From: a virus
Direction: 5' to 3' (one strand)
Virus record (IMG/VR): IMGVR_UViG_3300029319_000085
Location: 10,528 to 50,651 of that record
DNA length: 40,124 nucleotides
Part shown: piece after piece, positions 1 through 40,124 of the stretch
Numbering within the stretch: position 1 is the stretch's first letter
Layout of the letters: every line of letters begins with the position of its first letter
Notes under the pieces: model-generated
The model's input: only the letters and a program-made list of their open reading frames with translations
Databases searched by the model: none
What the model was told of the DNA's origin: nothing
Program-made: the position numbers and the translations under genes

Positions 1-6
1 TTTAAT

Positions 7-69
7 AAGCAAGGTTGTTGTGACTCCCGAAGGCAGTCAAGATCGCAAGCACCGCACAGCCACTTGCTT
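7..69 (-). ncRNA. Structured RNA element after an early promoter
   Basis: The ends of this stretch form a perfect 7-bp inverted repeat (AAGCAAG at 7-13 and CTTGCTT at 63-69). Inside it, read on the minus strand, positions 22-38 give GACTGCCTTCGGGAGTC, which folds into a six-pair stem with one bulged G and a UUCG tetraloop closed by C-G. A sigma70-type promoter lies immediately upstream on the same strand, so this would be the first transcribed sequence. It could be a small RNA or the leader of an early gene beyond the window edge. One frame through it stays open and is Cys-rich, so a short coding region is also possible. It does not fit a tRNA. Confidence 0.35.
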
Positions 70-79
70 TCTGTATATA

Positions 80-107
80 ACTATACACGAGTTTTATTCT
101 ATGTCAA
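80..107 (-). promoter_or_regulatory. Sigma70-like early promoter
   Basis: On the minus strand a perfect -35 hexamer TTGACA (102-107) is followed after 16 bases by TATAGT (80-85), five of six matches to the -10 consensus. The flanks are AT-rich. The predicted start is near position 73, just before the structured element at 7-69. The strong host-type consensus suggests early transcription by unmodified host RNA polymerase toward genes left of the window. Confidence 0.6.
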
Positions 108-166
108 GTTTTTGTTTAATTTTATCTACGCTCAAGATGGTCAAGTAAATTGGATAATAAGCCACA

Positions 167-194
167 ACTATGGCCATAGTATACCAACGGTATA
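167..194 (-). other. Palindrome and adjacent hairpin after the 143-aa gene
   Basis: Positions 167-180 are a perfect 14-bp palindrome, ACTATGGCCATAGT. Directly beside it, sharing position 180, is a 6-bp hairpin (TATACC, loop AAC, GGTATA; 180-194). On the minus strand they lie 13 bases after the stop of the 143-aa gene, the usual place for transcript-end structures, but no T-run follows. They could be a transcript-stabilising or processing structure or a protein-binding site. Confidence 0.35.
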
Positions 195-207
195 ACATCA
201 AATACCC

Positions 208-639
208 CTATTCTTCTGTTTCAATCTTATAAATCTTGATCACTTCGACATTATACACTTTGAGTTCTTGGTCTGTTAAGAGCATAATTGAGTTTCTATA
301 GTTGTCCCAATTTAGTTTTAGGTGCCTGCCAGTTTGACCGTCGTGTTCTAAGGCCACGGCTTTATTCAAGGCGTTGATAGTGTATAGGGTGTTGGAGTTT
401 TTCTTTCTATGCACCCGCATGGTGAACAACCTGCTATTAAGCGGCTTGCCCCTTTCCAGATAAGCGTTATAAGTTATTATTTTTCTATCTGGGTCCTCTG
501 GGATTCCCAGCAGAAAAATTAAGTTGTTTGTAAGATCGACGGTGGCAGCTATGTGCTCGACTTCAGCCAAGATCCTATCTTCATCGTTTGTTGGTACAAA
601 GGACGCCAATAAGACGCCCCTCTTTGTTTCTCTGTTCAA
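208..639 (-). CDS. Hypothetical protein, 143 aa
   Basis: I do not recognise this family. The product is small and soluble, with alternating beta-type segments and a basic middle part (MRVHRKKN near residue 74), and it ends in an acidic tail. No membrane segment, signal peptide or cysteine motif is visible. The only start giving the full frame is TTG, with an AAGGAA ribosome-binding site eight bases upstream. It is the last gene before the left-edge early promoter and sits 60 bases downstream of the degenerate tubulin-like gene. A copy of the CTATTTACT element (666-674) lies 26 bases before its start, so it may be transcribed from its own promoter. Confidence 0.7.
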   Translation of the reverse strand: MNRETKRGVLLASFVPTNDEDRILAEVEHIAATVDLTNNLIFLLGIPEDPDRKIITYNAYLERGKPLNSRLFTMRVHRKKNSNTLYTINALNKAVALEHDGQTGRHLKLNWDNYRNSIMLLTDQELKVYNVEVIKIYKIETEE

Positions 640-665
640 GCCAAATATTCCTTCAATTCAAGTAA

Positions 666-674
666 AGTAAATAG
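666..674 (-). promoter_or_regulatory. Recurrent CTAYTTAYW element (candidate late promoter)
   Basis: The minus strand reads CTATTTACT, 26 bases upstream of the 143-aa gene start. It is one of seven copies of a shared intergenic element; see the copies near 11257, 16141, 18850, 21784, 33111 and 34265. Confidence 0.4.
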
Positions 675-699
675 CCTGAAAAAAAGTCTTTCTCGTATT

Positions 700-1602
700 T
701 TAGTCCTGAATCTTCGCAGAATAGAAGGCGCACAAAACTATTACCCCATCCAACTCTGTTGAATGAACAGAGTAACCTGTATCAACCCCCTCTTTGCTAA
801 ACCTTTTTACTTGTGCCTTTATTTTTTGCATCAGTTTGTTGTCTGTGGCCAGCATATCATCAGGTATACCAAAGTAAAAGTGTGCGCTCTTCTCATCCTC
901 GATTGGGTAAAGAAACTTGATGTCTATATTTTTATCCAAAGAGGCCAACCCATAGGTCCCTAGCCTAGAAATCTCCAATGGTTTCATCTTAGTCTCTAAT
1001 ATTGAGCCAGTGTTTTCAAAATAGTTAATCATTGCGGGTATGTACGATATGAAGTGGTGGATACTGCGCTCATACTCAGATATCGGGACATCGCCGATCA
1101 TCTCCTCAACACGAGACTTTTCTATAATAAGCATTCTACCAAAAAGTCCGCTTCGGGTGTACTCTTGTAGAACATTATAAACAATTCTGTCGTCCCGCTT
1201 TTGAACTACAGAACTAACATCCTTATCCGGCTTTATGTAGACTATCGTAATATTAGTGTGGTTCAGATTCTCCAGTAAGCTTAGAGTTACACCTGTGATA
1301 GGATCGCCGCCCTCTAAAACAAAAATGATCTGTGAGTCTTTTTTAAATCTCTTGCAAAACAGACGAGATTCAACAACATCAAAATTCTTTTCGTATTTCT
1401 CAATGTCTGCCTCAGGCTGAATATATAAGCTATTCTTAACTGACAGATCAGAACTTATACGAAAGACTTTATATTCTGGATATTGCTTAAACTGATCTGC
1501 AATGCCGCAACCAAACTTGCCGAGCCCAATAACCGTATAGATATCGGGAGTGCCATCGGTAACGATGTCTGATAAACTATCTTTGTCTATTTCAATACTC
1601 AA
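700..1602 (-). CDS. Divergent tubulin/FtsZ-like protein, 300 aa
   Basis: The fold can be traced by position. An N-terminal nucleotide-binding strand and loop, TVIGLGKFGCGIADQF (residues 23-38), corresponds to the FtsZ G1 region. LEGGDPITGVTLSLLE (96-111) sits where tubulins carry the GGGTGTG signature but has lost most of its glycines. RSGLFGRMLIIEKSR (150-164) resembles the later core of FtsZ-like proteins. The catalytic acidic T7 loop is not recognisable. It may therefore bind nucleotide poorly and act as a partner of the better conserved paralogue at 31446-32579. The start is TTG after an AGGAGG site at long spacing (11 bases), and it overlaps the polymerase stop by 11 bases, which suggests translational coupling. 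A divergent Rossmann-fold protein outside the tubulin family remains possible. Confidence 0.55.
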   Translation of the reverse strand: MSIEIDKDSLSDIVTDGTPDIYTVIGLGKFGCGIADQFKQYPEYKVFRISSDLSVKNSLYIQPEADIEKYEKNFDVVESRLFCKRFKKDSQIIFVLEGGDPITGVTLSLLENLNHTNITIVYIKPDKDVSSVVQKRDDRIVYNVLQEYTRSGLFGRMLIIEKSRVEEMIGDVPISEYERSIHHFISYIPAMINYFENTGSILETKMKPLEISRLGTYGLASLDKNIDIKFLYPIEDEKSAHFYFGIPDDMLATDNKLMQKIKAQVKRFSKEGVDTGYSVHSTELDGVIVLCAFYSAKIQD

Positions 1603-2794
1603 TTTTCTTAAGGCCTCCTAGATTTTTTCCCACACTAATATTTACCCCGAAAGTTCCAAATTTTGTTGACTCCATAAGTGCTTTTATTTTACCCACTAAA
1701 TGCTCATCCTTATTGGACAGATCAATAACAATGGAGTCGTGTATCAAACAAGCAATGAAGGATTCTTTGGCTTGGGTCTGAAGCAAGTTATTGATCTTTA
1801 AAGCCTGCAATAGAGTTAATTCGGCTGTGGTCGATTGCACAATGTAATTCAAGGCGTGGTGTCGGTCAACGTTTGGGATAACTTTGCCTAGTGGGGTTCT
1901 AACACAATCACCATCCCAGTATTTGTTAACCACACTGTCCTTGTCGTAAAAAGTTTTAAGCTTTTGTCCCTCAGTGCTTTGGTTGATTTTCTTAGCTCCA
2001 TAGAGCCACGCAAAAAAAGCCGACTTGCTCTGTTCTCTAGTTAGGCTATTATCAAATACTTTGTCTTTATGAAAGTCGTGAACATCAACACTAGGCTGCT
2101 GCTTGTCGAGCATTCCTAGTAACACCCTAGCCTCAGCACCATTAAAATCGAACTCCAGAAACCTATCGTTTACAGGTTCAATAACGGATCTCATATCTTT
2201 TCTAATTGTTAGCATCGGAAAAGACTTCTTGTTTGTTGTTAGTCGGCCGGTCACTGTGCCAAACTGATTGTAAGAGATATATTGATTCCTGCCAAAATCC
2301 CTGTTAAGAGCTTTCTCAAATGATTTAAGTTTTCGATGATTTATATTGAGTCTTCTATTTGATATCTCCTCTAGCATTTGACAAACTTTTAGAAGAAAGT
2401 TATAACGCTTTGGTCGGTCATGATTCTTGATGATGAACTTAGTAATATCATTCTTGACTCGACAAAAGTCCATTAGGTGTCGCTCTGGCACCAAATCAAA
2501 AAAACAGTTCTCTGTTTGGTCAACCTTAGAAATGGCCAAGGATCTGTGAAAAGCCCTTATCTTGTTAGACACATCATCCCAATCGTCCTGAAGATATTCT
2601 GGTATAACATCCTCGACCGGTAACCCCTGTAGATACAAGTTAGCATATTCAATGTCACCCAGGTGATGAAGATATGTACAATATTTCCAAGTCGCTGTTA
2701 GATCGTCAGGGAACTTATCTGGGTCGAACACTAATTTGTCGTCGCAATATATGCCGACGCACTCAGACTTATCATCTAAAGTTTGAAATATCAT
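1592..2794 (-). CDS. polA-like: Family A DNA polymerase, polymerase domain only
   Basis: This copies the phage genome by 5'-3' DNA synthesis. All family A polymerase motifs are present: GTVTGRLTT (179-187); motif A FDFNGAEARVLLGML with its catalytic Asp at 216; motif B with R253, K257, F261 and Y265-G266 in the RxxxKxxxFxxxYG spacing; NYIVQSTTAEL (316-326); and motif C IHDSIVIDL with the catalytic Asp at 353. Phe at the O-helix position (261) matches E. coli Pol I rather than the Tyr of T7 polymerase. At 400 aa it is much shorter than T7 (about 700) or Pol I (928), and residues 1-150 show no 3'-5' exonuclease motifs. Proofreading would have to come from a separate gene; my recollection is that the far-T4 phage RM378 has such a split. 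The start is ATG with AAAGG six bases upstream. Confidence 0.93.
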   Translation of the reverse strand: MIFQTLDDKSECVGIYCDDKLVFDPDKFPDDLTATWKYCTYLHHLGDIEYANLYLQGLPVEDVIPEYLQDDWDDVSNKIRAFHRSLAISKVDQTENCFFDLVPERHLMDFCRVKNDITKFIIKNHDRPKRYNFLLKVCQMLEEISNRRLNINHRKLKSFEKALNRDFGRNQYISYNQFGTVTGRLTTNKKSFPMLTIRKDMRSVIEPVNDRFLEFDFNGAEARVLLGMLDKQQPSVDVHDFHKDKVFDNSLTREQSKSAFFAWLYGAKKINQSTEGQKLKTFYDKDSVVNKYWDGDCVRTPLGKVIPNVDRHHALNYIVQSTTAELTLLQALKINNLLQTQAKESFIACLIHDSIVIDLSNKDEHLVGKIKALMESTKFGTFGVNISVGKNLGGLKKIEY

Positions 2795-2806
2795 CTTGAC
2801 CTTTCG

Positions 2807-4258
2807 TCAATACTTATTTATATCGCCTACCGTATTAATTGTTAAGGTCCTAGTCGTAACAGGCTTAATAACATCCTGTTGTAGGTACTTCAACGCTAAC
2901 AAATACTTTCTGTCAGTATTTCCATCGACAAAATTATAAACGCTTATGACATCCTTAATGTTATTTCTTACCTCCTTAAGGGAGTGACCGTGTTTTCTTT
3001 CGGTTCTTCTAAGGAGATAATAGCATTTTAAATTCCACTTGTCGCCAAACGAGCCATTGGCTTTAAATTCTTCAAATGTCATCACTTGTCTGCGAACAAG
3101 TTCACTGCGAGCCTTAAGGCATATGCCTGTCGTATCAGGCTTCAAAATACTTAATACTGGCTGGCGATCAACAAGCGCATTATAAAAGTCTAAAAAATAA
3201 ATCTTTACAATATCCATGTCGGTGCGCCAACACTCAACGTGAGCAGTAGAATAAAATTTAGTGAATATTTCCTCGGCCGTTTCAGCGTTTCGTAAGTCTT
3301 CAAATTCATTGTAACCAACAGCACGTCTTTGGATGTCCTGATACCCTGGTAGCTGTGAGTAACCGTAAGGATCGATTGAGGGAAAGTCAGCCCTAACTAT
3401 TGGATTACCACAGTCATCCTCATTGTTCTCGTTGTTTAAGTCAAAATCCTCAATGGGAACACCAATCATGTATTCTCTCATAGCCCTTGACCGTAAGTCG
3501 GCAACGAATCGCCACGGGGCATTTTGGTCAATACCAAAGCCATACTGTGTGGCCAAGGAGGACACTAAATCAAAATTAGCATCTAAAAAGTATTTTTCAG
3601 ACTTTGCAAAATCTCCATTGTGATCATCTTCACTAGTGCTAATCACTAAGCCACTGTTCAAAGGCGAGCAATAAAAACTTTCCACAAATCCCGAAATGGT
3701 TATCGGCCCAGTAGATTTAGTATACACTTCAACAAAATTAGTAAATACCTTAAGGAAAGAGTTGACGTCTACTATTCTGTCATTCTCGTTTGGAAACGTG
3801 CCAAGATAAAGATTAGAGAACAATGGAAAAACTGTATCAGTCATATAGGTGTGGTATTGTGATGTAACGCTTCTAAATGCTTTTTTAGCCGCAAGATTAG
3901 CATAGGGTCCTGTAGGCTCCATTATACCATCATCTACCAATTGCTTTATTTTGTCAACTAAATCTCTCCAAGCATCAGCGACAAAGTTAATTGCAAACAG
4001 TGGCTCCTCTGAGTCTGTGTGCCGGAGTGGTTTTAGGTAAGTTTCGTTTACAATACTGGCGTTGCCTACATTATTTATCCTTCCAAAAAAATAGTCCTCG
4101 CCCCAGAAATTGAACCTTGCTTGAGGGCCAATAAGAGGGATCACCGAATCTCTATATTTTTCTCTTTGCACAAGCGCCCTGGCTGCGTTTGAATCTGCGT
4201 TCGCAAATGAAAAAAGATATGGTTCTTCAGCGATAGTTGGCTTGGGTGGTTGTGCCAT
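2807..4258 (-). CDS. Probable virion/baseplate protein, 483 aa
   Basis: I do not recognise the family. The protein is soluble, aromatic-rich and without signal peptide, membrane segment or cysteine motif. It contains a short acidic, Asn-rich stretch (LNNENNEDDCGN, about residues 274-285). Its ATG directly follows the stop of the 890-aa tail gene, and it ends the run of tail and baseplate genes just before the DNA polymerase. That position and the tight spacing suggest a baseplate or other structural role, or an assembly partner of the 890-aa protein. This assignment rests on context only. Confidence 0.75.
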   Translation of the reverse strand: MAQPPKPTIAEEPYLFSFANADSNAARALVQREKYRDSVIPLIGPQARFNFWGEDYFFGRINNVGNASIVNETYLKPLRHTDSEEPLFAINFVADAWRDLVDKIKQLVDDGIMEPTGPYANLAAKKAFRSVTSQYHTYMTDTVFPLFSNLYLGTFPNENDRIVDVNSFLKVFTNFVEVYTKSTGPITISGFVESFYCSPLNSGLVISTSEDDHNGDFAKSEKYFLDANFDLVSSLATQYGFGIDQNAPWRFVADLRSRAMREYMIGVPIEDFDLNNENNEDDCGNPIVRADFPSIDPYGYSQLPGYQDIQRRAVGYNEFEDLRNAETAEEIFTKFYSTAHVECWRTDMDIVKIYFLDFYNALVDRQPVLSILKPDTTGICLKARSELVRRQVMTFEEFKANGSFGDKWNLKCYYLLRRTERKHGHSLKEVRNNIKDVISVYNFVDGNTDRKYLLALKYLQQDVIKPVTTRTLTINTVGDINKY

Positions 4259-6931
4259 TTATTTTTCCCCCGGTCTCTGCATAAACATACAAGTTAACCT
4301 AGTTTCAAAGGTAGAGGGGTTGATCGTATTTTCAGACTTAACGACCATATAATAACCACCAATACCTAGTTTCTTTGCGATTTCATTGCCAAGGGCAAAC
4401 CCAGCATCAACATATATCAAACTGCCGTTTCTGAAGAAAGTGTTACCGACCATGGTGAGTTCAACATCTTGTGGCAAAATTAAAGCAGAGCCCTGATTAT
4501 TATTCTCGATGTGCATGGCTCTAAGTTGGGGCATTTTTTTCTCAGAGAAAGTAAAACTTTTAACAATACCCCTGTCACTACCTAGCGCAACATGAAATAT
4601 TCCGTTCTGAATATCTTTAGCTGGATCTCCTGTCAATTTACCCTTATCCTTAACTGTGGCGAACACAACTAAAAACGTTCTAGTCTCCGTGGCGGTTGAC
4701 ATCGCAAAGTTAGAGGTAGCAGCTTGAGTAGCAGTTGCAATGTGTGGCCTGCTTATCCTACCCCTAGTACCCCCAGAGCGAGCACTTAAAGCCATCAAAT
4801 CAGTGTTCTGAACCCTGGGATATGATATCGTTGCCATAGAAAAATTTATTGAGACCTTTCTGTTTGGTGTTTCAAGAGCAGAGTTGATGAGGGGCGCTAC
4901 CAAACTAGACAACAGCTTGTTGAGAAAGGACCTGACGCTAATTCTCGTCGGAGGGGGATTACCTCCCGTGTAGTTTTCTATGAACCATTGCCCAAACCAT
5001 TCAAGGTTTATTGGTATATCTGCTATCGAATAGTTTTTACTTTGGTCTGTTGATAATCCTATCGAGGCAGGACTAAAGGACCCTAATAATATTCTAGAAT
5101 CAGTAACCTCCAATAGGTTATGCCTTCTACCCTTCTTGTCTGCGGTATTAATGAGGTCAACCAAGTCTCCGACAGTAAAGAAAACTATCTTGGTTTGCTT
5201 ACTGTTATTATCTTTAGAAGAGTCTCTGGGATCGAGAGCAGTTGACCGATCCTCATCTGATTCTAGTCCGGCGGCGTTTTTACGTTGCTCGGTCATTTCA
5301 TCACCAAACGTAGCCAGTGCTCTAGACTGCACGTCGGTTAAATCTTTTGAGCCTTGTTTAAACTTCCCAATTGTTATGGCAATTTTGCCCGAGTTCGAGG
5401 CAGCGAGGGCATCGGCGGGCTCAGAACTATCAAGCACGGCTGTTCTGGCAATTGCATACCTTAACTTACCAGAGGTTAGAAGATCTTGCATAAAGCCTGC
5501 GTGTTTTAAAGTATTAAGTTGCGCATCGACCACCATTCTAACAGACCTGACACAAGCTATGCCATCCTCCATCGCCTTTATCTGGTCATTATATTTGCCA
5601 TTTTTGTCGTCATTTGCTTCAAGCAGCCATTTTCTAGCCGCTTGAAGAGTTCGCTCCTCATAAGTAAGTGCAGCTAAGTTAGTTGTAAATCCTGCCACGT
5701 CAAGATAATCAATATGGATCGGCTTTTTATGGAGTTCCCTCGCAACGAAACCAGATATCCCAGTCTTCGATCCAAACTTGCCGACGCCTTTTGTGGCCCC
5801 CTCTTTACTGAACCCAAAGGCAGTGTCTGTAAACTTAGGATCACCAACCTTGTTATCAAGGTTATACCACGAACCAGCTACAACCTCCGGAGATCTTGGG
5901 ATGACCACCGATGAAGCTTCAGGTTTTTCCTGAATCCTTTCAAATACATCTGCTGTTTCTGGGTCAGATAAAAGACTGTCAAGCGATCCGACATAATCAA
6001 TTGTCAACGAGACCTGCCCCTGTTGTCCAAACTCAAGTTTATACTTAGTAAAATTGAGAAGAATTGTTTTTTGGGTTGCCGCAACGGCGGCCTTGAAATC
6101 CTTAAGCTTTGCAAGGCGGTCGCCCCTGGTGCCCTCGCCGGCGAAGAACAGATCTTCAGATATTCTTTGTGGCATTGACCAGCCAACTTTTATTTTTAGT
6201 TGTGAAAACTCTTTTTTCTCGTCCTCTAGCTTCCTGTTCTTAACCGTATTAAGAGCCTTGAACCCCATAACTTCAAAACGTGCGATTATTTTCTGATACG
6301 ACTCTACCTTTGATGGGGCAGCCTCCACCAGTTCCTCTGGAGTGTTTCTATTAAATATAAATTTTAAAAACTGTTGCGATAAAAGCTCTTGAGCATTTGC
6401 AAAGTTTAATGACACGGAGGCCTTGAGTGTTTTATCGCCCTCATGCTTGTTGTCGAACATCCAAGTAAACTCTTTTATACCAACCTGTGAACCCGCAGTG
6501 GTAGCATCCAAAATTGTTTTGGCGTCTGAGTCAGCTTTAGTGAGAGTTAGCTTCTTTGCTAGTGCCTTAACCCGATCTCCAGATGTGTGGTCACTAAAAA
6601 CAAAGGGAGTCTCAATCGTTTTTCCTTTCTCTCCCTGGGAAACATGAAAGAATTCCAGTCGAGGAACTAGGGCGCTCAACATAGCCGGGGTCGCCTCTAT
6701 GAATGATTGTATTTCAGGAGGATTGACCATTTTAGAAATAAGCCCAAGATTAGACTCTTGTTTGCCATAGGCTGGAGTATGCGCAAGAATATTCCGAAAG
6801 GACGATCCTCTTATTTTATCTTGTATTTTATCGTAGGCACCTATCAAGAAGGCCTGGGCATTTGTCTGGGCTCTTCGGACTTTCTGGTCAGAGGTCTCTT
6901 CACCTTTTTTCTTCTTATCTTCTTCGGACAT
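4259..6931 (-). CDS. Large baseplate/tail structural protein, 890 aa
   Basis: This is one of the longest proteins in the tail module. It starts with a charged, Lys/Glu-rich N terminus and continues as a mixed alpha/beta protein. A segment around residues 640-690 (NLEWFGQWFIENYTGG) looks like a conserved core. The C terminus, GIGGYYMVVKSENTI followed by STFETRL (about 855-883), has the pattern seen at the end of phage baseplate hub proteins of the gp27/gpD type. There is no membrane segment. The gene overlaps the gp53-like gene by one base (ATG shared with its end) and abuts the 483-aa gene, so the three are likely co-translated. A hub or wedge component is inferred from position and the C-terminal pattern, not from a firm family match. 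Confidence 0.75.
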   Translation of the reverse strand: MSEEDKKKKGEETSDQKVRRAQTNAQAFLIGAYDKIQDKIRGSSFRNILAHTPAYGKQESNLGLISKMVNPPEIQSFIEATPAMLSALVPRLEFFHVSQGEKGKTIETPFVFSDHTSGDRVKALAKKLTLTKADSDAKTILDATTAGSQVGIKEFTWMFDNKHEGDKTLKASVSLNFANAQELLSQQFLKFIFNRNTPEELVEAAPSKVESYQKIIARFEVMGFKALNTVKNRKLEDEKKEFSQLKIKVGWSMPQRISEDLFFAGEGTRGDRLAKLKDFKAAVAATQKTILLNFTKYKLEFGQQGQVSLTIDYVGSLDSLLSDPETADVFERIQEKPEASSVVIPRSPEVVAGSWYNLDNKVGDPKFTDTAFGFSKEGATKGVGKFGSKTGISGFVARELHKKPIHIDYLDVAGFTTNLAALTYEERTLQAARKWLLEANDDKNGKYNDQIKAMEDGIACVRSVRMVVDAQLNTLKHAGFMQDLLTSGKLRYAIARTAVLDSSEPADALAASNSGKIAITIGKFKQGSKDLTDVQSRALATFGDEMTEQRKNAAGLESDEDRSTALDPRDSSKDNNSKQTKIVFFTVGDLVDLINTADKKGRRHNLLEVTDSRILLGSFSPASIGLSTDQSKNYSIADIPINLEWFGQWFIENYTGGNPPPTRISVRSFLNKLLSSLVAPLINSALETPNRKVSINFSMATISYPRVQNTDLMALSARSGGTRGRISRPHIATATQAATSNFAMSTATETRTFLVVFATVKDKGKLTGDPAKDIQNGIFHVALGSDRGIVKSFTFSEKKMPQLRAMHIENNNQGSALILPQDVELTMVGNTFFRNGSLIYVDAGFALGNEIAKKLGIGGYYMVVKSENTINPSTFETRLTCMFMQRPGEK

Positions 6932-7290
6932 TACAAATCTCCGTTAGATCGATCAAAAAAGTTCAACACCTCAAGTATGTCGGTTGGGATATAAACTATT
7001 TCTCCAACCTTATAGTGAGCCTCAGTCGGCTTTTGATTAAACCAGGCAATCAGCCACCACAGTCTTGGGTCCCCATAGTATTCATTTGCTAAATTGTAAA
7101 GTCTAGCACTTGAGTCCCATATAATTGGTGTCGTGGCCATATCAATCCTTTCCTGGGTGGTAGGATAATAAAACCTAGCGGTATCATATTGGACTAATTT
7201 CTGTATGTCCCTTTTGTCAAAAAAAGTATCTTTATACGAGTCGTTGTCATTTATTATTATGGATCGGTTTCCATATCTAGTAAATGCCAT
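6931..7290 (-). CDS. 53: Baseplate wedge protein, T4 gp53-like (LysM-like)
   Basis: T4 gp53 joins wedge modules during baseplate assembly and has a LysM-like fold. This protein shows the same pattern: IIWDSSARLYNLANEYYGD (about residues 55-73), then PRLWWLIAWFNQ, then a glycine and VYIPTDILEV near the end, the usual LysM/gp53 core of 'rlyklA..yyGdp.lwwlIa..N..pd....G..I.iP'. At 119 aa it is shorter than T4 gp53 (about 196), mainly through a shorter N-terminal part. It lies between the 266-aa tube-end candidate and the 890-aa baseplate protein. The start is ATG. Confidence 0.82.
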   Translation of the reverse strand: MAFTRYGNRSIIINDNDSYKDTFFDKRDIQKLVQYDTARFYYPTTQERIDMATTPIIWDSSARLYNLANEYYGDPRLWWLIAWFNQKPTEAHYKVGEIVYIPTDILEVLNFFDRSNGDL

Positions 7291-7291
7291 A

Positions 7292-8092
7292 TTAATTACC
7301 CCCGCCAGACTGTGTTATATTACCACCAGCCGGCTTAGGGTCGCTCGAATTATTATTTCTATTTGTAATAACTCTGGCTTCGCCTGGCTGACTTGTTGAA
7401 GGGAGCGGCGAATCAGTCTTGTATGGGTAACCATTTTTAGAATCACGCAATACAGAGTCTTTGCCTTCTTTGTTTGTTGTCCACCCCATTGAATGTTCGT
7501 GCAAAACATTCAGTTCAAAATTTAAAGCTATTGTCTTTGGATAAACCGCTGCGTTTTGTGGCGAAGCTGTGGTAGGACTATTCATAAACATGCCATCCTC
7601 ACTCTTAACGTCAACAGTGATACCATTAAGATATCCTAAAAGCCCTTTGTCTTGGTCCTTTGCGTTATGTATCAAGTTCACAAACTTAACTCTAACAAGT
7701 GGAGACATATTCAGAACTGCCCCTTGGTTTTTGTTTCCTTGCTGTTGGTAGGATGGATACATAAATGTCGTCAAAATGTTCATAAGGTCCATATTTGCTT
7801 TGGCCTGCTCAAATGAGCTAGCCGGGACGTTCCAAGACATCGCTATAGCTCTTCTAGTATTTTGATAAATAGCTATTGGGTCCATTCTGCCATAAACGTC
7901 TTCAGCATTCCAAGTCTGTGTGTAGGCATCACTAAAATTTTCTAAGAAAGCTGGGAACTGTACTTTATACCCGGTTGGCAGGTGCTCAATCTCTAGGTTA
8001 AAGCCTTTATTAAAAAGGTCTTGTTCGCCGGTCAGAGACTGACCTGCGGTATTGATTCCCTTCTTAAGGTCTGTTGGCTTAAATACAGTCAT
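7292..8092 (-). CDS. Tail tube/baseplate junction protein, gp48/gp54 candidate
   Basis: The gene follows the tape measure gene by four bases. In T4 the corresponding position is held by gp48 and gp54, which cap the baseplate and start tail tube assembly. The middle of the protein has a conserved-looking block, FPAFLENFSDAYTQTWNAED then VYGRMDPIAIYQNTRRAIAM (about residues 47-86), and a beta-rich part with VYPKTIALNFELNVLHEH (about 186-203), which fits a tube-like fold. The last 60 residues are low-complexity, rich in Asn, Ser, Gly and Pro. No membrane segment or cysteine is present. The structural role is well supported by context; the exact T4 counterpart is inferred. Confidence 0.65.
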   Translation of the reverse strand: MTVFKPTDLKKGINTAGQSLTGEQDLFNKGFNLEIEHLPTGYKVQFPAFLENFSDAYTQTWNAEDVYGRMDPIAIYQNTRRAIAMSWNVPASSFEQAKANMDLMNILTTFMYPSYQQQGNKNQGAVLNMSPLVRVKFVNLIHNAKDQDKGLLGYLNGITVDVKSEDGMFMNSPTTASPQNAAVYPKTIALNFELNVLHEHSMGWTTNKEGKDSVLRDSKNGYPYKTDSPLPSTSQPGEARVITNRNNNSSDPKPAGGNITQSGGGN

Positions 8093-8096
8093 TGTC

Positions 8097-10877
8097 CTAC
8101 CTCGGGGTCAAGTCAAAACGTTCGTTCATTATATTAACTACAACCTCACCCAATATTCTGTCATTTACTTTGAGTTCAATTGTTTTTTCTTGTCCGTCAC
8201 CGCCGCCGCCAGTCATAGCGTCTGCCATAGCGTTAAGTGCTGGCACGTTGGCCGTTGTAGAGGCAACACCCACATCAACAATCCTTCTAGATATTTGTGT
8301 GAAATTTTGGATACCCTCTGCGCTGACCTTAGTACCTACTTCAATTGTGTCTTGCAGAGCTTCGAGCCCACCTCTGCCCAATGTCAATATCAAAGCACCA
8401 GCGCCAATAGCTGCAAGGGCGGTGCCGAGAACTGCGGCTGCGACGCCGAGTCCCGCTGCGCCAAATGGGTTCGACAAGGCTAACGCTATACCCATAAGCG
8501 AAAGCATAAGCGTATTCAGTGACAAACTAAGTAAATAAATAGATCCTGCCATAATACCCAAAGCAGCAGCAGAGGCCAGAATGACCTCGGGTCGTATCAT
8601 TTGCATTTTCTCAACAAACATCCCAAGACCGATTGACGCAACACCCATTCCTAGGCCAATTCCAACGGCTGCCGCTCCGAGTGATGCTAAGCCGCCAACA
8701 GTGGCTGGCAGAAGTCCAGTCAACATCAACTTACCTATAACAAGCGTAAAGCCAATTAAGGCCGCTCCAAAGGCAAGTAGTGCAACTGATACAGCCAAGA
8801 TCTGTCCTGCTGACATATTCTCAAATGCTTTTACAAAGTATGACATTCCAAAAGCCGCAAGGCCAATACCTAAGCCCACTAGAGCTATGGCACCACCGAG
8901 TGCAAGCATCTGAGGCGCACTGACAGCAGCGACTTGACCCATAATGGCGGTCGCTATGGAGCCTCTTGTCTTTGCTTTTGTTTGTAGATCGGTCGCAACT
9001 GCATCTTTAGTCTTTAGCGGGATAAGTGCTGATGTTTCACCAACCTCTTTTGATCTGAAGAAGGACGCTACGGCCGATAATCCGTTGCCTACTTTTTTCC
9101 TCGTGTTTGATATTGCGGCTGCTGCATTTTCTTTATTTGATAAAGCGATTCCAGCAGATTTAAGTCCGTTACCGACAGCGAAGAGGGCATTTCTTGTTTT
9201 TTGTAGCCCAACTAAAGCGTTTTGTTGTACTGCCCCTATCTTTTCGACAGCGATTAGAGCCGATGAGACCTTAGCAAAAGTCATCACAAGCCCAATAATT
9301 GTGGTAAACCCAGCTATGAGCATCGGCATTGGACCCGCAGTTAAAATATCAGCAATTCCTGCCAAAAAGCTAAAGAACGGACCAAACGCTTGTATCAGCC
9401 TATCACCAAGAACCGCTAATTTTTGCTGGATGGCTGTTAATCTTTCGGCACGCTTCGCAGCCTCCTCTTGATCCTTTTGATATTGTTGATACTTGATTGG
9501 ATCACCAAAAATCTTGGCTGCCATATCAACATCAACACCCATCATTTCCGCTACTGCTTGTTTTTGACGCCGGTCCATCTGTTCAAAGTTTTGCCCAGAC
9601 TGTTTGAACTCTTGTTGCAACAGTGCGACTCTCTCTGCGTGAGTTTTGCCAAGCATTTCAACAGAGTTTATTTGTAGCCCTAATTGAGCGTTTAGTTTCC
9701 CAGCTAAGTCAGACGCACCCTCAAAAGTATCAAAAGCCTCACCAATAGCAAAGGCTTCTTCAACACCAATTCCAATCTCTCTGGCTTTAGTTGCTAGCTT
9801 TTCAAACTCAGCAACACCAGCCTTGCCAAATCTTGCTAATTTGGGACCAAGTTTGCCAAAGTCCTCAACGACTTGGCCAGTCGGAAGTCGAAGCTTTTGA
9901 GCTAGCTGGTCAAAACCCTCAAGCGACTGATTTATGGCATCACCCTGCATACCCATTGAACGATTTAAAATATCTACAGCTTTGGCGGAAGCTTCACTCG
10001 CTACACCTAGTCGCTCCATCGTTAGAACTGTGTCTGCCAACTGCTGTTGCGCAGCGTCGTCCATAGCGATAAATCCGGAAAACCCTGTGCTAAGTGCTGT
10101 TATGGCTTTAGCAGCTTCCTCTGTTGATATACCCAAAGAAGCGTTCGCTGACACTAGGTTTGACTGCATCTGAACGGCTCTTTCAGAAAGTCCCGTGTTG
10201 CGCTGCAAATCAACAGCTTGTTGCTGGAAAGTTAAGCCCATTTTAGTAAATGAGCCGATCATTGCGAAGCCACCCTGACTAAAATTAAGCGCTTCTGCAC
10301 CAGCAGCCGACAAAGCCGACGTCAGCGAGTTAATAGCTAGACCAGCAAGCTCCTCGTCTGAGGTCATCCTCGTTAAGAGGAAGCTACGCTTGGCAAGGCG
10401 GCCAGTGTTGTCTAGTAGCTTTGCGTTTTGCTCAACAAGATTCTCGGCTGTGGTCCTAACAGCACCGGATATCTTTTTGGCGAGAGGGTCTTGGGCGAGG
10501 AGTTCTTCTCGGCGTTCCTCGATTTGCTTGATCTGAATCTCTAAGGTCTTAGCTAAAACTGTGTTGCCTTCAGCCTGAGCTTTGACTAACTCGTTTTGTG
10601 AGGAGACTAAGGACCTTGTAAGTCCTGTATATTCTGCTGTCTCTGCGTTAACGTTTTCAAACGCTGCAAGCTGATCTCTTAGGACATCAACAATTTCCTG
10701 AAACTGTCTACGGGAAACTTTGCCCGCCTTAGCTAGTGCTTCTTGAGTAGCAGCAGCCGCTTCAGCAGCATCGGCCTGATCCCTTAGGGCATCAGTATTC
10801 TCTTTAACTGCTTCAGTATTTTCTTCTGTAGCTTCAGATCGTTTTTTAATTTCTTCTGGATCGTCACCGTTTGCCAT
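8097..10877 (-). CDS. 29-like: Tail tape measure protein
   Basis: A tape measure protein sets tail length and is ejected through the tube. This 926-aa protein has the expected build: an Ala/Glu-rich coiled-coil N-terminal third (residues 1-160), a helical middle, and several hydrophobic stretches at about 510-540, 640-675, 690-760 and 770-840, rich in Ala, Gly and Leu. The C terminus returns to polar sequence. T4 gp29 is 590 aa, so a longer tail or a larger tape protein is possible. It lies between the gp26-like/112-aa pair and the 266-aa tube-end candidate, as in T4. The start is ATG with an AGGAGC-type site. Confidence 0.88.
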   Translation of the reverse strand: MANGDDPEEIKKRSEATEENTEAVKENTDALRDQADAAEAAAATQEALAKAGKVSRRQFQEIVDVLRDQLAAFENVNAETAEYTGLTRSLVSSQNELVKAQAEGNTVLAKTLEIQIKQIEERREELLAQDPLAKKISGAVRTTAENLVEQNAKLLDNTGRLAKRSFLLTRMTSDEELAGLAINSLTSALSAAGAEALNFSQGGFAMIGSFTKMGLTFQQQAVDLQRNTGLSERAVQMQSNLVSANASLGISTEEAAKAITALSTGFSGFIAMDDAAQQQLADTVLTMERLGVASEASAKAVDILNRSMGMQGDAINQSLEGFDQLAQKLRLPTGQVVEDFGKLGPKLARFGKAGVAEFEKLATKAREIGIGVEEAFAIGEAFDTFEGASDLAGKLNAQLGLQINSVEMLGKTHAERVALLQQEFKQSGQNFEQMDRRQKQAVAEMMGVDVDMAAKIFGDPIKYQQYQKDQEEAAKRAERLTAIQQKLAVLGDRLIQAFGPFFSFLAGIADILTAGPMPMLIAGFTTIIGLVMTFAKVSSALIAVEKIGAVQQNALVGLQKTRNALFAVGNGLKSAGIALSNKENAAAAISNTRKKVGNGLSAVASFFRSKEVGETSALIPLKTKDAVATDLQTKAKTRGSIATAIMGQVAAVSAPQMLALGGAIALVGLGIGLAAFGMSYFVKAFENMSAGQILAVSVALLAFGAALIGFTLVIGKLMLTGLLPATVGGLASLGAAAVGIGLGMGVASIGLGMFVEKMQMIRPEVILASAAALGIMAGSIYLLSLSLNTLMLSLMGIALALSNPFGAAGLGVAAAVLGTALAAIGAGALILTLGRGGLEALQDTIEVGTKVSAEGIQNFTQISRRIVDVGVASTTANVPALNAMADAMTGGGGDGQEKTIELKVNDRILGEVVVNIMNERFDLTPR

Positions 10878-10886
10878 TTAAAGCTC

Positions 10887-11225
10887 CTACGGATTCTTGA
10901 TAGGCCAGTTAATCTTTGCCTCTCGCTCGAATCTCTTTATAGCAACATCAAGCTTAGATTTTTGCTTGTAGGTCATTGGATCATCCAGACCGTATTTCTT
11001 GATATAGTCCATATATCTTTTTTCGTTTACCAACGCATCGGTAAATCTTGTGACTTCAATACGGTTGCCCCGCACCTTAACAGGGATGCGTCTTCCTTTA
11101 TACATCTTGGAGAGCAAATACTCTATCCAAGCTGCGAAAACGTGAAGTATGTTTTCATTCAGTTCGCCCTTACGGGCAGCACCCAAATCAAATACCATAT
11201 CTTTCAGTTGATCTTCATTAAGCAC
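10887..11225 (-). CDS. Conserved phage protein next to tape measure, 112 aa
   Basis: A small, highly charged helical protein with blocks such as MVFDLGAARKGELNEN (residues 10-25) and EKRYMDYIKKYGLDDPMTYK (68-87). I recall similar short proteins beside tail genes in other marine phages but cannot assign a function. Its place between the gp26-type gene and the tape measure gene is where tail assembly chaperones are often found, so that role is possible. The start is GTG, with GAGG eight bases upstream, and a copy of the CTAYTTAYW element lies 31 bases before it. Confidence 0.7.
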   Translation of the reverse strand: MLNEDQLKDMVFDLGAARKGELNENILHVFAAWIEYLLSKMYKGRRIPVKVRGNRIEVTRFTDALVNEKRYMDYIKKYGLDDPMTYKQKSKLDVAIKRFEREAKINWPIKNP

Positions 11226-11249
11226 AGGTATACCTCAGCAATATAGACG

Positions 11250-11274
11250 TTTGCTTAGTAAGTAGGTTGCAAAC
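11250..11274 (-). promoter_or_regulatory. CTAYTTAYW element inside an inverted repeat
   Basis: The minus strand carries CTACTTACT (11257-11265), 31 bases upstream of the 112-aa gene start. It lies between the arms of an inverted repeat, GTTTGC and GCAAAC, centred on the element. A similar arrangement (GTTTG/CAAAC) surrounds the copy at 16141. It is a candidate late promoter with a possible operator or stem-loop. Confidence 0.4.
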
Positions 11275-11291
11275 AACTATTTTAATGATAT

Positions 11292-11555
11292 TTAGCGACT
11301 GCGAGATTTAGCCTTTCTCATAGCATCTTCGTGTTGTTTCGCTTCTCTTTCTTTTTGATCTACCAACCTTTTAATAAACCATCTTCGCAAAATAATAGGA
11401 AGATTGTAAGCCTCAAAAAAGCTCCAACCACCATAATACTTTAGATTAAAGAATTCTTCGTAGATTGATTCAGCGTATTCGTCACTTAGGCCAAAAAAAG
11501 TCGGCAGTAAGCGGCACCTCCAGGGCCGCCGTATGTCCACAGTTGGTACACTCAA
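11292..11555 (-). CDS. Out-of-frame C-terminal extension of gp26-like protein (frameshift product)
   Basis: This frame overlaps the end of the gp26-like gene and continues 190 bases beyond its stop. The 66 residues after the overlap (GLSDEYAESIYEEFF, then GGWSFFEAYNLPIILRRWFI, then a charged tail) look like a real conserved helical domain of the kind seen in phage tail assembly proteins. It has no ATG; the only upstream starts are TTG and GTG inside the zinc-binding codons of gp26, without a Shine-Dalgarno sequence. A run of seven T's on the minus strand (11493-11499) lies just before the gp26 stop, and a +1 or -2 slip on TTT codons there joins the two frames. A programmed frameshift product is therefore the best reading. 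A separate gene with a weak start, or a homopolymer error in the sequence, are the alternatives. Confidence 0.6.
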   Translation of the reverse strand: MSVPTVDIRRPWRCRLLPTFFGLSDEYAESIYEEFFNLKYYGGWSFFEAYNLPIILRRWFIKRLVDQKEREAKQHEDAMRKAKSRSR

Positions 11556-12348
11556 ACGTTGATGTCATATCAACATCGGGAGTAATCCTACCCATTACGT
11601 TCCTAATGTGTCTAGAATCCCTGGCAGGCATCGAGCTAATAAACTGTAGTTTTGTGATCGGATCATCATTACCATTAACCGAGACAATCATCAATGCTAA
11701 CTGTGTAGTCAGAGTATTTGATGCTTGGTTTGTACGGTCCTTTCGCATAGCATTTTTTGTGACAACAGCCTCATCCTTACCGTTAAGCATACGGCACTCG
11801 ACCGTCACTTTTGACATCGGAAGTGTTAGTCTAAATGTATTGTTCTCAGTAAACTCTACGTCTTCCTCTTCAATGCCAGCTTCAAAGTCATTGTGCCCTA
11901 GTTCTTCTAAGTCAAACTCATGCTCTGAAGTCTCGCCACATGCTGGGCAAGTTACTCTTGTGATATAATCCGAGCCATATCCTGTCGTGCGAGCCGTTAC
12001 AAGTATAGCGTTTTTATCGCCAACTAGTAAGTCGTCAAGATTAATCTTTTTGTCCACAATTAAGTTCTTCAAGACACGATCAACGGCGATGCCCTTTTTA
12101 AGAAGCGACCGATCAGTGAGGATATCCTCTTCTTTGGCGGTCATGAACTTAATCTCGACTGTTTCAGCATTATGTAGAGGATGGCCAGGTGGATAGAATT
12201 TACCCTTACTTGGCAACTCTACAAACTCTGTGGGCACTGCCCAATTAAATTGTGCTGCTGGCGCAGATGCAGCAACAGCCGAAGTTCCCTCGTCCTCTGG
12301 AGTTGGGATACCCTCGGCTGCTTGGAAGCGTCCTTCATTTCTGCTCAT
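11482..12348 (-). CDS. 26: Baseplate hub assembly protein, T4 gp26/gp51-like
   Basis: The core matches the T4 baseplate family: FVELPSKGKFYPPGHPLHNA (about residues 42-61), EIKFMTAKEEDILTDRSLLK (65-84), a basic segment and a C terminus ending in FFWPK. Two CxxC pairs, C134/C137 and C267/C270, would form a zinc ribbon. T4 gp26 acts in assembly of the baseplate hub. At 288 aa it is longer than T4 gp26 (208). The N-terminal 35 residues are low-complexity (Ala, Glu, Pro). The stop lies 8 bases after a T7 run, at which a slip could extend the protein by about 66 residues. It sits between tail tube and tape measure genes. The start is ATG. Confidence 0.8.
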   Translation of the reverse strand: MSRNEGRFQAAEGIPTPEDEGTSAVAASAPAAQFNWAVPTEFVELPSKGKFYPPGHPLHNAETVEIKFMTAKEEDILTDRSLLKKGIAVDRVLKNLIVDKKINLDDLLVGDKNAILVTARTTGYGSDYITRVTCPACGETSEHEFDLEELGHNDFEAGIEEEDVEFTENNTFRLTLPMSKVTVECRMLNGKDEAVVTKNAMRKDRTNQASNTLTTQLALMIVSVNGNDDPITKLQFISSMPARDSRHIRNVMGRITPDVDMTSTFECTNCGHTAALEVPLTADFFWPK

Positions 12349-12382
12349 ATGTTAAAACCTTTCTTTTGTAACTGCTAGATGA

Positions 12383-12949
12383 TTATTCTGGCTTGGGCGA
12401 TGTAGCAACGCCTGGGAAGCCTATTTCTCTCTCTGCCCAGTCAAAAGCAACTTCAATGGTCAGTTCGAGCATTTCATCCGAAGTATAGTCTAGACTACCA
12501 CCATAATCCACACTTGTTAAGAATGCGTTTTTAAGATTCCATTTTTCAATTGTTTTTCCGTTGCCATCAAGCAGTTCGATTGATGGATTAGGCATGCGAC
12601 CGGGTTTGCCAAATCCATTCTTGCTAAGAGAGCTTGTCCGAGCTTGAGGCTCATTTGGGAAAACATAGCCGGCTTTGCGAATCAAATTATAGAGAACATC
12701 TGTTGGATCGTCAGGTCCTGAGGAGGGGGCCACGAGCGTCACACTGATGGGGTCCCAAGTCAAGCGCCCTGGGAACTTAAGGTTATAGTCAAAATAACTG
12801 TGTTCAATAGTGCTAATATTAGCTTTTGGCATTGTTGCCGTTTTGACAAAGTATTCTTGAAGAACGGTGGTTCCATCACCACCTAACCTAAACTTGTACC
12901 TAAACCGTCTTTTCGGATCAACTGTAGCTTTTGCCCATTCGATTGCCAT
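12383..12949 (-). CDS. 19: Tail tube protein, T4 gp19-like
   Basis: This forms the inner tube of the contractile tail. At 188 aa it is close to T4 gp19 (163). Recognisable family features are an N-terminal FRYKFRLGG followed by YFVKTATMPKANISTIEH (about residues 34-51), the typical 'v...s.P...f.....y.g...k..g' opening of tube subunits, then KFPGRLTWDPISVTLV (59-74), and a C-terminal block YTSDEMLELTIEVAFDWAE. It follows the sheath gene, as in T4 (18 then 19), with a GGGAG site before the ATG. Confidence 0.92.
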   Translation of the reverse strand: MAIEWAKATVDPKRRFRYKFRLGGDGTTVLQEYFVKTATMPKANISTIEHSYFDYNLKFPGRLTWDPISVTLVAPSSGPDDPTDVLYNLIRKAGYVFPNEPQARTSSLSKNGFGKPGRMPNPSIELLDGNGKTIEKWNLKNAFLTSVDYGGSLDYTSDEMLELTIEVAFDWAEREIGFPGVATSPKPE

Positions 12950-12994
12950 TTTTCAATATTCTCCCTTATAATATCTAGTTGTGAAACTTATTTT

Positions 12995-15900
12995 TTAGTC
13001 CTCAAAACTCGCTCCGCTGTTAGTAACCACGAAGTCGATAGCAAAGAACTCAACAGCACGAGTTGGCTTGACAAGCAACTTAGCGTAGATGATATTTTGG
13101 TCAACTAAGTCCGGTGTCGTTGTTGTTTCGTCTAGAACAAGTCTAAACTCTTCAATACCAAATCTTGCTTTCACATCATCCAAGACACTTGTTGCGTCAG
13201 CTTTGAATTTGTTCCAAGTCGTTTGGACGTTAGGATCAAACAAGAGCCTTGAAGCGATGAATGAAATTTCTCTCTTCAAGTAGATCATCAAACGGCGGAC
13301 GTTGATGCGATCAAGAGCCGAGCGGGTTTGCTGGAGTGTCTTTTGTCCAAAGATGACAATACCTTCAGCAGGGAACTTGGCAATCGGGTTGATATTTGCT
13401 TCGTAAAGATCATCACGTTGATCTTGCGTATACTTTCTCGAAACATCAAGGACTGGAATTCCAGCAGCACCCTCAGTCAGTCCACCCCTGGTAAACCCAG
13501 CAGGTGCGAACCAAGGCCCTTGCCTGTTGTCAGTTGTAGAAAGCACACCCAATGCAGCAACCGATGGCGGCACCCAAAGAGTTCTTTGGGAGATCGAGTC
13601 TCTAATGCGTAGCCAAGGAGCGTATGCTGCACCGTAACTGTTGTTAAGATTTCTATCTTTAAGAGCATCGACAGCCTGAGTCACTGTTGCTGCGTTTCTT
13701 GCGGAGACGCTTTCAGTATTCTCGGTCGATGGAGTATAGATGTTATCAACATCGATAATCGCTAATGCGTCAGCACGCTCTTCAACCGTATCAAGAAGAT
13801 GTTCGGTCACATTGTTCTGGATAATACCAGGCAATGTGATAACATTGTATTGTGCGTCCTCAGGATCAGAGACAATATTGATTGCTCTGCGCAGAGTGTG
13901 CAACTGATACGATGCCTTCTCATCCGTGGCCGTGCTAAATGCGGTGTTACGGAAAGGATCTTTCTCTGTAACATCAAATCCTTCAAAGCCACCGTGGAGA
14001 ACCGTAGTGAATCGATCCAATCCAGCGTTAAGCGCCGAAGAGTATGAAGCATTGAGCCTTGTGAAACTCATAGCAGTGTTGGTTTGCTTAATTGCCCCAG
14101 AAACATACTCAAACCCTTCAGCGGCAGTGCCCGACAACTCATCCAAAGAGAAGTGCCAAGAGATAACCAAAGGATCTTGCGACGCACGGTCCTGATTCGG
14201 ACTTTCTTTCAAGTCGTGATCCGTGCTAGCAGGGTTGGACTGAAGTCCATTCACTCTTGGCTTAAGCATATCAAGGATGCTTTGATTAAATTTAACATCT
14301 CTTGAATTATTGCCGGTCCAAGCTCCCCAGTATGTGTATTCAAGGTTCTTTGGCGAGCCCCAACTGTCCTGCTTACGCAAAGGCACAGACGGGAACACGC
14401 AGGAGGCCGTTAGACCTTGCTGTCCGCCTAATCCACCAAGAATACCTGGTGTGGCGTCAGTGCCTACAGCACCAGAGAAGCCACCAATTGTACCAAATCT
14501 GGCGGCTTGTCCACCGTCAACCATACTGGCAACTGCGCCTCTAGAAGCACTAAGCCCGTTGGTACCAATTACTCCATTACCTGTGCCCGAGACGGAAACA
14601 AGTCCGCCAGAGCCGCTAATAATCGACACAGATCGATATGTCAGCGGGCCAAAGACACCAAATGGCAGCATTTGTGGGTCAGTAACACCAGCATCAACAT
14701 CATCGTCCATCTCTACACGAATGAATTTCGACCTATTTGGGTACTGTCCGTACATTCTATTTCTTTTTTCCGTTGTGTCGTACTCAACGAACTTATCACC
14801 GATCTTTTTAGCGAGATAGTTAGGAGATGCAGGATCTAAATCACAGTTATCATACCGCTCAAGTATAATTGGCTTATTATCGCTGTCCATCAGGTCTCTA
14901 ACTACGACGCTAAATGTTCCGTATTTCTCAAAGTCACCTCTTGGTGCCTTAATCTTTTCAATCGAGATCTTAACTGTGTTCTGCACCCAGTCACCAGGAG
15001 TAAGAGACTCAAAGCGGAAAAGCTTTTGCTGAGCCAAGGCGTCATACGACGAAGTGGTCGTTGTATCCGTCGGATGACTCAGTGCCTGACAGAAGTAAAA
15101 TCCTGTTGTGGACTTCTGCGCACCAAACTGGAAGTCGTTATGATCTTCTGACACAGTTTCCTGGTTGCGCAAAGGCAAAATAGCTGCCCAAGCGGTAGCA
15201 GTGGTAACTGCGGCGTTTCCGAGAGTACTCGAAGCCACCAACTCACCTATTGTTGCCTGTGATCTTGGGAAAAGGCTTTGTTCATATGTTTCACCAAGCC
15301 AGAAAGCTCCACCTTGGCTAGCCGTTGCTGTTGATCTACGAGTAATGGCTGTATTAGTCACCGTAGGATTAGTATTCAACACCTTGCGGATGAAGTTGTT
15401 TTTATCTTTGTTCAAACTAACAGTAACTCTCTCTCTTGAAGCAAAAGTACCATCTTTGGTGATCAAAAGATCAATATCGCCGTTAGTGTTTGTCTTATAC
15501 AGTTCGCTAACCGAAGCTGTGATCTCGGCGTCGGCTCTCGTACCAGAGAGCATAACACGACCGCCTGTGCAGTAAAACACAGCAGCCAAAGCACCAGTCA
15601 CTACTGCGCCCTGGTTGTTGTCTGCGGCATTACTTTGGTTAAGAACCCCCGACGGCCACAAAAAGAGTCCGAAAGCACCACCATTTGCAGGTGTATCGTC
15701 AAGAGTACCGGCTTTCCAGCCTGCTTCGCCACCTGAAGTCTTGTTGGGGTCTTCAACACCAACTGTTCTCATGAACGTGATTGGCGAGGAATTTCTCAAC
15801 CAAGCTTGGGCAGCATAAGGACCATAAGTCGGCCCCATTGTGTTACCATATCTTGAAATATCGCCGGTTTCGTTACCGGGCTGTGGTGCGCCAAAAAGGT

Positions 15901-16078
15901 CTACAAACTCAGAGAACGAATCCACTGTAACTGGTTCCATTGCTGGACCTTTGCGTGCTCTACCAATAACCAATGGTCCAACTGATGCCGGAGTGGCAGG
16001 CAGTTGGCTGTTGTCTATCTCATCAACAAATACGCCTGGAGAAATAAACTTAAACTTTCTTGTGGGATTATCCGCCAT
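12995..16078 (-). CDS. 18: Tail sheath protein, T4 gp18-like, extended
   Basis: The contractile outer tail protein. The N terminus, FISPGVFVDEIDNSQLP (about residues 11-27), is the typical sheath opening (sPGV...E.d.s). The C-terminal domain, GIVIFGQKTLQQ, then RINVRRLMIYLKREISFIA and the closing strand-rich 100 residues, matches the conserved sheath end that forms the inter-subunit mesh. At 1027 aa it is well above T4 gp18 (659). The extra length lies in the middle and includes a Gly/Ser-rich low-complexity stretch at about residues 490-556. Such insertions usually form surface domains on the sheath. A CTATTTATT element lies 62 bases upstream. The start is ATG after a GAGGAGA site. Confidence 0.93.
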   Translation of the reverse strand: MADNPTRKFKFISPGVFVDEIDNSQLPATPASVGPLVIGRARKGPAMEPVTVDSFSEFVDLFGAPQPGNETGDISRYGNTMGPTYGPYAAQAWLRNSSPITFMRTVGVEDPNKTSGGEAGWKAGTLDDTPANGGAFGLFLWPSGVLNQSNAADNNQGAVVTGALAAVFYCTGGRVMLSGTRADAEITASVSELYKTNTNGDIDLLITKDGTFASRERVTVSLNKDKNNFIRKVLNTNPTVTNTAITRRSTATASQGGAFWLGETYEQSLFPRSQATIGELVASSTLGNAAVTTATAWAAILPLRNQETVSEDHNDFQFGAQKSTTGFYFCQALSHPTDTTTTSSYDALAQQKLFRFESLTPGDWVQNTVKISIEKIKAPRGDFEKYGTFSVVVRDLMDSDNKPIILERYDNCDLDPASPNYLAKKIGDKFVEYDTTEKRNRMYGQYPNRSKFIRVEMDDDVDAGVTDPQMLPFGVFGPLTYRSVSIISGSGGLVSVSGTGNGVIGTNGLSASRGAVASMVDGGQAARFGTIGGFSGAVGTDATPGILGGLGGQQGLTASCVFPSVPLRKQDSWGSPKNLEYTYWGAWTGNNSRDVKFNQSILDMLKPRVNGLQSNPASTDHDLKESPNQDRASQDPLVISWHFSLDELSGTAAEGFEYVSGAIKQTNTAMSFTRLNASYSSALNAGLDRFTTVLHGGFEGFDVTEKDPFRNTAFSTATDEKASYQLHTLRRAINIVSDPEDAQYNVITLPGIIQNNVTEHLLDTVEERADALAIIDVDNIYTPSTENTESVSARNAATVTQAVDALKDRNLNNSYGAAYAPWLRIRDSISQRTLWVPPSVAALGVLSTTDNRQGPWFAPAGFTRGGLTEGAAGIPVLDVSRKYTQDQRDDLYEANINPIAKFPAEGIVIFGQKTLQQTRSALDRINVRRLMIYLKREISFIASRLLFDPNVQTTWNKFKADATSVLDDVKARFGIEEFRLVLDETTTTPDLVDQNIIYAKLLVKPTRAVEFFAIDFVVTNSGASFED

Positions 16079-16130
16079 TTTTCTTTGTTCTCCTCATTAG
16101 CTAACAAATATAAAAGTAACCTTAATGTAG

Positions 16131-16159
16131 GTTTGCTAATAATAAATAGTAAGACAAAC
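16131..16159 (-). promoter_or_regulatory. CTAYTTAYW element inside an inverted repeat, before sheath
   Basis: The minus strand reads CTATTTATT (16141-16149), 62 bases upstream of the sheath start. It is flanked by GTTTG and CAAAC arms, as at 11250-11274. It is a candidate late promoter for the sheath and tube genes. Confidence 0.42.
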
Positions 16160-16162
16160 TTC

Positions 16163-16180
16163 TAAACTCCTTTGAGTTTA
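16163..16180 (-). terminator. Hairpin at the end of the gp15-like gene
   Basis: A perfect 7-bp stem with a 4-base loop (TAAACTC, AAAG, GAGTTTA on the minus strand) includes the stop codon of the gp15-like gene. The following bases (GAAGTTTGTC) hold only a short T-run, so termination would be weak. It separates the neck genes from the sheath promoter element. Confidence 0.35.
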
Positions 16181-17059
16181 TGGTCTGTACTTATCTTTTC
16201 TGTTTGCGTTAAAATCTGGTTCTTCGTCCAGCATTGATCTTTCTCTCGAAAACCTAACTTTGGCTGCACTTTGGCGTTTAACCTTGATGGGAGTGTTTTG
16301 ATTATCCTTATCGCCCACAAGGTATCCTAAAACTTTTAAGCTCAGTGCTGCTGTAAAAATTCTTTCAGTTACATCGAGTCCATCGGCCTTAAAATTTATA
16401 TTGTAGTTTGAATCCAAGAAAGCCTCGTAGCTATTGTTTTCGTGCTCGACAGAGAAAACACTAGGGTCACCCGTATGTGTGTGAAACTTTGATAATATCT
16501 GATTCATCTGAGTCTGGTATTCTGTGACAATATCTATCGTGTATGTCATCTCGACAAAAGTCGGGAAAGGAATGAAAAGGGTCTCATACACAACGTTTTT
16601 GTTTACCCCTGGAAATGTCTGTCTATTTATATTTTGTCCGCCATCAGATTTTCTTATAGCGTTAGCATTCGCAAACTTTGCTGTTGACTCTTGCTCTACA
16701 ACACGGGTAATTGGTATGGCCCCACCTCGATCATAGTAATCAAAAAAGGGTGGGATGTTGACTCCATAAATACCCTTGTTAGCTGGGTTCTGAACGGCTG
16801 AAACTTTGTGTATGGAGATTAGTGGGTATTTTAACGTTCTACCGTTTGGTCTAAGGTCTGGATTGTTCTTTATCTGGTAAGCTCGCTCTGGCAGAGAGTA
16901 AATTACTGGAACCTTTTGCCAGCCTTCATTTGTATCGACAGAAATATTTAATCTCTCGTCCACATATTTGTATACAGCAAAGTCTATATCTTCTATGCTC
17001 GAAGGGGCAAGAGAATACGAAGAACTAGGTTGAACATTTAATGGGGTTCTAATCGGCAT
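16178..17059 (-). CDS. 15: Tail completion/sheath stabiliser protein, T4 gp15-like
   Basis: T4 gp15 closes the end of the tail and docks it to the neck. The same landmarks occur in order: VPVIYSLPERAYQIKNN (about residues 50-66; T4 has VPITYASKEHF), PLISIHKVSAVQN (about 79-91; T4 PRINLHLVDFSYN), and EMTYTIDIVTEYQTQMNQIL (about 169-188; T4 KMIYELSIFTRYEDDMFQIV). The length, 293 aa, is close to T4 gp15 (272). The C terminus is basic. It lies after the gp13- and gp14-like genes and overlaps gp14 by 11 bases, matching the T4 order 13-14-15-18-19. The start is ATG. Confidence 0.85.
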   Translation of the reverse strand: MPIRTPLNVQPSSSYSLAPSSIEDIDFAVYKYVDERLNISVDTNEGWQKVPVIYSLPERAYQIKNNPDLRPNGRTLKYPLISIHKVSAVQNPANKGIYGVNIPPFFDYYDRGGAIPITRVVEQESTAKFANANAIRKSDGGQNINRQTFPGVNKNVVYETLFIPFPTFVEMTYTIDIVTEYQTQMNQILSKFHTHTGDPSVFSVEHENNSYEAFLDSNYNINFKADGLDVTERIFTAALSLKVLGYLVGDKDNQNTPIKVKRQSAAKVRFSRERSMLDEEPDFNANRKDKYRP

Positions 17060-17561
17060 TGAAAAGTCCTCTTCTGGCCTGCTTACCGACCAACGTCACT
17101 TCCATAGAAGTTTCATCATTTGTAAAAGCGCTATCCTGTCCAAAAATATATCTTGGTTCAAATAAATCAACGATCTCAAACAGCATATCATCATACTGTA
17201 GGAAATCACCCAGGCGAGCAAATAAATCTTGGTCCTCAACAAGGCGACGCTTGTGTGTATGAACATTTATATTATACAGGTTATCAAAACCATATTTTTG
17301 TTGAACTCTATCGGACCCGACATACTCCACTAAAGCATAGACGTGAACTGGCGGTAGGAACGTTTTCTTTATTGACTCCCCATACAAAGGATGGAAATTA
17401 GATCTTTCAATGTCTATCGGATAATATAATACACGCTGTCCAACAATCTTCTCAACGATTTCATCGTTAATCTGTTTAACGAAGTTTCTTTCGGCCTTAC
17501 CGACAAAAAGAGGCGGTGGCGGAGATGTGGGTTGAGTCCATTTATTTTTCTGACTTGTCAT
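17049..17561 (-). CDS. 14: Neck protein, T4 gp14-like
   Basis: Part of the head-tail connector. The sequence shows the gp14 pattern: QRVLYYPIDIERSNFHPLYG (about residues 42-61; T4 has [20 protein letters not shown]) followed by ESIKKTF, and GDFLQYDDMLFEIVDLFEPR then YIFGQDSAF near the C terminus (T4 [20 protein letters not shown] and FYQLGQNA). At 170 aa it is shorter than T4 gp14 (256). The N terminus is Pro-rich. It lies between the gp13-like and gp15-like genes with overlap on one side. The start is ATG. Confidence 0.82.
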   Translation of the reverse strand: MTSQKNKWTQPTSPPPPLFVGKAERNFVKQINDEIVEKIVGQRVLYYPIDIERSNFHPLYGESIKKTFLPPVHVYALVEYVGSDRVQQKYGFDNLYNINVHTHKRRLVEDQDLFARLGDFLQYDDMLFEIVDLFEPRYIFGQDSAFTNDETSMEVTLVGKQARRGLFNAD

Positions 17562-17565
17562 TTAA

Positions 17566-18810
17566 TCACCCAACGTAAATGCCGTGTGGAATGGTTTTGA
17601 AAACATTGTTAATGCTATCTTGCATTGCAGCATCACCCTCGGCAAGTTTACCATAGACCATTTCATCAAGAACTGTTTTAAGTTCCTCCCTCAGGGTGGT
17701 TTGCTCTTCCTTGCCCTCACTTATAAGTGCGGACCCGTTTAGAGTTACGTCATTACCGGGAATCGGAATAGATCCTAGTTTTGACCTAACTTGCCCTAAT
17801 ATCTCTTTGCAAAGCGCAAGAGCAAAGCGTCTGATCCACTGCTTGCCAATACTGTTGATGTTTTTGTATGGAACATTAGGGAACGGGAGTGCGTTCATGT
17901 TGTTAACACCATCAGCACCGTATGTCCTATCGGCCTCTTCATCAAACGCATCTTGAGATACCCTGAATCTTACCCAAAACCTGTCAGGATTAGTGCCATC
18001 TGGCGTTGGGTATATCCTAAGTTTATTGTTGTTAATCTGGAACGAATAATGTGATGCTCTAACTTTCATATCTTCCTCGTAAGCGTAAGCTTGCAGGGTG
18101 TTCTGCCAAGAGGGGACTATTTGAAAATTAGAGTCATCGGCGTACATGCCATAAGTTGAAAGATTTCCAATTGTGCCAACACTGTATCCACCAAAAAACC
18201 GCCAGGCAGCCCTTGGTGTTTTATAATATACTTGCTGAATTTGTACAGATCCAGAACCAACCTTATTATAGAAAGGTTCGCCAGATTCTAGCGATGCGCT
18301 GTATATAACAGCTTGAAGGTCGTAGTCTTGAACATCTCTAGAAGCTGTAAAAGATGCTGAATAGATCGTTTGTGTTGCTCCGAGACCGACGTGGACACCT
18401 ACACCTCTACCAATATGGGTTGCATAACCAAGTTGGAATCTTGGAAACTTTAAGTTTGCTTTAGTTTGATACGTTCCACTTAATTCACCATCATGATTGA
18501 ATGTTCCTGTGGTATTACCTAGCATATCAGACAAAACGTTTTTGGCCTGGTGTGTGTTAACGATGTAAGAATATTCCAAACAAGCTTCTTCATAAGCGTT
18601 GTAAACATTATCTGGCTGCATCTCTATATCAAGAACATTACCACCAAGCTTATGGTAAACATATGTTACCTGCTCCATCGCTCCACTGAGAAAATTATCA
18701 TCGTCGCTGTATATGCCATAAGCTAGGGCGTCAGCTACATCAGAGTAGGTACCAGTTGAGGGCAGAACTAAAGCGCTCGTTTGACTAGTTGGCTGTAAGT
18801 TTACAGGCAT
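17566..18810 (-). CDS. 13: Neck protein, T4 gp13-like
   Basis: T4 gp13 binds the portal side of the connector. The C-terminal half has the family's pattern: GKQWIRRFALALCKEILGQV (about residues 324-343), then a short loop, IPIPGNDVTLNGSALISEG (about 350-368) and EEQTTLREELKTVLDE. At 414 aa it is larger than T4 gp13 (309) because of a beta-rich insert in the N-terminal half that is full of Ser and Tyr. The gene starts the neck/tail transcription unit: a strong terminator after the capsid gene lies upstream, and a CTACTTATA element lies 39 bases before the ATG. Confidence 0.83.
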   Translation of the reverse strand: MPVNLQPTSQTSALVLPSTGTYSDVADALAYGIYSDDDNFLSGAMEQVTYVYHKLGGNVLDIEMQPDNVYNAYEEACLEYSYIVNTHQAKNVLSDMLGNTTGTFNHDGELSGTYQTKANLKFPRFQLGYATHIGRGVGVHVGLGATQTIYSASFTASRDVQDYDLQAVIYSASLESGEPFYNKVGSGSVQIQQVYYKTPRAAWRFFGGYSVGTIGNLSTYGMYADDSNFQIVPSWQNTLQAYAYEEDMKVRASHYSFQINNNKLRIYPTPDGTNPDRFWVRFRVSQDAFDEEADRTYGADGVNNMNALPFPNVPYKNINSIGKQWIRRFALALCKEILGQVRSKLGSIPIPGNDVTLNGSALISEGKEEQTTLREELKTVLDEMVYGKLAEGDAAMQDSINNVFKTIPHGIYVG

Positions 18811-18849
18811 TAATTAATCCTCATTTGTAATTTTAAGACACTCGGTCTT

Positions 18850-18858
18850 TATAAGTAG
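18850..18858 (-). promoter_or_regulatory. CTAYTTAYW element before the neck/tail genes
   Basis: The minus strand reads CTACTTATA, 39 bases upstream of the gp13-like start and just downstream of the capsid-gene terminator. This placement is what would be expected of a promoter that restarts transcription for the neck and tail genes. The context AGTAAAACTACTTATA closely matches the copy at 33111. Confidence 0.45.
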
Positions 18859-18872
18859 TTTTACTTACCATA

Positions 18873-18906
18873 TAAAAACAAAAAACCTCGCCACAAGGAC
18901 GAGGTT
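18873..18906 (-). terminator. Strong intrinsic terminator after the major capsid gene
   Basis: On the minus strand a perfect 7-bp stem (AACCTCG and CGAGGTT, loop of 9 bases; 18884-18906) is followed directly by a T-rich tract (TTTTGTTTTTAT). It lies 30 bases after the capsid gene stop. It is the clearest rho-independent terminator in the window and isolates the highly expressed capsid gene from the neck genes. Confidence 0.88.
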
Positions 18907-18936
18907 CTCTGCGTTGTTATTCAACCTTAAGGTTAA

Positions 18937-20709
18937 TTAGCCATTAAGATCGTAACAAACAACTAGACCGTAGTAGTCAGGACGCACCATTTTCTTGGCA
19001 TAGCGAGTCATGACACCCTTACGGGGCACGAAATCTTCTGTACCAAAAATGGTCGGCGTGACTTGCAGCGGAACATAAGGAGCATACACATAGCCACTTT
19101 CAAGGAAGCTATTACCCTTACGTCCAACAAGAATCACGTTGCGCAGGAAGTACGGATCAACGTAGATGTCCATCTTGCGGCTCAATGAACCGACATTGAC
19201 GGCACCCCACGAACCCTGATCATCCTCAGGCGTGACGCTTGCCTTGAATCCAGCGGTGAACTCAAGAAGGCTGGCCACTTCCGGCGAGCAAACGATGAAG
19301 TTTGCGCCACCACGAAGGGTCTTACGGTGCATACGAGCGCTGAGATCATTAATGGTCTCAAGCAAGGTCTCGTACCACTCACTCACGGTACCCGTAAAGG
19401 TCGGAGCCAAGCTGTTCGAGATATCTGCACCAGTTTCACGATCAAGGAACTTACCAGGGCGACGGCTCCAGTAAAGCTTACCGGCCGTTGCACCAGCGAC
19501 AAGATCCGAAAGGATCTCTTGATCGATTTCAAGAGCGATCTGCTCGGAAAGGATGCTTGTCAACTCAACTTCAGCGTCGAGGTTGTGATAAGCATTCAAG
19601 TCCTGAGCAAGCTCGGGGCTCCATTTAGCCTTGAGCTTCTTGGTGACTGCGGTGACAGCGGTGCTGTCCACCTTGATGTCGATCTCTGGGATCTGCTGAT
19701 TTCCTTCAAGTCCCCAGCCTTGGTTACCATTAGCACCCTTAAGGGCACCGAAAGGATCACCTGCGGCGACAAATTCGTCCGTGATCGGGAAGAACACCTT
19801 ACCGACCTCAGCAGCACCACCAGCGGTGGTTGCGTCACCTGCGAACGAGTGCGAGAGAGCAACAGCGGACTGTCCACCCAAACGGCTAACACCGACGAGG
19901 AGGACCTTATCTCTTGAGCTTCCTGAGAACTGGTTCAAGCGACGAGCATGATAACCAGTGCCTGCGGCAGCATTAGCAGCAAGATCACCAGCACCGTTAA
20001 CACCCGAGACGACAAGAGCCGAAAGGTTGTCAAGGTTCATACCATCAGCATTGGTGACACTAATTTCACCAATAACGTAAGTCGAAGTACCCGAAATAAG
20101 ATCAGGGTCACGACGAAGGGTCTTAACATCATCAGACGACTCGTTCGCACCGAACGTACCCGACGAGATAATGGTAATACCTGTGATCGAGCCTGTTGGG
20201 CTCGAATATCCGTTGCCGAGGTTATAAAACGTGCTTTCGCCAGCTTGATCGACAAGGTTTGCACCACTCATAATTTGGTTAGCGACACGGCCTTGACCGT
20301 AAATCGAGTCACCACCAGTGCGTCCGAGGCGGTGGACACTACCACTACCATCAACAGCACCCATAGCGCTATCAGGACTATACACGAAGTCCATGAAGAA
20401 GATGAGTCCACTTGGGAGGCTCATCGGTTGCACGGAAACGAGGTCCTGTGCTAACAACCCACCGAATACACGGCGTACAATTGGGAATGCAACGGAAGCA
20501 AATCCTTCGACATCACCAGCGTTCATGGTGGTTTGCTCTTTGAGAAGTTGAGCAGCTTGGTTTTCTAGAAGACGAGCCATATTCGAGCGACCGTTGTCGT
20601 CGAGACCCTCCAGAAGACCAGTCTTGGCCCACTTATCAAGTAGAGCTTCACCTTCATGGGCGAGCGAACGTCGTTTGATTCCTTCAGTCAAAGTATCAAT
20701 TACAGACAT
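18937..20709 (-). CDS. 23: Major capsid protein, T4 gp23-like
   Basis: The main shell protein. FASVAFPIVRRVFGGLLAQD (residues 70-89) followed by LVSVQPMSLPSGLIFFMDFV corresponds to the T4 gp23 region around its VQPMNSPTGQVFALRAVY. The C-terminal SGYVYAPYVPLQVTP and RKGVMTRYAKKMVRPDYYGL blocks are also typical of this HK97-fold family. At 590 aa it is slightly longer than gp23 (521). T4 gp23 is trimmed at Glu65; here (L/I)xE sites occur at LLE (47-49) and LKE (56-58), fitting cleavage by the protease at 24226. Codon use looks more GC-rich and regular than in neighbours, as expected for high expression. A strong AAGGAG site precedes the ATG. Confidence 0.96.
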   Translation of the reverse strand: MSVIDTLTEGIKRRSLAHEGEALLDKWAKTGLLEGLDDNGRSNMARLLENQAAQLLKEQTTMNAGDVEGFASVAFPIVRRVFGGLLAQDLVSVQPMSLPSGLIFFMDFVYSPDSAMGAVDGSGSVHRLGRTGGDSIYGQGRVANQIMSGANLVDQAGESTFYNLGNGYSSPTGSITGITIISSGTFGANESSDDVKTLRRDPDLISGTSTYVIGEISVTNADGMNLDNLSALVVSGVNGAGDLAANAAAGTGYHARRLNQFSGSSRDKVLLVGVSRLGGQSAVALSHSFAGDATTAGGAAEVGKVFFPITDEFVAAGDPFGALKGANGNQGWGLEGNQQIPEIDIKVDSTAVTAVTKKLKAKWSPELAQDLNAYHNLDAEVELTSILSEQIALEIDQEILSDLVAGATAGKLYWSRRPGKFLDRETGADISNSLAPTFTGTVSEWYETLLETINDLSARMHRKTLRGGANFIVCSPEVASLLEFTAGFKASVTPEDDQGSWGAVNVGSLSRKMDIYVDPYFLRNVILVGRKGNSFLESGYVYAPYVPLQVTPTIFGTEDFVPRKGVMTRYAKKMVRPDYYGLVVCYDLNG

Positions 20710-20734
20710 TTTTTTTCTCCTTAATAAATCTGTT

Positions 20735-21751
20735 TTATTTGTTGTATATACCAGCTAGAGTAGACCAGCGTTTTAAAACCGGATTACTATTACCATCGGA
20801 TGTTTCAGACTCACGTCTTCCGCTTAGAATAACTGATGATTTTCTCGATACAGCTTCAGACAACGATTGTGGGGCGCTCTTAGAGCTAGTGCCCGCCATT
20901 GTCTTTTGAAGAGCCTCAAAAATCAACTCTGCTTCTTTAACCGACTGTGCCTCAGTGACCATCTCAACAATTTTATTTTTTTGCTGCTCATTCAGGGAGG
21001 AGTCCTGTAGTACACGATTGGTATACAACAACCTAGCGTTAGAGAGATTAACCTCTTCTAAACGATTCTTAACTTTTATCAATAAATTCTTTAGATCTTT
21101 ATTTTCTTTAGTGAGTTCTTCGTTCTTCATCTCAAGTCTATCCGACTTATACTCCAAACTCTCAAGATCTTCCTTTGCTACGCCGTCAGCAGCAGGAGAG
21201 GCAACGTTAACTCCGGCCTCTTCCTCTTCTTCGGCAACTTCTTCTTCGTCATACTCTGCGACCATCGCTTGGTCTTCTTCAGGTATGTCAACAGTTAAAA
21301 TCTCTTTAAACAAATCTACAAGGTCAGACTCGTCAACCTCAATTTCATCATCTCTGTTGCCAGGCTCGACGCCATCTTCAATACTAACGTCCAGACCAAC
21401 TTCATCTGCAATTTCTTGGCGATCAAGTTCAAAGTCTGTTTCTTCTGGGTCGTCTTCAGACTCAGCGGCTGCGATAATTTGATCCAAATCAACAACAACT
21501 ACATCATCATCTTCAACACCGGGATCGTGAGCCATTGGAATATCAAGGTCAGTCTCTTCTTCGCCAGAGTCTCCCATTTCATCGTCAAGCCCAAGTCCCA
21601 AATCGTCGTCTTCTTGCTCCAATATTTGTTGCATTGCTTGCTCAACCTCGGTTGAGTATTTTTCAATGACTGCATTTTCGGCACTTTTTAGTGCGGCTTC
21701 ACGCAACTGAGATGCATCAATAATAGCTTGCTCTAGCATAGAATTAGACAT
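20735..21751 (-). CDS. 22: Prohead core scaffolding protein, T4 gp22-like
   Basis: The inner scaffold around which the capsid assembles, later degraded. Context and composition support it: it directly precedes the capsid gene, and it has a very acidic low-complexity region (about residues 47-190), then a charged coiled coil (about 193-245) and a Ser-rich C-terminal part ending in LKRWSTLAGIYNK, similar to gp22 ends in other T4-like phages. The length of 338 aa compares with 269 in T4. There are no Cys residues. A CTATTTATT element lies 32 bases upstream, so the scaffold and capsid genes may share that promoter. Confidence 0.87.
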   Translation of the reverse strand: MSNSMLEQAIIDASQLREAALKSAENAVIEKYSTEVEQAMQQILEQEDDDLGLGLDDEMGDSGEEETDLDIPMAHDPGVEDDDVVVVDLDQIIAAAESEDDPEETDFELDRQEIADEVGLDVSIEDGVEPGNRDDEIEVDESDLVDLFKEILTVDIPEEDQAMVAEYDEEEVAEEEEEAGVNVASPAADGVAKEDLESLEYKSDRLEMKNEELTKENKDLKNLLIKVKNRLEEVNLSNARLLYTNRVLQDSSLNEQQKNKIVEMVTEAQSVKEAELIFEALQKTMAGTSSKSAPQSLSEAVSRKSSVILSGRRESETSDGNSNPVLKRWSTLAGIYNK

Positions 21752-21783
21752 AGGTGGTTCCCCTTCAAAGAGAGTTAATCAAA

Positions 21784-21792
21784 AATAAATAG
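21784..21792 (-). promoter_or_regulatory. CTAYTTAYW element before scaffold and capsid genes
   Basis: The minus strand reads CTATTTATT, 32 bases upstream of the scaffold ATG, preceded by GTTTGTCATAA. The copy before the sheath gene has nearly the same preceding bases (GTTTGTCTTA), making these two the most alike of the set. Confidence 0.45.
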
Positions 21793-21832
21793 TTATGACA
21801 AACACAAATAGGCCTTTTTTCTATGTGTAATA

Positions 21833-22258
21833 TCAGTCTGAAACGCCGGAGCCAGTTGGTGTCAACATTTCACCAGAGGCAATGTTTGTGATTTCGGCGT
21901 ATATTTCATAGCGTGTTGCGAGTGCCGCTGGGTTTGAAATGTACACGTCTTTCATTCTACCATTCAGGGTAATTGATGTGCTACCACTGAGTCCAGCTTC
22001 GGCGGAGGTGCCGGACAAAGTAATAAAGTGATGGCTTGTCGCAGGAGTGTTCATCGCCCCAGTAGCGGCAAAAGCAATTCTTATATGTTGGTGTCCGTGA
22101 TTAAACACCGTGACAGCTTTTGCGATTGGGTCAAATGTGTGGCGATCCTCTTCACCAGAATCAAGATTTTCCGATCCAGACAGGTACGGCAGGCCAGCCA
22201 TCTGATAAGACCCAACGTTGTTAACCCCTGGAGTTCCCCAATTAGCGTTTCTACCCAT
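21833..22258 (-). CDS. Putative capsid decoration protein, 141 aa
   Basis: A small beta-rich protein with a Gly/Ser/Thr-rich C terminus, no cysteine, no membrane segment and few charges. The N terminus (GTPGVNNVGSYQMAGLPYLS, about residues 8-27) resembles small virion proteins I recall near capsid genes of marine phages. The middle alternates strands and turns (TVFNHGHQHIRIAFA, about 50-64), as in an immunoglobulin- or jelly-roll-like surface domain. It lies between bS21 and the scaffold gene in the head module. A decoration or other head-surface role is inferred; I cannot name a family. The start is ATG with a GGAGGAGAAAA site. Confidence 0.65.
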   Translation of the reverse strand: MGRNANWGTPGVNNVGSYQMAGLPYLSGSENLDSGEEDRHTFDPIAKAVTVFNHGHQHIRIAFAATGAMNTPATSHHFITLSGTSAEAGLSGSTSITLNGRMKDVYISNPAALATRYEIYAEITNIASGEMLTPTGSGVSD

Positions 22259-22554
22259 TATTTTCTCCTCCTAGAACGTTTGCTAGTTCTTTTACTGCTT
22301 GGATTAAGTAGTTCGGACCTATCCTTATTGACCTTATCAATTATTCTTTGCCTTCGAGCCTTTTCCTCTGACCTTCTAACGGATGGCTTCTTGAAATGAG
22401 TTCTGGAACGGAACTCATCAACTATCCCTTCTTTTTTAGCTTTTTTAATGAACTTTCTAACCATACGCTCATTATTATCCCCACACTCTTGGGCAGTGAC
22501 CGTGATACAGCCACTAATTCTTTTTTGAAATCTGTTGTTTCTATGTTTTCTCAT
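22258..22554 (-). CDS. rpsU: Ribosomal protein bS21, phage-encoded
   Basis: bS21 binds the small ribosomal subunit near the platform and anti-Shine-Dalgarno region and helps select mRNAs. Residues 28-77 align with bacterial S21: NNERMVRKFIKKAKKEGIVD (E. coli [20 protein letters not shown]), then EFRSRTHFKKPSVRRSEEKA (E. coli [20 protein letters not shown]), then more basic helix. The protein has a basic extension of about 20 residues at the N terminus and a Lys/Arg/Ser tail at the C terminus, giving 98 aa against about 71 in E. coli. I chose the ATG at 22554 over a TTG ten codons upstream because the frame upstream overlaps the previous gene. It lies in the head module, so it is expected to be made late. 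Phage bS21 genes are known from marine phages. Confidence 0.88.
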   Translation of the reverse strand: MRKHRNNRFQKRISGCITVTAQECGDNNERMVRKFIKKAKKEGIVDEFRSRTHFKKPSVRRSEEKARRQRIIDKVNKDRSELLNPSSKRTSKRSRRRK

Positions 22555-22558
22555 TTTC

Positions 22559-22948
22559 TTACTTTCTTGTTTTAGATGCGGCAACTGCTGCCCAGTTACC
22601 TAAACCTGGAATATTACTTATATCAACACCGGGGTCCCCTGGGGCCACACTACCTAGTGGTCCCTTCCCTGAGTCCGGTATCGGTTTGGTCCCCTCGAAC
22701 AATTGAGGGTTTGAAAATTTCTTTTTCACGTCTTCATAGGCAGATCCACCGATAGCATCAAGCACTCTCTTTTTAGATTCTGTCATATGTCTCGTAGTTT
22801 GGCGAGATTGTTCGTTCATTGGCTTAGCTGCTGGCGAGGCTGTAAGACCTTGCGCCACCTCAGTAATAATGCCAGAGAGAACACCTTCTTCAAAGATCAC
22901 CTCTTTGACACATTCTTTAATAATATTTTTGAGTTCCGATTTTTTCAT
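22559..22948 (-). CDS. Putative internal head protein with capsid-targeting-like N terminus, 129 aa
   Basis: The first 24 residues (MKKSELKNIIKECVKEVIFE and beyond) form an amphipathic helix ending in an (L/I)xE site, IFE at 18-20. The same design occurs in three other proteins here (33136, 33404, 39531). The rest is Pro/Gly-rich and probably disordered, with no known domain. In T4, internal proteins carry a short N-terminal targeting helix removed by the prohead protease. The position between protease, bS21 and scaffold genes fits an internal or core protein. The assignment is by pattern and context. The start is ATG with GAAAG upstream, and the stop lies 4 bases before the bS21 ATG. Confidence 0.6.
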   Translation of the reverse strand: MKKSELKNIIKECVKEVIFEEGVLSGIITEVAQGLTASPAAKPMNEQSRQTTRHMTESKKRVLDAIGGSAYEDVKKKFSNPQLFEGTKPIPDSGKGPLGSVAPGDPGVDISNIPGLGNWAAVAASKTRK

Positions 22949-22960
22949 CTCTTTCCTTTC

Positions 22961-24223
22961 TTATTTAACTTGGTGCCAGGCCTGGTGTGCGCCCTCGCTA
23001 ATCCAAACATATTCAGTTGCGGTTACTCCAGCATCATTGTTAAGACTGTCAAAAGTGCCACTTATAAGTCCTGAAGGCAGAATGAAAACACTATTAGTAT
23101 TTGTTTTAACAATTAGTGAGAGTCTTGTTCCAGAATCATTTCCTCTAGGAAAAGCTAGCTCGTGAACCTCCATACCCCCGCCCATATCAAAGCCGTTAAT
23201 TGAGTCTGCGTCCAACAGTATGGTACCAGAGGCCAAGGTTAAGGTGCTGCTTGTTCCAGAGCCAAGATCTTGTTCTTTTACCTCTGTAACATAAAATTGA
23301 GATGTGGTCGTTCCATGAAGTCTAACGTTTCCAGAAACTTCTAAAGGGGAGCCTGGAGTACTCGTATGAATACCAACAAAACCATTTGTGCCCTCAAGAG
23401 TGATGCGAGCTTTGTGTCCGCCATTGAGAGAAGTATTGGCTAGTTGAAGTGAACGATTTGAGTGTCCTGAATTTGGATGAAACGCATCCATAAAAAAGGC
23501 ATTATCCAGAGATCCAGTAAATGTAGTGCCCGCAACACCCTCCAGTCCAATAGAAGCTAGCCGCTGGGATCTTCCTGAAGTGTCGGCGTTACCATCTTGA
23601 TAAAAGTCTATGAAGGGATTATTATCTTCGCCGGCCGAATTGTCGTTGCTAGAGTCGGCGATCAGTTTTATACCAACCTCTTTTTTGCTTTTCATAATCA
23701 AGACAACATCTTTTTCTTGCCCCGAAACAGAATCAAAAGGATCTATGATGTGCAATACGCTTTGAGGCGAGTTGTTGCCGATGCCGACACGTTGATTTTG
23801 ACCGTCAATAAAGAACATATGAGTGTTCTGATTACTCTCTACCCGAAAATCAATATCTGTGCTGTTCTCGTTGATAACAACTTCGTCTTGGGCTGCCTCT
23901 GTTAGTGTGATAAAATCAGCGCCGCCAGCCTGAAGGTTTACAGAATCGTCTTGAAACCTAATAAAAGTGTTGGTATCACCTCTGTGGTAGATATACTCAC
24001 CGACTTCCATGCTCCCACCGACAGTTAATTTGAAGCCTGGAGCGCTATCACCAAGCCCAACACGACCGTTCGCTAAGAAAAATACATTTTCATTTAACTG
24101 AAGAGTGCCCGTAACTTGGTGTAGGTCGCCGTCGCTATTTCCTAGCTTTGTGTCGCCATCGGCCTCAAGCTTAATTGCAAAACCTTGACCACCACTGCCA
24201 CTAGCACCAAAACCGGCTGACAT
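22961..24223 (-). CDS. Fibre-like virion protein in the head module, 420 aa
   Basis: The protein carries at least three repeats of the form (r)VGIGxxSPxxxLxV: GRVGLGDSAPGFKLTV (about residues 53-68), QRVGIGNNSPQSVLHI (about 144-159) and GFVGIHTSTPGSPLEV (about 281-296). This motif is common in trimeric phage fibres and adhesins, where it forms a beta-roll. The N terminus is Gly/Ser-rich and the C terminus (VWISEGAHQAWHQVK) resembles fibre ends. It lies between the protease gene and the internal-protein/bS21/decoration genes, far from the tail genes. A head fibre or surface decoration is therefore as likely as a tail fibre. No membrane segment is present. The start is ATG, two bases after the protease stop. 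Confidence 0.7.
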   Translation of the reverse strand: MSAGFGASGSGGQGFAIKLEADGDTKLGNSDGDLHQVTGTLQLNENVFFLANGRVGLGDSAPGFKLTVGGSMEVGEYIYHRGDTNTFIRFQDDSVNLQAGGADFITLTEAAQDEVVINENSTDIDFRVESNQNTHMFFIDGQNQRVGIGNNSPQSVLHIIDPFDSVSGQEKDVVLIMKSKKEVGIKLIADSSNDNSAGEDNNPFIDFYQDGNADTSGRSQRLASIGLEGVAGTTFTGSLDNAFFMDAFHPNSGHSNRSLQLANTSLNGGHKARITLEGTNGFVGIHTSTPGSPLEVSGNVRLHGTTTSQFYVTEVKEQDLGSGTSSTLTLASGTILLDADSINGFDMGGGMEVHELAFPRGNDSGTRLSLIVKTNTNSVFILPSGLISGTFDSLNNDAGVTATEYVWISEGAHQAWHQVK

Positions 24224-24225
24224 TA

Positions 24226-24822
24226 TTAATCCCCTAGTATATCATTCAAGGCACGATTAATTCGATCTGCCTTTGTTAGGTGTGTTTTAACCTCTTTGCC
24301 CTCGGCTACAAGAAAGGCACCATTAGTGCTTGGTTCTGACACTAGATCAAAGCAGAGAAGTTGGAAATCATCCTCGACCATGGTTGTGCCTGCCTCTTGA
24401 CGTGTTGAGCCGAGTCCTCGGCTTGAAATTCCTAATTGCACTCCACCCTTTACAAGCTGCTTAGCCACTTGTCCAGCAGGCGTATCAAGAATCTTGAGCT
24501 TACCCATTACATCATCACCATCCCACCATACTTCAGTGACCAGATGGCTAGCATTCTTAAGTTCAACAACTGAACTATCTGGGTGATCCAACTCTCCAAT
24601 AGCTCGACCTTCACGAACTAATTTAGTATAATTTTTCATCTCACGCTCTAAGATAGGTTTGGGATAAATACGACCATTGCCGTTTTTCTTTCCGGCAGCC
24701 TGAATCTTTCCGGCCAAAACTAAATGAATACCATTCTTATTACCTTCACGCTCTTCCTCTGTTAGAAGATCGTCACTGTAATCTAAATTCATAAACTCTT
24801 GAAGCACATATTTCTTAGTCAT
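24226..24822 (-). CDS. 21: Prohead core protease, T4 gp21-like
   Basis: This serine protease matures the prohead by cutting scaffold, capsid and internal proteins after (L/I)xE. The catalytic layout of the family is visible: GRAIGELDHPDSSVVELKNA with His80 (about residues 72-91), QLGISSRGLGSTR with the Ser pair 133-134, and CFDLVSEPSTNGAFLV (157-172). The length of 198 aa matches T4 gp21 (212). An LQE at residues 7-9 is a possible self-cleavage site. It belongs to the portal-to-capsid run of head genes. A 6-bp hairpin lies just before its ribosome-binding site (AAGGGAG, six bases before the ATG). Confidence 0.92.
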   Translation of the reverse strand: MTKKYVLQEFMNLDYSDDLLTEEEREGNKNGIHLVLAGKIQAAGKKNGNGRIYPKPILEREMKNYTKLVREGRAIGELDHPDSSVVELKNASHLVTEVWWDGDDVMGKLKILDTPAGQVAKQLVKGGVQLGISSRGLGSTRQEAGTTMVEDDFQLLCFDLVSEPSTNGAFLVAEGKEVKTHLTKADRINRALNDILGD

Positions 24823-24839
24823 TTTTATCTCCCTTGGAA

Positions 24840-24856
24840 TGCGGGCGCTACCCGCA
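24840..24856 (-). promoter_or_regulatory. Leader hairpin before the protease gene
   Basis: A GC-rich 6-bp stem (TGCGGG and CCCGCA, loop of 5 bases) lies in the 42-base gap between the small membrane protein and the protease, six bases before the AAGGGAG site. No T-run follows on the minus strand, so it is not a typical terminator. It may be an RNA-processing or translation-control structure. Confidence 0.4.
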
Positions 24857-24864
24857 CGATACTG

Positions 24865-25209
24865 CTACCCCTGCAACAATTTGCGACTGGCCTTAGTCTC
24901 CACTTTTGTGTCCACATCCCCTTTAACTCGGTATTCATATTGAAATCCTCCGTCTGATATGAGCATACACAACGCATAAGACGTCCCCGATGATAACCAC
25001 CCTAACAGAACAGCGTTCATCAAAGTTACATCAAATGTAAATAGTTCGGTAAAAGGGTTTAGGAGCAGAAGAACAACACCAACCCAGAAGCCAATACACA
25101 TAGGACAGTGAAAAAAGTGATGGCTTGGTCTTATTTTTTCAAAGATGGTAGCATATACCAGTATCTGAGTTAAACCATAACAAGCTAAAATAAAATATAT
25201 TAGTTCCAA
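24865..25209 (-). CDS. Small membrane protein with CPMCIGFWVG motif (DUF1360-like)
   Basis: A 114-aa protein with three hydrophobic segments: about residues 2-20, 38-52 (including CIGFWVGVVLLLL) and 62-86. Between the first two is HHFFHCPMCIGFWVG, a C-x2-C-x-GFW motif that I associate with DUF1360 and related phage membrane proteins. The C-terminal 28 residues are charged and probably cytoplasmic. Function is unknown; its place inside the head module, between an unknown protein and the protease, is unusual for a membrane protein. The start is TTG with GAGG five to six bases upstream. Confidence 0.65.
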   Translation of the reverse strand: MELIYFILACYGLTQILVYATIFEKIRPSHHFFHCPMCIGFWVGVVLLLLNPFTELFTFDVTLMNAVLLGWLSSGTSYALCMLISDGGFQYEYRVKGDVDTKVETKASRKLLQG

Positions 25210-25220
25210 GATTACCTCAG

Positions 25221-25772
25221 TTAGTATAGATACCCATAGCCAACAAAGCTATATGGAATATCGTATGACCTTGCTCGGCCATAGGGAGTCTCCTCTTCTG
25301 GTTTTATTTCTCCCAGTTCTGTGGTCTCAGATTCGTCTGGGTCTGTGAATCTGTCCTCAATATTTTTGTCATATTGGGCAGCCTTGATATCCTCTCCCAG
25401 ACTTTTCTTGATAAATTTTTCTATCTCCAACAGGGCTACTTGCACCCCATCAAGACCCTCGGGTGCCTCTTCGATCTTCGCTTCCAGTACACCAAACTTC
25501 AGACCGCCCTGAATCATATTGTGGCTAACCACCCCGCCTTCCTCTAAGGATTGCATAAGATCTCTTTGGTAGCTGTATATGTTAGAGTTGTCGCCCGAAT
25601 ACATCTTCGGAATTGTAGAAACAGTTTTTGCCTTTGGGGACACGACAATGTTCATTTTGTCGTGATCCATGATTAATATATTGCCGCCAAGAGTTTTGCG
25701 TATCTGAAGTTCAATCGTTGCCTGAGGTGGTTTAGGCGGCTCTGGCTTGTTTATCTTAATCTTCAGTGTCAT
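25221..25772 (-). CDS. Hypothetical head-module protein, 183 aa
   Basis: Not recognised. The N terminus is Pro/Lys-rich (KIKINKPEPPKPPQATIELQ, residues 4-23), the middle is beta- then helix-forming (ALLEIEKFIKKSLGEDIKAA, about 113-132), and the C-terminal 50 residues are acidic and then Tyr/Gly-rich (SYDIPYSFVGYGYLY at the end). No cysteine or membrane segment is present. It overlaps the upstream 277-aa gene by 17 bases. The location between portal and protease is where T4 places its small prohead core genes 67 and 68, so a prohead assembly role is possible but unproven. Confidence 0.7.
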   Translation of the reverse strand: MTLKIKINKPEPPKPPQATIELQIRKTLGGNILIMDHDKMNIVVSPKAKTVSTIPKMYSGDNSNIYSYQRDLMQSLEEGGVVSHNMIQGGLKFGVLEAKIEEAPEGLDGVQVALLEIEKFIKKSLGEDIKAAQYDKNIEDRFTDPDESETTELGEIKPEEETPYGRARSYDIPYSFVGYGYLY

Positions 25773-26589
25773 CAGACTCGTACTCTCTTACTAGGCTTTG
25801 AAGTTTTAGAACCTTTTTAAGTTCTTTTTCAGAAATATTTGTGACGTCAAAAGAGTCAACCCTCTCCAAAACAATATTAGTATTAGTCAGCATCTCGGCG
25901 TCAGCTTGGACCTCTGGGAGCTTAAGAGATTCTTGCACCTTGTTCTTGATTCGAGTCAATTCCTCAACCAAGTAGAGTTGAAAGTCTGCATAGTTATCAC
26001 CAAGAGACACGATATACTTGTTTAACAAGTCACGCTGCTCCGGTAGTAGCTCCTTATATTTGCTATTATATTTATTCACAAAACTGTTGACAACCAAATT
26101 ATCCACAGGTGCTAATTTTGATTCTTTCAACTTGGTCTTAGAAGATAAAGACTCTAAGACTTCGGCTTCAAGTATAACACGCTTTTTTAGCGAGGTTCCA
26201 AGACTAAAAATTTGATTGACTGTCGCAAAGCTTTTATAATTTGGAACAAAGTTTGAAAACACAGACGTACCAAGCTCTTTATTAATATCTTTAATCAGTT
26301 GGCTTTGTTTTTCAAATATCTTACTTTTAGAAATCTTGTCGTGTTCGGCCCTTGCGTGAAATATCATTTTCTCTGCCGTATATTTGTCTAGCTCTTTTGT
26401 TTCGAGCAGTGCCTTATAGCATTTCAATTCTCTGTTTAGAACTGAGCCGTTTGAAAAATGTTCTTTTATAATGGAAATAACTTTGTTTTTTCTCTGCGTA
26501 TCATTAGAGACGATAGCTTTTGTTGCCTCCCTTATAAGAGCCTCAAAAACAAAAGCAGTGTTTCTTTTCTTGTTGTGTTTAGTTCTCAT
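25756..26589 (-). CDS. Hypothetical head-module protein, 277 aa
   Basis: A Lys/Glu-rich, almost wholly helical protein starting MRTKHNKKRNTAFVFEALIR, with no cysteines beyond one and no membrane segment. I recall similar proteins after the portal gene in other marine phages, but no function is known to me. It overlaps the portal gene by 11 bases and the 183-aa gene by 17, so the three are translationally coupled. A prohead core or portal-associated assembly role is a reasonable guess from position and composition only. The start is ATG. Confidence 0.7.
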   Translation of the reverse strand: MRTKHNKKRNTAFVFEALIREATKAIVSNDTQRKNKVISIIKEHFSNGSVLNRELKCYKALLETKELDKYTAEKMIFHARAEHDKISKSKIFEKQSQLIKDINKELGTSVFSNFVPNYKSFATVNQIFSLGTSLKKRVILEAEVLESLSSKTKLKESKLAPVDNLVVNSFVNKYNSKYKELLPEQRDLLNKYIVSLGDNYADFQLYLVEELTRIKNKVQESLKLPEVQADAEMLTNTNIVLERVDSFDVTNISEKELKKVLKLQSLVREYESDDTED

Positions 26590-28486
26590 AGTTCTTTTCC
26601 AAACCCTCTATTAAACGAAGCACATCGTTGTTAGCCTCTTTAAGTAGGCTCTCTTCACGATCAAGTGCCTCTCCAACTGTCCCCCGTGAAAGAGGTCTCA
26701 TTTCGCCAGCCCACCCTTTATATAGGTTTCTGTCTGAGCTAGAGGCCACGCTTTCTCCCGTGCTAGACAAATAACTTCGTAGTCTTGCTCCTGCTTGACG
26801 ACCATCTATCTTAACTTGTTCGTAGCCATTATCGCTTCTTTGCCCTGGTTCTGCCAAAAGCGGTCCCTCTTCGGCTGGCTCTTCTGCTGCGGGTTCGTCT
26901 CCTCCAGCCTCGTCTCCACCAAGGTCACCACCAAGGTCTTCACCGCCAAGGTCACCTCCTGCTTCATCAGCACCAGCGTCGGTGCCAACAGCAGCGGTCA
27001 TAGCCTCACCGGCCGCTGTTCCAACTGACTCAATTGAGGCTGTATGTTTAGAATCTCCAAATTGTTCAAACATAATTCGCTCCACCTCATCATCATCAAG
27101 TTTGAAGACGTTCTTATAGATCCACCTTTTGGAGAAATATCCCTCAGTCGCCGCACCAGCGATCTCAAACTTAGTTCTAAAATGCTCAAGCTCTTGTAGT
27201 TCAGCGATTTTAGAGGGGTTGTTTAAGGTTAGTTTAAAATTAGTCAGGTCACTGTTTCGGTACCCAAGCGTGAAAAGGTGAATGATGCACAATTTTTCCA
27301 ATTCAGCCAACACTACTCGCTGAAGCCTCTGAATAGTTCTGGCAAATCTAATATCTTTCTGTGCTAAAGTTGTTTTATCTTCCATCGCATCAGACTGGGC
27401 CAAATAAGCTTTCGGAACTTTAAGTGCTGAGAAAAGCTTATCTCTAAGGTAATTGACGTCATCAATATCACCTGTAAAAGAGCCGCCAGCCAAAGTTTCG
27501 ATACGAGAGGATTGACCTGCTCGAACCGGAATATAATAATCTTCGTCAATACTCATAGCGTTGTACCTAAGATCAACTCTACCAGTATCAGCGTCAACAA
27601 TCTGGTTTCTCTTCATCTGGGTCTTAACTTGTTCAATGTACATCTCAACATCTTCGGCAGGAATATTTCCAACATCAATGTAAAAAACTCGACGCTCTGG
27701 TGACCTGACAATCCTGTAAGCCATCATTGCATCTTCCAACAAAGTTAGTTGCCGCCATATTCTTCGTGATGGTTCAAGCACAGACGTTCCGTATGGAACG
27801 TACTTATCATTGCCAAGAACTCGGAAATGTGCTATCTGCCAGTTCTCAAATGTAACACCCGGCTGAGAATCGCCAGACCAATAATATTGGACATAATTTG
27901 GGTTTGTGGGGTCTTTCCCCTCCAGTCTCTCCACTTCACGAACTGGCAGAGGGATGACATTGGTGACCCCAAGTCCATCATCAATGTCAAGGTACAAGTA
28001 ATAATCGCCAAATTTACACATGCTCCTGGCCCAGCCAAAAAGATTTGACTCAACGTTTAGAACCGTGTATAATAAAGTGTGTATAATCTCTTTAATCTCT
28101 CTATTATGGCACTCAATATGGACCAAGGGATTTATCTCGGACGATGTAGTGATCTCATCGGCATAAACATCGAGAGCAGACGCTATTTCTGGCATATACT
28201 CCATCTGATCGAAATCAGTGTACCTAAGTTGCTTGTCTCTGTTTAAGAGAACCTTACTTTGTAGTCCAGAAAATGGATTGTAGTATTCTTTCTTTTTAAA
28301 CTCTTTGCCGTTTGCTGTGGTGAACTTATACTTTGTCACAGTTCGAGCAGTTGTTCTTGTAACGGTGGGTTGATTATAGTCCACCAATGGTCCACTAAAC
28401 AATCTGGTCAACCTCTTGAATAGAGTTGATTGCTGATTGCGAGGATTGTTTTGATCACTTTTGTGTTGGTTACTGTTGTCTGCCAT
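26579..28486 (-). CDS. 20: Portal vertex protein, T4 gp20-like
   Basis: Forms the dodecameric portal through which DNA is packaged. Core segments typical of gp20 are present: DQMEYMPEIASALDVYADEI (residues 93-112), FRVLGNDKYVPYGTSVLEPS (about 225-244), RRIWRQLTLLEDAMMAYRIV then RSPERRVFYIDVGNIPAEDV (about 245-285), and DKLFSALKVPKAYLAQSD (about 352-369). The length, 635 aa, exceeds T4 gp20 (524); the extra part includes an Asp/Glu/Gly/Ala-rich linker at about residues 497-545. The gene lies two bases after terminase and upstream of the protease, as in T4 (17-20-21 order with insertions). The start is ATG. Confidence 0.94.
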   Translation of the reverse strand: MADNSNQHKSDQNNPRNQQSTLFKRLTRLFSGPLVDYNQPTVTRTTARTVTKYKFTTANGKEFKKKEYYNPFSGLQSKVLLNRDKQLRYTDFDQMEYMPEIASALDVYADEITTSSEINPLVHIECHNREIKEIIHTLLYTVLNVESNLFGWARSMCKFGDYYLYLDIDDGLGVTNVIPLPVREVERLEGKDPTNPNYVQYYWSGDSQPGVTFENWQIAHFRVLGNDKYVPYGTSVLEPSRRIWRQLTLLEDAMMAYRIVRSPERRVFYIDVGNIPAEDVEMYIEQVKTQMKRNQIVDADTGRVDLRYNAMSIDEDYYIPVRAGQSSRIETLAGGSFTGDIDDVNYLRDKLFSALKVPKAYLAQSDAMEDKTTLAQKDIRFARTIQRLQRVVLAELEKLCIIHLFTLGYRNSDLTNFKLTLNNPSKIAELQELEHFRTKFEIAGAATEGYFSKRWIYKNVFKLDDDEVERIMFEQFGDSKHTASIESVGTAAGEAMTAAVGTDAGADEAGGDLGGEDLGGDLGGDEAGGDEPAAEEPAEEGPLLAEPGQRSDNGYEQVKIDGRQAGARLRSYLSSTGESVASSSDRNLYKGWAGEMRPLSRGTVGEALDREESLLKEANNDVLRLIEGLEKNYEN

Positions 28487-28488
28487 TT

Positions 28489-30069
28489 TTATCCCTTAAT
28501 AATCCAAGATAGGTCATATCTTTTTCCATCATTACCTTCAAAACTACTCTGTGGGCCTTTTCTAGGCTTATAACCCTGCATTCCGGGTATCTTAGTATCA
28601 AAAGTGCTGTTGCTAATAGATATACCACCTATCATCGCTTTTTTATAATCCATTTCCCTCTTATTAACCGTTAACGCTGTATCTCTAACCCAACATCCGA
28701 TACTGGTCGCTATGACTAGATCGTCGTTGTACCCCCTCATAGCCTGCGGTCTCCCATTGTGCCAAACAAAAGTTTTAATTTCGCTAGCCAGGCGTTTGGA
28801 GTTAATATTAATTAGTTTGTTTCTAACGAATTCTTCAAACTTAGCAATCACTAACGGCCTAGTTTTCATAGACATCGTAAACCCAGCCACACCACCGACC
28901 GCTTCAGCCGTTGCCTGGTCAACATATTCATGTGTAGCTCGAATGCTATAATATATGTTAGAGTAGTCAAGTTCTTCAAGCCTACTTAACACACCAATAC
29001 CCAAGGAATTGTTCTCAATCACCAAAAGAGCCTGGTTATATTCTGTAGCCATACTAAAAAGCAACGGAGCAAACATATCTGGGGTTATTTTTCCTTGGTA
29101 CTCGGCCACCTGATTCATAGTTTGAATGTCTATTATTTGACACACGCTGTAGTCTGACCCATCACCCCTAGCAACGTCAGCAATCGCTAAATAATCTCTT
29201 CCATCCTGGGGTGTCTCCCATATCCAATAATTTCTATCGAAACCAGTTTTTCTCTCTGGGTCGGATACGTTTTCTAAAATTCTATTTAGATCATCACCAT
29301 GAACCACAGTCTCACCGGAAGCGTTAAAATTACACTCAAGCTCTTGAGCGATTTCACGCTTGGACATATTCCTAGTTTCTTTTTGAAACCAAGCTGCGTC
29401 TCGTTCTGGGTGTACATCCCAAGGTAGCTTAATCGGGTTGAAATCATTTTTACCTAGCTCGGCTTCAGTATAGTTTTTATGAAACCAATTTCCAACACCA
29501 TACGGGGTGCTCAGCGCTATACAGGTGCCACCAGTCGAAAGTGTAGGATACAAACCAGCCCACATTTCTTCAAGTCCCTCAACAATGGCCGCCTCATCAA
29601 TAACCAAAAGAGATAACGCTTCAGAACGACCAGCGTCGCCAGACGTGGACGAGGCTTTAACTTGGGAACCGTTCGTTAACTCGAAAGAGTTTCTATTATC
29701 AATAGCGATTGCCGCAATTTTCAGCCACGCTGGTAAATTTTTATATATGGCTTTTGATTTTTTAACTAAGTTAGCTGCCGTGTTTAGTTTAGTAGCAACA
29801 ACTAATATGTTCTTGTCCCGATGAAACAACATAAGCCAAGCGACATAAGAGGCAACCGTGGTTGAAATGCCCAACTGTCGTGCTTTCAATATAATATTAA
29901 AACGATGCTTCTTAAAATCCTTCAGGGCATTTTCCTGAAAGTTATACATATCAAAAGGTATCAACCCATGCATTGGATGGGATATTTTTGCGTACTTGTT
30001 AGAAAAGTAGACAGGATCTTTGCCACAGCGGACAATCTCTGCCATCATCTCTTTTCTTGAGAGGCTCAT
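28489..30069 (-). CDS. terL: Terminase large subunit, T4 gp17-like
   Basis: ATP-driven DNA packaging motor and nuclease. The ATPase domain has a gp17-type Walker A, KARQLGIST (62-70), Walker B LLVIDEAA with the catalytic Glu at 159 (154-161), and coupling motif LSTP (186-189). The C-terminal RNase H-like nuclease domain has AIADVARGDGSDYSV with Asp298 (295-309), VIENNSLGIG with Glu352 (350-359) and a final acidic pair in GYNDDLVIA. The length, 526 aa, is slightly below T4 gp17 (610). It follows an unknown small gene and precedes the portal gene. The start is ATG. Confidence 0.95.
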   Translation of the reverse strand: MSLSRKEMMAEIVRCGKDPVYFSNKYAKISHPMHGLIPFDMYNFQENALKDFKKHRFNIILKARQLGISTTVASYVAWLMLFHRDKNILVVATKLNTAANLVKKSKAIYKNLPAWLKIAAIAIDNRNSFELTNGSQVKASSTSGDAGRSEALSLLVIDEAAIVEGLEEMWAGLYPTLSTGGTCIALSTPYGVGNWFHKNYTEAELGKNDFNPIKLPWDVHPERDAAWFQKETRNMSKREIAQELECNFNASGETVVHGDDLNRILENVSDPERKTGFDRNYWIWETPQDGRDYLAIADVARGDGSDYSVCQIIDIQTMNQVAEYQGKITPDMFAPLLFSMATEYNQALLVIENNSLGIGVLSRLEELDYSNIYYSIRATHEYVDQATAEAVGGVAGFTMSMKTRPLVIAKFEEFVRNKLININSKRLASEIKTFVWHNGRPQAMRGYNDDLVIATSIGCWVRDTALTVNKREMDYKKAMIGGISISNSTFDTKIPGMQGYKPRKGPQSSFEGNDGKRYDLSWIIKG

Positions 30070-30609
30070 TTATGCCTCTGGCGTATCTGGATTTTTTGGT
30101 GCCTTGTCGTTACTTGGTCGCTTGTCAGAGAAAAGATCTAAGAATTTCTTAATCCCATCATCAACGGTATCTTTTGAAGGTTGCTTTATATTTTCAACAC
30201 CCTCAACGCCGCCAATCTTGTACCTCTTGACGGCCTGAACAAAGTTTCTAACTCTAGATGTGCTTTGTACCATGATGTCGGCATCATCCACCTCATTAAG
30301 AGTGACTGCTGACTTCATAACCTTACGATATTCTTTCTTAAGGTACTTAACAATGTCGCCAAACTTTCTTTCGATCTCATTCTCGAATTGACCTCGGGGG
30401 TGTACTTCTTTCATAAGAACTTCACTATGGTAAGTAATAATTAATTGGTCTGCGGAAAAGCGAACCTTAAAACCGTCCATTACACGACTATCTAGAATAG
30501 GGTGTCCCTCTTCTCTTTTTAGTCCTATTTTTTCATCCATATTATACCCATCATAGGCATTGGAAGCTGCTTGACTCAAACCCTTTATCACGTCTAAAAT
30601 TGTAGCCAT
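30070..30609 (-). CDS. Conserved protein directly upstream of terL, 179 aa
   Basis: The sequence begins MATILDVIKGLSQAASNAYD and continues with KIGLKREEGHPILDSRVMDG, a pattern I recall from uncharacterised proteins of several marine phages. The middle is beta-rich (FKVRFSADQLIITYHSE) and the rest helical, with a Pro/Lys-rich tail. It ends one base before terL. A small terminase subunit is possible from position, but I see no helix-turn-helix and do not claim it. A TTG five codons upstream also opens the frame; I prefer the ATG at 30609 because the recognisable start of the family is MATILDVI. Confidence 0.7.
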   Translation of the reverse strand: MATILDVIKGLSQAASNAYDGYNMDEKIGLKREEGHPILDSRVMDGFKVRFSADQLIITYHSEVLMKEVHPRGQFENEIERKFGDIVKYLKKEYRKVMKSAVTLNEVDDADIMVQSTSRVRNFVQAVKRYKIGGVEGVENIKQPSKDTVDDGIKKFLDLFSDKRPSNDKAPKNPDTPEA

Positions 30610-31067
30610 GTTTTTATTCTCCAAATTAGTTTGTTAAAGTAAGCTCTGAAAAAACGACCCATTCTTTTGAACAGTGGTGGCTTCCAATCCTCATCGCCAG
30701 GTCGCCAACCAGATTTCCAACGCTCCTCTCTAAATTCCACATAGTCAATATAGCACTGCTGACAGCACTTAAACCTATTCATATATAGGTCGTCCCTAGA
30801 TGAAAATGAATAAGTTTTACAAACAGGGCATGAGCGTTGACTAGTTGATGGTTTTCTCTTTGTTTTTATCTCTATGTCGCCAACTGTGTGAGTCTTTTTT
30901 CTTTTGTACTTCTTGAGTAGTTTTTTTCTTCTCTCTCCTAGTTGACTTAGGTAAGCGCTCTCCTTGTCTGGCTCCCATCCAGATCGGAAGTCTTGAACCG
31001 TATCTTTACCATATTTTTCAGCGATGGCCTTCTCGACTGCTGCAATATAGTTGTAGTCTTTATTCAT
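30594..31067 (-). CDS. Zinc-ribbon protein, 157 aa
   Basis: Four to five cysteines form a probable zinc site: SCPVCKTY (Cys80, Cys83) and KCCQQCYIDY (Cys101, Cys102, Cys105). Before it is a long Lys/Arg-rich stretch (about residues 46-73). The last 30 residues are basic and aromatic (FKRMGRFFRAYFNKLIWRIK), an amphipathic helix that may bind nucleic acid or membrane. The function is not recognised. It overlaps the signal-peptide protein before it by four bases (ATGA) and the 179-aa gene after it by 16. Confidence 0.7.
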   Translation of the reverse strand: MNKDYNYIAAVEKAIAEKYGKDTVQDFRSGWEPDKESAYLSQLGERRKKLLKKYKRKKTHTVGDIEIKTKRKPSTSQRSCPVCKTYSFSSRDDLYMNRFKCCQQCYIDYVEFREERWKSGWRPGDEDWKPPLFKRMGRFFRAYFNKLIWRIKTWLQF

Positions 31068-31444
31068 CTTTGGTAAACTGCGTGTACAATCCCGACCGAA
31101 ACTCCGGTTCCGATCAGCAAACCAGTGAGAAGTCCGAAAGTTCCCCGATTTCTGTTAAACCAAGAATTATTCTTTTTCAGTTGTCCCTCCAGTTGAGAGA
31201 TATAGTGTTTATATCCTAACTGTATTTGGTCACATACTTTTTTATCTACTGAGCATTCTGCTAGTTTGGCGTTGGTGTCAATTTTCTTTTCCAGTATTTT
31301 GCGAAAATCTTCTTCGCTCAACAGAATTCCAACATATGTGCTGCCCTCTTGCTCAACAGCCGCTGGGCGAGGCTCGAACTTCGTGACCTCTGCCGCAGCG
31401 GCGTTAAGCGAAAAGAGCAGTATAAGTGCAACTACTTTTTTCAT
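31064..31444 (-). CDS. Exported protein with C-terminal membrane anchor (lysis candidate)
   Basis: A clear signal peptide (MKKVVALILLFSLNAAAAE, residues 1-19) is followed by a periplasmic helical part with two cysteines (Cys64, Cys71 in ECSVDKKVC) and a C-terminal hydrophobic segment (GLLTGLLIGTGVSVGIVHAV, about 104-123). There is no lipobox, so it is not a typical outer-membrane spanin. Proteins with an N-terminal signal and C-terminal anchor occur near phage lysis genes, and a holin-like and a spanin-like gene lie just upstream. A role in lysis or the host envelope is inferred. It starts one base after the tubulin-like gene. Confidence 0.7.
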   Translation of the reverse strand: MKKVVALILLFSLNAAAAEVTKFEPRPAAVEQEGSTYVGILLSEEDFRKILEKKIDTNAKLAECSVDKKVCDQIQLGYKHYISQLEGQLKKNNSWFNRNRGTFGLLTGLLIGTGVSVGIVHAVYQR

Positions 31445-31445
31445 A

Positions 31446-32579
31446 TTACTTCAGGAACTTCTTCAGTCCCTCGATTCGTTTAGCTGGTCGCTTCAGTCCA
31501 CTCACCAGGGTATAAGTAACAAGTTTATCTCTGTTTGAATCCTCATAAATACCACGGTGAATAATTGCTCCACCTGTTAGTGCGGCCAAAGTATCGAAAC
31601 CAAACTCAATGCTATCCATCAGACCAACGGTCTCCTCGAAGATTGTTTCGCCGCCGACAACAATACAAGCAGCACCTGTAGCAGTTGTCAAGTCAAAACC
31701 CTCAGCAAGAAGTGTTTTTTCTAAGTTCTTCTTAAGAGCAGTCGAGATAGCAGTTTCACTATCAACGTCTTTAACACTTGTAACGCCCATAATCATACAA
31801 CCAGATTGTTTCATAATACTATCGTAGTCAGTAGCGTCAAAGGTTGTATACTCTGAGTCTTGATTCGCCAGAACGTTGAAGACGTGGAACAGGCCAGCGA
31901 CTGTGTTGTTAATTGTAGTCCAGAACTTCTTGACTGTGAGTTTGGGGTACAATCTTTTAATCTTCTCGTTGTCCACCATAATCAGTGGGGCAATCTTTCC
32001 TTTTTCTGCGAGCCCGCAAAGTTGGTTAATGCGAGTGTGAGCGTTCTTGGCCACCGTTGGGGAAGCCGACTCACCGGCAGTTGGAAGGGAAGCAATCACA
32101 CCAACACGCTCGTCAACGTTCTCAACGCCGATGTAGGTGAAATACTTTTTGGCGACCTTAATAAGGGTATTAACTGTACCACCGCCTGAGCCACCAGATA
32201 CACCAAGACAGATCAAAATGCGATCAACGTTGCTGCCAAATACTTCACGGAACTTATTAAAGACCTCTTGTTCCTTACGTTCAATGGCTGCCTCGGCCTT
32301 AGCTTGATCTTTGCCCGCACCTTGCTCACCGTGTTCGTCAACCAAAAACTTTTGACTATCAGGTAAATCTAGTCCATTTAGATCTGAACGAGCCGTATTA
32401 ACTGCTACAGTTTTTGTATAGCCCATATCATAAAAAGCCTTTGCCATTCGTCCGCCACCTTGACCGGCACCGACAATAGCATAAGTTAGAGCGCCGCCGG
32501 ACTTATCCTCAACGGACTCTTCTTCTTCGTTTAAATCAGGATCATAGTCCTCAATGTCAAGTGTAGGAATATCTACCAT
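31446..32579 (-). CDS. Tubulin/FtsZ-family GTPase, phage-encoded
   Basis: Tubulin-family GTPases polymerise into filaments that position or move cargo; phage PhuZ centres the phage nucleus. The family's landmarks appear in order: glycine-rich N-terminal loop IVGAGQGGGRMAKAF (35-49), AVNTARSDLNGL (59-70), the tubulin signature LGVSGGSGGGTVNTL (125-139), and a T7-like acidic loop TFDATDYDSIMKQSG (246-260) that would complete the GTPase site of the next subunit. The length is 377 aa, similar to FtsZ. The first 28 residues are very acidic and may be a flexible tail. The C terminus is basic (LKRPAKRIEGLKKFLK). The gene sits inside a cluster of membrane and lysis-like genes rather than replication genes. 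An AGGAG site precedes the ATG. Confidence 0.85.
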   Translation of the reverse strand: MVDIPTLDIEDYDPDLNEEEESVEDKSGGALTYAIVGAGQGGGRMAKAFYDMGYTKTVAVNTARSDLNGLDLPDSQKFLVDEHGEQGAGKDQAKAEAAIERKEQEVFNKFREVFGSNVDRILICLGVSGGSGGGTVNTLIKVAKKYFTYIGVENVDERVGVIASLPTAGESASPTVAKNAHTRINQLCGLAEKGKIAPLIMVDNEKIKRLYPKLTVKKFWTTINNTVAGLFHVFNVLANQDSEYTTFDATDYDSIMKQSGCMIMGVTSVKDVDSETAISTALKKNLEKTLLAEGFDLTTATGAACIVVGGETIFEETVGLMDSIEFGFDTLAALTGGAIIHRGIYEDSNRDKLVTYTLVSGLKRPAKRIEGLKKFLK

Positions 32580-32590
32580 TTTATTTCTCC

Positions 32591-32905
32591 TTAGATGTCT
32601 AATTCCTTGTGAAGTCTAACCAAAGCTTTCAATCGTTCCTCTCGGTCATCTATTTTTTTAGTATCTTCTAGACGACTTTTAAAGACTACCTTGATCGCTC
32701 CAATCTTATCTTTTTCAAGTCTACCACGCAACTCTGCTTCCTTTAAGGCCACAGTTGCTTCTGTTTTTATTATTTCCAAATATTCTAATTTATCGTCTGC
32801 TGGCTTCAGCAAGCGATAAAAGTAAATGAGTAAGCTTGCTAAAACAACAAACCCTAATACAAGCTTCCACCAGCTTGATTTAAACCAGTACCATACTCGT
32901 TTCAT
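32591..32905 (-). CDS. Membrane-anchored coiled-coil protein, spanin-like
   Basis: One N-terminal transmembrane segment (WKLVLGFVVLASLLIYFYRL, about residues 13-32) is followed by about 70 residues of charged helix with coiled-coil character. This is the architecture of inner-membrane spanins (Rz-type), which join inner and outer membranes at the end of lysis. It overlaps the holin-like gene by four bases. No matching outer-membrane lipoprotein was found in the window. A spanin role is inferred from architecture and neighbour only. Confidence 0.6.
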   Translation of the reverse strand: MKRVWYWFKSSWWKLVLGFVVLASLLIYFYRLLKPADDKLEYLEIIKTEATVALKEAELRGRLEKDKIGAIKVVFKSRLEDTKKIDDREERLKALVRLHKELDI

Positions 32906-33093
32906 TTCCCGTGTTTCCAGGTTGCTGCGATATCAGCAGCACCTTGTAATCCAATGTAAGCTAAAGACACAGCGACCCAATCACTACTAGTAACGGAACC
33001 AACCGCAAGAAAAACCGTTGAAGTTCCCCACACTATTAATTTTCGTGAAGCCCATTTGCCTAGCCATTTATCTATCTTTTGTTGCATATCCAC
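32902..33093 (-). CDS. Holin-like small membrane protein, 63 aa
   Basis: Two hydrophobic segments, about residues 18-33 (KLIVWGTSTVFLAVGSV) and 38-53 (WVAVSLAYIGLQGAADI), are separated by a short turn (TSSD) and flanked by charged ends. The size and layout fit a small phage holin, and the TSSDWVAVSLAYIGLQ pattern resembles other short phage holins. Holins open the inner membrane to start lysis. The start is either GTG at 33093 or ATG two codons later; an AGGAGG site precedes both. A CTACTTATA element lies 17 bases upstream of the GTG. No endolysin is seen nearby. Confidence 0.62.
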   Translation of the reverse strand: MDMQQKIDKWLGKWASRKLIVWGTSTVFLAVGSVTSSDWVAVSLAYIGLQGAADIAATWKHGK

Positions 33094-33110
33094 AGCACCT
33101 CCTCTGTAGA

Positions 33111-33119
33111 TATAAGTAG
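33111..33119 (-). promoter_or_regulatory. CTAYTTAYW element before the holin-like gene
   Basis: The minus strand reads CTACTTATA in the context AGTAAACTACTTATATC, very close to the copy before the gp13-like gene. It lies 17 bases upstream of the holin-like start and would place the lysis-like and tubulin-like genes, and perhaps the head genes beyond, under the same promoter class. Confidence 0.45.
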
Positions 33120-33135
33120 TTTACTTTATAATAAG

Positions 33136-33399
33136 TTACATCTTTTGTATCTTCATCTGAAGAACACGCTTAATCTCTTTCGGGTCTAACTTATCACTCA
33201 TCATGCTGAGAAAAACGTCTAGCATCTCTAGAGCCTCAACTCTTCTATCAACTTTGGCCAAAAGCCTTCTAAGCTGTGGAAGTGTGTCTAGCTTCTTTTT
33301 AGCTGTAGCGACGTCAGAGGTAACTTTTTCCTCTTCTTGTAAAAGGTTGTCTACCTCTTCTTTAATAACTTTTTGCAAATATTCTTTAGTAATCTTCAT
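33136..33399 (-). CDS. Small helical protein with capsid-targeting-like N terminus, 87 aa
   Basis: The protein starts MKITKEYLQKVIKEEVDNLL, an amphipathic helix followed by LQE at residues 20-22. This matches the N-terminal design of the proteins at 22559, 33404 and 39531. The rest is helical and charged, without cysteine or membrane segment. A longer frame exists from a TTG upstream, but it overlaps the preceding gene and the shared MKITK start favours the ATG at 33399. Function is unknown; an internal head protein is suggested by the N terminus. Confidence 0.65.
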   Translation of the reverse strand: MKITKEYLQKVIKEEVDNLLQEEEKVTSDVATAKKKLDTLPQLRRLLAKVDRRVEALEMLDVFLSMMSDKLDPKEIKRVLQMKIQKM

Positions 33400-33403
33400 T
33401 TTG

Positions 33404-34240
33404 TTATTTATCCTTTGGTAAAATGGCAAATGGTGCTTGTGGTTTGTTCCAGTCAACTTCGCCCCTTGATAGTGCTTTAGCAGTCATTTTATCAGCACCA
33501 GGGACTTTATCTGGGTCAATAACTGGCATGTCAACTCTATCTGGGGCTCCTTGTGGGACCACAAATTTTACAGCGCCTAAGTGTTTAGTAAATTTTTTCA
33601 CAGCGGCTTCGATAGCGGCGTTCCCTTCCTCTCCAGTAAACTTTTTAAGGGCTTCAATAACTTCTTCTGGTTTAAAGAACTTGTTACCCTTTTGCGCCAG
33701 GTTTGTCAACTCTTGTCTAATTGGGCCTTCTTTGAACTGATCGAACCCACCGGTACCCTCTTTGCCTTTAGTGATCCCCAACTTACCAACGGTGATGGCA
33801 TTAAGGATTCTGATTAGGTCTGTACCTGGAAAATCTACAGCATATCCTCCAACTTTAGCGCTGGGGTTTACCATAGTTGTGGCGACCCATCTGTGATGTC
33901 CGTCCATGATGTGACGGTCATTACTAATGAAAGCGCCGAGGTCGCCGCCGGTCTTCATCTTTCCTAAGATCATAGACAAGGCCATTCCCATCGCTTTTCC
34001 AATATTCATACTTTTTTGGGATGGTTTCAGGTCCGAAACTTTATACATTGAATTTGGTTTAACTTTGATGACATCATCCAATTCGTCTTCGTCACTAAGT
34101 CCCTTGGTCACATCCTGTTTTGCATCGTCAGGGTTTTGAGCCACCTGAGAAAGCTTTAACGGAAACTGCTTTGGATCTATGTCTTGTTCTTTGATGACTT
34201 TTTTAACAGCTTCAATTAAGATTGTTTTTTTTATTTTCAA
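33404..34240 (-). CDS. ParB/sulfiredoxin-fold protein with capsid-targeting-like N terminus
   Basis: Residues 108-121, DRHIMDGHHRWVAT, carry the ParB/Srx-fold signature (DGHHRWxA). It is preceded by VSDLKPSQKSMNIGKAMGMA (68-87), which fits the first part of such domains. ParB-fold proteins act as nucleotide-dependent DNA-binding proteins or nucleases. The N terminus MKIKKTILIEAVKKVIKEQD has an IKE site at 16-18 and resembles the targeting-like helices of three other proteins here. The C terminus is Pro/Lys-rich. The start is TTG with GGAGA eight bases upstream; the match of MKIKK to the shared motif supports it. A CTATTTATT element lies 24 bases before the start. Confidence 0.72.
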   Translation of the reverse strand: MKIKKTILIEAVKKVIKEQDIDPKQFPLKLSQVAQNPDDAKQDVTKGLSDEDELDDVIKVKPNSMYKVSDLKPSQKSMNIGKAMGMALSMILGKMKTGGDLGAFISNDRHIMDGHHRWVATTMVNPSAKVGGYAVDFPGTDLIRILNAITVGKLGITKGKEGTGGFDQFKEGPIRQELTNLAQKGNKFFKPEEVIEALKKFTGEEGNAAIEAAVKKFTKHLGAVKFVVPQGAPDRVDMPVIDPDKVPGADKMTAKALSRGEVDWNKPQAPFAILPKDK

Positions 34241-34264
34241 CTTTAAGGTCTCCAGGGCCGATAC

Positions 34265-34273
34265 AATAAATAG
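34265..34273 (-). promoter_or_regulatory. CTAYTTAYW element before the ParB-fold gene
   Basis: The minus strand reads CTATTTATT, 24 bases upstream of the TTG start of the ParB-fold gene and just after the stop of the 68-aa gene. Confidence 0.42.
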
Positions 34274-34278
34274 TGAGC

Positions 34279-34485
34279 TTAAGACGATTTAGCACGTTTA
34301 TGTATCTGGGTGAGACTAGCCCTTACTCGAATTTCTCTCCCCTCATAAATAATAGTTGCTATTTTTTCCCAGGTATTGTATTGTTTAAGTAGGCCAACCC
34401 TCCACTCAGAGTAAACAGTTGGGCGATGAAGACCAACACCGTGTTCTAAAATTTCTCTAAATCTAACAAGATCACCTGCTCTCAT
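34279..34485 (-). CDS. Hypothetical small beta-rich protein, 68 aa
   Basis: A short protein with MRAGDLVRFREILEHG at the start, WRVGLLKQYNTWEKIATIIY in the middle and a basic C terminus. The alternating strands and the GDLVRF opening suggest an SH3-like barrel, as in other short phage proteins I recall with the same layout. Function unknown. It overlaps the DUF523 gene before it by 14 bases. Confidence 0.6.
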   Translation of the reverse strand: MRAGDLVRFREILEHGVGLHRPTVYSEWRVGLLKQYNTWEKIATIIYEGREIRVRASLTQIHKRAKSS

Positions 34486-34939
34486 ATCTTTGTATCCTTT
34501 CCAGAAAAATCTGGCGGTTACTTTCCGTGTTCATAGAACTAATCTCTGTGCTAGGACAGTCAACGGCCTGGTGCATCGGAGCCTTAATAGTCTTACCGTA
34601 GTCCTTGACGCCAGTTGAAAGACCGCAGGTTGGCGAGCGGCTAATACCAATAAAACCTACAACGTCACTATGGAGTTCGGCGATTTCCTGACTCTTCTCT
34701 CGGAGTTCTGAATATACTTCTTTCTTGCCCGCAAATGCCTTGACTTCGCCATCAACCGCTCGCAATCTAATGGTGGAGCGGGGCGTCCCAAAGAGTTCGT
34801 GTTCTGGGCAGATAGGTACGAGTTCATAGCCGTGTTCGGCTGCCCAGTCATGAATGTGTTGATGTCGGCGGTTACTACCATTCCACCTTACATCGTTTCC
34901 ATACACACAAGAACTGATCAGGATCTTAGGGGATTGCAT
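34472..34939 (-). CDS. DUF523/TudS-like iron-sulfur protein
   Basis: The family landmarks are all visible: ILISSCVYGNDVRWNG (residues 6-21), LVPICPEHELFGTPRS (40-55) and IGISRSPTCGLSTG (97-110). The three conserved cysteines are Cys11, Cys44 and Cys105, which in characterised family members bind a 4Fe-4S cluster. One such member, TudS, removes sulfur from 2-thiouracil. The length of 155 aa is normal for the family. In a phage it might act on thiolated bases from degraded host tRNA or protect against sulfur-modified nucleotides; this is inference. It overlaps both neighbours by 14 bases. The start is ATG. Confidence 0.83.
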   Translation of the reverse strand: MQSPKILISSCVYGNDVRWNGSNRRHQHIHDWAAEHGYELVPICPEHELFGTPRSTIRLRAVDGEVKAFAGKKEVYSELREKSQEIAELHSDVVGFIGISRSPTCGLSTGVKDYGKTIKAPMHQAVDCPSTEISSMNTESNRQIFLERIQRYESR

Positions 34940-35240
34940 CTACACCAACTCCCCAGCCTGCCCGAATCATTAATAACATCATAGTTGAACCAAACACCAT
35001 TCCAAGTGAGGCGATACCACAAAGTTTCAACCGCACACCTAAGTCCTTATGGTCTATAAAGAATAGAACGCCTGGTAAATTAATAAATGGAAGTGCTGCG
35101 CCCAGGAAGGCCTGTAATATAATCCAGTCGTGAACAATAGCATATGAATACCAGTTAGCCCAAAAGTCTGAGACGAACGTCAAGACAAAAACTGTCTTGT
35201 ACATATTGTTGTTCATCCACTGCCAAAGGCTACTTATCAT
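34926..35240 (-). CDS. Small integral membrane protein, 104 aa
   Basis: Three hydrophobic segments are visible: about residues 14-34 (YKTVFVLTFVSDFWANWYSY), 40-61 (WIILQAFLGAALPFINLPGV) and 72-92 (LCGIASLGMVFGSTMMLLMI). The loop between the last two holds the charged DHKDLGVRLK. The family is not recognised and no catalytic motif is seen. It overlaps the methyltransferase gene by four bases and the DUF523 gene by 14, so the three are coupled in translation. Its function may relate to the host envelope. Confidence 0.65.
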   Translation of the reverse strand: MISSLWQWMNNNMYKTVFVLTFVSDFWANWYSYAIVHDWIILQAFLGAALPFINLPGVLFFIDHKDLGVRLKLCGIASLGMVFGSTMMLLMIRAGWGVGVDAIP

Positions 35241-36343
35241 CGTAGATCTTTTTTTATTTCTTCGATGTCTAGCCCTTCTACCCAGTCACCTACCTCAATT
35301 CTATAAGAACCACCTCGGTCTCTTGGGCTAGGAAAATATTTAAACCACTTTGACCCTGCAATGGCCTTTAAAGTCTCCATTCCAGGCTTTATCTGATAAA
35401 CGAGTTGCCGATCATTAGATATCTGGACCACAACGTCAGAAAATGGATGGTTCTTGGTGTGTATACTATATTCGTCACCCCTAAGGCCATCAAGCATCAT
35501 TTGTTTCTTGAAATTTTCTATAAAAACAATTTTTCTTTTTTCCTCTTTATCTAAGAGGTCAGGGCGCACCACGACATATTTTAGCAAAAACTCTAAGATA
35601 GCACCGAATGCACCCGACCAGTGGTGAGACTCTAAATTAAATGTGTCACCAGCAATATAACCACCTTTTTTTACCTTTGGAAGCCAGTATATAAATTCTT
35701 TCTTGGCGTCACTGTAATCCAAAGCCCAATCAGAAAATACACAATCAAAATAATGATCCTTAAACTTTTCCGCAGCAGAGGTTGAATAATCTTGGACTAT
35801 TTTAACCCTCTCATCGCCTGAAAACATCTTAGTGACTTTTTCTCTGTTTTCTTTCGACTGAGGCCAAAGCGCAACAATGTCCTCCGACAAATCCCAGGGG
35901 TCAATAAGATATAGTCTCGATGGGTTAACAATGGGAAGAATGTAATTACGAGCGGTACCCCCCTCGTCAATACCAACTTCTGTCATAACAGAACAAGAGG
36001 GAAGTGACCTAAATAACTCTCTGTCACCTTTCGGTTGATTTTCTGATATAATTCCAGATTTTATTAACTTTTCGCTATATCTTCCACCCTTAGTGTGATC
36101 CCAAGAAGAAAAGTACCTCAACGAATCTTGGTAACGAGGGTAATACAAGTTTTGAGGGTGTTTTACTAGTAGTGCATCTCTAACGCCCTCTATCAAAGAA
36201 ATATATAAAGTTCTATAACATATGCCTGGTAGATCACACACATTATCTTCACCTGCGGTTTTAGGAAGACCCTCCTCCGAGCCCAACTCCACATCAATAG
36301 TTATTATCTGTCTATCAAATACATTATTGTGATACAAAAGCAT
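35237..36343 (-). CDS. Class I SAM-dependent methyltransferase-like protein
   Basis: Rossmann-type methyltransferase motifs are recognisable (numbered from the ATG): MTEVGIDEGGTARNYIL with the glycine-rich SAM loop (about 120-136), LYLIDPWD with the acidic end of strand 2 (144-151), YFDCVFSDWALDYSDAKKEF (198-217) and VKKGGYIAGDTFN (224-236). This order resembles the Methyltransf_24 type, often involved in glycan or small-molecule methylation. The N-terminal 110 residues and the C-terminal 100 are not recognised. The target is unknown. I chose the ATG at 36343 (AGGAAGG site) over a TTG eight codons upstream. It overlaps the SbcDC stop by 20 bases. Confidence 0.7.
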   Translation of the reverse strand: MLLYHNNVFDRQIITIDVELGSEEGLPKTAGEDNVCDLPGICYRTLYISLIEGVRDALLVKHPQNLYYPRYQDSLRYFSSWDHTKGGRYSEKLIKSGIISENQPKGDRELFRSLPSCSVMTEVGIDEGGTARNYILPIVNPSRLYLIDPWDLSEDIVALWPQSKENREKVTKMFSGDERVKIVQDYSTSAAEKFKDHYFDCVFSDWALDYSDAKKEFIYWLPKVKKGGYIAGDTFNLESHHWSGAFGAILEFLLKYVVVRPDLLDKEEKRKIVFIENFKKQMMLDGLRGDEYSIHTKNHPFSDVVVQISNDRQLVYQIKPGMETLKAIAGSKWFKYFPSPRDRGGSYRIEVGDWVEGLDIEEIKKDLR

Positions 36344-39300
36344 ATCCTTCCTGACGTTCAATGTCAATAGTCATATCGGCAATATCTTTGAGACTATCCA
36401 AGTGAGTAATCAAAAGCACAGTCTTGTAGTAGCCCTTAATCATTTCCATCACTCGCATGAAGCCCTCAAGGTTTTCGGCGTCCAGTGCTGTGCCCGGCTC
36501 ATCCATAATCATAATGTCTGATTTTGGTAGGGTTGAGACGTTGGTTAGGGCAATGCGAATGGCAATTGCTGCGAGCGTCTTCTCTGCTCCAGAAGCCATC
36601 TCTAAAGGTCGTGCTTCGTACTTTGGATGCTTGATGAAGATGTCTAGTTTATTCTTTTCTGCCTCAAAGAAAACACCAAAGTCGGTGACATTGGCCAGCA
36701 CCGTGCTGATTTCCTCATTGATGAGAGGGAGCATGCGTTTCACAACATCATAACTGATGCCATTAGGGTGGGTGCAGCGCATAAACAAATCGTAGGCAGC
36801 GTACTCAGTCCGTAGGTCTTCAAGTTCTTGTTGCTTCTCTTTAATGTTTGCAATCTGGGTTTCAATACCACCGTGTGATTTTACAAGGTCAAGTACCTTG
36901 GTTTCACAGATGGCAATGTCGCTTTCCATTTTGATGGACTTCTCTTTGAGGTCATCCTGTTCTTTGATGAGTTCCTCTCGGTTCTCAATTGCTTCCTTAT
37001 TGAGTTCATAAACCTCAATCTTGGTCTTGATGCTTGCCATCTCGTTGGTGAGGAGGTGAAGTTTATTTTTTATCTTCGCCAAAGATAGGTCAAGGTTGGT
37101 TGCCTCGGTAGAGAGGTCAGCGTATTCCTTGTCTCTGTCGTTGTAGAGTTTCCGCTCGGCCTCCAGTGTCTCTACATCCATACCTTCCAGTTTGGTTGTC
37201 AACTGGTTGTGACGACGACGAAGAACCATAAGACTTCGGCGGCAGTCATCCAGCAAAGATTTGGACTCATAGGCATCCTTGATAAATTTACAATGGGAGA
37301 ACTCGGCCCCACAAGGAACTTCTCCGAGAATACTAACCTTCTTCTCGTAGTTCTCTCTTTGAGTTTCCCGCAGATTTATATCTGCTTCTAAACTGGTAAG
37401 TTCTTTTTGGATGCCTTCGCACTCTGTAATCTTTTCTTTGAGTGCTGAAACGTCTGTTTTGTCTAACAGTCCTTTGAGGACTTTCGCTTGCTCCAAAACA
37501 TCTTTCTTTTGGTTTTTGGTTTGGGCTGCTTTGAGATTGTAGTCAGACTTTTCTTGCCCTGCTGCCGCAAGTCTTGTTGTCTCTTTTCCAATATTAATAA
37601 GTTCAACAGGGGCAGATGCGAAAAGTCCATCGATTTCTTTTATCCTCTCGGAAATGGTTTCTAACTGTGTAGTTAGTTTAGCACATTTTCTTTCTTGCTT
37701 TTCTCTATCTTTTTCATTATCGGTCAATTGTCCGACGAGTTGCGTAACATCTTCATCAAAAGTATTATCTTCCAACTTTTTCAGGAGGGCACGGGTTTCA
37801 ATACTATCGTTCTTGGATAGTTTGAACTTCTTCTCAAACTGGTCAAGGTCCAAGAACTTGGCTAGGATTTCCTTACGCTTGGTTGAGCCCTCGTTGATGA
37901 AAGTCATCGCACCCATCTGACTGGACATACTGGTCAAAAGGAAGTCGTCAATGCTACCAAAGATTTTGCGGATGGCTTTATCTGTGCCGTTGCGGTCCAG
38001 CGAGTTGAGGCTAGTTTCTTCATCAGTGGCTGGGTCCACCACCGTGAACTCTACATCGGTCTTGGCCTCTTCGGTTTCTTCTCCATGAAGTTTACGAGTG
38101 TACTTCTCGGACTTCCGCTCAATGATGTAGGTTTTGCCCGCAACATCAATCTCAACTCGTCCGCAGCCAGATGGCTTGTTCTGGTTGATTATGTTTAGGT
38201 TCTTGCGGTTGTTCTTGCTGATTGAGTTATATACCGTGTAGAGCATACTGTCAACAACAGAACTCTTGCCTGAATAGTTTTTACCAAAGATGCCAACAAC
38301 GCCGTTGAGTTTCTCGAAGTTGATTGCGTTGCCTTCACCGTAATTGAAGAGGTTATCAAACTCCATACTCTTCAGGGACCACTCAACATTTCGTAGTCCA
38401 GCCTCATCGCCGTTAACAAAACTGTCATACTTGGAGTTGAGTTGAAAAACTTTTTCTAGTGTTGCGGTGTCAGGTTCATATTCTTTTAGGTATTCCCGAA
38501 TAAGTCGCTCTTGGACTGCTTGGTCCCGCAGGTTTTCTGTGTTGCCAAGGTCATCAACATTTACGCTGTCCCGCTTGAGACCGGCCTTGTTGACAAACGA
38601 CAGGCTCTCCGGCTTAAAGCGGCTCTTCACAATATCCATCACACGGCGGATTTTGTCTAGCGAGACTTTGTGGTGTGTCACCACACGCAGTCGGGCACCC
38701 TCTGGGATATCCAGTTTGCGTGGGATGTTGCCCTTCGCTGTCATCTCAATCGTCATAAACGGTTTGACATTTTTGACGAGGTGGTGCTTGACATCGTAGT
38801 CAGTCTTGCTGTGGATGTCCCAAATCAAAAAGCCTTTATCGTTTGTCTCGCCGTGGTTTTGCTGGATGGTAGAACCACAATAGCGGATGGTCCCGCTCTC
38901 GTTGAGAACCTGATTGGTCTTGTGGATGTCACCCAACATAGCGTAGTCAAACTTGTCAAACACTGAGATGTCATGATCGCCGTGGTCCATCACCCAACCG
39001 AGGTCTGTTTGACTATTATTAATTGCTCCGTGATAAAGAGCGATGTTGATTGCATCAGGGTCCGACGGGTCTTCCCAATTGGTCTCGTCAAAGATTGACA
39101 AAACATTTAGGGTCAGGTCGTCTTCCAACTGAACCTCGCCTGAATACTTGTGTAGGATCAGGCTTGGGTGGTTGAGTGCTTCCACAATCGGAGTGATGGC
39201 ATCTTGGCGAGCAGCGTTCCGTAGGTTGCCGTCGTGGTTGCCGAGGATGATGTGAGTCTCGGCGATGTCGGCCAGATTCTTTAAGAAGTCTGTGGCTAGT

Positions 39301-39476
39301 TCAAAATACTCTGGTGAGAGTTGTGTTTTTGTGTGAGCCAAATCGCCCGTGTGGACGATATAGTCTACATTCTGCTCTCGCAGGGTATTATAAATTTCCT
39401 CAAATGCTTTACGGTATTCATAGTGATATTTCAGATTTTTGATGTGGGTATCCCCGAAATGTGCTATCCGCACCAT
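36324..39476 (-). CDS. Fused SbcD-SbcC (T4 gp47-gp46) nuclease/ATPase
   Basis: One 1050-aa chain contains both halves of the Mre11-Rad50 type complex. Residues 1-330 are the nuclease: HFGDTHIKN (6-14), VHTGDLAHTK (41-50), ILGNHDGN (about 77-84) and GDIHKTNQ bind two metals. From about 370 the ATPase begins: Walker A GIFGKNYSGKSSVVD (about 397-411), long coiled coils, a zinc-hook-like PCGAEFSHCKF with cysteines six apart (about 720), signature MASGAEKTLA (about 962) and Walker B IMIMDEPGTALD (about 988). In T4 the two are separate genes acting in recombination-dependent replication and host DNA degradation. The coding sequence looks more GC-rich than its neighbours (about 48% against 35% in sample lines). 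Possible -35/-10 boxes lie upstream. The start is ATG with AAGGAG. Confidence 0.92.
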   Translation of the reverse strand: MVRIAHFGDTHIKNLKYHYEYRKAFEEIYNTLREQNVDYIVHTGDLAHTKTQLSPEYFELATDFLKNLADIAETHIILGNHDGNLRNAARQDAITPIVEALNHPSLILHKYSGEVQLEDDLTLNVLSIFDETNWEDPSDPDAINIALYHGAINNSQTDLGWVMDHGDHDISVFDKFDYAMLGDIHKTNQVLNESGTIRYCGSTIQQNHGETNDKGFLIWDIHSKTDYDVKHHLVKNVKPFMTIEMTAKGNIPRKLDIPEGARLRVVTHHKVSLDKIRRVMDIVKSRFKPESLSFVNKAGLKRDSVNVDDLGNTENLRDQAVQERLIREYLKEYEPDTATLEKVFQLNSKYDSFVNGDEAGLRNVEWSLKSMEFDNLFNYGEGNAINFEKLNGVVGIFGKNYSGKSSVVDSMLYTVYNSISKNNRKNLNIINQNKPSGCGRVEIDVAGKTYIIERKSEKYTRKLHGEETEEAKTDVEFTVVDPATDEETSLNSLDRNGTDKAIRKIFGSIDDFLLTSMSSQMGAMTFINEGSTKRKEILAKFLDLDQFEKKFKLSKNDSIETRALLKKLEDNTFDEDVTQLVGQLTDNEKDREKQERKCAKLTTQLETISERIKEIDGLFASAPVELINIGKETTRLAAAGQEKSDYNLKAAQTKNQKKDVLEQAKVLKGLLDKTDVSALKEKITECEGIQKELTSLEADINLRETQRENYEKKVSILGEVPCGAEFSHCKFIKDAYESKSLLDDCRRSLMVLRRRHNQLTTKLEGMDVETLEAERKLYNDRDKEYADLSTEATNLDLSLAKIKNKLHLLTNEMASIKTKIEVYELNKEAIENREELIKEQDDLKEKSIKMESDIAICETKVLDLVKSHGGIETQIANIKEKQQELEDLRTEYAAYDLFMRCTHPNGISYDVVKRMLPLINEEISTVLANVTDFGVFFEAEKNKLDIFIKHPKYEARPLEMASGAEKTLAAIAIRIALTNVSTLPKSDIMIMDEPGTALDAENLEGFMRVMEMIKGYYKTVLLITHLDSLKDIADMTIDIERQEGYAFVSQ

Positions 39477-39504
39477 AGGCGCACTCCTTCTGTCAGTGTG
39501 TCTT

Positions 39505-39533
39505 ATTGTATCAGATGATGTTTAGGGTGTTTA
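39505..39533 (-). promoter_or_regulatory. Possible sigma70-type promoter before SbcDC
   Basis: On the minus strand TAAACA (39528-39533, four of six to TTGACA) is followed after 17 bases by TACAAT (39505-39510, five of six to TATAAT), 28 bases before the SbcDC start. The preceding sequence repeats CCTAAACA twice. It overlaps the end of the upstream gene. A host-type promoter would fit early or middle expression of this DNA-processing gene. Confidence 0.35.
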
Positions 39534-39938
39534 GGGTTTTATGGACCTACGGAGCATACGACCCGTAAGTTTATCAAAACGTGGCTTTGTATTAGCACGG
39601 CGGCTATTAACATATTTTTGTACGATTGGTTCCACAAGTATCTCTGTTGAGAAGTTTTTTGTCAGATCGTCTCTACCTATCTCGTCAAACATTTCTTCAA
39701 GATGTTTTCTTATGATATCTTCCGCCCGCAAAATCTCATCCATAGGGATGGCGGCACGTTCTTCCAGAGTTTCGCTTTCGGCATCACGATCTTCAGATTC
39801 TGCCTTGACACAGTTTCTATATGTTCTGCCAAACATCTTTTTTGTTTTACGAGTTGGGTGGGTCTTATAGCCCTTTTGGCAACGTTCGTCAAGTTGTTGC
39901 TTCACCATCTCACGGAGTTGAGCTTTGGTGATTTTCAT
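39531..39938 (-). CDS. Small basic/acidic protein with capsid-targeting-like N terminus, 135 aa
   Basis: The N terminus MKITKAQLREMVKQQLDERC forms an amphipathic helix with LDE at 16-18, matching the shared design at 22559, 33136 and 33404. It is followed by KGYKTHPTRKTKKMFGRTYR (about residues 22-41) and NCVKAES, a block I recall from many small proteins of marine phages. The rest is acidic helix and a basic tail. No enzymatic motif is visible. The ATG overlaps the end of the partial gene upstream by four bases. Confidence 0.68.
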   Translation of the reverse strand: MKITKAQLREMVKQQLDERCQKGYKTHPTRKTKKMFGRTYRNCVKAESEDRDAESETLEERAAIPMDEILRAEDIIRKHLEEMFDEIGRDDLTKNFSTEILVEPIVQKYVNSRRANTKPRFDKLTGRMLRRSIKP

Positions 39939-40124
39939 ACGTCCTTAACACCATAGTATTTCTTTGGCCCTCGTCGGGGATTCTCTGCTTTGCGTCCCAT
40001 ACGCTGGGCAAAAAGGTCAGTTCGCTTTTCAAGGTATTCAGGGCGAGCAATAACTTCATCACCTATGCCACCATAAACCTCTCTGTCGGCAGCACGCAAC
40101 AAACGAAGAACAATAGCAGGCAAC
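39935..40124 (-). CDS. Partial protein at the window edge
   Basis: Only the C-terminal 62 or so residues are inside the window; the true start lies to the right of position 40124, since the apparent TTG start is just the first in-frame codon. The visible part is basic (RMGRKAENPRRGPKKYYG near the end), with LPAIVLRLLRAADREVYGG at its beginning, and is not recognised. It overlaps the 135-aa gene by four bases, so the two are in one transcription unit. Confidence 0.55.
   Translation of the reverse strand, partial: LPAIVLRLLRAADREVYGGIGDEVIARPEYLEKRTDLFAQRMGRKAENPRRGPKKYYGVKDV

Follow-up and report, generated by a model that had tools for sequence, protein, structure and literature searches.

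A conserved +1 frame relation at TTT TTT TGG points to programmed frameshifting in the tail assembly chaperone gene of a T4-like phage clade

In phage lambda, the tail assembly chaperone exists in a short form, gpG, and a long form, gpGT, encoded between the tail tube and tape measure genes (PMC5009743). The 2016 review describing this system considers G-T frameshifting to be widely conserved "except T4" (PMC5009743). For T4-like phages, the tail assembly chaperones were assigned as gp26/gp51 by Vladimirov, Gautam and Davidson in 2022 (Virology 566:9-15), a study represented here by what PMC10885494 and PMC12846349 cite from it and by its title, which proposes a mechanism other than frameshifting for these phages. 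According to PMC10885494, some T4-like phages have both a short gene and a longer one; PMC12846349 refers to the 2022 study in connection with -1 signals at poly-T in the chaperone genes of T4-like phages. Forward (+1) shifts in phage tail genes have been described in the Listeria phages PSA, A118 and A500, which slip at a proline CCC codon, and in the halovirus HSTV-2, in all cases in protein families other than the one considered here (PMC5009743). Our literature search turned up no description of a +1 shift for the PF12322 family, to which the gene analysed below belongs; the 2022 study, known through its citations, may mention some of these phages.

Here we analysed a window of 40,124 nucleotides from the virus record IMGVR_UViG_3300029319_000085, in which, judging from comparative sequence analysis, a gp26-like gene very probably makes a short form (G) and a long form (GT) by a +1 slip at TTT TTT TGG. 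The coordinates of the features are reported in Table 1. The virus is deemed a T4-like phage since gp23, gp20 and a T4-type terminase are encoded on the same contig; a DNA-level search of the window against phages gave no match, and no tRNA genes were found in it. The order of tube gene, chaperone gene, one small ORF and probable tape measure gene is that of a G/GT-type position, as in lambda, where the shift is -1 and not +1. The assignment of the tape measure protein relies on this position and on a BLASTP match (E 2e-6) to the protein that is annotated as tape measure in phage immuto. An earlier note on this DNA had placed the site just upstream of the tape measure gene, which is right as to direction, but the two do not adjoin, as a 112-aa ORF intervenes. 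This ORF begins with GTG and has no Pfam or PHROGs match. The tail sheath protein is unusually long (1027 aa), and its sheath matches are confined to the C-terminal part.

Table 1. Features of the chaperone locus and of neighbouring tail genes in the window
Feature	Position	Strand	Basis or remark
Tail sheath protein	12995-16078	minus	phrog_23, E 2.7e-64
Tail tube protein (gp19-like), upstream neighbour	12383-12949	minus	phrog_4542, E 4.5e-19
gp26-like gene, PF12322 (short form G, 288 aa)	12348-11482	minus	frame 0
Shine-Dalgarno-like GGAGG	11517-11521	minus	20 nt before P-site codon
Proposed slip site TTT TTT TGG	11491-11499	minus	sequence and conservation
T domain, 66 aa, +1 frame	11492-11295, stop 11294-11292	minus	conserved in 79 relatives
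Frame-0 stop TGA, after W P K following the slip	11482-11484	minus	sequence
112-aa ORF between T domain and tape measure gene	10887-11225	minus	
Probable tape measure protein, 926 aa	8097-10877	minus	position and BLASTP match

The short form matches PF12322 with 59.2 bits (E 6e-16), against a curated cut-off of 24.5, and also matches phrog_150. Its predicted model is confident (pLDDT 85), and the two best structural alignments with the PDB have Z 6.2 for YqbN (3klu), a chaperone relative, and Z 5.4 for the tail assembly chaperone of HK97 (2ob9), while the third-best reaches 3.4 and all of them stay below 8; a Foldseek search of the short form against the PDB returned nothing below E 0.001. By themselves the fold alignments of this predicted model are suggestive, and they agree with the synteny and with the naming of gp26/gp51 as chaperones in 2022. 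Gene order and family, together with these fold alignments, lead us to identify the gp26-like gene as encoding the tail assembly chaperone of this T4-like phage.

The gene terminates with GCC GAC TTT TTT TGG CCT AAG TGA. As the earlier note had described, there is a run of seven T on the minus strand (11499-11493) with the frame-0 stop 8 bases on, and an overlapping +1 frame, beginning with GGC CTA AGT GAC GAA, is open for 66 codons; joined to frame 0, this T domain gives a GT of 351 aa. It is also correct that a -1 slip would end almost at once, since the third codon of that frame is a stop (TTG GCC TAA).

A scan of IMG/VR identified 190 relatives, and the best 80 of these, 42-54% identical in the best segment, were fetched. 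One of them, L061, ends before the junction, so that 79 relatives cover it, three of which run off the contig inside the T domain. According to tblastn, the T domain lies in the +1 frame in all 79, with the match beginning at the same residue. Window and relatives were sorted into 54 groups below 85% identity, which carry TTT TTT TGG in 51 cases, TTC TTT TGG in two and TTT CTT TGG in one; the frame-0 stop falls two to four codons past the slip in every group (54/54), and UGG always follows the slip codon. The alignment called for by the earlier note thus finds both slippery codons and frame relation kept across the window and the 79 relatives. The last Phe column is TTT in 52 of 52 cases, compared with a background of 75% TTT among Phe codons. 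Among 121 columns (median 0.04), the four highest values of excess synonymous conservation belong to the two Phe codons, the Gly just after the junction and one Glu; the constraint on the Gly may come in part from the overlapping frame-0 Trp-Pro codons. Binomial P values for the conservation of the site overstate the case because the groups share descent, and a better control is the comparison with conserved columns elsewhere in the gene.

Runs of a single base are prone to sequencing error, and the two frames could in principle have been separated by such an error or by a recent frameshift mutation. The same state recurs at 80 loci, and the records of the cultured phages Mel-JY01, immuto and RM378 show it too; we regard this explanation as excluded, its probability being negligible, because many independent contigs agree. 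A true run of six T, which the earlier note had named as a refuting observation, is therefore no general explanation.

The direction of the shift is indicated by variants in which the T run is broken, namely TTC TTT TGG in L053 and L065, TTT CTT TGG in L075 and phage immuto, and AAC TTT CTA in the megaphage LR756508. Re-pairing of the P-site tRNA one base on is possible with every variant of the clade and of its near relatives (UUU to UUU, CUU to UUU, UUU to UUC). A ribosomal slip of -2 on seven T would give an identical frame, and the window's own run would permit the necessary re-pairing, but no re-pairing two bases back is available at TTC TTT TGG, at TTT CTT TGG or at the TTT CTA of LR756508, which makes this reading very improbable. 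Much the same very low probability is given to slippage of RNA polymerase on the T run, yielding an mRNA one base shorter: most members do have the seven T that it would require, whereas L053, L065, L075, immuto and LR756508 keep the frame relation with interrupted runs. The earlier note had left open whether +1 or -2 joins the frames, and both do lead to the same frame with possible re-pairing in the window; +1 is now preferred because the natural variants re-pair one base on and not two bases back.

Upstream of the slip site, GGAGG spans -28 to -24 relative to UGG and is formed by a conserved GAG codon. Strong anti-Shine-Dalgarno pairing occurs at this position in 89% of the 54 groups, versus 2% in the background, and the Glu column involved is GAG in 46 of 47 cases, compared with 25-64% GAG at other conserved Glu columns. 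By these sequence comparisons, the GGAGG is under selection at the nucleotide level. A +1 slip of YUU onto UUU with a Shine-Dalgarno-like element upstream, as proposed here, is the arrangement of the RF2 gene (prfB) of E. coli, from which the present site differs in having the sense codon UGG in the A site, where prfB has a UGA stop, and in the distance of its GGAGG. Such stimulators lie 3 nt from the slip site in prfB and about 10 nt in dnaX; the GGAGG here is farther, at 20 nt. No downstream RNA structure was found, and one acting as stimulator was rejected given a consensus energy of -0.8 kcal/mol over ~110 nt.

The selected GGAGG also gives substance to a serious rival, in which no frameshift occurs and ribosomes begin the T domain independently, at an internal start in the +1 frame (~-17 to -11) served by this element. 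Start codons at a Shine-Dalgarno-like distance in the +1 frame are indeed present in some relatives (ATG in L053, L065, L073 and L074; GTG in L064; TTG in L038, L045, L075 and L079), and the window carries a CTG there, which is the only start codon that its GGAGG faces. Yet the codon at -14 varies widely (CTG 9, CGG 8, GGG 7, CAG 6, others), 11 of the 54 groups are without ATG, GTG or TTG in the open stretch before +14, and five of them are without even a CTG. In L085, a +1-frame stop lies just upstream, leaving just 8 nt of open frame ahead of UGG, and there is no ATG, GTG or TTG before +91. An internal start would also leave the selection on TTT TTT unexplained, and overall we judge it improbable, if less so than a -2 slip or polymerase slippage. 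The statement that the +1 frame has neither ATG nor Shine-Dalgarno sequence holds for the first part, its first ATG lying only near the end of the frame, but not for the second, given the GGAGG. A start and ribosome-binding site belonging to the downstream domain, which would have spoken against a frameshift, are confined to a minority of the relatives. The ATG in L053, L065, L073 and L074 lies 14 nt before UGG, and a free T protein is possible in these phages.

Programmed +1 frameshifting is thus the reading that we retain. The frame relation, its conservation, the selection on the slippery codons, the protein family and the synteny are established by comparative sequence analysis; that ribosomes actually slip at this site we infer, as we do the rate of slipping and the roles of G and GT. 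The majority of ribosomes would stay in frame 0 past TTT TTT TGG and reach the stop three codons on, releasing G. In a minority, with UGG in the A site, the peptidyl-tRNA-Phe on the second UUU (11496-11494) would re-pair one base on (11495-11493), and translation would continue from GGC to give GT, with a helical domain added at the C-terminus. Should the two forms act as gpG and gpGT do in lambda, G would serve to coat the tape measure protein, and the T domain to recruit the tube protein. Searches of two relatives with contigs of 178,630 and 187,750 bases found only one PF12322 gene in each, and hence no separate long-form gene is seen there.

The T domain has a mean identity of 54% per column and a pN/pS of 0.28 in the +1 frame, a sign of purifying selection, compared with 0.53 in the chaperone body, both being uncorrected proportions with synonymous sites near saturation. 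Measured in this way on aligned sequences, the constraint at the protein level is stronger on the T domain than on the chaperone body. Three helices are predicted with moderate confidence (pLDDT 76), and a fold search with the domain gave nothing significant. Its assignment to DUF6760 (Pfam) was rejected, the match (E 0.0035) being below cut-off. This weak match is colinear and may connect the domain to other contractile systems.

In T4, PF12322 is represented by two paralogs, gp26 and gp51, of which gp51 is extended at its C-terminus. Like the window, T4 pairs a short member of the family with one that is longer at the C-terminus, but it encodes them in two separate genes on opposite strands, whereas the window has one gene and a probable +1 shift. 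The cyanophages P-SSM2 and S-PM2, together with HTVC008M, phiM12, KVP40 and phiW-14 (L110, L111, L113-L116), have a single PF12322 gene and an overlapping, out-of-frame T part at a T run, but in a -1 relation at TTT TT(C/T). Several members of this set have an ATG near the junction and they are often annotated as two genes; in HTVC008M, no ATG, GTG, TTG or CTG was found in the stretch examined. Their T part is commonly annotated separately as "baseplate hub assembly catalyst", and the KVP40 record itself remarks on a likeness to the gp51 C-terminus. In P-SSM2 and S-PM2, a GGAGGG is located ~9-10 nt ahead of the T run of the -1 junction.

Outside the window's clade, the T part is in the +1 frame in Mel-JY01, immuto, LR756508, SP-15, LIS04, Streptococcus phage GXN1, RM378 and seven phage contigs in flavobacterial MAGs; RAS14 has a -1 relation, and LR756511 a stop/start overlap. 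SP-15, LIS04 and GXN1 (L004, L005, L007, ~4190-4235) share NCC CGA plus a T run at their +1 join, and their slip site may differ. In profile comparisons, whose P values are pairwise and without a database background, the T domain of the window's clade matches that of Mel/LR756508/immuto with P 6e-14, that of Firmicute phages with P 4e-6 and that of the cyanophages with P 2.6e-5, and the cyanophage domain matches gp51 with P 5e-8. A direct profile match between the window's T domain and the gp51 C-terminus was not detected, so that the link passes only through the cyanophages. In the tree of the short form, the phages with a -1 relation or two genes are set apart (100/100) from a side that is mostly +1; RAS14, on a long branch, is an exception. 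Phage P1 has a weak PF12322 match below cut-off and no clear T domain, and Microcystis phage Ma-LMM01 has no PF12322 match. The proposal of the earlier note that a programmed frameshift joins the gp26-like protein to a helical domain in the manner of lambda G/GT is supported by the conservation, by the synteny and by the homologues of the gene, gp26/gp51 in T4 and the pair in cyanophages.

The short and long chaperones of T4-like phages were already known, and cyanophages hold the same domain in the -1 frame. What is new, on the strength of the comparisons above, is a widespread +1 version at YUU_UGG together with a selected Shine-Dalgarno-like GGAGG 20 nt upstream. We give about even chances to a broader picture in which one chaperone family has taken three routes to the long form in its deep lineages, namely +1 at YUU_UGG, -1 at a T run (cyanophages and KVP40) and two genes (T4). 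In it, the +1 clade may use a new sense-codon +1 signal with GGAGG 20 nt upstream, a spacing that is not the same in +1 and -1 lineages and might contribute to setting the direction. Automatic annotation of such genomes misses the long form, since the +1 domain passes the curated cut-off of no known family. In a large clade of marine T4-like phages, sequence comparison now speaks strongly for frameshifting that runs forward, the less usual way, and takes place at a sense codon; since the family also includes -1 and two-gene solutions, it offers a natural experiment on changes in the direction of recoding signals and on their loss.

Follow-up and report, generated by a model that had tools for sequence, protein, structure and literature searches.

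Phages are known to encode tubulin-superfamily proteins of two types, TubZ and PhuZ, both of which act on phage DNA, and a TubZ has already been described in a phage that forms no nucleus, Clostridium phage c-st (PMC7950403). The initial annotation of the locus described here, which held known phage tubulins to be mainly the PhuZ proteins of nucleus-forming jumbo phages, missed the TubZ of c-st. Work on phage cytoskeletons has been confined almost entirely to nucleus-forming jumbo phages and one plasmid-like prophage. Beyond these, scattered database entries are annotated as such proteins, and tubulin/FtsZ protein clusters were listed, with no further analysis, for a hot-spring virome (PMC8597652). 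The window, that is, the whole stretch of 40,124 nucleotides of viral DNA analyzed here, contains a tubulin gene belonging to a large, coherent clade found mainly in T4-type phages; new here are the clade itself, its exceptional conservation, its probable late-gene setting, and its N-terminal motif. No study of it was found in the open-access literature.

Fold, GTPase loops, and kinship of the phage tubulin

The gene (Table 1) starts with ATG and is preceded, just 5′, by an AGGAG ribosome-binding site. Assignment of its product to the tubulin/FtsZ family of GTPases, as proposed by the initial annotation, was borne out by Pfam, by the AlphaFold2 model, and by Foldseek. In Pfam, the 377-aa protein matched Tubulin (8e-9) and TubZ-like_C (1e-7), both over the curated cut-offs; the latter, C-terminal domain (PF22453) was matched by 14 of 15 family members. 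The AlphaFold2 model, built from a 15-member alignment, has a pLDDT of 88 and a pTM of 0.88, with low confidence for residues 1–15, which resemble a disordered tail. It shows the two-domain tubulin fold, for which Foldseek returned 829 PDB matches at E ≤ 0.001, the top ones being TubZ. Bacillus TubZ ranked first (2xka, TM 0.77, E 6e-22), followed by CetZ and FtsZ.

Both hallmarks of the superfamily, the T1 glycine loop and a T4 loop of the GGGTG type, are present (Pfam Tubulin and alignment). When aligned with E. coli FtsZ, one archaeal FtsZ, seven plasmid TubZs, and four PhuZs, loops T1, T4, T6, and T7 matched those of E. coli FtsZ and plasmid TubZ column by column, so that the glycine loop, the GGSGGGT signature, and the acidic T7-like loop noted at the outset are indeed retained. 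Loops T1, T4, and T6 and the acids of T7 are conserved in 15 diverse members with identities down to 50%, D248 and D251 being invariant. The 377-aa protein therefore retains every GTPase loop and both acids of the T7 loop. Polymerization is the normal behavior of tubulin-superfamily members with intact T7 loops, and judging from residues and fold, it is strongly expected here as well.

The members of this clade, which we take to be marine in view of what is known about the sample series and the related phages, appear closest to TubZ. A sequence profile search of the PDB ranked TubZ/RepX first (E 2e-22), and profile–profile comparison gave E values of 1e-40 for plasmid TubZ, 3e-20 for FtsZ, 2e-20 for gp138 of Bacillus phage G, and 8e-5 for PhuZ. 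The plasmid TubZ profile set was picked by searching with this very tubulin, which favors TubZ in the latter comparison; this bias does not affect the rankings from the PDB and Foldseek. The TubZ references came from plasmids of other bacilli, with toxin and virulence plasmids and phage c-st left out. In a tree of 25 sequences, the phylogeny that the initial annotation had called for, the marine tubulins were clearly apart from every reference, with only modest support (66–84%) for the deep nodes. Among viral models, the best Foldseek match was a so far unstudied protein, annotated in an uncultured phage as “FtsZ Cell division GTPase”; PhuZ matches were weaker and ranked lower. The marine tubulin is thus TubZ-like by sequence and predicted structure and forms a clade of its own, with CetZ and FtsZ next and PhuZ only weakly related. 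The initial annotation, which compared the protein with PhuZ, missed that its nearest kin are plasmid TubZs.

With the TubZs of Bacillus plasmids and Clostridium phage c-st, the marine protein shares the fold, the TubZ-like_C domain, the T1, T4, T6, and T7 loops, and the best profile match, but identity is only ∼20%, the aligned TubZs lack an N-terminal motif of the IPxLxIED type (see below), and the long C-terminal tail of TubZ is missing. The setting differs as well, in that the marine protein is encoded by a lytic T4-type phage, in a late-gene setting, with no TubR or centromere repeats found. PhuZ of the phiKZ-like, nucleus-forming jumbo phages is also a phage-encoded tubulin-superfamily member and presumed intracellular organizer with an acidic T7 loop; however, its hhalign match (E 8e-5) covers the N-terminal part only, the Foldseek TM is ∼0.52–0.57, and the tails are different. 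The PHROG PhuZ family matched at E 0.11, which does not indicate a specific relationship. FtsZ and CetZ have the superfamily fold and GTPase loops in common with the marine tubulin but reach TM values of only 0.62–0.71; the NCBIfam FtsZ equivalog model scored 48 bits against a cut-off of 295, and the C-terminal linker and tail peptide of FtsZ are absent. Phage G gp138, annotated as “putative FtsZ-like cell division protein,” is homologous over the whole domain, but it is 21–24% identical, lacks the IPxLxIED N-terminus, carries a C-terminal extension, and lies among nucleotide and metabolic genes. The nearest predicted viral structure (A0A6J5RW92, uncultured Caudovirales phage, BFVD; TM 0.86, 28% identity) owes its name, “FtsZ Cell division GTPase,” to annotation only.

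FtsZ, TubZ, and PhuZ carry functional tails at the C terminus. With its 377 residues, the marine tubulin ends shortly past the domain; its final 16 residues carry a net charge of +6, in line with the basic C terminus noted initially. The N-terminal extension, correctly described as acidic in the initial annotation (net charge −11 over residues 1–27), contains a conserved motif that had been overlooked. All 15 aligned members have [IL]PxLx[IL]E near the start, with P5, L7, and E10 invariant and I4, I9, and D11 nearly so; the consensus is IPxLxIED, usually followed by Y or F, in a family otherwise 50–97% identical. The motif is followed by an acidic linker of variable length, with indels, and then by the GTPase domain. 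Among the ORFs of the window, of a 178-kb relative (G001), and of a 241-kb contig (G004), only two unrelated partial matches to it were found. Because a conserved, apparently disordered peptide next to a variable linker suggests a docking motif, we consider it reasonably likely that the peptide docks a partner.

A protein of this superfamily might also interfere with host division, that is, block, replace, or redirect the Z-ring so that the cell grows on or stays undivided. The DIPTL of the window protein bears a loose resemblance to DIPxFL, the peptide at the tail of bacterial FtsZ (DIPAFL in E. coli), and in a variant of this reading the DIP-containing N-terminal peptide would perhaps capture a host FtsZ adaptor. 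However, family members do not conserve the D of DIP, the core of the motif being P-x-L-x-I-E, and the tubulin is nearer to TubZ than to FtsZ in both Foldseek and profile–profile comparisons. Moreover, most members have TubZ-like_C instead of FtsZ_C, which makes copolymerization with host FtsZ unlikely. We thus regard a role in host division as unlikely, even though it is the strongest rival to the role proposed below, with partition, envelope or lysis, and virion roles less likely still. Organization of the envelope, the division machinery, or virion assembly had been the functions favored by the initial annotation.

Distribution and conservation of the clade

In IMG/VR, at least 110 contigs with relatives of the tubulin (50–97% identity) were found by pattern-seeded scans (91 at first, then 110), among them contigs of 172, 178, 190, and 241 kb. 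The initial assignment of the window to a T4-type phage, an uncultivated one, holds, given that the T4-type PHROG families for terminase, portal, prohead protease, and major head protein were matched. Six of seven tested contigs larger than 100 kb, like the window's own 50-kb contig, encode a major head protein of the T4 type, and most tubulin-bearing contigs tested contained a terminase large subunit (TerL) of the T4-type family. The nearest relatives of the TerL and capsid proteins of the window are those of Flavobacterium phage immuto, Microcystis phage Mel-JY01, Rhodothermus phage RM378, and two huge uncultured phages, none of which had a tubulin homologue at E < 0.01. The sole homologue among 50,697 phage records was phage G gp138 (21% identity). 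Two seed sets, run against 84,980 species in pattern-seeded scans that could miss distant kin, yielded no cellular relatives. The 241-kb contig (L152/G004; 65% GC, 24 tRNA-like genes, T4-type capsid gene, tubulin ∼51–52% identical) is a jumbo-size relative and probably has a different host. The tail sheath protein of the window (12995–16078, minus strand, 1,027 aa) has recognized sheath domains only at residues 740–1,019, preceded by a very long N-terminal extension.

Compared with the 178-kb relative, the tubulin is 94% identical (dN 0.036, dS ∼2, dN/dS 0.018) and the slowest evolving of 15 proteins compared (TerL 77%, portal 72%, capsid 63%, SbcCD 91%). Across close relatives, the tubulin has a median identity of 93%, compared with 77% in TerL, and against the 241-kb contig the tubulin ranks at the top of ten shared proteins. 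With respect to two other distant contigs (L212 and L232), TerL (55–57%) is conserved as well as the tubulin (51–54%). Conservation is thus exceptional inside the clade and against the 241-kb contig, not in every comparison. Recent horizontal transfer as the source of the high identity is ruled out by third codon positions being only 53% identical and by a dS of ∼2. Because identity is high despite such a dS, with a dN/dS of 0.018, also considering the distant relatives, the gene is old in the group, where purifying selection on it is very strong, and was not recently acquired. Such conservation despite differing gene surroundings would also fit a conserved host target, as in the reading of an action on host division.

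Gene surroundings and a late-promoter-like motif

On every close-relative contig that is long enough, the order is 63-aa hydrophobic protein, TM104, tubulin, TM126, 157-aa protein, 184-aa protein, TerL, and portal (Table 1).

Table 1. Features of the window around the tubulin gene and within its product
Feature	Position	Strand	Basis or occurrence
Major head protein, T4-type	18937..20709	−	PHROG match
Portal protein	26579..28486	−	PHROG match
TerL, T4-type terminase large subunit	28489..30069	−	PHROG/profile matches
184-aa protein directly ahead of TerL, small terminase by position only	30070..30624	−	Position
157-aa basic protein	30594..31067	−	78/78 close relatives
126-aa protein (TM126): N-terminal signal-like segment, C-terminal TM	31064..31444	−	79/79 close relatives
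TubZ-like tubulin/FtsZ-family GTPase, 377 aa	31446..32579	−	ORF, Pfam, profile searches, AlphaFold2, Foldseek
T7 (synergy) loop TFDATDYD (residues 246–253)	31821..31844	−	D248/D251 aligned with FtsZ D209/D212
T6 VDN (202–204)	31968..31976	−	Alignment with references
T4 tubulin signature GGSGGGT (129–135)	32175..32195	−	Alignments
T1 nucleotide loop GAGQGGGR (37–44)	32448..32471	−	Alignments
N-terminal motif IPTLDIEDYD (4–13)	32541..32570	−	Alignment; predicted disordered, pLDDT ∼45
104-aa protein (TM104): N-terminal TM, then charged, probably helical; spanin-like by eye only	32591..32905	−	68/68 close relatives
63-aa hydrophobic protein, holin-like by eye only	32902..33093	−	63/63 close relatives
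Late-promoter-like motif ACTACTTAT	33112..33120	−	19 nt 5′ of the 63-aa gene heading the run of the tubulin
Single-chain SbcD-SbcC (Mre11-Rad50) nuclease/ATPase, 1,050 aa	36324..39476	−	Upstream; 21/22 close relatives

The run is headed by a motif, RCTAYTTAT, that occurs seven times in the window (1.2 expected), with minus-strand sites before virion genes at 33112–33120, 34266–34274, 21785–21793, 18851–18859, and 16142–16150. Five of the seven sites lie in intergenic gaps, 19–64 nt before genes, and the genes behind the motif include those for the tail sheath, a head-tail adaptor-like protein, and the 63-aa protein; in the 178-kb relative, the same pattern was observed ahead of the corresponding genes. 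Of 53 distinct upstream regions, 50 had CTAHTTA at 17–19 nt before the first gene of the run, against 2% in shuffles. The T4-style late promoter, TATAAATA, occurred only at chance level, with RCTAYTTAT present instead; scans for sigma-70 promoters and terminators also gave chance levels. RCTAYTTAT is likely a late promoter of this phage group, different from TATAAATA of T4. Because this promoter-like motif heads the run and also precedes virion genes, the tubulin is probably expressed late, which would in turn be late for blocking host division. Gene order and motif together favor a role at the assembly or packaging stage.

The tubulin could accordingly be a virion or capsid-assembly component, or a nonpolymerizing GTPase scaffold for packaging, given that, among close relatives, TerL and portal belong to the same late gene run. 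Yet all catalytic residues of the polymer interface are kept, and an intact T7 loop normally means polymerization in the tubulin superfamily; furthermore, structural genes are not always near. In distant members, the neighbors are SbcCD, primase, and TerL (L212 and L232), PhoH and a ClpP-like protease (L179), DNA polymerase (L207), or sugar enzymes (L228). Thus, the function of the tubulin does not depend on any one neighbor, and its persistence amid differing genes indicates a role in trans. As members next to PhoH, DNA polymerase, or sugar genes are not beside TerL, a role specific to packaging is weakened, and we consider virion and scaffold functions quite improbable.

The initial annotation placed the gene among membrane and lysis-like genes, of which the membrane part stands, since both flanking genes encode a TM segment; lysis families matched none of the neighbors in family and profile searches. 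A filament or scaffold tethered by these TM proteins might remodel the membrane or time lysis, and the flanking of the tubulin by the 63-aa hydrophobic and the two TM proteins in all close relatives would suit such a function. The 63-aa protein, however, has no strong TM segment by hydropathy, no lysis family supports the idea, and for organization of the envelope nothing specific speaks beyond the TM neighbors. One contig with an 85% identical tubulin (L070) showed no recognizable match to TM104 or TM126 in an ORF comparison, and since the neighbors of distant members differ as well, partnership with the TM proteins is not obligatory. An envelope or lysis function therefore seems improbable.

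The SbcD-/SbcC-like protein farther upstream is ∼90% identical to that of the 178-kb relative, and relatives of it (1,044–1,048 aa) are also encoded near tubulin and TerL in L212 and L232. Between it and the 63-aa gene lies a variable stretch (33136–36367, minus strand), which contains a methyltransferase gene found in 0 of 26 close relatives, a gene with a 2-thiouracil desulfurase domain (18/34), and one for a 68-aa protein (43/44). The proteins encoded at 33136–33456, 33404–34240, and 39531–39938 (minus strand) share an N-terminal segment resembling MKITKxxLxxxIKEE, a repeated tag.

Partner systems and proposed role

Phmmer searches with chimallin (gp54) and subunits of the multisubunit RNA polymerase of phiKZ found none in the window, the 178-kb relative, or the 241-kb contig, with one chimallin query, which a divergent shell could escape; an RNA polymerase family search of eight, possibly incomplete, contigs was likewise empty. 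There is thus no sign of a phage nucleus at the sequence level, in agreement with the early impression that this gene set does not resemble that of nucleus-forming jumbo phages. The TubZ kinship raises the idea of a TubZRC-type partition motor that keeps the phage as a plasmid in pseudolysogeny, as in c-st and on Bacillus plasmids, TubZ being the closest known family. However, a profile of seven small genes directly upstream of plasmid tubZ detected no TubR-like protein in the window, the 178-kb relative, or the 241-kb contig; there was no tubC-like repeat array near the gene and no convincing iteron-like array in the 178-kb relative; and no integrase was found on these possibly incomplete contigs. 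In addition, the plasmid tubZ genes used for comparison follow a gene of ∼100 aa, whereas the tubulin gene has late virion genes as neighbors and is preceded by a promoter motif of the late type. With no sign of a partition system, such a motor is disfavored and very improbable.

The reading we prefer builds on the fold, the intact catalytic loops, the conservation, the motif, and the gene order, all established computationally: a late, GTP-driven filament of the TubZ type would position phage DNA or capsids, with the N-terminal peptide docking a partner. As a whole, we hold this mechanism to be about as probable as all else combined, and cargo positioning as such to be at or just under that level. 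In the late phase of infection, a lytic T4-type phage would produce a TubZ-branch tubulin that binds and hydrolyzes GTP and polymerizes head to tail into dynamic filaments. GTP would be held on the T1–T6 face, where the T7-loop aspartates of the next subunit would trigger hydrolysis. Inside the host, these filaments would then put phage DNA or assembling capsids in place, much as PhuZ or TubZ does, yet with neither a phage nucleus nor a TubR-tubC centromere. The N-terminal peptide, on its flexible acidic linker, would couple the filaments to a phage or host partner, and this docking tail would stand in for the C-terminal tails of FtsZ, TubZ, and PhuZ.

We therefore tentatively propose that the marine tubulins may constitute a third, widespread clade of phage tubulins, mainly of lytic T4-type phages, which would form organizing filaments without nucleus or centromere and dock to cargo by the N terminus, at the end opposite to that used by FtsZ, TubZ, and PhuZ. 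The hypothesis lends itself to direct testing, because the catalytic loops are intact and the conserved N-terminal peptide is short. From this clade, it would seem that nucleus-forming giant phages are not alone in building a cytoskeleton within the host. As the tubulin is the best-conserved protein in this part of the phage group, positioning of DNA or capsids by filaments may be needed by large lytic phages more generally.
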